Assembly (NCBI RefSeq): GCF_037975245.1
Contig: NC_092572.1
Span: 21,192,489 to 21,256,488, forward strand
DNA: 64,000 nt
Direction: 5' to 3'
Source of the DNA: Apostichopus japonicus
Lineage: Eukaryota; Echinodermata; Holothuroidea; Aspidochirotida; Stichopodidae
Part shown: piece after piece, positions 1 through 64,000 of the stretch
How positions within the stretch are numbered: position 1 is the first letter of the stretch
How the letters are laid out: each line of letters begins with the position of its first letter
The notes under the pieces: generated by a model
What the model saw: only the letters and a program-made list of their open reading frames with translations
The model's database searches: none
What the model was told of the DNA's origin: nothing
Program-made: the position numbers and the translations under genes

Positions 1-125
1 CACAGGGTTTTGCTCAGGTTCCTCACAAGTTCACACTTTCACCTGAGTGGAGTGAGGCCATCAAGATAGAGTGCCTTGCCTAAGGACACAATGTAGCCGG
101 GATTTGAACCACTGATTCTTGGATT
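1..125. repeat. dispersed repeat fragment (retroposon-like)
   Basis: The stretch contains 'gccttgcctaaggacacaa' followed by 'gggatttgaacc'. This pairing is familiar from short interspersed repeats in many marine invertebrate genomes (general knowledge, not checked). No open reading frame crosses it. The element is cut by the window edge, so its full structure is unknown. Confidence 0.35.
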
Positions 126-1139
126 ACGAGATTCAAACCCTAGCTGATTACAAGCAAAGTCAGCAGCTGATATGAATAATGCATTTAGACATACCCTTTT
201 TAATTCAATAAATGATGAAGCATGATCTATTTCCGCTGATCGTCCTCCAGTTTCGGCCTAGCTCCTGGTCCCAAAAATAAGTGGTAACATGCGCAATGAC
301 AGGTTGTCCTTCTCCTCTGCAAGTGAAAACCAAAATGCCAAATTTAGTAAAGCATAAAAACCTCAAAATCAATGGTTGTTGTAATGTAATAGTCTATCGG
401 GAAGTAAACACCAAATTCAATAGTCATCAGGTTAGAAACAATAGGGTAGGTAAGTAGCTGGGGGACCCCTCCCATTCAAAGAAAGAACGGTGATCCTGTA
501 TTCAATATGGGAAATATACAGAACATACTTAACATCATCAACCTGGTTGTTGCTGAGGTAATATGGTTAAAGGTCATTGTTTGACCTCTGCTGACTTAAT
601 TTATTGTCCTTTGACCTTATCTACAATAAACACTAAGAAATTACCGTAATATGCTGAAGCTACTGTAGCTTGCCACTGTAGCATAATAAAAACGATACAC
701 ATTGTAAACTTAACCCAAGATTTCAACCACGGATCCCCATAGGCTTATTATAAGGATAGAAAAGGTTATTGGAAGTTCGAACTCCACACTTAACCTTAAC
801 TAGCCTAGGAGTAGGACTCGCTTAAGTAATCTAGGCTAGGCATATAGTACGTACGTCGATATACAGGTATCCTTTTGTCACTGTGATAGGCTACACTACT
901 GTATAGGCTCTATACGCTAACGTTAGTATTACTAGTACTAGGCCTAGCATAGGAGTACAAAATGTTGATGACAATTGTGTGAAAGAATCGTCCCAGTTTA
1001 TTCCGATTACTTCAATCCCCTGAAATGATTACCTTTCATAAACTGAATTATGTCGGGAACAAACAACCCCCAGCTCTTGAGTAGATCTTCCATTTCGACT
1101 TTTGAGGCTGTCAACTCGACGGAATATGTAACCCTTCGT
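126..1139. other. intergenic, no gene seen
   Basis: AT-rich sequence with several 'taggcctag'-like palindromic words around 780-960, common in echinoderm DNA. No convincing coding segment, RNA gene or tandem array was seen. Confidence 0.4.
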
Positions 1140-1443
1140 CGTGCACGCGCGCTCAAGCACACTTTGCATTCAAAGTTGCCCAACGTTGGTAAACATCGCC
1201 AAGGTAAAGCCGAATGCTTGCCCAGCGTATGGTATAAAGAACCGAAATTTCGCCCAACATACGATTACGATGACAGAAAAGACCAACATGTGGACAAATA
1301 TGAGCACGGAGTTTACCAACTCGATGGGTAAACAAACTAATCTGCGATTCGATCATTTTTATATATAAATTGGGCACTATTTGACCAACACAGTTGAAAG
1401 GGTACTTGCCCAACAATTTTTTTACCCAGTGTTTTAACAGTGT
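1140..1443. mobile_element. MITE-like element rich in GCCCAAC words
   Basis: Contains repeated 'gcccaac'/'gttggg' words on both strands (about 1180, 1250, 1375, 1408, 1470). On the minus strand it begins with 'acactgttaaaacactgggt' near 1443, which resembles a DNA-transposon terminus. It interrupts a minus-strand open frame that lies above 1443. The same GCCCAAC words occur at 2740 and 10634-10667, suggesting one family. The left border is not clear. Confidence 0.35.
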
Positions 1444-1666
1444 ACGGAACTGCAAGAAAAATGGCTTTGCCCAACGGTGTATTACATCTGTTCAATAGCT
1501 CCTCTAATTCCTTAAACTTCACACACTTCTCGCAAAGAAACACAATATCTTTACTAGACGCCGAATTAAAATCACATTCCAAGCCAGAAACTTCAAACTC
1601 CGCGATCCACATATTACACTCGTCGATAACGCACGAAGAGCAGCTTAGGCTCAACAGAGACTATAC
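1444..1666 (-). pseudogene. unrecognised open frame with paired CxxC motifs, truncated
   Basis: On the minus strand this frame reads CSSC, about 24 residues later FLCEKCVKFKELEELL, then is broken at about 1443 by the GCCCAAC-rich element. Two CxxC pairs followed by a helical Lys/Glu/Leu stretch suggest a small zinc-binding module leading into a coiled coil. A possible splice acceptor (tatag) precedes it near 1667. I cannot name a family. It could be a fragment of a transposon-encoded protein or one exon of a broken host gene. Confidence 0.3.
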
Positions 1667-1955
1667 ACTGAACGATAGGATACACTGACGCTACAGACCT
1701 AAAACCACGGAAAGCACTCAAACAAAACAAAAAACAGCACCGATTGAACACAAAAACATGCAGAATGACAGGAACAGACAATATATATCTCCATTTAAAC
1801 AACAGAAAGAATCAAAAGGTGTTGTGATGAAAAAATTATCCCAGATATGGCAGATGCAGAGAAACGGGTACTTGGTGGTGTGGTGTATAATACTGTATAT
1901 ACATATATTATTGTGTGTTGATAGTCGTTTCAGGAGGATGGCTGCGATAGGCTCA

Positions 1956-2200
1956 GTGCTTTACACGTGACCCGCCCTTCGGGATCAAAAACGTCACGGC
2001 AAAACGGCACTACCCAACCATCCCATTCTGACGAACGAAACTCAAGTCAAGCGAGCCAAGAAAGTAAAGTACGCCCACCAACCTGCGGAGACAAACTCCC
2101 AACCACCCACTCAAACATTAAAAATACCACAAAAGGACGACCAGCACGCAGCGAAACACCCCTCCCAAGCACACCAGCGTCCAAAAAAAGCAGCCCCAGA
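1956..2200 (+). repeat. ACGTGAYCCGCC-family dispersed repeat, copy 1
   Basis: Begins with 'cacgtgacccgcccttcggg' followed by 'aacgtcacggcaaaacggca', then a body with 'cgagccaag' and 'ctgcggagacaaa'. The same head and body recur on the minus strand at 34878-35020 and 16415-16560, and the head alone at several other sites. It looks like a short non-autonomous mobile repeat. No coding potential was recognised. Confidence 0.6.
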
Positions 2201-2726
2201 TAAACGGCGAAAAATCGCCTACAACCTGAAGGCGAATGTCACACTTCACCGCATCCAGGACTGCCTGCCACCTGGCAAATGTCGTGCATGTTTATAAGCC
2301 AAAGCGTCGCAAACACACGCAGAAAAAAAATACACAGGCCATCCCTATCGCATACAGTGCATCTTTCAGCTTTTGGGCAAAGAATGAAAAACAGGTTTAG
2401 CAGTGATATTAGATTATTCCGATTTATCACTCGATAAACGTGATTCATGAAACGAAAAAAAATGGTTTATTCATCGATATTGATTTTTAGTCGAAAATCT
2501 TTCTTTATTACCATTTGTTGTGCCGTAGGGGACCAAGGGTCTGCACGACTCCCCCAAGATTTACAGCCGATTGGTGGCTTCAAAGAAGTTCATTTAGAGA
2601 ATCTATAATGTTCTATAGATCAGTGTCTAGGCCTCGTTATAACATAGCCAATCGAAACGATACCCAAAGGAATAAATGTCAGCTTATGTTGGTATGATTG
2701 TCAAATCAGCTACACGCTAAGAACGA

Positions 2727-3063
2727 TGTAGCAAAAATTGCCCAACATTTAAGAATATAATTACTAGAAATTGGGGAAACATAGCACGTGAAACTTTTTT
2801 AGCAGTTTTTGCTTAACTGTGTTTAGCACAGGTTTTTCCTAAACTTTTGGGTAACATTTTTCTTAAAACTTGGGCAAAACTTGAGTTGCTAAACTATGGG
2901 CAATGTCACATTTACCCAATATTTATGAAAATTTTAACCAAAAAGTTTAGGAAAAACCTGTGCTAAACACAGTTCAGCAAAAAGTGCTAATAATTCTTAC
3001 GTGCTATGTTTCCCCAATTTCTAGCACTATTATATTCTCCAATGTTGGTCACTTTTTGCTACA
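2727..3063. mobile_element. 337-bp MITE-like element with about 124-bp terminal inverted repeats
   Basis: The left arm (2727-2850) starts 'tgtagcaaaaa' and includes 'aaattggggaaacatagcac' and 'tgtgtttagcacaggttttt'. The right arm (2940-3063) is its reverse complement with scattered mismatches and ends 'tttttgctaca'. The loop (about 2851-2939) has no open reading frame. Long arms around a short loop fit a non-autonomous DNA transposon or foldback element. The target-site duplication is not clear. The flanking word 'tacacgctaagaac' at 2711 also occurs, reversed, near 10670. Confidence 0.75.
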
Positions 3064-4479
3064 GTTGATTTTTAGATTATACAGCAATTACAAACATGCA
3101 AATCAAATCACAGAATGGACCAAAGTAAGTTTCTGATTCGCAAACTGCTTTATTTTTCACTTTCTCTTAAGCAACATTTGGCAATTTATACAATTTCTCT
3201 TGCAGTTATTTATTCTTTTGTTTTCTATCTTATGATATAAGTTTTAAGTGCATCTGCACATATATAATATGAATACATAAACATTCCCCAAAAGAATTTA
3301 TCACTTGGGTTTAAATTGAACAAGCAAAAATGTGATACCAAAAAATTAAAAATTGTTATCATTCACTGTAAAATGTAATTTTGTAGAGTTTGCAAGTAAA
3401 CCAGGCCTGAAATCTTTGACTAACATGGCAAGAGTTTGATGATGTTAATGAAATTCCTTTTCATAGTGGGGTCATCCCTTTCTCTATTTAATTGAAAAAT
3501 GTAATATAAACCCTAATATCGTTGTTGTTATTATTATAATTGTTTGTTTTTCAGGAGGTGGTAGATGTTAATTGACAGTTTTAACAAACATATCTAACAA
3601 TTAAGTTTTCATTGCAATGCCAGGTCAGGAAAATCTCAGGGCCTGGAACACAATACATGGAGGGCTTTTGAAATTGAGCTATATATATCCAAATGTTTCT
3701 TGACTTTGCAATCCCTGCATGTGCAGGCAGAGTACCTAAGTTTTTATAGCCTCTGCTGATGTCAACTTATGATATACTTCATACCTCATATTAAGTATCT
3801 ATGCCTAAATAAAGAATTCATCAAAATAACAGGTTTATCAATACCACTCTATCTGAGGACTTCAAAAAACCCAACAACAATATGATTTCACACGATACTA
3901 ATTAAGAAACCAATCAATTAAACAACAATGTTGACCAATAAAACCCACCATATTCCTGATGGTCAGAGACTTGAATCACTCATGTAGTTAAACAAATAAA
4001 TCATTATATGGTAATTACATGTTATGTTGATCTAACTTACAATGAATAACCCATGAAATATCTTTATGCTAACTGTTGATCAAGCTAATCAATTGTAATT
4101 AACTATCATATTATTTGTGATGTCAAACTAGTCAGTCATGTAGCTTACATAATAAATCAGTACCAACATGGCAATGGTAACCAAACCAATCAGTCATAAA
4201 CAATGATACATAATATCACAATCAAGCTATTCAATCATAATCAACTGCTATATTAATAATACTATTCAGGTAAACAATTCAATCTTAACCATCAAACTAG
4301 TCAAGTCATATTGAATGAAAGTGATAAACTAACACATAATATTCATGAAAAGCGAACTTAATCATTACAGCAAACAAAGTCCATTATAGAACTTACAACA
4401 GAAAAGTTACAAACCAACACAGTAGAACAGGGTTATCAATGCAGGCAGTTACACGTATAGCAGCTGGTGGTATAATACT
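3064..4479. other. 3' flank of the SAM gene, no gene seen
   Basis: AT-rich sequence downstream of the minus-strand SAM gene stop codon, presumably including its 3' UTR. No clear polyadenylation signal could be assigned and no coding segment or repeat array was recognised. Confidence 0.4.
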
Positions 4480-7400
4480 TTACATTGAGTTGTAATAGGC
4501 ACGGAAAGCCTTCACAGAGCTTATTTCCTTTGTGATAGCTGTGTTCAACTCATAAATAATGCTTTGCAGAAATTGCCATGATGCCTCACAGTCAGGCTGA
4601 TACTCAATATCGAACACAAAGTGCATCTTGAAGCATGTGTCAATGGCTTTCAACAGTGAGGTTGCAGGTAGAGCCTTTCTCTCAATCAGCACAAAAAATT
4701 GACGAGACTTCTGTTTTAAGTCCCAAAGAACTACAGTAAATGGCTGTGGATGTACCGTTTCATCTATATCTCCACAAAAGGACTTGATGTTTGTCACGTT
4801 CTGTAATGATAAAGGATGTATAAATCAGTCACATAAATGCTGACTGAAAGAGAGACACAGCTGACCAACAGACAGACAGACAACAGACTAATGGCAGATA
4901 TAACGATGGGAAAAGTGTAGGCCAATAATTTATTTCACGATAATCATAATAAAGTTTTGTTATTAGCATAAATGAATGCATATCGGACAAATGGCTTACT
5001 GATATTGGCAACTGAGTAGACATCACTGTAATGAAAAACATTGACAATACTAAACATTTTGTGACACCAAAATTCATGATATCCCCTGTTGACCAGTGAT
5101 ACCATCAAAGATATGAAAACGCTTGTGATGCTGACCTTGAAGTATCAATATCTACTAACTGTGTAATAACAAATAATGCTACAAATATTGTGAATAAATC
5201 TTGGTTTAACAGCATATTGTGGCATATCACAAGTGTAGCTTCACATGGTCATAGGGTGCCAGCAGATTTGCATAAATATCCAGCCTACATCATCTAGGAA
5301 CTGAATGAATATTCAATACTTACAGATCGGATGTCTATGAATGCCTTTACACCGGCAGAAACTGACATAGATCCTCTGCCCTTCTTTCTCTTGTGCCGAC
5401 TCTGAAATACATATGGCAGAGCAAAAAATCCAAGTTCCTCTTCTGTCACTGTCAAAACGCAGAAAATAAAAATGTACATATAGACTGTTATACGAACTTG
5501 CAGGGTTTTATATATAGTTGCATAAAGCCCTCGTGTGTGCACTGCCCTTAATCATGGGTTGCCATTTCCATTTTACTGCAGGGATGGGATGCCCAAATTT
5601 TTAGGGGTGAAAAATATATGCTAAAACATAAGTCAAAGGCAGTTGATTAAGGGAATTGCTCAATGTGTGTGTCTCCTGTGTGTGTCATATGAACCTTGAA
5701 TTTACCAAGGTTTTACAATTGGTAATATAGACAATTACATCCTTCTTTTCACACACAAACACACACATACTTCATACTATTAGTCAAAAGCTGTTTGTCT
5801 AAATTTTTCTCCTTTGGTAACATTACACAAAACTTTTTTTACTGGTTTGTGATGCTTAATCCAACTTACAAAGTGTGCAGTCCCAAGGAAGTTCTTTCAT
5901 CCATCCTGGAAAGTTCTTTTCCGTATATGATAAAATGAACTTGCAGACAGCTGGCCACTTCTCATACAATTTTTCTGCTGATTCTGGTTGAAGTACTTGG
6001 AAATCTTGTTCAATCTGTATATACATTAAGATGGGAGAGTAAAGAAAACTATTCACTAAAGGAGAGCATTTGGAGAATGGAATGGGAAATAACTTGGTAA
6101 ATCACTGATTGCACTGACGTAATGCTGAGGTTAGTGCAAGGTCAATCACACAAAACTACTAGAAAGACACAATGCAAAAAGGCATTGAGAAACAAGAAAC
6201 TGTAGTTAAAGCACATATCAGGAATTTAGGCATGAGAAACCGTTTTTCACCAGAAGGATAACTTGCCATTTGTTCCAATCACAAATTGGAGAATGTAGAC
6301 CATAACTACATATGTTTGCAGCATTTTCTTGCAGAATTGGTGCATTTAATCTTTCAGCTTTGACTCAGCAAAACTGTGTATTCATCTTTTTGGAGAATAC
6401 CGGTTAGTCTTATTTCAGCTTGTCACACTGCATATATCTGTAGGCCTATATCTAATCCTTCATTTACCACCCCTGTAATGACGTGCATGAAGCCTGAATG
6501 AATTTGCAAGGGCAGCCACAATGTTAAGTATTGTAATAAGACATATATTTGTCTTCCAAACTCAACCATTACCATTTGTGAATTAATAGCACAAACCTGG
6601 TATCAGGTCATCAATGCTCCAAGATGTTGGAAACATCTACAATCCTTACAAAATGGGTCAAACAGCTATTATCAAGGAATGTTCTGAGTCAATCACTGTT
6701 CAGCACAATATTCTTAAAAGTTATGTTAAAGTTGCATTCTTTCTATGCTCCAAGCACAATTAATTCAAGAGCACTGTCATTGAGACATAAGAACCCTCCC
6801 ATTCTCAACAGCTGTGACTTAGAAAACAGCTACTTCCATAAAACATCACAAAAGAGAAGCTGCAGAGGTAGAAATTAATGAACAAACCCATTCATCCTAG
6901 TAGCATTTACAATATGCTGACTTTTCAATACTTACCATGCCTGGAAGTAGTATCTTTGGATACTCCACAAGAGCTTCTTTGAAGCCTTTTGATTTTATCA
7001 GTATCTGTCTTCTCTTTGCTGTCTTTAGCATGTACTCTTCCATAGTAGCACGTGGCTGCTCATTATGTTGAAGCCACGTCTTCATCTTTTGGGTGTCCTC
7101 CTCAGACACAGAATCATCTGAAATCAGAATGCAAAAATGCATAGCGGTTTTAATTAGGTAATAATAGGGTTCTATGGTCCACCTACAACTAAATATGAGA
7201 TCTGACTAAGCTTCTAGTCTTGAGCACATACACACATGCATATACCCACGCATACACACACACACACACACACATAAGCCACTATGAATGCATATGCTTC
7301 TCTTTACATTGAAACCATAAAACTAAGTTGTGATGAAACTTAATGTTAGCACCGAAATAGACAGATAGCCTACTATTGGTTGAGGAAAGCATTTCTTATT

Positions 7401-10400
7401 GTAACACTACTTTTTGAAGACAGCAATGTGATCTGAATGTAGTGAAATTCAATGCACAAATTTTTCTTATATTAACACCCCACTACCAGGTTACTCCTAT
7501 TTGCTCATCCATCCAGGCTTTTTCCAGATATTAATGGAGTGCCAAGATTCAAATCCCCAAGTCCACCTTGAACCCCTCCCCCCCCCCCATTCACATCAAC
7601 ATCAGGATTAAAAACTGTGTTAGTGTGAAACATTATTCTTGCAGCACAATGAATCTTTCCTTACATATCAACATGTTCACTAAAAATTGACCAGCCAATT
7701 GGGACCCCTTTCCATCTACCAAGAGAATAAAAAAAACATTTAGAAATTGTTCAACTGCCTAGTGCGGGTGAATTTTCTCATTCTCTACAGCTCCTATAAC
7801 CCAAGGGGATCAAAACCTTTCATAAACCTATGGAACATCCCAAGTTTGCAGTACAATAATGCTTTCTTATCAAGGTTCTTTCTTTATTCCCCCACCCCTA
7901 CCCTCCACTGGTGAGGGGCCCTTCAGTTCAGTGTTGACTAAGTTACTCAAGTGTTTCACACTCACCAGTGTCTTCATCATTATCATGCTTGCCTTCTGGT
8001 GATGTTGCTTCTTCAGTTGTGCTGTATTTCTTCACTCGTTTTCTACTGTATTTAAGATGCTCTTCCAACCAACCGCTCGCTGGTCTCCCACTGGTGCCTT
8101 TAGTGTAAAATGCCTCCTGCGAAATGAAATACCACCAATTTCACAATTAACTAGCCCAGTCCCTTCAAAAAGTTAAACATATCTGCAATAATGTGTTTAC
8201 TACAATAATTCCCTTTTTACTTGACACTGGTTATCAAATATTACTTGATGTTGTGTAAGTATGCCCACATTTGGTGCAAAATTTGAGTCTATTTGGACAT
8301 TTCCTGTGGCAAATCCAGCACAGGGGGTACAATATGCACCAACAGATAGTGTCACTCTGGCTTATAAGTAGATAATAACCCCCCCCCCCCATCCACACAC
8401 ATCCATTGGCCCCCTCACACTAGTTTTGTTCCAGTTCCGGAATGAATGCCATGTATGTATTTTAAATGACCAAGAAGAGCTTCTACACTTGCCTCTTGTA
8501 ATGTAGCCAGACACTTGAAGCATACTAATAACATGATAGTAACTATAAGTAGTAGAGTATAGTATGCAGAAACAGTGGTCATAATACTAACATAGCTTTT
8601 CAATCCGTAAGCAAACTTGACACGGAGCCCAACTTTTGGAATCAGCTCTTTCAGTGAAGTTTCATCAAGAAGTTTGAATGATTCAAGGTCGATCTCATTG
8701 TCTGAAAGAAACAACAAACAAGAAAGAAAACATTATTACTTTAAAACCTATTCATATTTATGTGAATAATGTGATCAAAACAATTTGAGAAAACTACTGA
8801 CCAATGTTTGAAATTGGTAACCTAGGTGGCTTTAAAAGACCAACTGAATGCAAATTAAAGAAAACATAGACCACCATTCCTGTAAATACTAACAAAGCAC
8901 AAGCCAACTCCTGAATAAAAAATCAAAACAAGCAAACTTGTCAGCTGTCCATTTTTCTTCCAGAGATGTGCCCCTGTCGGGCGGTTCCACCCAGCCCTAG
9001 GAATTTCCGCCTGGCAATAATTAAAAAATCCCGCCCGGCGCTTTATATCTACTTGGTGCGGGCAAATCTCTACCGTAGAGGCCTATTCCTGATAGAAACT
9101 TCAAAATTCTACTTTTAATAGTTTCTTATAATTTTCCAAAACCAATCTTATTATCATGATAGTCATGCAAACTACAATAACAAACTTTCATAATGCATCG
9201 GTTCATATAGTTAGCCTACATAGGCCTACAATCGCCAACATACTTTGCGCGTAACCAACCTACAGCTATTGTAGTATTGTACGTGTTACTATTTGCCGCA
9301 CAGCAGATTCATAACAATGAAACAGAGCAGTCTCAGTTTAATATGCAAGTTCTATTTGATTACACTATACCTATTGTGCGCTGCGCTTTTGAGGCTAGAT
9401 GTACAACAGCGAAACTGCTGTACATAGTAGGTTTGGATTTTGACTGATTTTGCCAATTTATCAATGTAATCTAAACACTATATTTGTGCTGCTAATTAGA
9501 TGGTTTAATAAAGAAATGTTTACATCAAATCGAGGAACAGACTAGGCCATACAGGATGAAAACGGATTGGGAATTGAAATACTGTAGCAACTCACAATAC
9601 TTAACGGTTTTCAAATAAGTACATGATTTATTCTTAAACTTACAGATTTTCCTTAAAGAACTCGAAGAACGGGTAATTGTCCTTTTCATTCACACAATGT
9701 CGGCCTAGGTCAAATGTTATACAGGCTTGAGCTTTACAAAGTGGTCATGCATGGGACACCCCCTCCTCCAGTGGCAGCAACTTCCCAATAAGACTAGAGG
9801 AAAATAACTAAACCATAACTGAGTGGTGATATAGCATACTTGCGGTAGGCTGGGCTAAGGCCTGGTCCTATGTTGGACCTCCAGTAATCCAGCATAGCTA
9901 GCCTATTACAGGTCTCAATTGCAACCTAGGCCTAAGCAACATTTCAACTGGTAAAAACTCTGTAACTAGGCCTAGGCTAATCATGGTGTTAGGCTCACCA
10001 AATCATCACTATCACAAAGAATGAGTACGAAATGTCTGGCCAAGACTAGGCCCTTGGTGCATACTTTCGGTGGAGCGTGACCACAGTTTCTGTGTACTAG
10101 CCTAGCCCATTATCATATTCATAACATAAGACTTCACATTACATCTTAACACTATGGTACCTACTTGCTAAGCTAAAATTTAAAACGTTACTGTTACTAC
10201 TTCTAGGCTAACGTATATGCCTACAACAAATAGTAACGGCGACCTAGCCTCGCGTTAGGCCAACGGACGGAAGTTAAAATCGTGTATGCCGCACATGCAT
10301 AGTTTTACGGTTTTGGCGAAGGAAATTACAAATAACTACCTTCAAAAGTCTCTATTAGCTCATCCATTCCCCATCTGGTGAGAATTGATTTGACTTCAGG

Positions 10401-10409
10401 CTCTGACAT
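4480..10409 (-). CDS. SAM domain-containing protein (SAMD3-like), complete, 7 exons
   Basis: Exons from the start: 10340-10409, 8592-8701, 7966-8116, 6936-7117, 5870-6014, 5324-5448, 4480-4800. They join in frame with GT-AG sites to give 367 aa and a TAA stop. Residues 1-60 form a SAM domain (WGMDELIETFEDNEIDLESF, then LLDETSLKELIPKVGLRVKF), a helical module for homotypic or partner binding. A charged linker (KYSRKRVKKYSTTEEATSPE) follows. The C-terminal 220 residues (KTWLQHNEQPRATMEEYMLK, EKWPAVCKFILSYTE, and a last exon with FVLIERKALPAT) resemble the tail of proteins annotated SAMD3-like, which are multiplied in fish and invertebrates; their biochemical role is unknown. Exon 6 uses the acceptor before TGACAG at 5448, because the next AG would give a stop. 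There is no signal peptide or membrane segment, so it is probably intracellular. SAM domain is certain; the family name is probable. Confidence 0.85.
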
Positions 10410-10930
10410 GATGAATTACGGCCATAGAGCAAGTATTACGACAAATCACCGTTCGCTTTTCGGAGCTTGAGACTGCGCACAGGTACGGTATGGCGCGATT
10501 GCAGTGCAGAACAATGAAGGTCAAACGAATTTGTTGCACGCAACACTCTTTGTGCTCAACTATTTGGCACAAACCCTTTGCTAAGTGCATGAAGCAACAT
10601 TTTGCTTACAAACATAGTAATTGACTCTCAGGAGTTGGGCAATTTTTGCCCAAAAAATTTGCCCAACAGTTCTTAGCGTGTAGATGTAAACGATCACATA
10701 TACTAGCCTAACATACTTCACTGCCATTGCGTCTTGTGCTAACCTGCACACAATAACCCGACAGAGAGCTGTGCTGTAGGCTCAGCCTACTTGCTTTGCT
10801 TATTTCTAAACAAAGGAACATTTAATATAATCCTTGCGTAAATACAAATAGTTGGATATGACTCAAATCACTTGTTGCACTCACATTAGATTAAAAAAGA
10901 ACTGAAAAGCTTTGAAACGATGACAACTTA
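10410..10930. promoter_or_regulatory. upstream region of the SAM gene with a GCCCAAC palindrome
   Basis: About 500 bp upstream of the SAM gene start codon. At 10634-10667 lies an inverted repeat, 'gttgggcaa' with 'ttgcccaac', followed by 'cttagcgtgtag', the reverse of a word beside the 2727-3063 element. This is probably a MITE remnant in the promoter region. No TATA box or other promoter element was assigned. Confidence 0.3.
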
Positions 10931-11900
10931 CTGTAATTACACAGGTTTCGGTACCCGCGCTCCGCGTCACTGCACTGTAGTGTACAATGGTCATCTACAA
11001 CTTTGCGACACAGTTGTTAACATTAGTATTTCGGTAAAGACTCGTTGATTGCATTGGGCTTAACATATACGATGCTTTCTATCATTCCAACAACGTACAA
11101 AATACGTTTCTCGTTTTATGATGCAAGTGTTGGTGTAACATATAGGCCTATATAGTCACTTCTGCCGCATAATGAAAACTTTGATTGAGCCTGATGCTTT
11201 TGTTCTGACACATTAGTTGATAATATTGTTATGAAGATTTTGTTGCCATACTACATCAATGTTGTTACAATACATTTTGCAAATGGAGGACATTTTGGTA
11301 ACAACATTAGTTTTAGTCGGTGAACAGTGTAAAACCTGTTAAATCACAGCCATTTATTTACACAGTGTGCACGCAATCCGCTTCTTGTCGATCATTTGTG
11401 ATAATATCAAAGTTTCAAGCTGCTAAACTTTGATGAAATCATCTTCGGTAATATTTTCAGAGTTCTCATTTTGTTTTCAAAATGCTGTTTCATTACATCT
11501 TCAGTAAAGAATTGCAACAATGTTGATACAAATACTACAAACACTATACGAAACTGAATACTGTGCGAAATACTTGTTTAGTATTTTTAAAGATAAATTC
11601 AGCTCTGCATTTATAAGTATTCAAGAACACAACTAAGCGGTAGTTATAGCCTTTTGACTTTCAAATCTATTTCAAACTTTGATCATTGTTTATTCAAAAA
11701 AAAAATACATGTCTTTTTTCAATAGAAATGTTTAAAACTTTCTAACATTAATATTAAAATTATGTCTGCTAAGAAGGAGGATATACCTGCAACAGGAAAT
11801 ACATTTCTCAAAAGAAGCGTAGCTGGCCTTCTGAAGCGTTGCTGGTCGTATTGTCTTTTGCTCTTTTCCCGTGATGGATTGGTTTAGCAGCTGGGCAAAA
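10931..11900. other. intergenic, no gene seen
   Basis: AT-rich, no coding segment or clear repeat recognised on either strand. Confidence 0.4.
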
Positions 11901-11909
11901 TTTCCATGG

Positions 11910-11990
11910 CAGGTTTCCTTTTATTATCACCCGCCGAGCGAAGAGAAAACGTCGCGGCAAAACCGGCACTCGTACAGATCCCTACTGAGT
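11910..11990 (+). repeat. diverged ACGTGAYCCGCC-family repeat head
   Basis: 'cacccgccgagcga' followed by 'aaacgtcgcggcaaaaccgg' matches the order and spacing of the family head seen at 1965 and 32858, with several mismatches. Confidence 0.4.
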
Positions 11991-12104
11991 ACAAAACTCG
12001 GTGAAACTTTTCCCGGTAATGACCAGCGGATTGAGTGGGTTAAGTCACCCTCACAACTGCTTAAATTGGAAATTTGAAGTTCCTATCAGAAATTGTACCT
12101 TATC

Positions 12105-13310
12105 ATAATAATTATAATAATACCAAACACTTATATAGCGCGATAAGCACCTGCATCAATGCGCTTTACAAAAATAGAATAAATCTTATAAACTACACAA
12201 TTAACACATGATTAAAATTCCCAATTAAATACAATGGAAAGATAACCTTAAAAAATGCATGTAAAATCAATGTAGACAGTTAAGAAAAGTTATGTTAAAA
12301 CAACCACCAATGATATATACACTGCGATGAATAGTCCAAATCTCAAAAACAAAAAATATGACAAGTTAAAAAACAGTTTTAAAAAGATGCGTTTTCAGGA
12401 CGAGATTTGAACAGAGTTGTAGTTTGTGGAGTTCTGAGTTGGAGAGGAAGGGAATTCCACATTTTTTGGCGCAACCAACGCGAAGCTTCTACAGTATGTT
12501 ACCGTTTTGCAAGGAGTTTCTTGTAGGATAATGCAGAGATGAAGATCGTACAGTCCGACTAGGTTGATAATCTAAAACGAGGTCAGAGATGTACGTAGGT
12601 GCCTGGCCGTTCATGGCCTTGAAAGTTGTAAGAAGAAGCTTATACACAATCCTCTCGCGAATTGGCAGCCAATGTAACTCGAACATAACCGGGGAGATGT
12701 GGTCGCGTTTCTTGCTCAAAGTAATGACCCTTGCCGCCATATGCTGCGGATGCGCTGAAGCTCACTGAGTTCCTTATCCGGGAGACCGAAAAGAAGCATC
12801 TTGCAGTAGTCCAACCGGGACGAGATGAACGCATGAACCAGTTTCTCAGCAATTGCTTTATCAAGGTAACGACGTATCTTGGCAATTCTCCTGATGGCAA
12901 AGGACGCTGTCCTACACACACTATTTATATACCTGCTCATGGCAAGACAACTATCAAGTAGCACACCAAAATTGCGACCTTCCTTTGATGGAGAAATTGT
13001 ACTGTTGCCGATATTGATGTTTACATTGACGACGTTCTTGGCAAATCGCGATGTGACATGGAGTTACTCGGTTTTGGAGTTATTCAACATGAGTTTGTCA
13101 TGCCATCCAAGAGCGAATACCCGCAATGCAATTCTCAAGTGTGGTCACAGTTCTAACGCGATTTGATGGCGTAATCACCACGTATAGCTGTGTATCATTT
13201 GCGTAGGAGACACTGGAAAGGCTATGCTTATTAATGATGTCCTCGATTGGAGCATTTCAGGGTCGACAACTAAACCTTGAGGGACACCCCATTCAAGTCC
13301 AGTTGACATT
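12105..13310 (-). mobile_element. LINE fragment (CR1/jockey-like), dead reverse transcriptase and 3' end
   Basis: On the minus strand, going down: GVPQGLVVDP near 13290 (motif equivalent to VPQGSVLGP), SYANDTQLYVV near 13200 (catalytic YADD changed to YAND), SSRLDYCKMLLFGLP near 12800, then LHWLPIRERIVYKLLLTTFK and NGQAPTYISDLV near 12600. These are typical of the C-terminal half of CR1/L2/jockey-type LINE reverse transcriptases. The frame changes near 12720-12740 and again upstream, so it is not functional. The 3' end has 'gcgctatataagtg' and an ATTATA-like tail at 12105-12125. The copy is 5'-truncated beside the poly-G run at 13311. Confidence 0.8.
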
Positions 13311-14543
13311 GGGGGGGGGGGTTGGGGCGGGAGGGGTCAAACGGCCGGGGTTATACAAATCAATATATAAGACGTGTTATGTGGTTTCATCCTATGCGCC
13401 TCTTAGGACGACAATAAAGGTAAGAAGGACGGCGATGAAAGTATTACTCTTTACACCAAGACAGCCACAAGAAACAATAGTAAAGTCAGACCAAACGTCA
13501 CTTTCATGTTACTGCTTCCACCTGAAAATAAAAGTAAAGAGATGTGAACCCTTACACTTTGCTTGAAGCTCATTACATTTATTACGTTGTTCACTATAGG
13601 TGAAAACTCCTATCTCAATCAAAGTTAACAGTAAAACTGATATCGAGTTTATCTAACCCGAGTCTTAATGCTCTCCATGTACAGAGACATGGGGTATGCA
13701 AATAGTTAAACAAGTTGGTAAAGAGAGGACATATTCTGCATGTAGCCATATCTTTTCATTGTACTCATAAATAGTTTTACCTGATATCCCAAGTTTAATG
13801 TTTTATTTGTATCTTGATTGTACCGGCCAGTGTTCGTTTGTGAAACTTTGTAGATTTATAGTAAAGGCTGCTCGTACCGAAGTTATAGCCATGAAATGAT
13901 TTCCAATATAGAAAATTATAGTTTATAAAAGGTTCGTCTTTGTGTGTACCATATTAATTTGACGAGGCATAATCTCTTTTGTTTTCGAAAACATTTTCAA
14001 GTGATCGAAATAAAAAATGAACGGTATAATCTGAGTGACCCAATCGCAGTTGTCAGGTAATAACCTCATTTACTAACTTGACTGTATTATGGATGCCAGT
14101 AGAAAGAGAATACTGGCTTTATGGCATGTGAAGGATATCTTGACCATGCTGTTAACCTATTCCCATCCCCAAACGTGGCATTTCATTGCCTCGGACTCAG
14201 GCCTAATGGAGTCGGGAAAGAGGTTCAGAATATATAGCTCTGGTTTGTAGAGATATAGAGAGGCCTCTTTTATACCCAGTTCCTTGGTTGTTTCGATGCG
14301 TTCGTAAGTAAGCCTTTGGAGAATTATTTGGCTGTAAGATTCCATTACCATTCAGTACGTACTTGGGAAAATTCATCAAATGCAACTCGCTCTTAATAAT
14401 ATCAAATTCACAGGACGAAATTGACATAATTTAGGGGGAAAAAACATACTTTCGTTGGTCTACGGTAATATAATAATATATCGCGATCTATAAGAAACTA
14501 TAAAGGTAGTTCCAGCAAGTTGCACAGTAACTTATAATAAGTT
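13311..14543. other. no gene resolved; may hold the 3' exons of the LU-EGF gene
   Basis: Begins with a poly-G run. The upstream minus-strand gene has a phase-1 donor at 15355, so at least one more exon must lie below it. A possible acceptor near 14075 would add only eight residues and a stop, and open frames at 14157-14427 do not fit the phase. I therefore assign no exon here. Confidence 0.35.
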
Positions 14544-15242
14544 AAAGGAATAACGAAGGCAGGGAAAAAAGACAATGTATCTTATTCAGTAACCTAAAAA
14601 CTCTCTAATATTCGATTTTTATGTTAACCGCTTCCTGTCTGACTGAATACGCTCCCTTTCGAAATTGGCTCCTAAGGCCTCACCACAATGCACAGTATAC
14701 GCCGCCTTTTGATAACGTAATACGCCTAAAATTCCATATTAATGACGTCACCGAACCGAATTGTACAGTTGCTTATAATAGCGTTTTCGACTTCAATATA
14801 TTGCGCATTTATATGCATCTGTGTTATAACATGATAACACGTAACACGTGTTATGTGAGGCACAATTTATTGCGGCCTGTGTTAAAAAAAATATATAAAA
14901 ATATAAAAAATATAAAAATATTTTATATTATATAAAAATATAAAAAATAAAAAAAAAATAAAAATAAAAAAATATATATATATAATACCACTACGATTTA
15001 CTGTATTGTATCTTTAACATATCTAGCTCTCGCATGCTCCCAAGAACAAATATAAGCTCACACCTTTTCGGCTTGGGTGATGGATGACGTTCGGCTTACT
15101 GTGGATTCACCACTAGCCAATTTTAAAAACGAGCGTATTCAGTCAAACAGGGTAGCGGATAACTTAAAAATCGAATATTAGAGAGTTTTTAGGTTACCGA
15201 ATTAGATGAATTGTCTTTGATCCTTGCCTTCGTTATTCGTTT
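14544..15242. mobile_element. 700-bp MITE-like element with about 127-bp terminal inverted repeats
   Basis: The left arm (14544-14670) contains 'gaataacgaaggcag', 'aacctaaaaactctctaata' and 'gactgaatacgctc'. The right arm (15115-15242) is the reverse complement with scattered mismatches and gaps and ends 'cttcgttattcgttt'. The interior is AT-rich, with an A/T-only stretch around 14880-14990, and has no credible protein. It lies just past the last identified exon of the LU-EGF gene, so it is probably intronic or in the 3' flank. Confidence 0.75.
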
Positions 15243-15355
15243 CAAAATACGGTGCTCGTGTGAACGTACGAGCACGATTATTTGTCGTTGCTATCGTATT
15301 GTATTTGTGTGTGATCACAAAAGTTAGGCCTATCACAAACTTCGCATTCTCTTAC

Positions 15356-18300
15356 CAGTGCACTCCAGTGTATCCGCATCCACCTTGTAGTTTTCTTTGC
15401 AGACACATTGCGGGCCTGTGTTGATGTCAAGGCACACTGTATTGATTTTGTCACAGGTGAATTTCTCACACGTTACATCTTGTTCTAAACAAAAACAAAA
15501 AAACACAGTAACGACAAAACAGCTCCGCTGAGTCTGAAACGAACCTGGAATTTCATTATAGTTTGAAACATCCCTGATCAAGGCTGACACGAGCATCCTC
15601 ATACACACTGCTAACGTAGTGACATAGTTTAGCATAAGTTTACCATTTATTATTTCATATTTTAGTACATTAAGCGTACATTTCCCACATGTATCGTATA
15701 TCGTGTTTTCCCTAAGCACAATGGAAGCGTTTCAAGTAACGTAGACGGAAATGATGACAATTACCCAACTTAAGGAGGCAGAAAGTTACACATTTTTGAA
15801 TAATTTCAAATAAAGCATTTTTGTTGTAAAAAAAAACATGTATATTAATTAATTGAATTGTATCTCCCGTAAGAATTAATATAACGTATAGTTTAGCATA
15901 ACGTTGTGTTGTATTTTCATTTACTCTATACTTGTAGTTTTCTTTACTCTGTTCTATTTTATACACATTTTATTCTTTATACACAACGATGTAAAACACT
16001 TGTCGTAAACCTGGCTTTGAATATCTTTCTTTTAGTGATTGTTACGGCAGTTAAAGTAGATTGGAAACAGAAATAAAAACTTTTCGGCAAACCACTTTTT
16101 TTTTTAAGTACCTATGATCTTGCATTCCTTTCGCTCATCGTGTTGATAGCCTGGCTCGCAGACGCATTCTGGTCCGTTGGCTGTATCAGAACAAACTTCG
16201 TTCGGTTTGTTGCAGAAATTGTCATCCTCACAGGAAATATCTGAAAATGAAACACGATGAAAATGTGTGTTTTAGTGTTTGACTGATCTCACTCTTAACA
16301 ATCATTTCTTATTATGAGATTCCCCGACTTCAGTGGTAACAACTGTGATATGATAGAAAGGAAGAAACGAGGTTGTTAGTTCGACATACAGTTGTAATTT
16401 TGGACGCTGGTGTGCTGGGGAGGGGTTTTTCGTTTCGCTGCGTGCGGGTCGTCCTTCTGTACGTTTTTGAATGTTTCAGTGGGGGGGGGGTTGGGCGTTT
16501 TGTCTCTGCAGGTCGGCGGGCGTATGTTTTTTTGGCTCGCTAGACCTTAGTTTCGTTAATTGGTTTTATTGTTTAGTTCCTTGATATTGGTCTGTCTTCG
16601 TATGACACGTTATGCATTTACACTAATATGTCGTGCCAACCCTATTTGATAACGGTGTGCCTTTTACGTAAGTTGCTCAGCTGAACCCAAAACGTCTCTG
16701 GTAGGTGGACCTTCAATTATACGTTATCGGTGTTAATTGAGTTGAAAGACTTAAAGGTTTCTCGGCTTTTTGGCTAAGATCATGTGTAGTATCTGTTCCC
16801 TTTCGAAGAGAATGGTGATGCACACCCGACGATGATCACAACTGTCACAGTCCCGATGCAAGGGACTGGGGCTGAGAGCGGATCAGTCGTTTGGTAGTTT
16901 GGTTTTCGTGTCCAGGTTCTCCCTGGGTGACTTTTTCTTACAAAGTATCGGTGTTAAGTGAGTAGAAAGACTTAAATGAGAAATAATAACACTCTCAACA
17001 TTCTGTGACAAGGTTATTGGTTATGATGTTCTATGATTGGGCAATGCATGCAAGACATGTTCACTGGTAGTTTTACTCGAAACCCACATTGTATAGGTAC
17101 ATTGTATAGCTTGCACATATACAGTTTTGCCCATAGGCGTAGGTGCCGAATTTGAATGGGGGGGGGGGGGCTGTAACGACTTGGCCGCAAAAATATAACT
17201 AAAAATTTTCCCGTTCATTTCATATAGGCATGCATCGGTTATTACAATGCATCATCCGCGGGAAACTATTGTACTCAGCGAAATGTCTTTTGTAGATGCA
17301 GGAAAAGCATGGAGGGCCAATTATGTCAAATCTCTCTTTTACATTTCATTTATTTCGTCTATACATAAGAAATATAGAACAAAGTGGTATAGTATAAACA
17401 GGACACTAGAAAAACAGACTTTTTTTTAAACTATTGATTGCAGTTCTCTTTCTCTTTCAGAAGGTGCCCGAAAAATTATCACCAAATTGTCCGAATTTTC
17501 ACAAAATATTTGGTTGGGGGAGGAGGGGGGGGGGGGGGGGCGTAACCATTGCTTATTAACCAAAGCGAGTTCTCACTCACCTTTTGTTGTACAGGTATCT
17601 ATATCGCAATCACATACATCCTCTGAGCAAAAACAGGCCGGAGCATCAATCACAATAGCGTCAAAGTAAAAGTAATAACTTGAGTACTCATATTGTAAAT
17701 TATCTCTGATTTCGTCCATTATAAGACACCCTTGGTCCTTTCCGTCGGTGTAATCCTTTGGAATACAACGCCTCTCTATGACCTCAGCTCGTCCTCCCAC
17801 TGAGAAGAGTAAGAATGTAACCTAATGCATTATACGGCCTTTCACATCATCCCTGCGTACTTTCACTCATGAATCAACGACAACTGCTTCGCATATGCGA
17901 TATGTAAGTTGTATATAATATATGTATATAATATATGTTTATAATATATGCATATAATGTGTACACATATATAATGTTTATGTATATAATGTATATATAT
18001 AATGTATATTATAATGTATGTGTAAATATAATGTATATGTATATGTAAAAATATAATGTATAGTGTATATGTAAAAATAAAATGTATAATGTAAATATAA
18101 TGTATATGTATATAATGTAATATATGTATATAATATGTAATATGCGATATGTAATCAACGGCAACTGTTTCGCATTTGAGGAATGACAATAAAGTTAACT
18201 TAAAAATTACACAGTATAAAAATTCACATGTACGGTGTTCTTTTCTATACAAAATTTGGAAATATGGACGGTCGCTCTGTTTAAACTCAAAGCTACCTGT

Positions 18301-21300
18301 GCATGCTAACTCTGTAAGTAAACATAGTTGATAGTTGTTTTATGCAAGGGACAGAAGTATAGTACCCAACCCCCTGTGCCTACGACTTGGATAAGAAAAT
18401 GTTTTACCTCCATCAAGGAAGTACGTCAAATTCCCATGGACCTTCAAGCAGGCATGATCAGGGTTGCATGTGATGTAAACTACATCCGACGAGGTCAGAT
18501 CTCCATTTATGCATGCTTGGTTCAGAGCTCCATTTTGTTCATCCTGGTGGTCTGGAAAGTATCGCGAGTAGCAAGAGATACACTGCAGTCCCATGACTGA
18601 AAGAGTTTAGGTAAATTACCGAAAGAATATGCAACGATTTTTTTTCAGAAATGAAAAGTTTCTAATACCTCATAATAATCTTTATCTATATCCTCTTGTT
18701 ACTGGTGCAATGTGTCGTTGTCGACGTTTGATGGAGTACGGTAGGTATTCGCTTCCACAGAGGGTGTTCATATCGTGCTCTAAAATGAGGATCAGCAATC
18801 CAACATGGAAATCCCCATGACAAAGTTACTGGTATCGTTACATATGTTATTAAAGCAGTACGTAATAGTTGTATTTGCGCTGGATGTTCCTTTGAAAACT
18901 CTTGTGGGTTTTTCACATCAGCATCTAGTGTGATAGATCTCATGTTATTGCAAATACAAACTCACGGGTGGAAAATGTGTCTCCCAAATCTTGAAGCTAA
19001 CAAAGTTGAAACTGAACGTAACATATATGGAATCAGTTTTTACGTACCATCATCATCGGGGTAGTGAGGATGTATCTGTCTTTCGAAGTCTTCGACGTTT
19101 GTATTGCAGTCGTTGCCAATGCAGAAGCAGGCTTCTCCGGTGAAACTGGTTCTTGGAAGCTCACTGTTGGTATCGTTAAAACTCAGGATGTCTCCGGAGC
19201 GCGGATCTGACAAGCATTTGGCATCACCATGAAAGAGTGAGCGATGTTCACATCCCCGCTGTATCACATTTATGACGACATCACCGTCTGTAAGATCAAG
19301 CAGAATGGTAATCCTATAGTTTATATACCACCGTTGATATATTATGTGTGTGGCAATGTATTTGTATCCGTCCTTATGTATAGAAAGATTGATAACAAAT
19401 TTTCACTTTTAGCTTTCAAATTGTAATTTTTTTTAGTCAATCTGTTTTATCGCTTTACTCTTTACCAGTGCTTTTAATCGTTTTTCGATCTCATATTCCT
19501 GTTTTTATCTGTATATGGTATATGTATTTACTGTTTTATGTATTTACTGTTTTATGTCATTGTATATTCTAGATTGTTTGTAAAGCGCACAGATGCATCG
19601 CGCGTAGTGCGCTATATAAGACTTTATTTACATTACATTACAAGAATTGATATATATTACACAATATCTAGGTGCCAACAATCCTTTTCCTGTGACTTGA
19701 AGACGATTGCTTGACAATTACTGCATCAAAACAATGTCCTCCATAGCAATTTGCATTGCGCAGATATTATGTTTTTCTGTTTCTTCATAATATTAATAAT
19801 ATTTTTCCATAGAGTCTCTTTTGAAGAGGAATCTGTCATGATGAAATCACAGGCCACCCACTGTGATCCACTTCATGTCATCCTCTCAAAATAGGTAATA
19901 TTCAACCAACCATTGAGCCTATCGAGTTTAGGACTATAGACATTGACATGGGGCTTTCAATAAACCTTATGGATTTGTTTCGCTTGATACGATAGGCGTT
20001 TAACCGTGAATTATAGAGACACATATTAATGACTCTGTGTGCTCTGTTATCCTTTGTTTTGAGGATCACAAATAAATGACATACAGTACGGCCGCCCATT
20101 GCATACTACATCACAATGGATGTAAGAGATTTGTAAACACTTTCCAACAGTGATATGCATCAGTTTCGAAGATGTAGTTGCAAAGCTTACACATAATAAA
20201 TATATTTAATTCACAAGTGAGAGGATTCTGTAGGACTTGCTGTATATATGTTTGTATTACTGAAAGTGTATCGCAGTCTATTAATACTTATACTTTTTTT
20301 TCTTCTTTTTTTCGTTTACGACCTGTGTATAGGCCGATTTCCGATTGTGGACCATAAATTCAAATTCAATTCAATAATATGTACTTACATCCTTCAGAGT
20401 ACCTCGTCTCTGTTCCCACGACGGTTGCACACACGGACTCGGGACCACATGTATAAGATAGACCAAGACCTCTCTCGCATTGCATATCCTCTAGTGCCTT
20501 ACTCGTAGTGAAGTCACTCACAAAATGGCGGCTGCTGCAGGTGATGCATTGCTCTGTCAAAAAGTATCAAAAGCAATTAAATGTTTCTGTAAGGAACACT
20601 TAGATGCATGGTTTTCTCTTGCTAAAGAAATTATTACGAACTGTTCTGTTCTGTACGGGAATGATTCCAAACAACTATCCTGTGGGGTGTTTTTTCGTAT
20701 TCCTCTTAGCGGGGGCGGCGTGGTTTTGCGTTGTTTGTGGGGCGGTAGTGCTTTTGGGCGAGGACATTGGTAAGCCTACGAGTGGGCCACCTTTGCGTGG
20801 CTTTTAGCATTGGTCATTGACGGTGGGCACGATAGGCGTTCTAGTTACAGTTTTGTTTTCGGCCTTTTGGCTAAGATCATGTGTAGTATCTGTTCCCTTT
20901 CGATGGGAATGGTGATGCACACCCGACGATGATCACACAGTCACAGTCCCGATGCAAGGGCACTGGGGCTGAGAGCGGATCAGTCGTTTGGTAGTTTGGT
21001 TTTCGTGCCCAGGTTCTTTCCTGGGCGACTTTTCCTTTAAAAAAAAAGTTTTGTTTTCATTGGGGATCTGCATGGGGTTCGTAGCGCCGTGTTGGCCATG
21101 GCGTTTAGTTCTTAAGACCGATCCACGTAAAACATACGAAGCGCAACGAGAGAGTTTGGAAGTGATTTCTGTTTGACCAGGTATCGTTCATGGTTGGATA
21201 GCATGACTGGATTATAGACTGCTACATTGCACCAGGTTGTATAGGCTTTGTAAGTAATTTCTATGCCTCTTGTGACATTTTGGCGTCCCTATGGTTGGTT

Positions 21301-24300
21301 CACTTGGACTTGACAGTAGTAGCTTTATTTGAAGATTTCCTTTCGATCTAAGATGTGGACAGGGTATTATTTGATAATATCGCTTATTTTGTATTGACTT
21401 TTAACTGACCAAACATTATGCATTTGAATGTGATGCAAATGTCACGTATGAGATATGTCTCTGAACAGGTATGGAAGCTTCATTAAGCTTATTTTAAATT
21501 GCATTGATTCATTTACCAATAGTCAACGAAGCCTGTCTTAAGGAGTGTTCCTTACACTTGAACCTGTCCAATTGAGACTTGATTCTCCATTTTTTGTTTA
21601 GTTAATGATATATCACTAATAGTAAGAAATACCTTAGTTACATTTTTAATTCAATATTTCATATTAGCAGTCTTCATGCGATTCATACTAAATCAAGTCA
21701 CAATGACTATCATGATTATCGTGTATTATCGTGGAATCACGCATATGTCGTATAGTTTTACAATACTGTTACATTCGGTACCTAAACACCAACACACGAG
21801 GGCCAAGGAACACTGTCAACAACAAAAAGATCCCAATAACTGGCTAGAGTGCGTATAGGTACTAACAATATCCTTTGTTTGTTGCTACATTTTGTTTGCA
21901 TCCGTGGCATTCTCAGTGCCGTTCTGGCCATCAAACTTTTGGTTCCGCTTGGTGGATCAAGTAAAAAGCACTGACAAATACCCCCCCTGTTCCAAGGGTG
22001 GATGTATGGCGTGAAGATAGACAAGAATATATACGCAATGTTAACAAACTACACAAATATATTTTGTATTGTAAACCGCGCGTTTAAATACTCCCTTACC
22101 TGTTACTGACCGACATTGAAACCTGTCATCGAATCCGAACCCATCTAAACATTCACACCTTGGTGCAAGATTTCCGTCAACACATACCTCATTCTCACCG
22201 GGGCAGAAATCAAACTCAGCACAGGTTCTTCGTACTATAGAGATAACATTGCAGAAAACATTTTAGAAAATGTAATACCATTTTTCCAAACCTTGGTATA
22301 TGATCATCGGAGAGGATTGTTATATTCTTAGGGTATTGGTGATTGTAGAACTTAAGAACATTATCTATAGCATGGCATATGCCATCAACTAAATACATTG
22401 ACACGTTCTTTTGTTATTCATAATATGCCTTAGTGGGACTTAGTGGGACTCGATGACATGTGATTCTTCAAACTTTTCACAAACCATCAAACTTAGGTCT
22501 TAGACAACGTCCAATGTTGGGTGGATCACCTAAATAGTATATCGTCATGATGTTTCTATGTCTATTGCTCTACGATGATACCTACCGTTATTGAAACATA
22601 CTTCGGGGTCACAATCACACAGAGAAGTATTACAGTAGCATATCCCTCCCATGAATTCAATAGTATCTATAGCGCTGTACGACCCAAAAGTATCGGAAAG
22701 TGCAGATTCAGGAAGACATCCTTTGTCCATGTTAACTTGCTCATCTGGCAACAAACATCTACGCTCATGCAATTCAGCAGGAAAATCGACTAAGTGAAGA
22801 AAATGAAAAACATGCATGTTCTTTTTAATCGTGACGGCAGGGCCTTTTTTCTAAGAATTCAGAAGTGGAGGGGGGAGGGGGGGAGGAAACAAATCCAAGA
22901 AGAGACTTTTACCAATCCCTGTCCCTTTCCTCTCCTTGGCAAGAAGGACAGATTTTAAAGGACGTAATTTTGCAAATGTTTGAGATCAAGTCACATTTCC
23001 GAAAAAGCAGATGGAATATGTGAGAGAAAAAAATATCGCATTTTCGAAAAGTTCGGAGATAAGATCAGTGTAAACATGGAGATAAACAAAAAAGCTGAAA
23101 ATATCAAAGTCCTATTTGGGCCACGGTTACAAAGATATGAATATATTCCAGGGTATATCTTCAAACCCCAACGGTTTTCCGCTACCTCACTTTTTGATGG
23201 TTTACTAAGCCAATGCTGTAATGTCTTTGAACCCATTGGATCCAGGGAGTGACAAATCCAAACCAAACTTACCATAAAATATGAGGGCAGGCTTTTACGT
23301 GTCCTTAGAAATCAAATTCGTCACAAAAGCTCTTTCCATATTTGGGAAAGATCATTCTATCACATAACTGTGATGCAAAAAGTCCCTAAACTTTACCCTA
23401 ACTTCATGTCAATGTGCAGATCCATCGACCTTATTCTCTCCTGTTAGAGGATGAGTTTTCAGTTCATTTGTCAAAACCCTATATTACAGCTCTATGTTAG
23501 TATGAATGAATGCAGAATTTGGGATCAATTTGTCGATTTGTATATTAGGGTGAAGGTCGAAGATTTCCAGACTTTCCATAAATGCAACAAAAAATAGAAA
23601 ATATGAAATAATACGTATAGACCTACACGGTGGACCACACGGAGAGGGGGGGGGGGGGACTACTCTACTGGGGGCAACACAGTGTACTGGGGGCAACACA
23701 GTGTACTGGGGGCAACACAGTGTACTGGGGGCAACACAGTGTACTGGGGGCAACACAGTGTACTGGGGGCAACACAGTGTACTGGGGGCAACACAGTGTA
23801 CTGGGGGCAACACAGTGTACTGGGGGCAACACAGTGTACTGGGGGCAACACAGTGTACTGGGGGCAGCACAGTACTGAGGGCAGCACAGTGTACTGAGGG
23901 CAACACAGTGTACTGGGGGCAACACAGTGTACTGAGGGCAGTGTGTTGCAAATGGCCCCGTTTTTTATGTGAGTGAAATGCTGTGTAACTCGTTGCGTGA
24001 TGTGGTTTGTGATCCTTTTTTACAAAGGGCAAGATCGGAAAACACCTCAGACAGGGATCAACTTGTTTGTGCTTGACAACCGTACATACACCTCTCATAC
24101 AATCGATTTCAATTCAATTAATTGGACCTTTCTTAACATTCTGAACAATTGGTATCACGCTACGCATACCACGCCTGTGGGTGGGAACGGTGGTAAGTAT
24201 TTTATGCACTATACGCGTACGAGTACTTTTATGCACTATACGCGTACTTTATGCGTATATACGCGTATATACGCGTATATACTATAAGCTATACTATACG

Positions 24301-27300
24301 CGTATTTTATGCACTATACGCGTAACACGAAACCATGCCCACTGACCATGAACAATCACTAGTAATCCTGTTTAAAAAAAGCATGCAACCACTTTCATAA
24401 CGCAAAAACAAATGCGCAGTGCCATATACAGTTAGATGACTATGACAGTAACTTACATCCTTCAGAGGAATATGTCACCTCACCCCGAATGTTAACGCAT
24501 ACACTTCCTTCAAAGCAGGTGACGTAATTGACCTGATCGCTGGTCAGTTGTCCTTCCTCGCAGTCACGGCTGATAAATGATGGATCATTTAGTGTATCTT
24601 CATGAAATTCCAAATGACTGCATACTCTGCACTGCAGACCGGGAGCTTTAAAGACGAATAAAATGTTAAAATATAACAAACATGGTTCTTCCCTAGGCAA
24701 ACGTGTTGCAATTCTGTCGCTCACCATCAGGTGCGTACATTCACAATCATTTGAAGGGGAATAGAGCGATTTAGATACTAGTATGGACCGACTTCAGTGA
24801 CTGGCTAAGCAACGTTACGAAAAGTAAACCAACAGAAACGGCATGTTGTGTATAATTACAACTGCGCACTTATTGGCTGGGAAAACGGAGGGTCGGACGA
24901 AGTGCCCGGTTCCGGCAACAATTAAAAAAATATAAATATACATATATATATATATATATGAAGTAGAAATGTTTTATTTATGTTATATATATATATATAG
25001 AAATGTTTTATTTCTCTAGAATGTATTTCAATGCTCATGTAAGAGGGGGGGGGGTGAGGGGGGCAAAGCCTCAGAAGCTGCAGGTTTTTTGGTATAACAC
25101 CACGAATTCGACTCCAATTTTGAGACTTGAGTTTGGGGGTTGTTTTTGAGTTCGTATAGTGCCGTCTTGGTCGTGACGTTTTCGTTTCGCTGTGGGTGTT
25201 GAGGGCCATGTTGGTACCATTAAAGGATTATTTATGTCACTGAGAACGAGATTATATGTAGATTACATTACTTGACGATGTATTACTATACAATAAGGTG
25301 ATATAAAGTCTTACTGTTTGGTGGAGGCGTGTGTGGTCTAAAAGGCCTATCGATGGGTGGTGCCATTACATTATTGCATGCGTTTGTATCACAATGGCAT
25401 AGTTCTCCTAAGAAGCTGACCAGTTCGCTTCCCCCACCAAGTGGGTACTGTCCAACCACCGGACTGTTCTCAGTAAGTGGTGCACAAGTATCTACTCCCA
25501 ACAAGGCTGTTTCCACACAATCACGAATTACCACATGCAGATCAATATTTCCGTCTGTGAACAAAAGAAGAAGCTATAATTTAACTAAGAATTGCTTATC
25601 TTAAACATATGCCAGTTCCATCGAAAATCTCCAGAAAACATTGTGAAAGTAATTATTTTCGCTATAACAAGTAATTATAATTCCACTAGTTGATGATATT
25701 TCTGCCATGAGAGTCTTGTAATGGTTTTTAAAGGTAGTGCGTTTTCTGTTAACACCGTTGTCACCAAAGTAAGGAAATATCGGCCTCGAAAGCAATTATT
25801 ATATAGGTATAGCTTAGTCCTGGAATTGGTTCAAAGTGGGGTTTTGAATATTCACGTATTAGGAATGTAGTCCCGTAGCTTTACACCGTGGCCCAACAAA
25901 CAGAAACGTAAGAACTCGGGGGGGGGAGGGGGGGGGGCTTCGTTGAAGACTTTTTCATCATGAAAATTGCCCAAACATTTAAACATGATTAAACTGATCA
26001 TTGTTTAAGAAGAAAAACAAATTAAGGGTCGTTCAAAATCAGGCAGACGTAAATATCTCGATGAAGACTCTAATGAAGTAATATAAGTGGCGGTGAAAGA
26101 GAGAGATGAAGTTTCAGCATAAATGAATATTAATTCAACTTCATATACCGTTTGCAGTAACGTTCTCTAATCCAACTATTGTAAGCATAAACGTGCACGC
26201 ATGGAGATGGTACTAAAATATTGGGAAATGTCTTATTAAAGGGTATGAAGACTCGCGCAAAAAGAAACGTCTAATGCCGGTAATCTGACCTAGTTTCGAA
26301 TGAGGTGCAACAGAAGTGTTGGACACCACCATCGATCCCATAAAATACGCACACAGCTTGCTACCGTCGGTAATTAGGCACTAGTGTACATTCAGTACAT
26401 ACTGCTGCGGTCAATACCCACAGCACAGTGTACAAACGATATAGCGATGGATATCCCAGGTCCAGCTAAAGATAACAAGGTATCACTTTTCATTACTGTC
26501 TGAATTTTGTAGCGACAAACAGAAAACTTCACTTGCAAGCAATACAACGGAAAGTTAACATTTTCAGAGCGCGGCACGCGGTTTGGGGCGAGTCTTCAAT
26601 GCCTTTAAGCTTCTCGGAGAAATTGAAATATGTTTACTTACAACCACTAAAGAATTGAGTCTCAGTGCCGATGATGGTGATGCAGGCGTACCCGGCAGGA
26701 CAGGTAACCACGTGACCGATTCCGAGTTCACACTCTGGATCCTCATACACAGAAACCAAATCACTGTATCCTATGTCTTGAAAGGTGGTACTGCTACAGT
26801 ACACACACTCCACCCCTGCCGTTTGTCCTTGTCAAAAACAGGAAATACATGTTAGAGAGGAATATAGTAGTGAGAACCATTCCTGTGTATCATGGATTTC
26901 AACATGGATTTGAGGTAAAGCGTAATAAAATTTACGTAAAAGTATAACGTATTGAAAAAAAATACATATCATTGATTTCTCGCTGAATCCGAGTAATGAA
27001 TAATTATAAGTTGTACGTAACTTTTGAGATGAGAGCGTATATAAGCTGTATAAGCTCTATAGCAACAATACGTAGCATAAGTGTAGTAAACCATTGAGAC
27101 TCTGTCTCAAATTTGATTCCTTTTATTCCTGTTTAAATTTTCATACAAAATAACTAGGATAAAATAGGATGTATATATGAAAATAAGTAAGTAATTTATT
27201 AGTGTGAGTAGAAGAGAGACAGATTTAAAGAAAATAAAAGATATAAGAAGTTCAATAATTAAATGTTAATAAATATTGAAATACTTCAAAGGATTATAGT

Positions 27301-29306
27301 AAAGGATCTATAAAATAAAGGCATTTCTAAACAGTGTGATTCTAAAACATATTGCACCTTATTGCACCTGTATATTATTGCACCTATAGAGAAGTCAATT
27401 CAAGATGTAGAGGATGATCTACAGGCAAGTATATTTTCGGTCAGTCCAACAAAGTTAGTACGTATATTATATAGATTTACCTTGTATCAATGTTACAGTC
27501 GTAACACAGACCAGGAACAATTGAAGTAGTAGAATCTGCATTGAAAGAAATAACAATCATAATTAATATTATTTGGCGCCTTGAATGTTTTCATCTGATT
27601 TTGGATATTTTTCATATTAGTATTATTTACATGCATGAATTAAAAGTAAAAATTTAATAATGAGGATGATGATAAAGATAGAGTCACGCAACAAAGAATC
27701 CTGTCAAATCGATGTCCGCCGAGGAATACTATTTCTTGTTTTACCTCTCTACCCCCGCATGTGATCCATGATAATTATAATTATAATAAAAATAATAATA
27801 ATAATGATAACAATAATAACAATAAAATTTAAAAAAACTGTCATGTTGATAATATTTACGTATTCTAGGATCGAACAGATTCTATAATTAATCGTTAGTT
27901 AATAAGATAAAATAAATAAATATCAAACTATAAAAAAAATTCACATCTCAGTATTCATATTACGATTTTCATATCAGAGATCTTGATAGATAAGATTTGA
28001 ATGTTTAAATATGTCTATTTTATGAAGTTACGCCATTCAGAAACAAGATCTTAATTATGCAATATCTGATCATTAAGAAATTAATCTTATAAGATACAAA
28101 ATGTTATTATCTAAATATATTATAGCATTATAACATATTGGGATATCGAGATAAATTCTTGTTGTATCCATTAAGATATTGACATATAAAGATAACCTTC
28201 AAATTCCTAATAGCATAATAAGTTATCATCACGAAATAATAATAATAATATATATATATATGTTGATACTAGTTGAGACTAGTGGAACACTAGTAGTTGT
28301 AACTCGGAGTTTCACGCGTTATAGCGATCGTCAGACAACTCTGACGATCGCTATAACGCGTGAAACTCCGAGTTACAACTACTAGTGTTCCACTAGTCTC
28401 AACTAGTATCAACATATATTCCGCTCTGTCCACTGGACATAGAGCACTCTGCGCCAAGATAGACGCCAACCAACCAACTCTATATATATATATATATATA
28501 CTATTAAAACTATTATACTATTAAAACTATTATACTATTTATACTATTAATACTATTACTATTATACTAATACTACTAATATACTAATATTACTATTATA
28601 CTAATACTACTAATATACTAATATTACTATTATACTAATACTACTAATATTACTATTATACTAATACTACTAATATACTAATATTACTATTATACTAATA
28701 CTATTATACTATATATACTATTATACTATTAATATAGTATACTATTAATGTGTGTAAGATGAAAATTGGAAAAAATGCCCAAGGTTCAACTTTTGGTCAA
28801 TTACCTCTATGGTTGAAAGAAATAAACTTGACTAGTCCAGGTAATGACTAACATACCCATTGAATTGTAGCATTGAAAAGTTTAGGAACATCACGTTGAA
28901 CCCAGACGATGTTCTTACCATTGTAACCATATGGTCTACGGGCGTCTCCTAGTTTTGATTTTCATGTAATCTTAAAGTTTAGACTAAAATTATTATATTA
29001 TTTCGGACAATCGTTACCATTATTTCTTCTTTTCGCCCCAAAAGGCGCGATTTGCTCTAACTTGTTAACTTGGCTTATCAGTTATTGACAAATTGACGGT
29101 TATACAATGGCCGCTTGTAGGAACGTAGGCGCCATGCATGTACTGTGGGTCTAAAGGCTATAAATCATATATGGTTATGAGAAGTAACGGATTCTATGGT
29201 ATATTTAATACATCACTGCAGCAGGAACACAAAACAGGTAAGTTTTAAATAACAAGAATCCATTAATACATATATATGAAATACATTTATATATACTTAC
29301 ATTCAT
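15356..29306 (-). CDS. secreted or cell-surface multidomain protein: signal peptide, [LU-LU-EGF]x2, EGF (3' end unresolved)
   Basis: Exons: 29301-29306 (ATG AAT), 27481-27538 (hydrophobic leader), 26642-26827 and 25315-25554 (LU1), 24457-24645 and 22586-22789 (LU2), 22100-22234 (EGF1), 20389-20553 and 19048-19287 (LU3), 18408-18596 and 17581-17799 (LU4), 16112-16240 (EGF2), 15356-15484 (EGF3). This gives 696 aa and the frame continues past 15356. LU1 and LU3 have ten cysteines (first exon CxxC...C...C...C, second ending CxC...CN). LU2 and LU4 have twelve, ending CDCDxxxC. EGF exons have six-cysteine spacing, such as CDKINTVCLD then CVCKENY. After the leader every intron is phase 1. LU domains are three-finger folds of Ly6/uPAR-type surface and secreted proteins. 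No membrane or GPI segment was found in the part seen. Alternative start: ATG at 27541 without the 29.3-kb exon. No named homologue was recognised. Confidence 0.8.
16415..16560 (-). repeat. ACGTGAYCCGCC-family repeat body, copy 2
   Basis: Reverse-orientation match to the body of the 1956-2200 copy: 'ttttgtctctgcaggtcggc', 'ggctcgctagacct' and 'agtttcgtt', plus 'ctggtgtgctggggagggg'. It lies in the intron between LU4 and EGF2. A poly-G run at about 16481-16490 sits inside it. Confidence 0.55.
16725..16976 (+). mobile_element. U2 snRNA-headed SINE-like element, copy 1, with 31-bp target-site duplication
   Basis: The insert (16756-16945, 190 bp) begins 'tttctcggctttttggctaa' and continues through 'gtgtagtatctgttc', matching the first 40 or so nucleotides of U2 snRNA, including its branch-site pairing GUAGUA. 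The rest is not U2: 'ggtgatgcacacccgacgat', 'actggggctgagagcggatc' and a 3' CCAGG/CCTGG hairpin followed by a T run. The flanks 16725-16755 and 16946-16976 are direct repeats matching at 29 of 31 positions, the mark of target-primed insertion. It is intronic in the LU-EGF gene, opposite strand. Confidence 0.85.
17131..17545 (+). repeat. GCGTAGG/poly-G dispersed repeat, copy 1
   Basis: Starts 'cataggcgtaggtgcc', has a poly-G run at 17158-17170, shares internal words 'aaatgtcttttgtagatg' and 'tatgtcaaatctctctttta' with the copy at 30842-31273, and ends in a second poly-G run near 17527-17540. It adjoins the LU4 second-half exon (17581). Confidence 0.55.
17895..18150. repeat. degenerate TATAATGTA microsatellite
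   Basis: Repeated 'tgtatataatgtatatgta'-like words over about 250 bp in the intron between the two LU4 exons. Open frames across it are low-complexity Tyr/Ile/His and not coding. Confidence 0.7.
19440..19645 (+). mobile_element. LINE 3'-end fragment
   Basis: Contains 'gtaaagcgcacagatgcatc' and 'gtgcgctatataagacttta' ending in a TTACATTACATTA tail. This resembles the 3' end of the CR1-like LINE at 12105, including the 'gcgctatataag' word, and fits a 5'-truncated insertion. Intronic between LU3 and LU4. Confidence 0.55.
20849..21058 (+). mobile_element. U2 snRNA-headed SINE-like element, copy 2, with 12-bp target-site duplication
   Basis: The insert (20861-21046, 186 bp) begins 'ggccttttggctaagatcat' and carries the same U2-like head and the same non-U2 body as the copies at 16756 and 41678. 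It ends in a short A run at 21039-21047. A perfect 12-bp direct repeat, 'agttttgttttc', flanks it at 20849-20860 and 21047-21058. It lies in the intron between EGF1 and LU3. Confidence 0.85.
21905..21975 (-). repeat. ACGTGAYCCGCC-family repeat head, diverged
   Basis: Reads 'gtgccgttctggccatcaaa' then 'gttccgcttggtggatcaag' and 'taaaaagcact', the reverse-orientation head of the family as at 34965-35019. Intronic in the LU-EGF gene. Confidence 0.5.
23665..23945. repeat. 19-bp tandem array (TGTACTGGGGGCAACACAG)
   Basis: About 14 nearly identical copies of a 19-bp unit, with variants at the 3' end (gcagcacag, ctgaggg). A poly-G run precedes it at 23646-23658. It lies in the intron between the LU2 second-half exon and the LU2 first-half exon. 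Because 19 is not a multiple of 3 and the unit lacks stops in most frames, long open frames arise on both strands; these are not genes. Confidence 0.95.
24195..24325. repeat. TATACGCGTA-rich repeat
   Basis: Multiple 'actatacgcgta' and 'atacgcgtatatacgcgtat' words with alternating pyrimidine-purine composition, in the same intron as the 19-bp array. Such sequence can adopt cruciform or Z-like forms, but no function is shown. Confidence 0.7.
25120..25212 (-). repeat. ACGTGAYCCGCC-family repeat, diverged copy
   Basis: 'gtgccgtcttggtcgtgacg' and 'ttttcgtttcgctg' match the reverse-orientation head of the family. It is preceded by TA dinucleotide stretches (24940-25000) and a poly-G run near 25047. 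Confidence 0.45.
26252..26571 (-). repeat. 320-bp dispersed repeat, inverted partner of 52493-52815
   Basis: Contains 'gcgcaaaaagaaacgtctaa', 'ttgctaccgtcggtaattag' and 'acaacggaaagttaac'. The reverse complement of the whole stretch is present at 52493-52815 with many small differences. No open reading frame is shared. It is intronic in the LU-EGF gene, directly downstream of the LU1 first exon. Confidence 0.75.
28256..28419. repeat. perfect palindrome, 80-bp arms and 4-nt loop
   Basis: The left arm 28256-28335 includes 'gttgatactagttgagacta' and 'cacgcgttatagcgatcgtc'. The right arm 28340-28419 is its exact reverse complement, with loop 'caac' at 28336-28339. TA repeats lie just outside the left arm and beyond 28480. 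It lies between the start-codon exon and the leader exon of the LU-EGF gene model. Confidence 0.95.
28420..28745. repeat. unique spacer, then TA run and ACTATTATACTAATACT array
   Basis: 28420-28480 holds 'gtccactggacatagagcac', probably part of the same inserted element as the palindrome. A (TA)n run (28482-28500) and about 240 bp of degenerate 'actattatactaatactact' repeats follow. Confidence 0.7.
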
Positions 29307-29420
29307 TATGCGAGATAAGTAAGTCCAAGTTCTATCTTCAAATGGGGATTGCCGTGTCTTTGTGTACCATCTCGGTGACTCCTTGTTCTCATCAACAAGT
29401 AAACTGATTACCGTGTCATG
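29301..29420 (-). promoter_or_regulatory. proposed first exon of the LU-EGF gene (5' UTR plus Met-Asn)
   Basis: On the minus strand the sequence runs into 'cgcataatgaat' followed by gtaagt, a strong donor. Splicing to the acceptor 'ttctttcaatgcag' at 27539 gives Met-Asn followed by ILLLQLFLVCVTTVTLIQ in frame, a good signal peptide. The 5' border of the exon is a guess. The alternative is translation from the ATG within the acceptor at 27541. Confidence 0.5.
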
Positions 29421-30122
29421 TTCTGGTTTGCTTTTAAAGGTACAGTCTTGAACTAAACTGTTCTTCTATAGTTGTGGCAATATTCATCTAATTTCAATAC
29501 TGATCAACTATGGTAGTTTTTTTTCCCCTTTTTTCAGGTTTGAAGTACAGCACAGATATGATGGAAATTTATTTTCCAAGTTGAAATTAAACCGGTCACA
29601 TGCATATGTAAGACGGACTTATGTTTTGCTGTCGTGTATAGGCTACGAGAGAGATAAGATAACAAATGACTGACGCAAACACACATACAAAAACGAACAT
29701 ATGGTAAGATACAAATACCTAGATGGGGGTGAACGCTTTAAATGGTAGGTGTGAAACAGGCGTTCTTGATAACCGACAGAGCATGCACAGGATGACAAAG
29801 GGACCAACACTTTCTGGGTGAGAGACTTAACAGGTCATGGTTGCGTCAGCTCGCTTCTTCAACTTGAAGTTGACGTTGGGGTGACTGGCAGCGCCTCAGA
29901 TGTACATAATGGGCTTGGTCACAGCAGCATTGTTCTCAGCGGTTACATATATACTTTAGAGTGTTAGTACTTGATGACTAGCGATGGGACAGAGTTCATG
30001 AGAACACCGTTTTTGATAAAAAGCTGCAAACATGACGCTACAAAAATCAACTCGCATTTAATATTATAAATGTTTTTATTTTATTTTATCAACTCTCAAT
30101 CAGACTAGGAATGAAGTGAAAC
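29421..30122. other. intergenic, no gene seen
   Basis: Presumed upstream region of the LU-EGF gene. No coding segment or clear repeat was recognised. Confidence 0.35.
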
Positions 30123-30172
30123 CAGGTGCGTATCCAGGGGGGGGGGTTGTTGGGGGCGCGCGCCCCCCGGGT

Positions 30173-30296
30173 AAGGAAAAGAGGAGAGAAAAAAAAGAGA
30201 AGAAAAAAAGGGAAAAGGAGGGGAAAAAAGAAAAGGAGGAGAGGAAGGAAGGGAAAAGAAAAAGAAAAAAGAGAGAAAAAGGAGAAAAGGAGGGAG
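30173..30296 (+). repeat. 124-nt uninterrupted purine tract
   Basis: Only A and G for 124 nucleotides, directly after a G-run and a palindromic 'gggggcgcgcgcccccc' at 30151-30167. Open frames crossing it on either strand are Lys/Glu/Arg or Phe/Ser/Leu low-complexity and not genes. Confidence 0.9.
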
Positions 30297-30841
30297 TAGA
30301 AGATAGCCAAGACCTCGGGAAGAGAAAGATCCCTATTATATACACAGGGTAGCCAGTGACAGATCAAGGATTACGGAGGGGGTGTGCGCCTCACCCTACC
30401 CCTTACCCCGACAACTCCATTTTTGACGTTTCCGTTTTTCCTCTCTCACTAATGTACTTGAACTCGACCGAGTCGTCGGGGAACATAACGCATTTCGGGA
30501 AGGGGGCGACCGCCCCCCCCCCCGAGCAAATGTTCTTATGACATCGCTAGTAATTTCAAAATAGACAATGCTTAGATGCAACTTACAAGGCCTGGGAAGT
30601 GTCATTTCCAGCGATCTGGGAGGCATTTTCGGCCAAAATTTTTCTTGTACGCTTCGCGCCAACTCATGGTGGCGCTTCGCTTAGATAGTTTGCCTACAGG
30701 CTTCGCCCCTCCCTTGGCAATTACTCGCTACACGCCTGTTCGAATTTGTAAAGCAAAGAGCAGATATAACATCATATCAATGAGCATTGAAATGTATGTT
30801 CCACGATGTACAGCCTCAAAAACTGTCAATGTGTGTAAGTC

Positions 30842-31273
30842 AAAGGCGTAGGAGCCAGATTGGATTGGGGGCTGTAATGACTTGCCCGAAAAAAAGCCAA
30901 AATTTTTCGCGCGCGAAGCGCGCATTCAACATATCGATGCCAATATCATATAGGCAAGATCGCTCATTACATTGTATGGCATCGTGTACCGCACGGTCCG
31001 TCAAAGTTCCACAGTATACCGCCGGATGCTAATGTAAACAACCAAATGTCTTATGTAGATGGAGAAAAACCATACAGATCCATTTATGTCAAAACTCTCT
31101 TTTACAAAGGTAATGTCGGCCAAGCTTACAACTTTATTTCAATTACCAAGGAGATCATTTTAAGCTATTAATTGCTATTTATTTTTCTTTCAGTAGGTGC
31201 CCAAAAAAAATGGGAAAACAATTGGGGGGGGGGGGCTGCAGTTCCCGCCTCCTACGGGACCTACGCCTATGAG
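30842..31273 (+). mobile_element. GCGTAGG/poly-G repeat, copy 2, with inverted ends
   Basis: Begins 'aaggcgtaggagcc' and ends with the inverted counterpart 'ggacctacgcctat'. It carries a poly-G run at 31224-31235 and shares internal words ('aaatgtcttatgtagatg', 'tttatgtcaaaactctcttt') with the copy at 17131-17545. The inverted ends suggest a non-autonomous DNA element. No product. Confidence 0.6.
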
Positions 31274-31808
31274 TGAAGTGTTCGGTTTCGATATACCTGA
31301 TATCGGAAATATCTGCTATTTTTCTGTTCCTTCAACCAAGTTTTGTAAAAGCCATTATAACAGGTTGCAATATTTCTACACCAATCAATTAACTGTGTCG
31401 GAATTTTCCAAAATTTCCAAAACCAACATTCTTCATCATACTTTCCTCTACTCGTTCAATTTTGACCTGTCTGTTAGGGGTTCAAGGAGGTTTTTCTATA
31501 TTGCTTGTCTATAGATTGAATTTTATGCAACATTATGGGTATGTTTTCAAGTGATTTTATTCACGAGAAAAGGGAATTTTCAAATTCTCAACAAGTAATG
31601 GGCTTAAAACCTTGAAAAGTCGGGCTTTCGGATATTGTGGGCCGTGACGTAGAATAACCTACAAAAGCAATGATCCATAGGACATGCAATCAGGTCGAAC
31701 ATGATGTGTGACTGGTGCCAATCTTCAAAAAGGTTATGGATGGAAAAAAAACTTTTGGGAAATACTTGGTTCTCAGGCAAAAGTGTACATCTGGTTGCTC
31801 ATTTTCAA

Positions 31809-32024
31809 GCCCGATATATATATATCTATATATAGATATATATATATATAGATCTATATATATATATATAGATCTATATATATATATAGATCTATATATA
31901 TATATATAGATCTATATATATATATATATATATATATCATATATATATATATTATATATATATATTATATATATATATATTATATATATATATTATATAT
32001 ATATATATATATATAGATCTATAT

Positions 32025-32086
<62 letters not shown>
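31809..32086. repeat. TA dinucleotide array with GATCTATATA interruptions
   Basis: About 275 bp of (TA)n interrupted at intervals by 'tagatcta' and 'catatat' words. The array is palindromic throughout and may be mis-sized in assembly. Confidence 0.95.
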
Positions 32087-32088
<2 letters not shown>

Positions 32089-32489
32089 AACCGTTAATTG
32101 TATTGAAAATAGAAGGATTCTACTACAGCCCTTTCCTTCCAATTATCGCAAATTTTACAAGTGTAGACAAATATGATCCACTTTTTTTCTTCGGATCTTT
32201 GACCTATTACTAACCGATAATTAGAAGATTGATCGATCAATGGCTAGTCGTATAAAGGCATGTTAGTACTAAATTATTCTCTATAGAAATCGCGCAATAC
32301 TTGCTGCGTGCACTGGGAAGAGCTGGGTTCGATTGAGCAAGGCTTCCACACATCATAACCTTGGTAAATACGTAATACGTAGTGTGCAGTGGTTGGTGGG
32401 AGTCACCGAATTCTCTTATACTAGTCTTATAGGGTTATAGGGTTGAGTAAATTTTACCCGTTGTACAAGGTTTCATCGAAGAGGCTTCC

Positions 32490-32640
32490 TAAGAAACATC
32501 ATCATGTGCCTTCGCCACCAGCCCCCAAAAATGCCACAATTTTTAATCATTACTGGGGCAATGCTCGCGAGCCCACAAAATCGGCTTCGCGGGCCCAAAT
32601 GGGCCCGCGAGCCCAAGGTTGAAAACCACGGCACTAAGCA
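32490..32640. repeat. GGGCCCGCGAGCCC repeat fragment
   Basis: Contains 'gcttcgcgggcccaaatggg', 'cccgcgagcccaaggttgaa' and 'aaccacggcac'. The closing 'gttgaaaaccacggcac' wording is typical of a widespread invertebrate repeat (general knowledge). No coding content. Confidence 0.35.
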
Positions 32641-32849
32641 TTTATCGTGTTGTCATTTCGATCACGACAAGCCTTTGTATACGCTTTAGCAAAGCTGAAT
32701 GCTGCAGCGGAAATGATGGAATATTATGAGAAACGACAGTAACAGTTTCATAATGTAATAAGTTAATTTGTTAGGATACTGAAGAGGGCCTACTCAACAA
32801 TTGGTCCAATACCTAACAGAGGTGTACACGTTCCTCTTTATTTTTATGT

Positions 32850-33060
32850 GTGCTTTTCACGTGATCCGCCCAGCGGAAATCCAAAACGTCACGGCCTAAA
32901 CTTGCACTAAAAACCAAACCCTACCCGCACAGTAACTAAACAATCAGCAACAAACAATTACCCTACACACTTACCTGAATCACCCAACCCCCCACACGGA
33001 AATAAACACGAAACCTCTACAAAAGGCCCACCATTCCCCTCAAACCCGAACACCAACGAC
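32850..33060 (+). repeat. ACGTGAYCCGCC-family repeat, copy at the TOMM70 promoter
   Basis: Starts 'gcttttcacgtgatccgccc' followed by 'aaaacgtcacggcctaaact'. It ends about 145 bp before the TOMM70 start codon, so it overlaps the likely promoter or 5' UTR. Confidence 0.6.
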
Positions 33061-33204
33061 CCTACAAAACAGGTCTTTCTTTCATTATCTTCCACCCAAC
33101 CGCTGAGCAGGTTTGACCTACAAGGCCTGTAGGAAGCGACTTGTAGCAAGTATAAATCTTACCGTGTGAACCTACGTGCGTGGGTTACATGCAATCTACA
33201 CAAC

Positions 33205-36200
33205 ATGGCAGCAAATGCACGACCCACGAGCGAGGGTGGTTTATCAAAATGGCAGATTGCCGTGGCAATCGGAGCGCCATTAGCTGTGGGTCTTGCAGTT
33301 GGAGCTTACTTTTATACTAGAAAGGGGTCCGAAGAAAAGCCTGTCGATGAAGAGAATGGCTCTAAAGCAAAGAGTGACGGAGCGAAACCTGTGGAAGAAC
33401 CAGTACAGGTTAACATTAGTAGCCTAGCGTTATAAAATACATGTCAGAAATACGTAGTAAGCGATAGGCCGAAGGCCCTAGGCAATGCTACCACTCCGGC
33501 TATACTTTATTGTAAGACTGAAGTTCAGGATACCACTTCCTTCATAGACCCAATGCACATACATGCAATTAAAAACATGGGCATAGCCTAGACCTTACCT
33601 ATGTTATGTGTTGTTCCACTTCAAGCCTACAGTATGTAGGTCGAAAGTTTATTGATGCAAATCATTTTCAAAGTTTAGACCCTGGGCTAGCCTATCCTAT
33701 TCCTAAGGCATTGGCTAGACCTTACTTTGATGCCTTCTGTATCAGGGTGGGTAATAAAAAACTGCAATAACATGAACAGTTTATTTCATATTCGTCAAAC
33801 TCTCATTAAATTAGGAAGAAATATACTATACCAAAATAAATGATACCTAGGCCTACATATAACATTGCCTGAAATTTTGATCGCACTCAGTGCAGGGGAA
33901 TACAAAAACACAGTTCGGTAAAAGTTGGATATTTTAAGATGTGAATTGAAAAGCTGCTGACTGGTAGTCGAATTGCTTAAAGTAACCAAATATTCAAGAA
34001 ATGATTTATGGCACTTTAAATTCAAACACCAATAGCCTTATCGATATTTCAGAAAATGACTAAAAAAGGTGATTTAAATAATGTATGATTTAAAAAGTTA
34101 GACAAAACTGTAACCAATAATAATTTATTGTGTACTTTCGGCCAAATGCACTGGCTACACAACTAGAACTAAATTTTGTTCATTTACCCTATGCTAAATG
34201 CTCATTTACCCGATCATTAGTTAAAGAAGGCACACTCCTGCTTACTCAAGGGATCATCTGTGCAATGCTCACTAAACAGTTGTAAAAATAAACATTGCAC
34301 TTAGCCTTCATTTAGTCGATTGTTGACAAATGTAGCTAGTCACATTTACTACTGTAGTTCCTCAACAGACCTAGGCTTATGCAACTTTTCAAGGGATAGC
34401 AAGCAACAATCTTATCAGGCAGGCTTGGGCACAGACTACAATAAAATAGAACTATAAAATAGAACTAAGGTCACATGTTATAAACAAGTCACAATCCAAC
34501 ACAACCAAATTATACAAAGCTGCCAAATTTTTGCTTTAAATTACGTGTTGGCCCATGCTAAACCTTGAATTTGAAACTTAGACATTGGTTATTACAAGAG
34601 TTTTGGCAATGATTCAATATAAGAGTGAACAGTTAAAAAGGTAAAAAGTACCTTTTTGAATGCCTCCTACCTTACACTGTAATCCTAGTTGTTATTCCTT
34701 ATGTTATGAGGCCAAGCTATGGTTGCTGAAACTCCTTGCCAACTGTAAAGATTTTTTGGTTTTATTCTGTTAAATCTTCCAGACAGATATTATGGTCTGC
34801 AATTATTAGTACACTGTAATTGCTAGGAAGGTTCTTGTGGCAATTGTTGCACAGTTCCTACAATATGCAGAACTGCAGTTTTGTCTCTGCAGGTCGGCGG
34901 GCGTATGTTTATTTGGCTCGCTAGACCTGAGTTTCGTTTGTCAGAATGGGATGGTTCGGTAGTGCCGTTTGGCCGTGACATTTTGTATCCCGCATGGCGG
35001 GTCACGTAAAAAGCACAATATGCAGAACTGCCAACTGCTGCAGTACGTTTTCCTCTGTGTTTGGTACAGGAAATCATGATAAATACTGTGTATGAATGAA
35101 ACCCTCAAAAAATAATACAGGATTTAAAAGATACTGTAGTACAATAATAGTGTATGTCTTGAACAGGAAAGCTGTGATATTAGAACATTTTGAACAAACC
35201 TACAGGTAATTTGGTCGTAAGAATCATCCAATATTCTTGCTAATGGTTTTATCATGTTTACAAGGTTGTTTAGGTTGACAGTTCATGATGAATTTGACTA
35301 AATTGTTACACTGACTTTTGTCAATGATCAATCTCAATAGGAATTACCAGTGTAAAACTGTCAGCCCTGTGCTCATGCTATGTATATATGGCAATATTTC
35401 ATGTATGTTTAATAAACTTGACAGAGCTTTTTTGTTAGTTTGTAAAAAACTCACTTAAACATTTAAAAAGTTAGCCCAATGTATATTGTTTCTCTTACTT
35501 GTGTTAGTCTTGGCCTAGATTAAGTTAACATAAAAAGTACTGTGTTTTACCTATCAACTTTGGCCTACTAGTAGTTTACAGAGACTAGGCATATTGCTAT
35601 TATTGCACATTTCTGTTAATAGTTGCAAGTTTTTATTTAATATTTTTTTCATGCTTGCTAATTGGTGAGTACTGTAATTCATAACTTTTGGCAAAGCCTG
35701 CTGGTAATGTACAGTACCTGCTATTTGATTGGTTTGATTTTTGTAAACAATGTATTAACTAGTTAGCCCTGCTGTAGTATATACAGTGTTACTGTAGTCT
35801 ATTTACTGTACTGTAGACTATTAACTGTAGACCATTCCTTCATTCTTGTGGACTGACGCATCGATTTTCAGTTCTTAAACTTTGTTTGCAGAGCTGTTAC
35901 ATTGAGTTTATTGAAATTCAGGTTTGGAATGGAAAAATACTGGTTATAAGGTTTGAAAATGCTGGAAAGTGTTATCAAAGGTTGGCAGCTCTGAATATGA
36001 TTCTGTGATATGATCATTAGAACATGTTCCTAAAGCTAAAACTTTCTGGTAGTTATATTAATGGTTTTACTTATGTCATACCTGTAAATCCGCTAAGGAA
36101 ATCGTGCACGGTAATGGTAAAGTGTTGTGTATTTTCTGGATTAATTATCAACAAATATTAAACCTCTTATCAAACTGTCTTTTAGACGAACCTCCAGATT

Positions 36201-39200
36201 TTGAATTGTGCTTATTTTAATTGATATTAATTTGTTTTCACTTTTTTAGACACCTGCAGAAAAAGCTCAATCTTCCAAGAGCAAAGGCAATAAATTTTTC
36301 AAGGCCGGACAATTTGAAAAGGCCATCAAGTACTACTCTGAGGCCATCGACATCGCACCCCAAGAAAACAAGCAAGACCTGTCAACATTCTATCAAAACA
36401 GAGCAGCAGCGCAGGAACAGCTGGTGAGAAAGAATGAATGTTGTATTTGTTGTAGTCATAGAACATTCAAATCTAGTCTTTCATTTATTTATTCTATTTA
36501 AAGAAAAAAATGCAAAGAGACATTAACTACTCGAAAATTATTCAAATCAATGTCAGAAATATCTGTATCTATTTACACGCTGTCATTTTGACAACCTTAC
36601 TGGTGCTTGTATTACATGTATACTAGTGTATTGCACAGGGTACCCGGGTACCCACCCGATGTGATACTACCCGATCCTACGCAAAGTGTGACTTTTTTTT
36701 TTTTTTGCAAACCGATGGTTAGGCAAGATTTTCCTGTTGACTTAGTGTGGTCGAAGATAACACCAATGATGAAAGTATTCCATGGATATCTTATATCTGC
36801 GTCACAATTTCAGGGAATAAACATATGGTTAGGCTAGATTTCCCCGTTGACTTAGTGTGGTGTTAGGCTACCATGTGATTGAAGATGAGAGCAATAATAA
36901 AAGTAGTCCATGGGTATCTTATAACTGCGTCACAATTTCAGCGATAAATAGATGGTTAGGCTAGATTTCCCTATTGACTTAATGTGGTTAGGCTACCATA
37001 TGGAAGAAATTGTAGTACAGTATGGTGTTGGGTGTCATCATGGGGTGCATTGTTGTACAGTATGGTGTTGGGTGTCATCATTAGGTCCATTGTAGTACAG
37101 TATGGTGTTGGGTGTCATCATTAGGTGCATTGTAGTACAGTATGGTGTTGGGTGTCATCATTAGGTGCATTGTAGTACAGTATGGTGTTAGGTGTCACCA
37201 TTAGGTGCATTGTAGTTTGGTGTTGGGTGTCATCAATAGGTGTCTTGTAATAAGTATGGTGTTGGGTGTCATCATTAGGTGTATTGTAGTGCAGTATGGT
37301 GTCATCATTATGTGCATTGTAGTACAGTATGGTGTTGGGTGTCACCATTAGAGACATTGTAGTACAGTATGGTGTTGGGTGTCACCATTAGAGACATTGT
37401 AGTACAGTATGGTGTTGTGTGTCATCATTAGGTGTATTGTAGTGCAGTATTCTGTTGGGTGTCATCATTAGGTGTATTGTAGTGCAGTATGGTGTTGGGT
37501 GTCATCATTAGGTGCATTGTAGTACAGTATGGTGTTGGGTGTCATCATTAGGTGCATTGTAGTACAGTAGTTAAGTATTAAATGTGAGTATCTTGAAGGC
37601 CAGCCAATCTATGGCTCTCTCTCTCCTATTTTCCATCCCTGCTGCACAGTTACTATGACATGATCTGAATAGTCCTTCTAGATGTTGTTGGAATATCTGG
37701 ACCAGAAACAAAGGTTGATTGACAAAGTATAAACCGAAAATAGTAATAAGTGTGTAGAAGTTTGTCATTATCAGCTGGACGAGTCGTTCAAATGTACTGT
37801 ACGCTAGAGAGACAGCATACTGTCCGTGTAAAATCAATAAAAATATTTTTTCACATTGCAGAAAAATTTCCAAGAAGTAATTGAAGATTGCAGCAAGGCC
37901 TTGGAATTGAATTCTAAGTATGTTAAGGCATTGTTCAGAAGAGCTAAGGCCTTTGAGATGGTTCAAGAAAAGATGAAATGTTTGGAAGGTAAGATGAGGC
38001 AAAAATGTTAAATGTGACCAGGCTTTTCTGAAAGACACAATGTATGAGATTAGAAAATGACATGGCACACATACACTACTTCCTTAAAAGGAGTATGTTT
38101 AAGTAAAGTAAGAGCAAATGAAACATTGTTCTTGTACCATTCTTACTTGGCCAGTTGTGTTTTGGCTTAGGCGTAAATTCCAAGGTGCTTGTGAGGACTG
38201 CTTGGTATTTTTGGTGACTTTTTGATGGGGATAGTTGAGCCTTGCCCCCCCCCCTCCCTTACCCTCACCCTGCAGATCTTAATGTTTTACCAAAAATAGA
38301 AAGATCTACACATGCCAGTACCATTACCAACACTGAAAGAAACTAACCAATATCTTCTGCAAAGCAAACTGCAGAACCTATTGAACTTTGAAGAGATAAG
38401 TATTTAATTAATAATTACACTTAGTGTTTTGACCTATTTGAATTTATGTTACCTTGTTTAACATTAGTGACCTTCACACACCTTTGAGGGTTAAAGTCTA
38501 ATTAGAAAAAATATATAACCCTGGCAATGTAACATACGCCTGTAATAGTTTTCAGTAATTGAGCAGGTTCAAAGAAAAATTTGAAACTATGAATGGTTCC
38601 CCGCCCCCCTTCCCTCCCCAAGAATAGGATACATAAACAGACAAGGCAGCTGTTGATGTTATCAAATCACTGAAATGCTGGTAGCTAGGTTTAGATCCAG
38701 GAGGAACTACTGAGGACAATTTTGGTGAGGGTGCTGGATTTGTGTTCAGAATGAGGGGTCTGAGGGGAGTGGATGTCTCTGTGATATATGTGTTGTAGGA
38801 GTGTATGCTGTGCCTCTGTTCCAAAAATGATGCAAAATACTAGCAAGAATTATCAGACATGCTAATGACTACCTGTTGACCCCCCCCCCCCCCCCCCCAA
38901 AAAAAAAATAAAAAACTGATGTCATGAGTGGCAGAATCATCAAATGCACATCACAGAAAAGTTAATGTTTAATTTAGTCAGACAGAGTTCAGGATGCTGA
39001 GTCATACATTCCATGCTGTGGGTAATCTGTTTGATGATTTGCTCATTTCCATGGTAACACCAAGCTGTGTAATATTGTTTACCCTTATGCATATCTTCAC
39101 ATCTTCCTCACATTGTTAATAGCTATTCATGCATGAAGGGATAGACATCTACATTTGACCTGGCTGTCTGCAATCCAATTTATTTACATTGTAATTTTGA

Positions 39201-42200
39201 TTGCTTCACACAACTGTTGACAGAGGGCATAGTGACAAGGATGACACATTGCCTTGATAATATTTGCTGTCACCTGTGGGTTTGCCTCGTGCTTTTAAGT
39301 TGATGATACAAAAAGAAACTTACCGGTGGAATTTCACTGTACTTTGCTAAGATGTTTAGTGAGCTTGAATTGCAATATATTGTTCCCAGTGTAGTCCAAA
39401 GATCCAATTTGGAAATAATATTTAATATTGAAAAAGGTGTTTTCCAGTGTCATTTGCTAAGACCTAAGTGTAATACACTATTTTTTGATATGGGAATTTT
39501 TCCCAGTGTTATTCACCAACTATTAAGTAGAAACAATCTGTTAGATCTTGGAAATGAGTGTTTCCCAGTGTTATTCACTAAGCCCAAAGAAGGTACACTA
39601 TTTCTTATATGGACATTAGTGTTTCTTATTGTTATTCGCTAAGCCCTTAAGTACTGTAGATACACTATCTTGGATATGGTAGGGTTTCCCAGTGTTATTC
39701 ACGGAATGTTAAGTTGAAACAATATCTTTAATATGGAATTAGGTGTTTCCCACTCTAGTGTCATTTGCTATGCCCTAAGGAGGGTCACTCTTTGATATGG
39801 AAATGAGGGTTTTTCACCAACTGTAATGTGTAAACATTATAGTGTTCCTAGTGTTATTCACTAAGTAGATTCACAATATAAACACATAAAAGGTGATTAT
39901 AAGTGCAAACTTGCCAACAGAATAACTGGGTCAATGTACATTTTTCATGTTCTCAAAGTACAGGATAAATTTTGCTTTAACTGTATTTTCTTATTTGTTT
40001 GTAGACACAACAGCAGTCTGTATACTGGAGGGTTTTGGACACCAGGCGGGCATGTTTCTTGCTGATAAAATGCTGAAAGAGTTAGGCAAAGAAAAGGCTA
40101 GCCAGGCTTATAAGGTATTATTGATTTAAGTTACCAGGAGGTGGTTAACTCCTATTCCACAGGCTTACTGATTTTCTTTGTATTAGTTTACTGTAGTGAA
40201 TGGAATACATATTTTACCATTGTTCCAATACGTTCGGTCCTGATTATGATTCTGTGACCATGAGATAAAACATAATAATGGCAATTGGAAAAGGAAGGCA
40301 TGGTAGTGACTGGACGATGAGTGTATAATAGTCATTGGACTATAAAAGGGAATGGTAGTAATGTGAGAATATGTGTAAGGGTATCGTGTTTGTTGGACTA
40401 TCAGGGCATAGCGATCATAGGACTATCAGGGCATAGAGTTCATTGGACTATCAGGGCACTGTGACCATTGGACTATCAGGGCATAGTGATCATTGGACTA
40501 TCAGGGCATAGTGTTCATTGGACTATCAGGGCATATTGATCATTGGACTATCAGGGCATATAGTTCATTGGACTATCAGGGTATAGTGATCATTGGACTA
40601 TCAGGGCATAGTGATCATTGGACTATCAGGGCATAGAGTTCATTGGACTATCAGGGTATAGTGATCATTGGACTATCAGGGCATAGAGTCATTGGACTAT
40701 CATGGCATAGAGTTCATTGGACTATCATGGCATTGTGATCATATGACTATCAGGGCATAGTAATCATTGGATTATCAGGGCATGGAGTTCTTTGGACTAT
40801 CAGGGCATAGACTTCATTTGACTCTCAGGGCATAGAGTTCATTGGATTATCATAGCATAGTGATCATTGGACGATCAGAGCATAGTAATCATTGGACTAT
40901 CAGGGCATCACCATGTTCTTTGGACTATCAGGGTATCACCTGTTGTCTGTCCATTAACAATAGATACTTGATCTGATCCTTTCTAAGTAAGTTTAAATCT
41001 GTTGTGTGAGTAGGCTGCTATAGTCTTAATGTTAACACACCTTTAAAGTGAAATGTAATGTATTAACTCTATAAAGATCTGTTTTTCATAACAATGTTGC
41101 AATGCTCAGTAATACCCTAGCCTTAGATGTAATCGATCGTCAATACAATCAGCTGTTTTTGAATTACCCTTTCTTGTAGGAAAGACAACCAACGCTTCCC
41201 TCAGGACAGTTCATTCGTTCATATTTCTCATCGTTTTCAAATGATGGAATCACAAGTAACACAGAGTCTTACATGGAAGGAGAAGATGATGAGTAAGTAA
41301 AATCATTTGTCCTCCCCCCCCCCCCCGCCCCCATCTCTTTGATTTTAGTTGGTCTTCCCTCTCTCATCCCCCTACCACTACTACAGCAGATAATTCTTCC
41401 GTAGAACAAACTGAAGTTCATTACAGTAGTTTGAAAGTTGTTTTGCCTGAAAACCCTTCAAGATAGAATTTGATGAAAATTTGATGTAAAAATGTGTGAA
41501 TACTCTAGATTCACCATAGTTTTTGGGTGAGAATCCTTACATGTGTACCTTAGTTAATTTGCATACATGATGAAAAACAGTGATATATTTGAACGTCACA
41601 AAGACCACAGCAAATAGCACCATTTAGTTTTCTGGCAAACCAACACATTTTTGAGTTGCAAAACCCGGACAATCATGCCTTTTGGCTAAGATCATGTGTA
41701 GTATCTGTTCCCTTAGAGGGGAATGGTGATGCACACCCGAAGATGATCACTCAGTCACAGTCTCGATGCAAGGGGACTGGGGCTGAGAGCGGATCAGTCG
41801 TTCGGTAGTTTGGTTTTCGTGCCCAGGTTCTTTCCTGGGTGACTTTTTCTTAAAAAGAATCATGATTTATTGGAGAGCTTGATAATGCTGTATACTTGAA
41901 TACTCTCAGTTTGACTAATAGCTCGGTTTGGTGTAAAATATTTGTTCGATGTTACTTGGTGAGTTATTACCTGTGACTGTAAGTTTAAAAGAGTAAATTC
42001 TGTGCCTCATAAATGTAATGTAGGTTTTTAGTGTTGCATGTGCAAATCTTGCAAGATATAGGCCTAATGTTTCAGGATGCTGGGTATCTACACAACACAC
42101 AGCTTATAAGTAATGTCTTGGTAGTGCAAGATAATAATTAGTATCTATGTAGAAAACTACTTCACATCAGTCCTGCATTGACCATTCAAAACAGATGTAC

Positions 42201-43686
42201 AGAAAAATAATGGTTGGTTTGTGTGTTTGTGGGAGGAGAGAGAGGAGAGCGCTGGGATTAATTATATGGTATGCATTGCAAAGTGCTAAACAGTATGGTC
42301 AAGTTGATATAGCAGGTTTTGTACAGAGGAACACTAGTTTACAGGAGACATAGTTCAAAGCCAGCAAAACCAATGCACAAAAGTTTAACACTAAATTATT
42401 CCCTGGGGGGGTGGCGTGGGGGGGGAAGAGATGTCCATGTGCATTGGACCTTAACCCATCGTCCTACAGTACCTCCTTTCGCAGCACCGAGTTGTTGAGT
42501 ATGATGTTAGCCTATGAATTCAATACACTGGTACATGTAGACACTCTATGTAGGTCTGGGTAGAGTATTTTAAGACTAAGTTTGGTCCTTACTGGCTATG
42601 TATCTCAACAAATCATTTATTACAAGGTTAGATATCAATCAATGCTTTGAGAAATGCTTCATCAAGTCTGTTTTATCTTCCCTGGCAGCTCTGGTTTTCT
42701 GAAAGCAGTCAAAGCATTCCAGAATGGTGAATACACAGACATTATAGAACTATGTACAGAAGAGATCGATACCAATGGAATATTTTTACCTCCGGCACTG
42801 TTAATGAGAGCTTCTTTCCTTCTCCTGAAAGGCCAAGCAGTAGAAGCAAAACCAGACTTAGACAAACTGATAGCTATGGAGGACAGTGATAAGAAAGTAA
42901 GCCTCCGCAACCCTCCCCCCCCCCAATCCCCTGCTGATGTTGTTGTTTTCAAGGGGTTAAAAGTCAGAAATTAAGAAAAGAACAAATTCCCACAGAGCAA
43001 GTGAAAAGGAATCATATTGGTTCAACTCCCATGTCCATGGCTTGTCATTACTGCGAATACGAAAAATTGAGATTGATTGTTTTATTCAGGTAACTAGTAA
43101 GTACATTGTGGAGTCAATTGTAACAATGTACGTGAACAATAGAGAATCAAAAGTGACCAAGATGCATCAATCCTCAAAACGGCTAGTAAAAATAAGTTTT
43201 TGTAAAAGAAAGCAAAGCTTATATTTGTTGATATGTCGAAACGTGAAATATTTAATACTCATTATGCATTCAATCTTGACGATTTATCCGTTGTTTTCTC
43301 CCATACCTTTCTGTCGGAAGACTGAAGTAATTACACAATCATAACAAGATACTTTTTTGCAAACCTTGGAGAGATGGAGCGAATGAAAAATTAAAAAACA
43401 AACACATCCCTGCTTGTGCACCACCAAACCATAATCAGATGTATGCACAAGCAACATAGACCCTACACATGGAATAATTTTCCCTAAACACAGAACAGGG
43501 AAGCAACTGATGACTTCTGATTCTTGTATAACTATATATAAAAACCCAAATAATACCCAAATATACAACTCATCCTGGTATGTCACATCAGAGAAAAATT
43601 TAGATAAGCTTAAGACTGCTAAACTTTTACAGTTTTATTCTGTGTTGCTAAAACTTTAGGACATATCCTATATAGATATACATGTA

Positions 43687-43728
<42 letters not shown>

Positions 43729-46700
43729 CTGTGATAAGAACTTACTAATTCTGTCTATTTCCTAAAACTAGAGCTAGTTCCCTTGACAAGAGAGCTTGGG
43801 GCGGGGGGGGGGGGATGGGTCAGGGTGCTCCAAATGGTATGTTGTTACAAATTCATAGGTAATACTTCTTTCTGCGATTATTTCTTTTTACAGCTAAGAG
43901 CAAATGCCCTGATCAAGAGAGGCAGTATGTACATGCAAGAAGGTAATGCCCTAGATGCAATGGATGTGTTCGCCTCAGCTGTCAGGATTGACCCTGACAA
44001 TGCAGACATCTACCATCACAGAGGTCAAGTGAGTTGTGATACTTTTAACTGATAAAACCCAAATTAATATTAATTGCATTTCAGATTTTCTGGGGAAGGT
44101 CCTGCCGTTCCTATAAATTTACTATCGACTTTGAATAGAAGAAAAAATAATATTTGGAATCTGGTGACCTTTCGTCTGTCATTTTCAGTTATATCTGTGG
44201 CAATTTTACCTCTCTAAATTGTTCTCCCATATCATGCTTCAAAGCACTCATATTGACAGTATAAACAGTTCCTAACCTTTATCTGATAGAAACCTGATAT
44301 TCATACTGTCATTACAAGGGCTCTGAAGCAGCACATGAAAGTACAGTACAGAAGTTTTGATAGATTCAGTACAACTAACAGCTTTACACAATGCTTTTTC
44401 CTTTTCTTTTTCTCTTTAGATTTTATGGAATTTAATTTTATTTGATTAATATTTAGTCTCGCATTTCTCTTTAATTTTTAGCTGAATCTCCTCCTTGAAA
44501 AGGTAGATGATGCAGTGAAGGACTTTGAGAAGTGCCAGAGTCTAAATGCTGAGTTTGGTCTAGCCTATGCCCAGTATTGTTATGCCAGGTATAGGCTGGC
44601 TATCCTACAACAGAGTCCTATGCAGATGCAGGAAGCACTCAAGCAACTGGAAGAATGTACTGTTAAGTTCTCAACCTGTGCCGAAGGCTTCGCTCTACAT
44701 GCTCAGGTTTGTTACATCTGCTTTGCAGGCTTGCAGTTAGATTTGTACTCTGACAGTATCCTAACATAGTTATTAGTGTATCTAAACCGGTTCTCTCCTT
44801 CATGGAATTGTGGTTGTACTAAGTACATTATGCATTTCTTAAATTGCTGTACAGTAGATATCAGTGCAGTAGAAGCATGTTACAATATGCCTTCAGTAGA
44901 AATTAAAGTACATTTCTATTAGTAGAAGCATCTTACAATAGCCTTCAGTAGAAATTAAAGTACATTTCTATTAGAAGAAAAGAAAGATTTCTGCATGCAA
45001 TCAATACAGTCCATCTTTGTGGGCAGCTTTCATTGATATTGTAGTAGTGTTTTATCGACTTGCAACCTCTCAGAAGTGATATTCACAGATGCTTGTTGGT
45101 ATAAAGCTATCAGTGAAAACAAGGTCACTATTGAAAAAGAATGTTTTAAAAGGCTTTAAAGAAAAATGAGACTTCACACAATGCAAATGCAGTTTAGTTT
45201 TAAGACTATAAGATTGTTCACGATTGAAAGACAATAGGACGACAGAACTTAGGAGTTTGGAGGGACAGTGAAATTCTGAATGATCTAGTTTGGTTTTGCC
45301 AAATCTGTAACATTGATCTGAGATTGCGATATTTTGATTTGATATTTGCATATGACATTTATTCACTCTCAGGCTCTCAACGATCAAGGTCAGTTTGCTC
45401 GAGCTGATGAAAATTTCCAGAAAGCAATAGACATAGAACCAGATAACCCAACAGCTCATGTACATAGAGGGTAAGTAGAGAGAAGAACATGAAACAGATT
45501 GTTAGTGGTTATTGTTAAAGGGGTAAAGAGAATAGAGCAGATTAGTAGTGATAGTAGATGGGGGGGGGGGGTAAAGAGAATGGAGCAGATTAGTGGTGAC
45601 AATAGATGGGAGGTTAAGAGACTGGAGCAGATTAGTAGTGATAGTAGATTGAGGGTTAAGAGACTGGAGCAGATTAGTAGTGATAGTAGATAGGGGGTAA
45701 AGAGAACGGAGCAGATTAGTGGTGATAATAGATGGAGGGTAAAGTGTATAGAGCAGATTAGTAGTGATAATAAATGGAGGGTAAAGAGAATGGAGCAGAT
45801 TAGTAGTGATAATAGAAGGAGGGTAAGAAGAATGATGATTTTATGATTTTGTCTAAATTGTTCTTAGGCAGGTGTGACATTACAAATGTCTCATTTGAAC
45901 AGTCAGTTGGGACAGTTTTCCAATGCTAATACCTCTCTTAACTGTCCTCCCATATCATGCTTCAAAGCACTCGTATTGACAGTACAAACAGTTCCTAACC
46001 TTTATCTGATAGAAGCATGATATTCATACTGTCAGTACGAGGGCTCTGAAGCAGCACATGAAAGTACAGTACAGAAAACATTGTCCCAACTGGGTGCATT
46101 TGAAACAGTGTGTTTGAAACAGAACATCTACAATGAAATGAGCCAACCAAAATATACATCGATTGTCCTCATTGATACAAAACAAAACATGCAATAATTC
46201 CTACAAAATGAGTTTTCGTTTCCTGCGGGGATTGTTGTCAGTCTGTTGGTCCGTTTTTGTCTGTGACGGTTTTGATTCGCTGTGCTGATCACTTAAGAAA
46301 GGAAAAATGTACCTGTGGACCTTAAACAGTCACCTGGTAAAGAAGGCTTCTTTTTTTGTGCTTTTATATGCATGTATTTCTGCAGCTAATGTCCTGTTTG
46401 TTTGACAGATTACTTCAGCTGGCCTGGAAGAAGGAACCAGAAGCTGCTGTTAAACTGATTAAAAAAGCCCTTGAGATTGATGAGAGATGTGATTTTGCCT
46501 ACGAGACTCTGGGAACTATTGAAGTGCAAAGGTATGAGACTATTGATACTCATTTATCGCACCCCATAACACTCTGCTCACCCCCCCTTCCCCATCTACT
46601 ATCTTTCTCTCTCTCTCTGGTCACATTTCATAGGAGATGCAAAGCTACAATAAAGGAAATGAAAAAAATATGAATTGATTTCAACACACCTTTCCAACAC

Positions 46701-47298
46701 TATTACATGGCATGAAACTGACTGTTGCAACACGTTGTGAAGGGAGTAACTATTTCCAGCCAATCAAATTACTATATTAGAACACAAGATGAAATTGACC
46801 AATCATAATACAACATCATTGCTCTAACTGGAAATCATATGGTAGAATTTTGATACAATATGGAAAAAAAAAAAAAAATCTTTGACTGAGGTTTTATGAA
46901 TATGTTCACAATGTTGTAACTTTCAAGAGGCTATCAACCTCTTTACAAAATTATGCAAGAAACTGCTGAATACTTGTTTGTAACCTACACAGTATGACAT
47001 TATGGTTGAGTAACTATAGCAGTAGGGTAACCTGTAGCTACAGCCGATAGTGTACCTCTCAACACTTTACTGTACTTCTCATGTTCTCAGCGAGGTAGTA
47101 TATGTTATGTTTTGTCCTTCCCTTTTGCATAACAGAGGAAACCTTTCGGCGGCTCAAGGTTATTTTGATAAGGCCATCAAACTGGCCCGGACAGAAATAG
47201 AAATGGCCCATCTGTATTCCCTGAGTATCGCCGCGGAGGCCCAAGATAAGGTCACAAAGAAATACGCTATCACACCACCAAAGCAGCCTTTCATGTAA
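33205..47298 (+). CDS. TOMM70: TOMM70, mitochondrial import receptor subunit TOM70, complete, 11 exons
   Basis: Exons: 33205-33408, 36250-36423, 37862-37988, 40005-40114, 41180-41292, 42689-42896, 43894-44028, 44482-44706, 45373-45470, 46409-46531, 47136-47298. All join in frame to 559 aa (vertebrate TOM70 is about 608). TOM70 sits in the outer mitochondrial membrane and receives Hsp70/Hsp90-bound carrier precursors for the TOM complex. The N-terminal anchor is near residues 16-38 (WQIAVAIGAPLAVGLAVGAY), followed by an acidic/basic linker and TPR motifs. The clamp TPRs carry KGNKFFKAGQFEKAIKYY, FYQNRAAA and KALFRRAKAFE, with the Asn, Lys and Arg positions expected for binding chaperone EEVD tails. 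C-terminal TPRs include DFAYETLGTIEVQRGNLSAA, and the protein ends KQPFM. The start was chosen at MAANARP; an in-frame ATG at 33166 would add 13 residues. Introns hold three minisatellites, a U2-headed SINE and foldback repeats. Confidence 0.97.
34878..35020 (-). repeat. ACGTGAYCCGCC-family repeat, well-preserved copy
   Basis: On the minus strand it reads head first: 'gtgctttttacgtgacccgc', then 'cacggccaaacggcac', then the body with 'ctcaggtctagcgagcc' and 'cctgcagagacaaaa'. The order is the same as at 1956-2200. In TOMM70 intron 1. Confidence 0.65.
36995..37570 (+). repeat. 40-bp minisatellite in TOMM70 intron 2
   Basis: About 14 copies, some shortened, of a 40-bp unit containing 'ggtgttgggtgtcatcatta' and 'ggtgcattgtagtacagtat'. 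Point variants recur in neighbouring copies, suggesting local expansion. It ends about 290 bp before exon 3. Confidence 0.95.
39350..39870 (+). repeat. degenerate repeats in TOMM70 intron 3
   Basis: Loosely spaced repeats of 'ttcccagtgttattcactaa' with 'gatatggaaatg'-like words, roughly 60-80 bp apart. An old, eroded tandem array. Confidence 0.6.
40375..40940 (+). repeat. 25-bp minisatellite in TOMM70 intron 4
   Basis: About 22 copies of a 25-bp unit centred on 'cattggactatcagggcata', with the last few bases alternating between gtgat, gagtt and gtgtt. The array ends about 240 bp before exon 5. Confidence 0.95.
41671..41864 (+). mobile_element. U2 snRNA-headed SINE-like element, copy 3, with 7-bp target-site duplication
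   Basis: The insert (41678-41857, 180 bp) begins at 'ccttttggctaagatcatgt', about ten bases shorter at the 5' end than copy 1. It has the same body and 3' hairpin and a short A run. The 7-bp repeat 'aatcatg' flanks it (41671-41677, 41858-41864). It is in TOMM70 intron 5, same strand as the gene. Confidence 0.8.
43685..43727. repeat. TA dinucleotide run in TOMM70 intron 6
   Basis: Uninterrupted TA repeats for about 40 bp, followed by a poly-G run at 43803-43814. Confidence 0.9.
44205..44355. mobile_element. foldback repeat in TOMM70 intron 7, copy 1
   Basis: Contains 'catgcttcaaagcactcata' and its imperfect inverted partner 'gggctctgaagcagcacatg'. The same sequence with a few changes is at 45905-46092 in intron 9. 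Confidence 0.7.
45530..45835 (+). repeat. about 42-bp minisatellite in TOMM70 intron 9
   Basis: About seven copies of a unit containing 'agactggagcagattagtag' and 'tgatagtagat'. A poly-G run (45560-45570) interrupts the first copies. Confidence 0.9.
45905..46092. mobile_element. foldback element in TOMM70 intron 9, copy 2, with longer inverted ends
   Basis: Outer inverted ends are 'cagttgggacagttttc' at 45905 and 'gaaaacattgtcccaactg' near 46092. Inner arms are 'tgcttcaaagcactcgtatt' and 'gtacgagggctctgaagca', with about 4 mismatches in 27. No open frame is credible. The size fits a small MITE; the inner arms alone also fit a microRNA-like hairpin. Confidence 0.7.
46205..46290 (-). repeat. 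ACGTGAYCCGCC-family repeat, diverged copy
   Basis: 'ctgtgacggttttgattcgc' and 'gctgatcactta' match the reverse-orientation family head. In TOMM70 intron 9. Confidence 0.4.
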
Positions 47299-47581
47299 TG
47301 AGATGAGCAGACCGCCCTCAGATTCTACCGGTTTGATTGACCGGGCTTTATAAATGTAATGAAGAGCTGAACATTCGGAGATTGAATTCGGTCATCCGAC
47401 TGGCTCCGTTCTAGTAAACCGATGTGATCGTTTCCAGATGGTCTGTTCAGTGGTTTGACTGGATTTATATCTACCAGTGTATGGCGGTAAAAGATAACAA
47501 CAATTCGCAAACTAAACAAATCTGACTCCTGATTGGTTGTTGTCATGTTACCTATTTTGATACCACCAATTGTAATGGTTG

Positions 47582-47587
47582 AATAAA
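47582..47587 (+). terminator. TOMM70: possible TOMM70 polyadenylation signal
   Basis: AATAAA 284 bp after the TOMM70 stop codon. A second AATAAA lies at 49463-49468 and would give a 2.1-kb 3' UTR. The sequence alone does not decide between them. Confidence 0.45.
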
Positions 47588-47589
47588 TT

Positions 47590-49790
47590 GAAGTCAAGCG
47601 AGTGATATAATTGTTTTACAAATTCCAGATGAACATAATTTGTTGTAAATTCCATTCTGCTTAAACAGCTAAACTCTGATCCACCCAGGTCATATACTGT
47701 GTCCCTGGGTCAGTTGCTGGTCCGAATAGGTACGGCCAGAAATCAGTCTGGAGTGCCATCTAGATTTCTGTTTTTTTTTTTATCTCTTCCGCGTTAATTT
47801 CTATACCATGCAAAAAGAACTGGGAATCCAGCCAAACATATTTACATAAATTTGTTTTTGTTTTACTCAGATGGTACTTGCTTTTTCTCGATATAAAATG
47901 ACACAAAATGGTCAAACAGTGTTTGGTCAATGGTCAAACAGTCAAGAATATTTCCTGCTTTTGTGCATCCATACAGCCTGGAAACTGTGCCATGGGTTTG
48001 AAGCAGTCAAATGAGAAAAGAACCTGTTTAGGCTGTGTTTCACAAGCTCAAAATTGTATTAAGTCAATACAAGTGACCTTTAAAAATGATTTAGATTGTC
48101 ATTGGATAGATTTATTTACCTGTGAATGCTTGAAGAACCAATTACCACGGTGACAAGCGTCACATGATACGGTTTGGGTTGCCTTAAAGCTGCTTTTTTG
48201 CATGAATTCTGTAAGTTATAGAACTATGATATTTGATACAAAGATTGCCTAACATTTCATTAGTGTAACTGGTGAAATGTTTATATGTTAAATAATTAAG
48301 AAAAGAGTTATATAAATTGATAGCCCAGTATGAAACCACCAGATACTGACAAATTCAGTTTATATTGCTAATATTTTCATTTTCCCCCCATATTTCATTT
48401 ATCCTCACATTCATATTTAGACCAGAACAAATAGATATATCCTTACTTCGCTTTAAGATGCAAGCCATTATTTGTATATGTTGGACGATAACAATGTAAA
48501 CTTTGCTTGTTTATACTACCTTCTGTTCAGTTGTGCTGCAGAATTCCCCAAACTTTTCAATCTCAAATTCTCCTTTTTTATGTTATTCTGATTTAATTTT
48601 TTTTATATTCCAGCATTCATTCCCTCCATGAAGAAAAAACAAAACAATTTTGCTTCAATTTATCAGCAATCGGAAGAGGGGGCTGGGGGGGCAGGGGATC
48701 GAGGGTCCTATTTAAGACCCTTGATCTATGAGGTCAATGATCTACAAAAAAATATATATATAGCCTAACAGTACTGACTCTATCCAGCAGGCCCTAAGTC
48801 AACTGTGTGTATTAATCAGTATGAACTGTAATGACCTTTGACCTGTAATTTTACATGATTAATGTCTGTATCAGATATCAGCAACAGGTGGTAATGTTTC
48901 TCCTTTTATGATTACAATATCAATCAGGTCCTACCAGACTAACCCATAAGTTAAAGTGACTGCAATTTGAAGCTCTGTGCTTTATCATTGTATTAACAAA
49001 ATAATAGTTTTAGCTAACTGCTTGTCCTCTTCTGAAACCCCCCCCCCCTCCTTCACCCACTCGCATTCCAACCCATTAAACTGTGACATGACAGAAGTGC
49101 AGCTCTGCATATGTTACAACTATAAAGTTTCACTGACACCCTTTTTTGTTAATGTTTTAATGAAAGTATTCCACTCCTGTAGCCTTGGGTCCTGTGTCCA
49201 TCGACGATGCCGTGTGGCTTTGTGGCAAATAGATGATGTTTTTAGCAATGAATCTGTGGGTTAAACATAGTCATTTATGTAAACATGGAAGCCAATATGT
49301 GACAGAATTATGTAACTATATTTGGAACATTGTTCCCTCGGTGTTGTTGTCAATATGAAGGTTAAATACTGACCCAATTATGTAAAGAGGAACTTGCGCA
49401 TCAACATTGAAAGCCAGTGTATCATGTGTTGTATCTTTATGGTATATAATACAAAAGAGAAAAATAAAGCATGATTTCAAAATGATTTTCTAAGTATTTT
49501 CTTTTTGCTTTTAGTTTGAGTCAAACACATATATGAGAATTTTTAATTTAATATGCAAATGCTAAAGAAGATATACAAAGTAACGATAATTTTGTAAGAT
49601 GAAAATAAGGAACGCTGGGAACTGGGCAACGACTTTTAAATTGATGGCTTTAAAATACGTGTCCACTAAACATATGCATTATCTAGTACGCACGATTGAG
49701 ATTGCAGCTTGCTTTGATCTCTCCTCATCAAATACACCGGCATGATGTGACATTAATTTGTTACCTTGTTGTATCGGTACAATAATGGAA
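47590..49790. other. region between the convergent TOMM70 and lectin genes, no gene seen
   Basis: Either long TOMM70 3' UTR or intergenic. A small open frame at 47908-48153 encodes a Cys-containing peptide without a recognisable domain. A poly-C run is at 49039-49048. Confidence 0.4.
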
Positions 49791-49793
49791 AAT

Positions 49794-49799
49794 TTTATT
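49794..49799 (-). terminator. likely polyadenylation signal of the lectin gene
   Basis: AATAAA on the minus strand about 104 bp past the TAA at 49903-49905, a normal distance. Confidence 0.5.
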
Positions 49800-49902
49800 C
49801 ATATAGTGTCTTAACAGTAGTGTAGTATTTTTGTTCGACGAATGTTACTAAGAAATTGCGTTAATAAACAACATTGTTGTTAAACTGTCAGTCCAAATAT
49901 AA

Positions 49903-52900
49903 TTAGTTGATTTCACAAATCCATGTGTTGGAGCTGGAACATGTGACTGGTTGCCAACTCGAGTCATTATGTTTTATCCTTGCGCAATCTTTCTGTTCTT
50001 TGTCGCCGTTAGTTAACATGCTAAAGGTGGCTTCGCTTCCATCTTCCCAAATCCATGTACCTGTATTGGGAATAAGATGAGATCGGATTAATCTTATTTT
50101 TGAGATTGACCAGTGACGTATCCGACGATTGTGTGGGTGGGAAATGGTTGGATGGGGGTGAGGTGGGTTAAGGGATATGGTTGTCATTAAAGAGCAGTGA
50201 TTGAATGATTGTCCTTATTCATTGATTTGAAAACAGCGGGTCAATAAGCGACGTGTCACTAGCACTTGATACAGGCGTAAATGTTACCAAAAAAAGCGCT
50301 TGTGGCGCGTGTGTATCTATACATACATGCATTGTTCATGAGAGGGAACCTGTTTACAAAGACTCCTGTCACATATTTCACACGTTAGTACGCATCATTT
50401 CTTACCGTAACGTGCTAAGGTGACGAAAAGGTTCAGTTACACACTCTCGTGCTGTAATAGTTTTATCTTGTAATCAAGTTTCTCCACAATGATTTAACCA
50501 TCATATTAAAATGTTAAAAAATGAAAGTGTGAACAAGACATACTTTTGTTTTTTCTTTCATAAAGGGGTTATGTGTGCGGCCCCTAAAACATAGGTATTA
50601 TGTTGTGAAAAGATGCCAAAACAACACAATATTTTTGACGGATATTAGTTCCACCCAACGTCAGGTTAGCATGAAATAAGCTGCAGTGAGGATATAGTGA
50701 ATGACATGAATTTGTGAAATGCAGGTTATAACTACTAAAGGGTGTATCATACAATTTTAAAGTTTATTAAGCTATTGAGAACCTCAAAAAGCGGCCGCAG
50801 TAAATTACAGAGCTGGTAAAGTTTAAAGACAGGGGCGGTGGGAGAAGCTTCAATTTTGGGACGGGGATTGCTGGGGTACTTGGAGGGTCATTTGACTTTG
50901 ATTTGAATGCACATAACCCGCGGAGTCACCTCAAAACTTCCCGACGAAAGGTCCACAATTTCCATATTTGCATGTTTTGGTTTTCAATCCCAAAGCAGTT
51001 TACTTCCGTATTACTTACATTTTCAACAAAGAGCATTTATAATTATAATTTTAGTTTTTTTTTTGTTCATCGTTCTAATCTTCTCATTTATAATCACAAA
51101 AACAAAACAAAATGTTTTCATTTTTTACCTAACATGGAGCGCGTTGTATTTAAGAAAACGAGCAGGTTTAAAATTTGAGGTGAAGGGGAGGGGGGGGGGG
51201 GCTGGTCGTGATATACGCTTAAATTGACTCATTCATAGCACTTGGCTAAAGTAAGTACTTTTCAGTACTTTTCGTAACAACACTGTCAGGTATTAGTAAG
51301 ATTGTCGGCTTTTGAAAGGGTAATCATGATTAAGTTTCATGGACAAATGAAAAGGTCCGTGAAAAATAAGGACTGGACATGAACAGGAACCTGTCAAGTA
51401 CATGTGGAGAGGGAGATATATCTTGACAGAACAACGGCTGAATGATCAAGTCTACTACTTTTAATCGAACCATAGGAATTGCCGGGCCTACCTTCTGTGT
51501 CTTTATCGGTCAGCCCAATATAAAAGTGAGCGCTTAAACTCAAGATTACAGATCCGATAAAATCATTCTCCTGCGAGTTCTCAATCTTGACCAGATGGGC
51601 ACCGAAGGAGAAACAGGATGACTGTGCTTCATCCCACGAACCAGTTTCAACAGTCATGTAATAACAGGAGCCATCCAGGCCCACTACCCAGTCACTTGGA
51701 CAGGCTGAAATAAAAAATATTGTTTTCACTTTATAAGAGGATACTTAAATAGGTGACGCAAATAAAAACCCTTATAGCTTATAATTAGTATTGTCCCACA
51801 AATAACATCATGCATACTTCAAAGTCAAACATCTTGTAAGATCACCATACAACCAACTTCGCATCTTGTAAGAAGTATTGTCTCTCTCACTTGAATACAA
51901 GAAGGGTGACTTAACACAAAGTTAATATTGATATATTGTAGACCATTTGCTTGCCACTTTGAGACTTAGTCTAACATACAGACCTCAGATGCAATAGAAA
52001 ACTCTTTTAGAAAATATAAGATTTTTTTTCTAGCCTCTAATAGCATGTTTAATATGTATTACAAACTTGTAGATAAAATGATAGCACCATTTAACATATA
52101 ACCCCCTGATCGAAACAAACAAATTTTCAAGGGTGTGGGGGGGGGGGGGAATTGTAAGCCAGGTTTCGTGACCCCTTCCACAAAAACCGAATCAAGATAG
52201 AGCGTACAGCAGGGGCGTAACGATTCATACTTTTTTGTAATCATTGAATTTTGTAATCCCCGAAAAAATCAAGGGGCTCACCCCTCCCCAATCCGCACTG
52301 ACAGACATAATGCTACAAAACTTTCTAAAGTAAATTACACAAACTTATAACATATAAAGATATGTGCTGCAACATCGCAAATTTCTTAACATTGTTTAAA
52401 AAGTGGCAAAATGGATAGCGCCATCTTTTATCTAGGCACCACCATTTAAATAACATATATTTTCAAAGGCCCCAAACCACGTCCCGCCCTCTGAAAAAAA
52501 GTTAACTTTCCGTTGCTTGCAAGTGAAGTTTTTTTCATGTCGCTACAAAGTGCAGACAGTATTTAACGTGATACCCTTGTTATCTTTTATCTGGACCTGA
52601 GATGTCCATCGCTGCTATGTACACTGTGTTGTGGGTATTGACCGCAGCTGCATTTATTGACTGTACACTAGTGTCTAATTACCGACGGTAGCAAGCTGTG
52701 TGTATTTTCTGGGATCGATGGTGGCGTCTAACACTTCTGTTACACCTCATTCGAAACTAGGTCAGATTACCGGCATGAGACGTTTCTTTTTGCGCGACTC
52801 TTTATTCCATTTAAGGTCTACCGACACTTATACGAACACCATTGACCTAATCACTCTAATAGGCATAAGATTATGAGAAATGATCTGTGTCGCTTCTTGT

Positions 52901-55900
52901 TTGTTTATAATATTTTCTATACTTTTGTACACCTATTCGATGATTATTGTATACTGAATTAATGAATACCTTCTCTAGATGCCGCAGTGGTAATCTGTTT
53001 GTCTGTGCCCAAGGTCTCTGGTACCGTGGTAATAGATGTGGATGAGTCATCCGCCGGGACAGAATTAGTTGCCATGGTTGTAGACTTTCTCACAGTCTCT
53101 GTGTATTCCTCCGTGCTAACTATTTCCAGAGGTGTGGATGCCTCCACAGATGAGATTGGCCCCGATCGGAATAAATCAATGTTACTGGTCGAAGCGGTGG
53201 GAATGTCTGTCGAATGTGACGTCAGAGTTGAAGTAAGGAAAGACATTTCGGTTGAATGATGTTGATATGCTGGTTTAGTCGATTCAGACGTTGATGAGGA
53301 CTTAGCGCCATCATCAACATCTGTGAGGATGCCGTCATTCATGTTTAAGCTGGAGTATAGTTGCGTCTGTAGTTCGGTTAACCATTCGGTTCTATCTGTT
53401 CCTAACACTAGCGGAGAAGCCTCGTTATTTGTGACAGCCTCTGACGTCACAGTCATCGTTTGTGATGGACGTTCAGTCGTTGCGTTACTGTCATTTGTCA
53501 ATGACACGGTACTACTGCTCAACAGTTGACCAATCGATACTGTGGGTTTTCCGTTGGTCTGCAATGCCGTAGTAGGTGGTGTCTCTTCACTTTCATATGA
53601 TGAAGTCATGAGTTTGGTAGGGTTGGTGGTGGTTGCTGGGAGGGTAGTCAGCTTAAATGCGGCCGACTTTCTCGCTGTGGAGAATTCACTACTACTAACA
53701 GTCAGTTCTACTGCTGTGTTCATTCGTGTGGTATCATAAAGTATTGTGGAAGAGTCTTTAGTGTTGTCAATCGTACTTGTGATATGTGTGTATTTGAAAG
53801 GGATCTTCTCAACAGTAACCTTATGTACCGAAGTAGGTGCATCTGTTGACTCGTCAATTTCCATATTGCTCGATGGTAACTCTTATTGAAGGAAAAGAAA
53901 ATGTCACACAATAGTTAACACGCATTGGTTTGCTAACTTCCACTCCATTTATCCCGTCTTTAGGATCGAAAGCCCAGTCGAGATTAATAACAAAACATTC
54001 GTAAGATAGCAACAAAACTAACTGGAAAAACAACAAATATAATAACATGGGACAAATTGGCTTACATTAATATGTATCAAACGGTGAATTTAGTCAGTGC
54101 TTTAGCAAGGAGATCATGATACTTGACCCAATGGCACCCAAGGAAGAGCCCCCATTTTTACATTTGGCACCTCTATAGACACACATATATTGCACTCTCA
54201 TGCGTACTGGACTGGCCGTCGTCATACTACTTACATAGTACATAGGGCTCCGTTTTATTTATTCACAGCACGTTAGTAATACCTATATTAGTTATTGGTC
54301 AGTCGGTCGAATTCCGTTCAAGCCCTAAAATTAACTTCTCTCCCGAGTTTCATGTTGATGTGTCAAGGTAAAAGAAAGGAGAAAATCCACGAAGAGGCAT
54401 ATCTCATCGCAAAATCACTTTAATGAATAATTGCTGATTGGCTACATAACAATTTTAAAATCCCTGAACGCGACACTGAACGAAAAAGCAAAAAGTTTTG
54501 ACCTCAGTCATCATCATTATGATATATTTTGACTATAAGTAATTTGAGGAGGCTCCAAGTCTGTTGAACATTTGTCCTTGTATTCATAGCAAAATATCAC
54601 TTTTCGCTTAAATTGACCTTCGACCTTTCATTCTAAAGGTCTTCAAGGCGCAAGTCCCTAGCTCGAGGCAACTTCCTACCAAACTTGCAATCATCTTACA
54701 AATACGGCCAAACGATCAGCCATCATCTTTTATATACGGCCAAACGATCAACCATCATCTTACAAATACGGCCAAATGATCAACCATCATCTTACAAATA
54801 CGGCCAAACGATCAACCATCATCTTACAAATACGGCCAAACGATCAACCATCATCTTACAAATACGGCCAAACGATCAACCATCATCTTACAAATACGGC
54901 CAAACGATCAACCATCATCTTACAAATACGGCCAAACGATCAACCATCATCTTACAAAAACCGCCAAACGATCAACCATCATCTTACAAATACGGCCAAA
55001 CGATCAACTATCATCTTACAAATACGGCCAAACGATCAACCATCATCTTACAAATACGGCCAAACGATCAACCATCATCTTACAAATACGGCCAAACGAT
55101 CAACCATCATCTTACAAATACGGCCAAACGATCAACCATCATCTTACAAATACGGCCAAACGATCAACCATCATCTTACAAATACGGCCAAACGATCAAC
55201 CATCATCTTACAAATACGGCCAAACGATCAACCATCATCTTACAAATACGGCCAAGCGATCAACCAAATTAAAGGAATTGTCTGGTGGAAGATTTTGATA
55301 CATTGTCCTTGTAGTTATAATTTTTCTCTTTCTAACCATGTAAAAATTGTCCCCATTCGACGTTTTCTTCTTGTAGAAATCTGGTTTTCAAATTCACCAG
55401 TTTCTCACCAAAAGTACCGTTTGTTCGAACGCTTCAATATGGTGATTGACGTAGTGCTTGCAGATAGGCAAAACAGGCGACTTGAAGTTAGCACTCCCAA
55501 TTCCGCAGCAAATTAACTCACGTGTAAGCACATTGGATTGCCTCATATATATAACGTACATACTCGCGAACGTATATACTACGATGCTCAATTGGTGTAC
55601 TTGTATAGCGTTACACATAGTACACTCACACTCAAACCACAGTTCATAAACTGTTCTTCGAAATCGCTGAAATAAAATTCACGGATCAAATTAACAGTAA
55701 AAGGAAACTTGTAAAGTATTCGTTAAACCGAAAGATGAAACTTGGCGGGATCGATGTCATCGCAGAACTGTGCGATTGTAAACGTTAGAGTAGCCTATAC
55801 ACGCGAACATTCTTCGCGCTGGAGCTGTATACCGCGATGTATAAACAACGAAGAGCCTGCTGTTAAAACTTATCTTGTGTTACACAAAGACCACGAAACC

Positions 55901-57784
55901 ACCGATCTACTACATATATTGCGGCTTAAGGAGTTTTTTAAATCATATCTAATTTATAAGAAATTTCACCGGAATTATTGAAGAAATTGATCGAATTGTT
56001 GCCAGAGCAGAATATAGCACTGAGAAGCTAAGGCTTCGCAGAACTGTCCGATTGTCAACGTTTGAGTACAGCCTACATGCAAACATTTTTCGCGTTGGAG
56101 CTGGATAGCGCGATGTAAAGCCTGAACAACTCGGAGTCTGCTGTTAAAATTTACCTTCTGTTACTCAAAGACCACGGAACCACCGCTCAAGTACATGGCG
56201 GCTTAAGGAGTTTTTGAAAACATATCTAATTTTTAAGAAATTTCACCGGAAATTAAGGAAGAAATTTATCTGTATACAAACGCTGTTTTTGTTGTGATTA
56301 CCGTATAGGTACTGTGCGGAGGGTGGGTTATGACGCAATCTGCTATGGCAGAGCTGACGTCACGTATTGTACTGTTCAAATCATATTTGAAATGTCTATC
56401 CATAACGATTAAAAATCGTTTCTCTGTCAAACGCAACATAAGCGTTCTCATACTTTGACAACATGTTTGGAAAATTATTTACTATTTTTTAAGGTAACTT
56501 CTTTGGGCCACCAGACAATCCTTTTAAGCCAATACACGCGTGAACCTACTCAAATACGGCCAAACGATCAACCATCATCTTACAAATACCGCCAAACGAT
56601 CAACCATCATCTTACAAATACGGCCAAACGATCAACCATCATCTTACAAATACGGCCAAACGATCAACCATCATCTTACAAATACCGCCAAACAATCAAC
56701 CATCATCTTACAAATACGGCCAAACGATCAACCATCATCTTACAAATACGGCCAAACGATCAACCATCATCTTACAAATACGGCCAAACGATCAACCATC
56801 ATCTTACAAATACCGCCAAACAATCAACCATCATCTTACAAATACGGCCAAACGATCAACCATCATCTTACAAATACGGCCAAACGATCAACCATCATCT
56901 TACAAATACCGCCAAACAATCAACCATCATCTTACAAATACGGCCAAACGATCAACTATCATCTTACAAATACGGCCAAACAATCAACCATCATCTTACA
57001 AATACGGCCAAACGATCAACTATCATCTTACAAATACGGCCAAACGATCAACCATCATCTTACAAATACGGCCAAACGATCAACCAAATTAAGCCAATAC
57101 ACGCGTGAACCTACTCAAGTTTGCTCCATCATTAAGCGCACACGAAAAAATCTTGTCGTGCAAAATCCGCGTGGGCTGTTGCGTGCGTGTGTGCTCAGTG
57201 CGAGGCGTTTTGAATGTGCCATTTAATTTTCAAATGTTAATTTCTCATTGATGGTATGGATGTTTAACGTTTAGCATATTTGTTAGAGACAGAGCCTTGA
57301 CTGGTCATTGTGTGTACGTGTTATATTTATCAACTTCCTTATCATTTTATATTCAATAATTTATCCGGCAACAGGGCTGTCAGTCCGAGCTTTGAAGTAA
57401 CTATCAAATTTGTCGAAATTATCAACCAAGTAGTCCAAAGTCCAAAGCAGCTGAAGACATCAACGAGAGAAACCACAAATAAATACAACAGAGAAGCATT
57501 CGATACCGCACATATTGTCCAGTAATGGCCGTAGAGTCCAAGTTATATGCTAAATGCGCCACAGAGTCTCATTAATCGCGTAAAATGACGGCACGTAGTT
57601 GATATGGAAATAATGTCCAGACTTTCCTTTATCGTGAGAATGAAGTCTAAAGTAACTGCAACACCGTTGTACTCTATAAACCTTAGCTTTAGCGTCAAAG
57701 CTATATTCTACTAATACATGCGACTTCTAAATTTTCGTAAGAACAAAATAGTTCTGACGATATCCAAGTCGAAGGTGAGCGACC

Positions 57785-57865
<81 letters not shown>

Positions 57866-60800
57866 TTACCCACCCATGCCTAGACCCATCCCCAGGGATG
57901 GCAATCACTCAATCACGCCATGACACTTTCAGCAAGATGCGCCCATGGACATGAAAGTTAACATATAAACAATGAGTAACCGAAACCTATTTTACTTACG
58001 TTGCCATTGATTTTCGGTGACATTGGGAGCGGGTAAGAACGGTTCACAATAGAGGTCAACGTTGTCGTTCATTTGATTGCTGAATCCACCTAAAACTATG
58101 GATGTGCATGTACCATCGGCGTCCATACCCCAGACAATACCTCTCTGCTCATTGTAATAGTTTCCCATGGAACAGACACGACCTAATGAGGAATGGAGGA
58201 AACATTTATCTTTATGTTATATCATAGAGATTTTTGCGATGAACAACTCCCACAATATGAGAAACCATGTTCCGTGTGAGATTGAAACTAGTCATTTTGT
58301 CAATTTCTGATGCAGTATTGCTACTAGGAGATGAAATCTTTAAGTTTCACTTTTGATTTTCTTTTCAGATTTCCTCAATGAAAGTAAACTATATCGTTGC
58401 TGACATTACAATGTGAATATGAGATAGTTTAAGACAATTCACCATTTCAAGGCCAACTTTTAAAAACAACTCCGCTCCTGTAAACAAAAAGCAGAGAATA
58501 TAAAGACAGGTAACGGCATATACAAGCATTTGTCGCTTTTTTGATGTTATATTCGAGGAGTGTTAGCTCCGATGAGTGTTAGCTCCGAGGAGTGGTAGCT
58601 CAGTGGTTAACGCCGGTGCCTTTCAATCATAAGGTCCCCGGTTCGAGTCACTCCCAGATTAATGTATGTCGTCCAGTTACAGAGTTGTTGACAATTAACA
58701 ATTCATAATCATGGACGTTAAATATGAATTCAAGAGACTGATATATTTGTATATATATATATATGGAACTTTTACTGGTACCAATTACTGAATCAAACTT
58801 TGTTTGTCGAGAGAAATATCGTTCTAGGCTTAAAATTGCTAATGAGGAAAACCTTCCGAGAAGAAAATCAGTAGCCTATCGAGTGTCATGTATAGCGTCG
58901 CTTTCTTTTATCTTTTGCAAATTTATATTGACGCCCCCTTTTCGTCACCGAAAATTATGTTGGGGTGGTGGCTTTGCCTCTCTGCTGCCCTGGTTACCCC
59001 ACCGATTAGTCTTCTTGTCAAATGATATCAACCTGTGTATTCCCAAACCACTCCATTACGTCCGCATGCCAAATCAATGTAAAACCAATTAGCGATTATA
59101 TATGCTTTATATGTTTAAAAACCTAACATTGAACCACGTGTTCACACAGTCATTGTTACATTTATATATATTTATAAACGCTCAATGCCATCTCGTATTG
59201 ACTTACATTATCTAATACTTAGTAAACATGAAAAACAAGGGAACAAAAACGCGCGGAATCAATTCAAACAGACATACATTCATTTAGCTTCTTTTCTCTT
59301 CTCGTAAGGAATTGATTCTCTGTTATATTCAAGGATATGACTGACTTAGCATACAAGTTATCGGTGTCGTTCAAGGCTGATTTGAGTGCATTAGATAGTT
59401 TCCGTTTGTTTTGTAATGGTAACCAATAGCGATGCCATTAAGCGGATTCTATCCCTTCTTGAGAGCTAAGAGATTTAACTGTTTCCTATAATTGTCTAAG
59501 TCGTTTCTGGCTCCTGGTAAGATTTTGGTGACAGTCTATATTGTTTTGTTTTTTTGTAACAGTTTTAATTGTTTGTGAAATGATCCTTTAAACTTATATG
59601 GCTCAACAATTCACGTGGCTACATGCATATTCATGACTGTGGTATTTGAAGGAGAAAATAAATATTTGACATTGTTCGCTGGCTGTCTTGGTAATTTTTG
59701 TGTACAATAGCAGCTATAACGCATGCGCAGTTTTAAGAGATTGAAAAAAAATATTTCCAAAAAAAAAAATAACCTCAACTCTCCCTCTCTCTCTCTTCCA
59801 CTCTAATTCCTCCCTCCTCCCGCAGAAAAACAGTGACAAATGCCGATTTAATTATAGCGTAGTTTATTTCCATGTCTGTTATATTACAAAAGTCGTTTGC
59901 ATTGCATCATTATACGCCAACAGTATACATTTATATCAGCTCTTCAGAGACCTGTCCCCTCACATCTCACGTCGACTCATGGCAGTCAATGGAACCACTT
60001 ACTACTTGGTCCATTGCATAGTACGAAAGAAAAACTCGGTTACGGATCAAATCCCTCAGATTAAGATGAACAAAGTACATCTCAATCGTAAAACTATTTT
60101 GTATAAATTGTTGATCAGCTTTGTCGGAGGTGGTTCTCTTCCTTCGTATAACTGCTACTGTTTTGTTTTTATTGGACTGGGTGTGGGGTGGGATGGATGG
60201 GGATAGAATGGGGATATAAAAGAGCCCTGAGATAAAACACTCATGACATTTTGGATAGTCTATTACGAATACCTATAGGACCAAGGTAATATTGAACATT
60301 TGTGATGGGATGGGTTGGGGGTGGGGGTGGAGAGGAGGTGCAGGAAGGACAAACGCTCGGTATTAAATTCAAGAGACATTCATTTAAAGACTGCTAATAT
60401 GATAGCAAACCATCTGGTTGTTTTCTTATCTGTGGGAAGGGGGAGTGGTTGACATTTGCCCAAAAAATAATGAAGTTTTCCTTCTCTTATCCGCCGAGTA
60501 ATATCGTTTAGGGAAGAAATTGGAATAAACGTGTGCTTAAAATGCAATCATAATCATGAATAGTCATATCAATCACTCGGCAATATCATGAATAGTCATA
60601 TTAATCACTCGATTATATCATGAATAGTCATATTAATCACTCGATTATATCATGAAAGTCATTACCCAATTTCTAAAGTACTCATTGGGGAGTGGGCTAT
60701 ATCCGGGGAGAGCGTTGTTTCTGTCTTTGTGAGACCTCCCTGCTGACTGTAAATAGAACGTGTATTTTACCCTTGGGGATCAATTAGGGGAGATCAAGTA

Positions 60801-62425
60801 GGGTGGGTGTTCACTAAGGGGCACCATTGGTCCTCACCGGTCCCAACTGTTCCCTGCCACAAGCTAAAATAAATCGAATAATGTTAATACGTGCACAGAT
60901 TTTACCAAGCATTTCATAGCCAATTCAAGGCGTTGAGCATGTTACATGGCATCTAATCGTCCAATTATGAACACTGGGGGGGGGGGGGGGGGAGAGCCAT
61001 TCGGATAGTCGGAATTAACCTCCAGAAAAGTAATTTTGAAAGTAAAGGGGGAAAATGGCATTTTCAGGGACGGCGGAAGAGGGTTCAATCTGGGGAAGGT
61101 GAGGCTACTCCGAGAGGCAGTGGGGCATGCGACTTTGTCAGGATGCCCTCCACAAAACGCTCTAACAAAATCTATCGTCTTGCATTCCGTATCGCAAATT
61201 TAATATTTTTTTTATATTGATTAAAATTTGCAACCATGAATATTTTAAGAACAGAGCATTTTCGTTTTAATATCAATGTTTTACTGTTTCAGTATTATGA
61301 AAATAGTGAAGTATAAAAAAAGTATAAGGAGTCGACAACGGAAAACTGACTGTAAAATTATAAGAAATGGATTGTGGAAAAGAAATTAACGACTAGAACG
61401 GGATTCACAATAAGCTATCCAGTCCTTAGATGGTGGATATATCTAGTTTCCATTAAATATAGAAAGAGAGACTTTTAAAAACAAATATGAAAAGGAGTAC
61501 TGTTTCAATACCAAAAGCAACACTACTAACGTAATTTATGCAAAGGGGCATATTTCAATTTTGATCTAAACAACAATTAATCGTGGAAGGGGCACGTACA
61601 ACCTGTGCATCCCGACTCTGTGACATAACAACAATATTTCATTTACATATTATTACGTCGCCTTCCTATTATAATTGTTATTATTTTGCTTACCTATTAT
61701 TATTTTGCTTACCTACCATCATTTCGCATACCTATTATTAAAGTTTCACTTTATCTCAAATCGAAACACTCATTATGTAACCTACAGCACCCAAACATCC
61801 GAGTGTGTATAGTATGATCAGCAAATCAAAAACGAGGGAAAGAATATCATATTGTGTATTTGATATGGAATTGATAGGAAGTAACTGAAAATAATTAAAA
61901 TCGGACTAAAGATGCGAAACATAGTTATCCGCATAGTGTAAGCTAGTAACGACTAGATAATGCATGGGGTTTAGCCGATGCTCCAGAGATTACCCATTAG
62001 TCCCAGGTTTGTGCTTCTCTCAATATACAGCTCAGCTCATAACTTGATAAATATATAAATATATATCGTGGAGTGTTAGCTCAGTGGTTAACGCCGGTGC
62101 CTTCCAATCATAAGGTCCCCGGTTCGAGTCACTCCAAGATTAATGTATGTCGTCCAGTTACAGAGTTGTTGACAATTCATAATCATGGACGTTAAATATG
62201 AATGTTAAGAGACTGACTTCGGTCAGCTTGCGGCTTTGATAAGCCAATGAGGCTTCTCCGCGAGTTCCTGCTTGCAGGAGGATCTAATATACATATACAA
62301 ACAAATACATACATATAAGGAGTTTTATTTTTCAATCTATAACTTTACTTACCTTGCACACAAACCGGCCGTACGGTAGAAACAGCGAAAAGGATGGCAG
62401 CTTTGATGAACAACGTAGAGTCCAT
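49903..62425 (-). CDS. secreted mucin-like protein with C-terminal C-type lectin domain, complete, 5 exons
   Basis: Exons from the start: 62353-62425, 58000-58182, 52970-53881, 51492-51704, 49903-50060; all introns are phase 1. The product is 512 aa. Residues 1-24 are a signal peptide (MDSTLFIKAAILFAVSTV). Residues 25-85 are an unrecognised exon with three cysteines (RVCSMGNYYNEQRGIVWG). Residues 86-389 are a single 912-bp Ser/Thr-rich exon, surely heavily O-glycosylated if made. Residues 390-512 are a C-type lectin domain (DGSCYYMTVETGSWDEAQSS, AHLVKIENSQENDFI, IGLTDKDTEG, WIWEDG, TWICEIN). EPN/QPD and WND, which bind calcium and sugar in classical lectins, are missing (WQPVTC stands where WND is expected), so ligand binding is probably different. 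Function not known. The last TM-free exon argues for secretion. Confidence 0.88.
52493..52815 (+). repeat. 320-bp dispersed repeat, inverted partner of 26252-26571
   Basis: Contains 'gttaactttccgttgcttgc', 'taattaccgacggtagcaag' and 'gagacgtttctttttgcgcg', the reverse complement of the 26252-26571 element. Located between the mucin exon and the first lectin exon. Confidence 0.75.
54697..55262. repeat. 32-bp minisatellite, array A
   Basis: About 17.5 near-identical copies of a 32-bp unit containing 'acggccaaacgatcaaccat' and 'catcttacaaat'. The array ends 'gatcaaccaaattaa', as does array B. It is in the intron between the mucin exon and the 58-kb exon of the lectin gene. The unit is free of stops in all three plus-strand frames, so frames stay open for 195-246 codons; there is no sign that they are genes. 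Confidence 0.97.
55760..55988. repeat. direct duplication, copy A (partner 56037-56270)
   Basis: Shares 'cgcagaactgt', 'aaagaccacg', 'gcggcttaaggagttttt' and 'taagaaatttcaccgga' in the same order with 56037-56270. The two copies differ at many positions, so the duplication is not recent. Between the two 32-bp arrays. Confidence 0.8.
56037..56270. repeat. direct duplication, copy B (partner 55760-55988)
   Basis: Second copy of the roughly 230-bp unit, followed by unique sequence to array B. Neither copy has a long open frame conserved between the two. Confidence 0.8.
56524..57118. repeat. 32-bp minisatellite, array B, with 30-bp flanking direct repeats
   Basis: About 16.7 copies of the same unit as array A, with more variants (ccgccaaac, caatcaacc, caactatc). 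The array proper (56551-57088) is flanked by an identical 30-bp direct repeat containing 'aagccaatacacgcgtgaac' at 56524-56553 and 57089-57118. Confidence 0.97.
57784..57865. repeat. GAT trinucleotide run
   Basis: About 27 uninterrupted ATG/GAT trinucleotides, about 135 bp from the 58000-58182 exon of the lectin gene. It gives poly-Asp and poly-Ser open frames that are not genes. Confidence 0.97.
58554..58745 (+). mobile_element. tRNA-headed SINE, copy 1, with triplicated 16-bp head
   Basis: From 58586 the sequence is tRNA-like: A box 'tagctcagtgg', B box 'ggttcgagtca', ends ggagtg and cactcc able to pair as an acceptor stem. The tRNA-unrelated part has 'taatgtatgtcgtccagtta' and 'aatcatggacgttaaatatg'. 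Before it, 58554-58569 and 58570-58585 repeat the first 16 bases of the head (cgaggagtgttagctc and cgatgagtgttagctc). It is 3'-truncated relative to the copy at 62072 and ends in a TA run. Intronic in the lectin gene. Confidence 0.85.
58746..62060. other. first intron of the lectin gene, remaining part
   Basis: AT-rich intron sequence. It holds short repeats of 'catgaatagtcatattaatc' at 60555-60660 and a poly-G run at 60968-60983. No exon or RNA gene was recognised; the phase of flanking exons needs none. Confidence 0.5.
62072..62290 (+). mobile_element. tRNA-headed SINE, copy 2, longer 3' end
   Basis: Same head ('gttagctcagtggttaacgc', 'ccccggttcgagtcactcc') and middle as the copy at 58586, continuing with 'cttcggtcagcttgcggctt' and 'cgcgagttcctgcttgcagg', which form short hairpins, to a TA-rich tail. 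The anticodon loop looks enlarged, so it is not a working tRNA gene. Confidence 0.85.
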
Positions 62426-64000
62426 TTCACCCTCTGACCATAGTATAGTACAGTACAGTTTATCAAACAACCTACGAGTGTCTCAAATATCAAAGTCAAA
62501 CTCGTAAGAAGCGAAGACAAGTGATAAGGGTTATTTCATCACCATACATTCTCTTATCGATTAACCAATCAGCAGTTTGGTAGGGAGAATACGACCAGTT
62601 AACCTATTAGTAAGCTTAAACAAATACAGGGTAATTATGTAATATTCGATTTTAAACCTAGAGACCGTGAAAAAAAAGGGATCTTACCAGGTTAAAATAG
62701 TTTAATTTCGCTATCTGAAATACACCTGATCAATATCGAAATTGGACAACAACAATGACAGTTTAATTAGTTACATCGCCTACTCGATTTGTTTTGTTTC
62801 TATTTGTGGAGCCTACTTGTCGCAAATTAGTAACGGACATAGGTCGACACCGGAAGACGAAAGTCAATTTCTAACTTTGTACAAAATTGACCGTTCAGGG
62901 TCACCGATTTGGGTGCAACTTTTAATTTTGATATATTTTTGCGTCGTGACAAACAAAGTTGTTATTCAGTGCACTGTGTGTACAAATGCCTGAAAGGAAA
63001 ACATGTATTTGGGTTACAATTGTAGAAGTGTAAATATTCTTTGACTTTTATTATGCAAATGAAATGCAAATGAAGTGTTCAGTGGGACGCATAGCTGGTC
63101 ATTACGATTAAGCAATCATGTGTGTTCTTTGTTTTGCTATGCATTTCTCTTTTTGCTCGTATAGAAGCACGGAGCCATTATGTTATAAAGGTCTGTTTTT
63201 CCCATGCGTATAGGTCTCGATCTATATATACCTCATTGAAATCCGTTTCGGCCGAACCAGGCTTGCCTGTTACAATTACAAAATAAAGAAGTCATTATAA
63301 GTCTATGGAAACTACATATTAAGAGGTGTTACTATTTTGCTATGTGTTTGTTCTAACGGTAGATTAAAACAATGTCTTACACAATATTATGGGATGTACA
63401 GACTCGTGGTACACCACTCATGAATCGTGTTTACAAGCCTGGGCGTCACAAACACACGCACAACCCCCCCCCCCCCCCCACACACACATACACGCCAGCA
63501 TGAATGCAAAGGTTATGATTATCATCGAAACCAAAAAGGAAGTTGATGCTAAACCATATTTGTAAATACCCTGTCGCGCATAAGTTCATGAAAGCGCAAG
63601 AATGGTTGGTTTAACTTTAACGTTTTTAATCGATTTCATTTCATCATAAGCAATGACTGAAAGGTTATACAGTATCGTATAAGGTAATGCCGTCCATGCT
63701 AATTGATACAGTGTATAATGCGGGGCAAAAGTCGCCAGTTACGTCAAGTGAAGTATCACGAGTGCCTTCGCAAGGGAATAGACCCTGCACAGGGGCGTAT
63801 CCAGGATTTTCCACTAGGGGGGGGGGGGCGTCAGGCATGAATGATCGCCGTCCTGGGGGATGGGTCTAAGGGGAGGGGTGGACAATTTTTGCTTTCGAAG
63901 AAGGGCTGAAATGCAAAATGGTGCCATATGTGATCCATTTTTCGACCTTAATAATAAGCAACATTTCCAATAAAAATGGACACAAAATGCACAATTTAGT
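62426..64000. other. upstream region of the lectin gene, no gene seen
   Basis: Contains a poly-C run (63466-63479) and near the window end 'ggggcgtatccaggattttc' followed by a poly-G run (63819-63830), which is like the sequence at 30127-30150 and probably belongs to a dispersed repeat. An 83-codon plus-strand frame at 62742-62993 has no recognisable domain. Confidence 0.4.

Follow-up and report, generated by a model that had tools for sequence, protein, structure and literature searches.

A candidate family of short retroposons with a U2 snRNA head in Apostichopus japonicus

How could a family of short retroposons that begin with U2 snRNA spread without an internal promoter? The question is posed by a U2-headed short element, three plus-strand copies of which lie in the 64-kb stretch of Apostichopus japonicus DNA analyzed here (the window), at 16756-16945 (copy 1), 20861-21046 (copy 2), and 41678-41857 (copy 3). 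The original prediction had placed the copies at these coordinates, and both a re-reading of the sequence and BLAST bore this out. Our preferred reading, to which we assign a probability of roughly 0.7, is that the copies belong to a young, nonautonomous, LINE-mobilized family of snRNA-headed short retroposons.

The U2 head and its junction with the body

The copies are 180-190 nt long, lack a long ORF, and diverge little. Pairwise BLAST identities are 93.4%, 91.3%, and 93.5%, the first two of these being against copy 1, and the differing sites number 8 of 172, 11 of 169, and 9 of 171 aligned, with a further 3, 6, and 3 gap columns, counted without the 8 leading and 12 trailing columns of the alignment. 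With copy 1 as the BLAST query, the only strong matches in the window are the other two copies, the next match having an E value of 0.11. Three copies in 64 kb correspond to a density of 47 per Mb (95% interval 10-137) in a window that was chosen because the copies are there.

The 5' part of copy 1 is matched by the Rfam U2 model (RF00004) with a cmscan E value of 7e-8 in a 301-nt scan. Copy 2 scanned alone (186 nt) gives 1.8e-5, and in a scan of the whole window the three copies receive 1.5e-5, 1e-4, and 0.046. All of these scores fall below the 46-bit gathering score because the real match comprises only the first 45 of the 192 model positions, and a default Rfam scan of the window lists none of the copies. 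Over U2 nt 13-45, copies 1, 2, and 3 are identical to the Rfam consensus at 31/33, 32/33, and 32/33 positions, respectively; no other site for this segment in the window, whichever strand is read, comes closer than 13 mismatches in 33. The Rfam match and this identity confirm the predicted U2 head, although not its proposed extent of 40 nt, since the head reaches nt 45.

In all three copies, U2 identity ends after nt 45, where the head is fused to 147-151 nt of body and tail. Alignment to the U2 model stops at this point except for scattered letters, in agreement with the claim of a non-U2 body. Copy 1 begins at U2 nt 3 and so has a nearly full-length 5' end; its head (U2 nt 3-45, 16756-16798) departs from the Rfam consensus in four places (nt 3, 5, 14, and 30) and is followed by 147 nt of non-U2 body and tail (16799-16945). 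Copy 2 starts at U2 nt 11, with a head (nt 11-45) at 20861-20895 and 151 nt of body and tail, ending in A8, at 20896-21046; the five bases that precede it, TTTTC, may belong either to the head or to the duplication. Copy 3 starts at U2 nt 13, with its head (nt 13-45) at 41678-41710 and 147 nt of body and tail at 41711-41857. The 5' ends of all three copies fall within the first 13 nt of U2, as expected for copies of a short RNA. At nt 30, every copy has T in place of the A of the Rfam U2 consensus. The common junction and this shared T indicate that the three copies descend from one chimeric source, and the part of the argument that rests on the T would fall if the host U2 itself has T at nt 30.

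Two exon-bearing ORFs of a TOM70 gene flank copy 3, which lies on the gene's own strand. Seven plus-strand ORFs from 33133 to 47298 join into this gene (E value of 7.2e-104 to 7dhg_C and 9yr4_A), and a hand count gives 66 identical residues over 120, or about 55%, against the solved TOM70 7kdt_A, a divergence that points to an animal host other than a reptile. The TOM70 gene region also holds a pair of 147-nt repeats (44207-44353 and 45930-46076) that are 93.9% alike. Elsewhere in the window, C-type lectin domains are encoded at 49903-50214 and 51394-51744. By eye, several cysteine-rich ORFs with CxCN-like ends on the minus strand at 17573-25573 perhaps form a three-finger (Ly6-like) gene cluster; the five queried gave no Pfam match.

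Insertion, body structure, and transcription

Each copy is bounded by direct repeats: 29/31 for copy 1 (16725-16755 and 16946-16976), 12/12 for copy 2 (20849-20860 and 21047-21058), and 7/7 for copy 3 (41671-41677 and 41858-41864). Among 2000 random intervals, with tandem arrays masked and the repeats placed within 3 and 5 bases, equally good repeats occurred in 0, 0, and 8 cases, respectively; when placement was loosened and masking dropped, 3, 6, and 25 of 300 intervals did equally well. The predicted repeats of 31, 12, and 7 bp are therefore present beyond chance, the longest of them with two mismatches, and the 7-bp repeat of copy 3 is weak when taken alone. Together with the U2 head and the non-U2 body, these duplications support the proposal that a chimeric RNA was retroposed. 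Short, noncoding, dispersed copies with target-site duplications are also what is found in SINEs generally.

LINE insertions that are not site specific give duplications of varying length, as seen here with 31, 12, and 7 bp. The varied lengths and the unlike insertion sites suggest a LINE that is not strict in its choice of target. A U2-targeting LINE that still moved the element would be expected to leave it at sites similar to U2 nt 33-52; we compared the three insertion sites with this segment and scored the summed match under 12 settings. P values ranged from 0.004 to 0.34 against random positions and from 0.048 to 0.58 against shuffled targets, 11 of the 12 settings being nonsignificant in the latter comparison; when no shift was allowed, the ranges were 0.12-0.34 and 0.43-0.58, respectively. 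On these values, a likeness between the insertion sites and the U2 target is not convincing.

The hairpin and T run predicted at the end of the body were recovered in all three copies by a motif search: the window has three occurrences of CCAGG-N3..9-CCTGG with TTTT after it, one per copy. At the 3' end of the element, CCAGG and CCTGG are separated by N6 and followed by GACTTTTTCTTA and an A-rich end. The body domain folds better than shuffled sequences in copies 1-3 (z = -2.79, -4.00, and -3.27; 2, 0, and 1 of 200 shuffles as good). For whole-element RNAs, the fold of copy 2 stands out (z = -3.83; 0/200) and that of copy 1 is no better than shuffles (z = -0.62; 56/200). Body sequence GTGTAGTATC is inversely similar to GTGTGCATC of the U2 head, and the hairpin formed by the U2 end and the adjacent body gives z values of -2.99, -1.81, and -2.84, with 3, 12, and 1 of 200 shuffles as good. 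None of the 58 pairs in the three-sequence consensus structure is changed on both sides, and the structure consequently has no covariation support.

The head retains the GTAGTA sequence, and the original prediction raised the idea that transcripts might meet spliceosomal factors. In the predicted fold, GUGUA and UGUUCCC of the U2 head and junction pair with adjacent body, which would partly mask the branch-site segment; such pairing would weigh against, without excluding, an encounter of transcripts with branch sites.

Several candidate identities for the body were considered and rejected. Apart from U2, Rfam gave no plausible family match in copy 1, copy 2, or the whole window, and we took weak matches to snosnR61 and mir-6526 as chance. 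GATGATC and CTGA, seen by eye, raised the idea of a C/D snoRNA or U3-like body, for which no Rfam U3 match appeared up to E 5 / E 10. A tRNA-derived body was likewise dismissed, as ARAGORN called 0 tRNAs and no tRNA family was among the Rfam matches. Exact patterns had 0 occurrences in viral contigs and 0 in genome contigs, and there were five weak phage matches (38 query bases, E value of 0.8) and no plasmid match, results of little weight in collections that hold no animal genomes.

The copy 2 body (20905-21046) showed no convincing match to eight other repeats of the window on both strands, the lowest of the 16 comparisons having 8 of 300 shuffles as good. Repeats in the window include a near-perfect palindrome at 28256-28419 (97.6% self-inverse over 164 nt, hairpin- or MITE-like), a self-inverse stretch at 2727-3063 (81% over 340 nt), an inverted pair of a repeat of about 350 nt at 26236-26589 and 52469-52814 (85.8% alike), and two arrays about 1.3 kb apart, at 54690-55266 and 56551-57086, that have a common 32-bp unit and are 96-97% regular. 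Against the only LINE-like 3' region of the window (12100-12500, minus strand), which we take to be L2- or CR1-like, the body was no more similar than chance (183 and 159 of 300 shuffles as good). Minus-strand ORFs at 12489-13063 look, by eye, like the terminal part of a LINE reverse transcriptase; two of them gave no Pfam match.

Most SINEs start with pieces of tRNA, 7SL, or 5S RNA that bear their own promoter. We know of no internal promoter in the U2 head. The best A-box match in each copy is 6 of 7 letters and lies within the U2 head (TGGCTAAGATC), and the B box is matched at no more than 6 of 9. For copy 2, on which a home-made shuffle was run, neither box rose above shuffles (218/300 as good for A and 273/300 for B), bearing in mind that a missing consensus match is no proof. 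Each copy also has runs of TTTT or TTTTT, which tend to stop RNA polymerase III, in the loop of U2, around position 140, and close to the 3' end. With no internal promoter for RNA polymerase III standing out, we favor transcription from an external promoter, present at a single source locus or a few such loci, over internal-promoter transcription by that polymerase.

Origin of the copies and alternative explanations

We propose that the family is built of U2 snRNA nt 1-45, a structured body, and a hairpin tail. A single fusion would have produced the chimeric master, in the likeliest case through a jump of a LINE reverse transcriptase from body RNA to U2 RNA, or through an equivalent RNA fusion, and the descendants of this master would have spread by target-primed reverse transcription. 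The mobilizer would be a LINE acting in trans and recognizing the 3' end of the element, and the copy number is presumably large. Speaking for this proposal are the U2 head, the common junction and nt-30 T, the duplications, the 5' ends close to the U2 start, the small divergence, the local density of copies, the folding of the body domain and of whole copy 2, and the precedent of U1- and U2-headed SINEs. Speaking against it are the sighting of only three copies, the unexceptional fold of whole copy 1, the lack of covariation, the failure of the body to match a LINE-like region or another repeat of the window convincingly, and the A and B boxes of copy 2, which are no better than shuffles.

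Other explanations account for parts of these observations. Plain U2 retropseudogenes with diverged 3' parts would have the U2 head, but the bodies are at least 90% alike between copies and yet match U2 beyond nt 45 only in scattered letters; barring a wholly aberrant host U2, the non-U2 body refutes this explanation, and we give it almost no credence. Local segmental duplication of one chance sequence, without retroposition, is scarcely more credible: it would suit three copies on the same strand of one window, whereas BLAST similarity stops at the element ends and each copy has a flanking duplication of its own. We regard as unlikely, while taking it considerably more seriously, that the copies are dead retrocopies (retropseudogenes) of a single transcribed chimeric host gene, composed of the U2 5' part and the body, with no self-propagating SINE lineage. 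Such a gene fits three findings: no RNA polymerase III box of copy 2 rises above shuffles, TTTT runs interrupt each copy (in the U2 loop among other places), and the copies are close to one another in sequence. It would, however, have to be a very productive source to leave three copies per 64 kb, and Rfam 15 contains no gene of this make-up.

A further proposal, which we consider doubtful and somewhat less probable than a chimeric gene, concerns the master itself. If a (non-autonomous) derivative of a U2-targeting LINE had broken into a U2 gene near nt 38/39, the U2 promoter could drive an RNA of U2 1-45 plus the insert, copies of which would land elsewhere. U2 genes are the targets of the Utopia and Keno LINEs, and U2 sequence resumes downstream of them at nt 39, according to the portion of the report available to us (PMC4640811). 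Were a LINE derivative to insert at nt 38/39 and duplicate 7 bp, the part left upstream would be U2 1-45, which is the observed head; such an origin would also explain why the element starts like U2 and lacks an internal promoter. If this were the case, the RNA polymerase II promoter of an snRNA gene would power a retroposon family, and an internal promoter would be unneeded. Against it, the lack of convincing U2 likeness at the insertion sites counts, as does the fact that no interrupted U2 gene is seen in the 64-kb window, and the duplications given in that portion of the report are none or 20 bp, not 7 bp (PMC4640811). The U2/body junction lies 7 nt beyond the Keno/Utopia entry site (nt 38/39), which we take as a lead on the origin of the element.

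Comparison with known systems

The window contains a second kind of dispersed short repeat of similar length, a tRNA-headed SINE with copies at 58586-58741 and 62067-62216 (91.7% alike), in which ARAGORN calls no tRNA; ahead of the first copy are three 16-nt repeats of that copy's head (58554-58601). This SINE differs from the U2-headed element in having a tRNA-like head with A and B boxes, identified by eye, and it is not significantly similar to the U2-headed body (281 and 283 of 300 shuffles as good on the plus strand).

SnRNA-headed SINEs are rare but already known, and the present element has such a head. The parallel drawn by the original prediction was SINEU, the family of Kojima 2015, which is reportedly crocodilian and is said to prefer a Mariner element as its target. 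In both cases, a U2 (or U1) snRNA 5' head is carried by a nonautonomous short retroposon with a different body, whereas here the host is Apostichopus japonicus and the duplications of 31, 12, and 7 bp lie at unlike sites. The parallel is apt as one of head and architecture. SINEs headed by U1 or U2 snRNA are on record and credited to Kojima 2015 in the available parts of the papers that mention them (PMC8010984, PMC13174262, PMC7245038), two of which bear out the comparison made in the prediction (PMC8010984, PMC13174262). A U2-headed SINE in an invertebrate was not described in the literature searched, of which only parts were available and from which most subscription papers and Repbase fell outside the scope.

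The chimeras of snRNA and LINE sequence that arise by template switching, as far as the accessible text of the reports goes, likewise have an snRNA placed upstream of a second retroposed sequence, both in one orientation and with flanking duplications, and 3'-truncated snRNA parts are recorded there for U5 (PMC4476161, PMC13174262). In those parts of the reports, such chimeras are mainly separate one-off events, most of them with U6, whereas here three copies have one junction (PMC4476161, PMC13174262). Keno and Utopia, as presented in the available portion of their report, resemble our element in that foreign sequence is joined to U2 close to nt 38/39, and differ in being LINEs within U2 genes, whereas the present element is short (180-190 nt), has no long ORF, and is located outside U2 genes (PMC4640811). 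If a U2-headed family is confirmed outside crocodilians, retroposons would have captured snRNA more than once, and U2-targeting LINEs would be a testable source.
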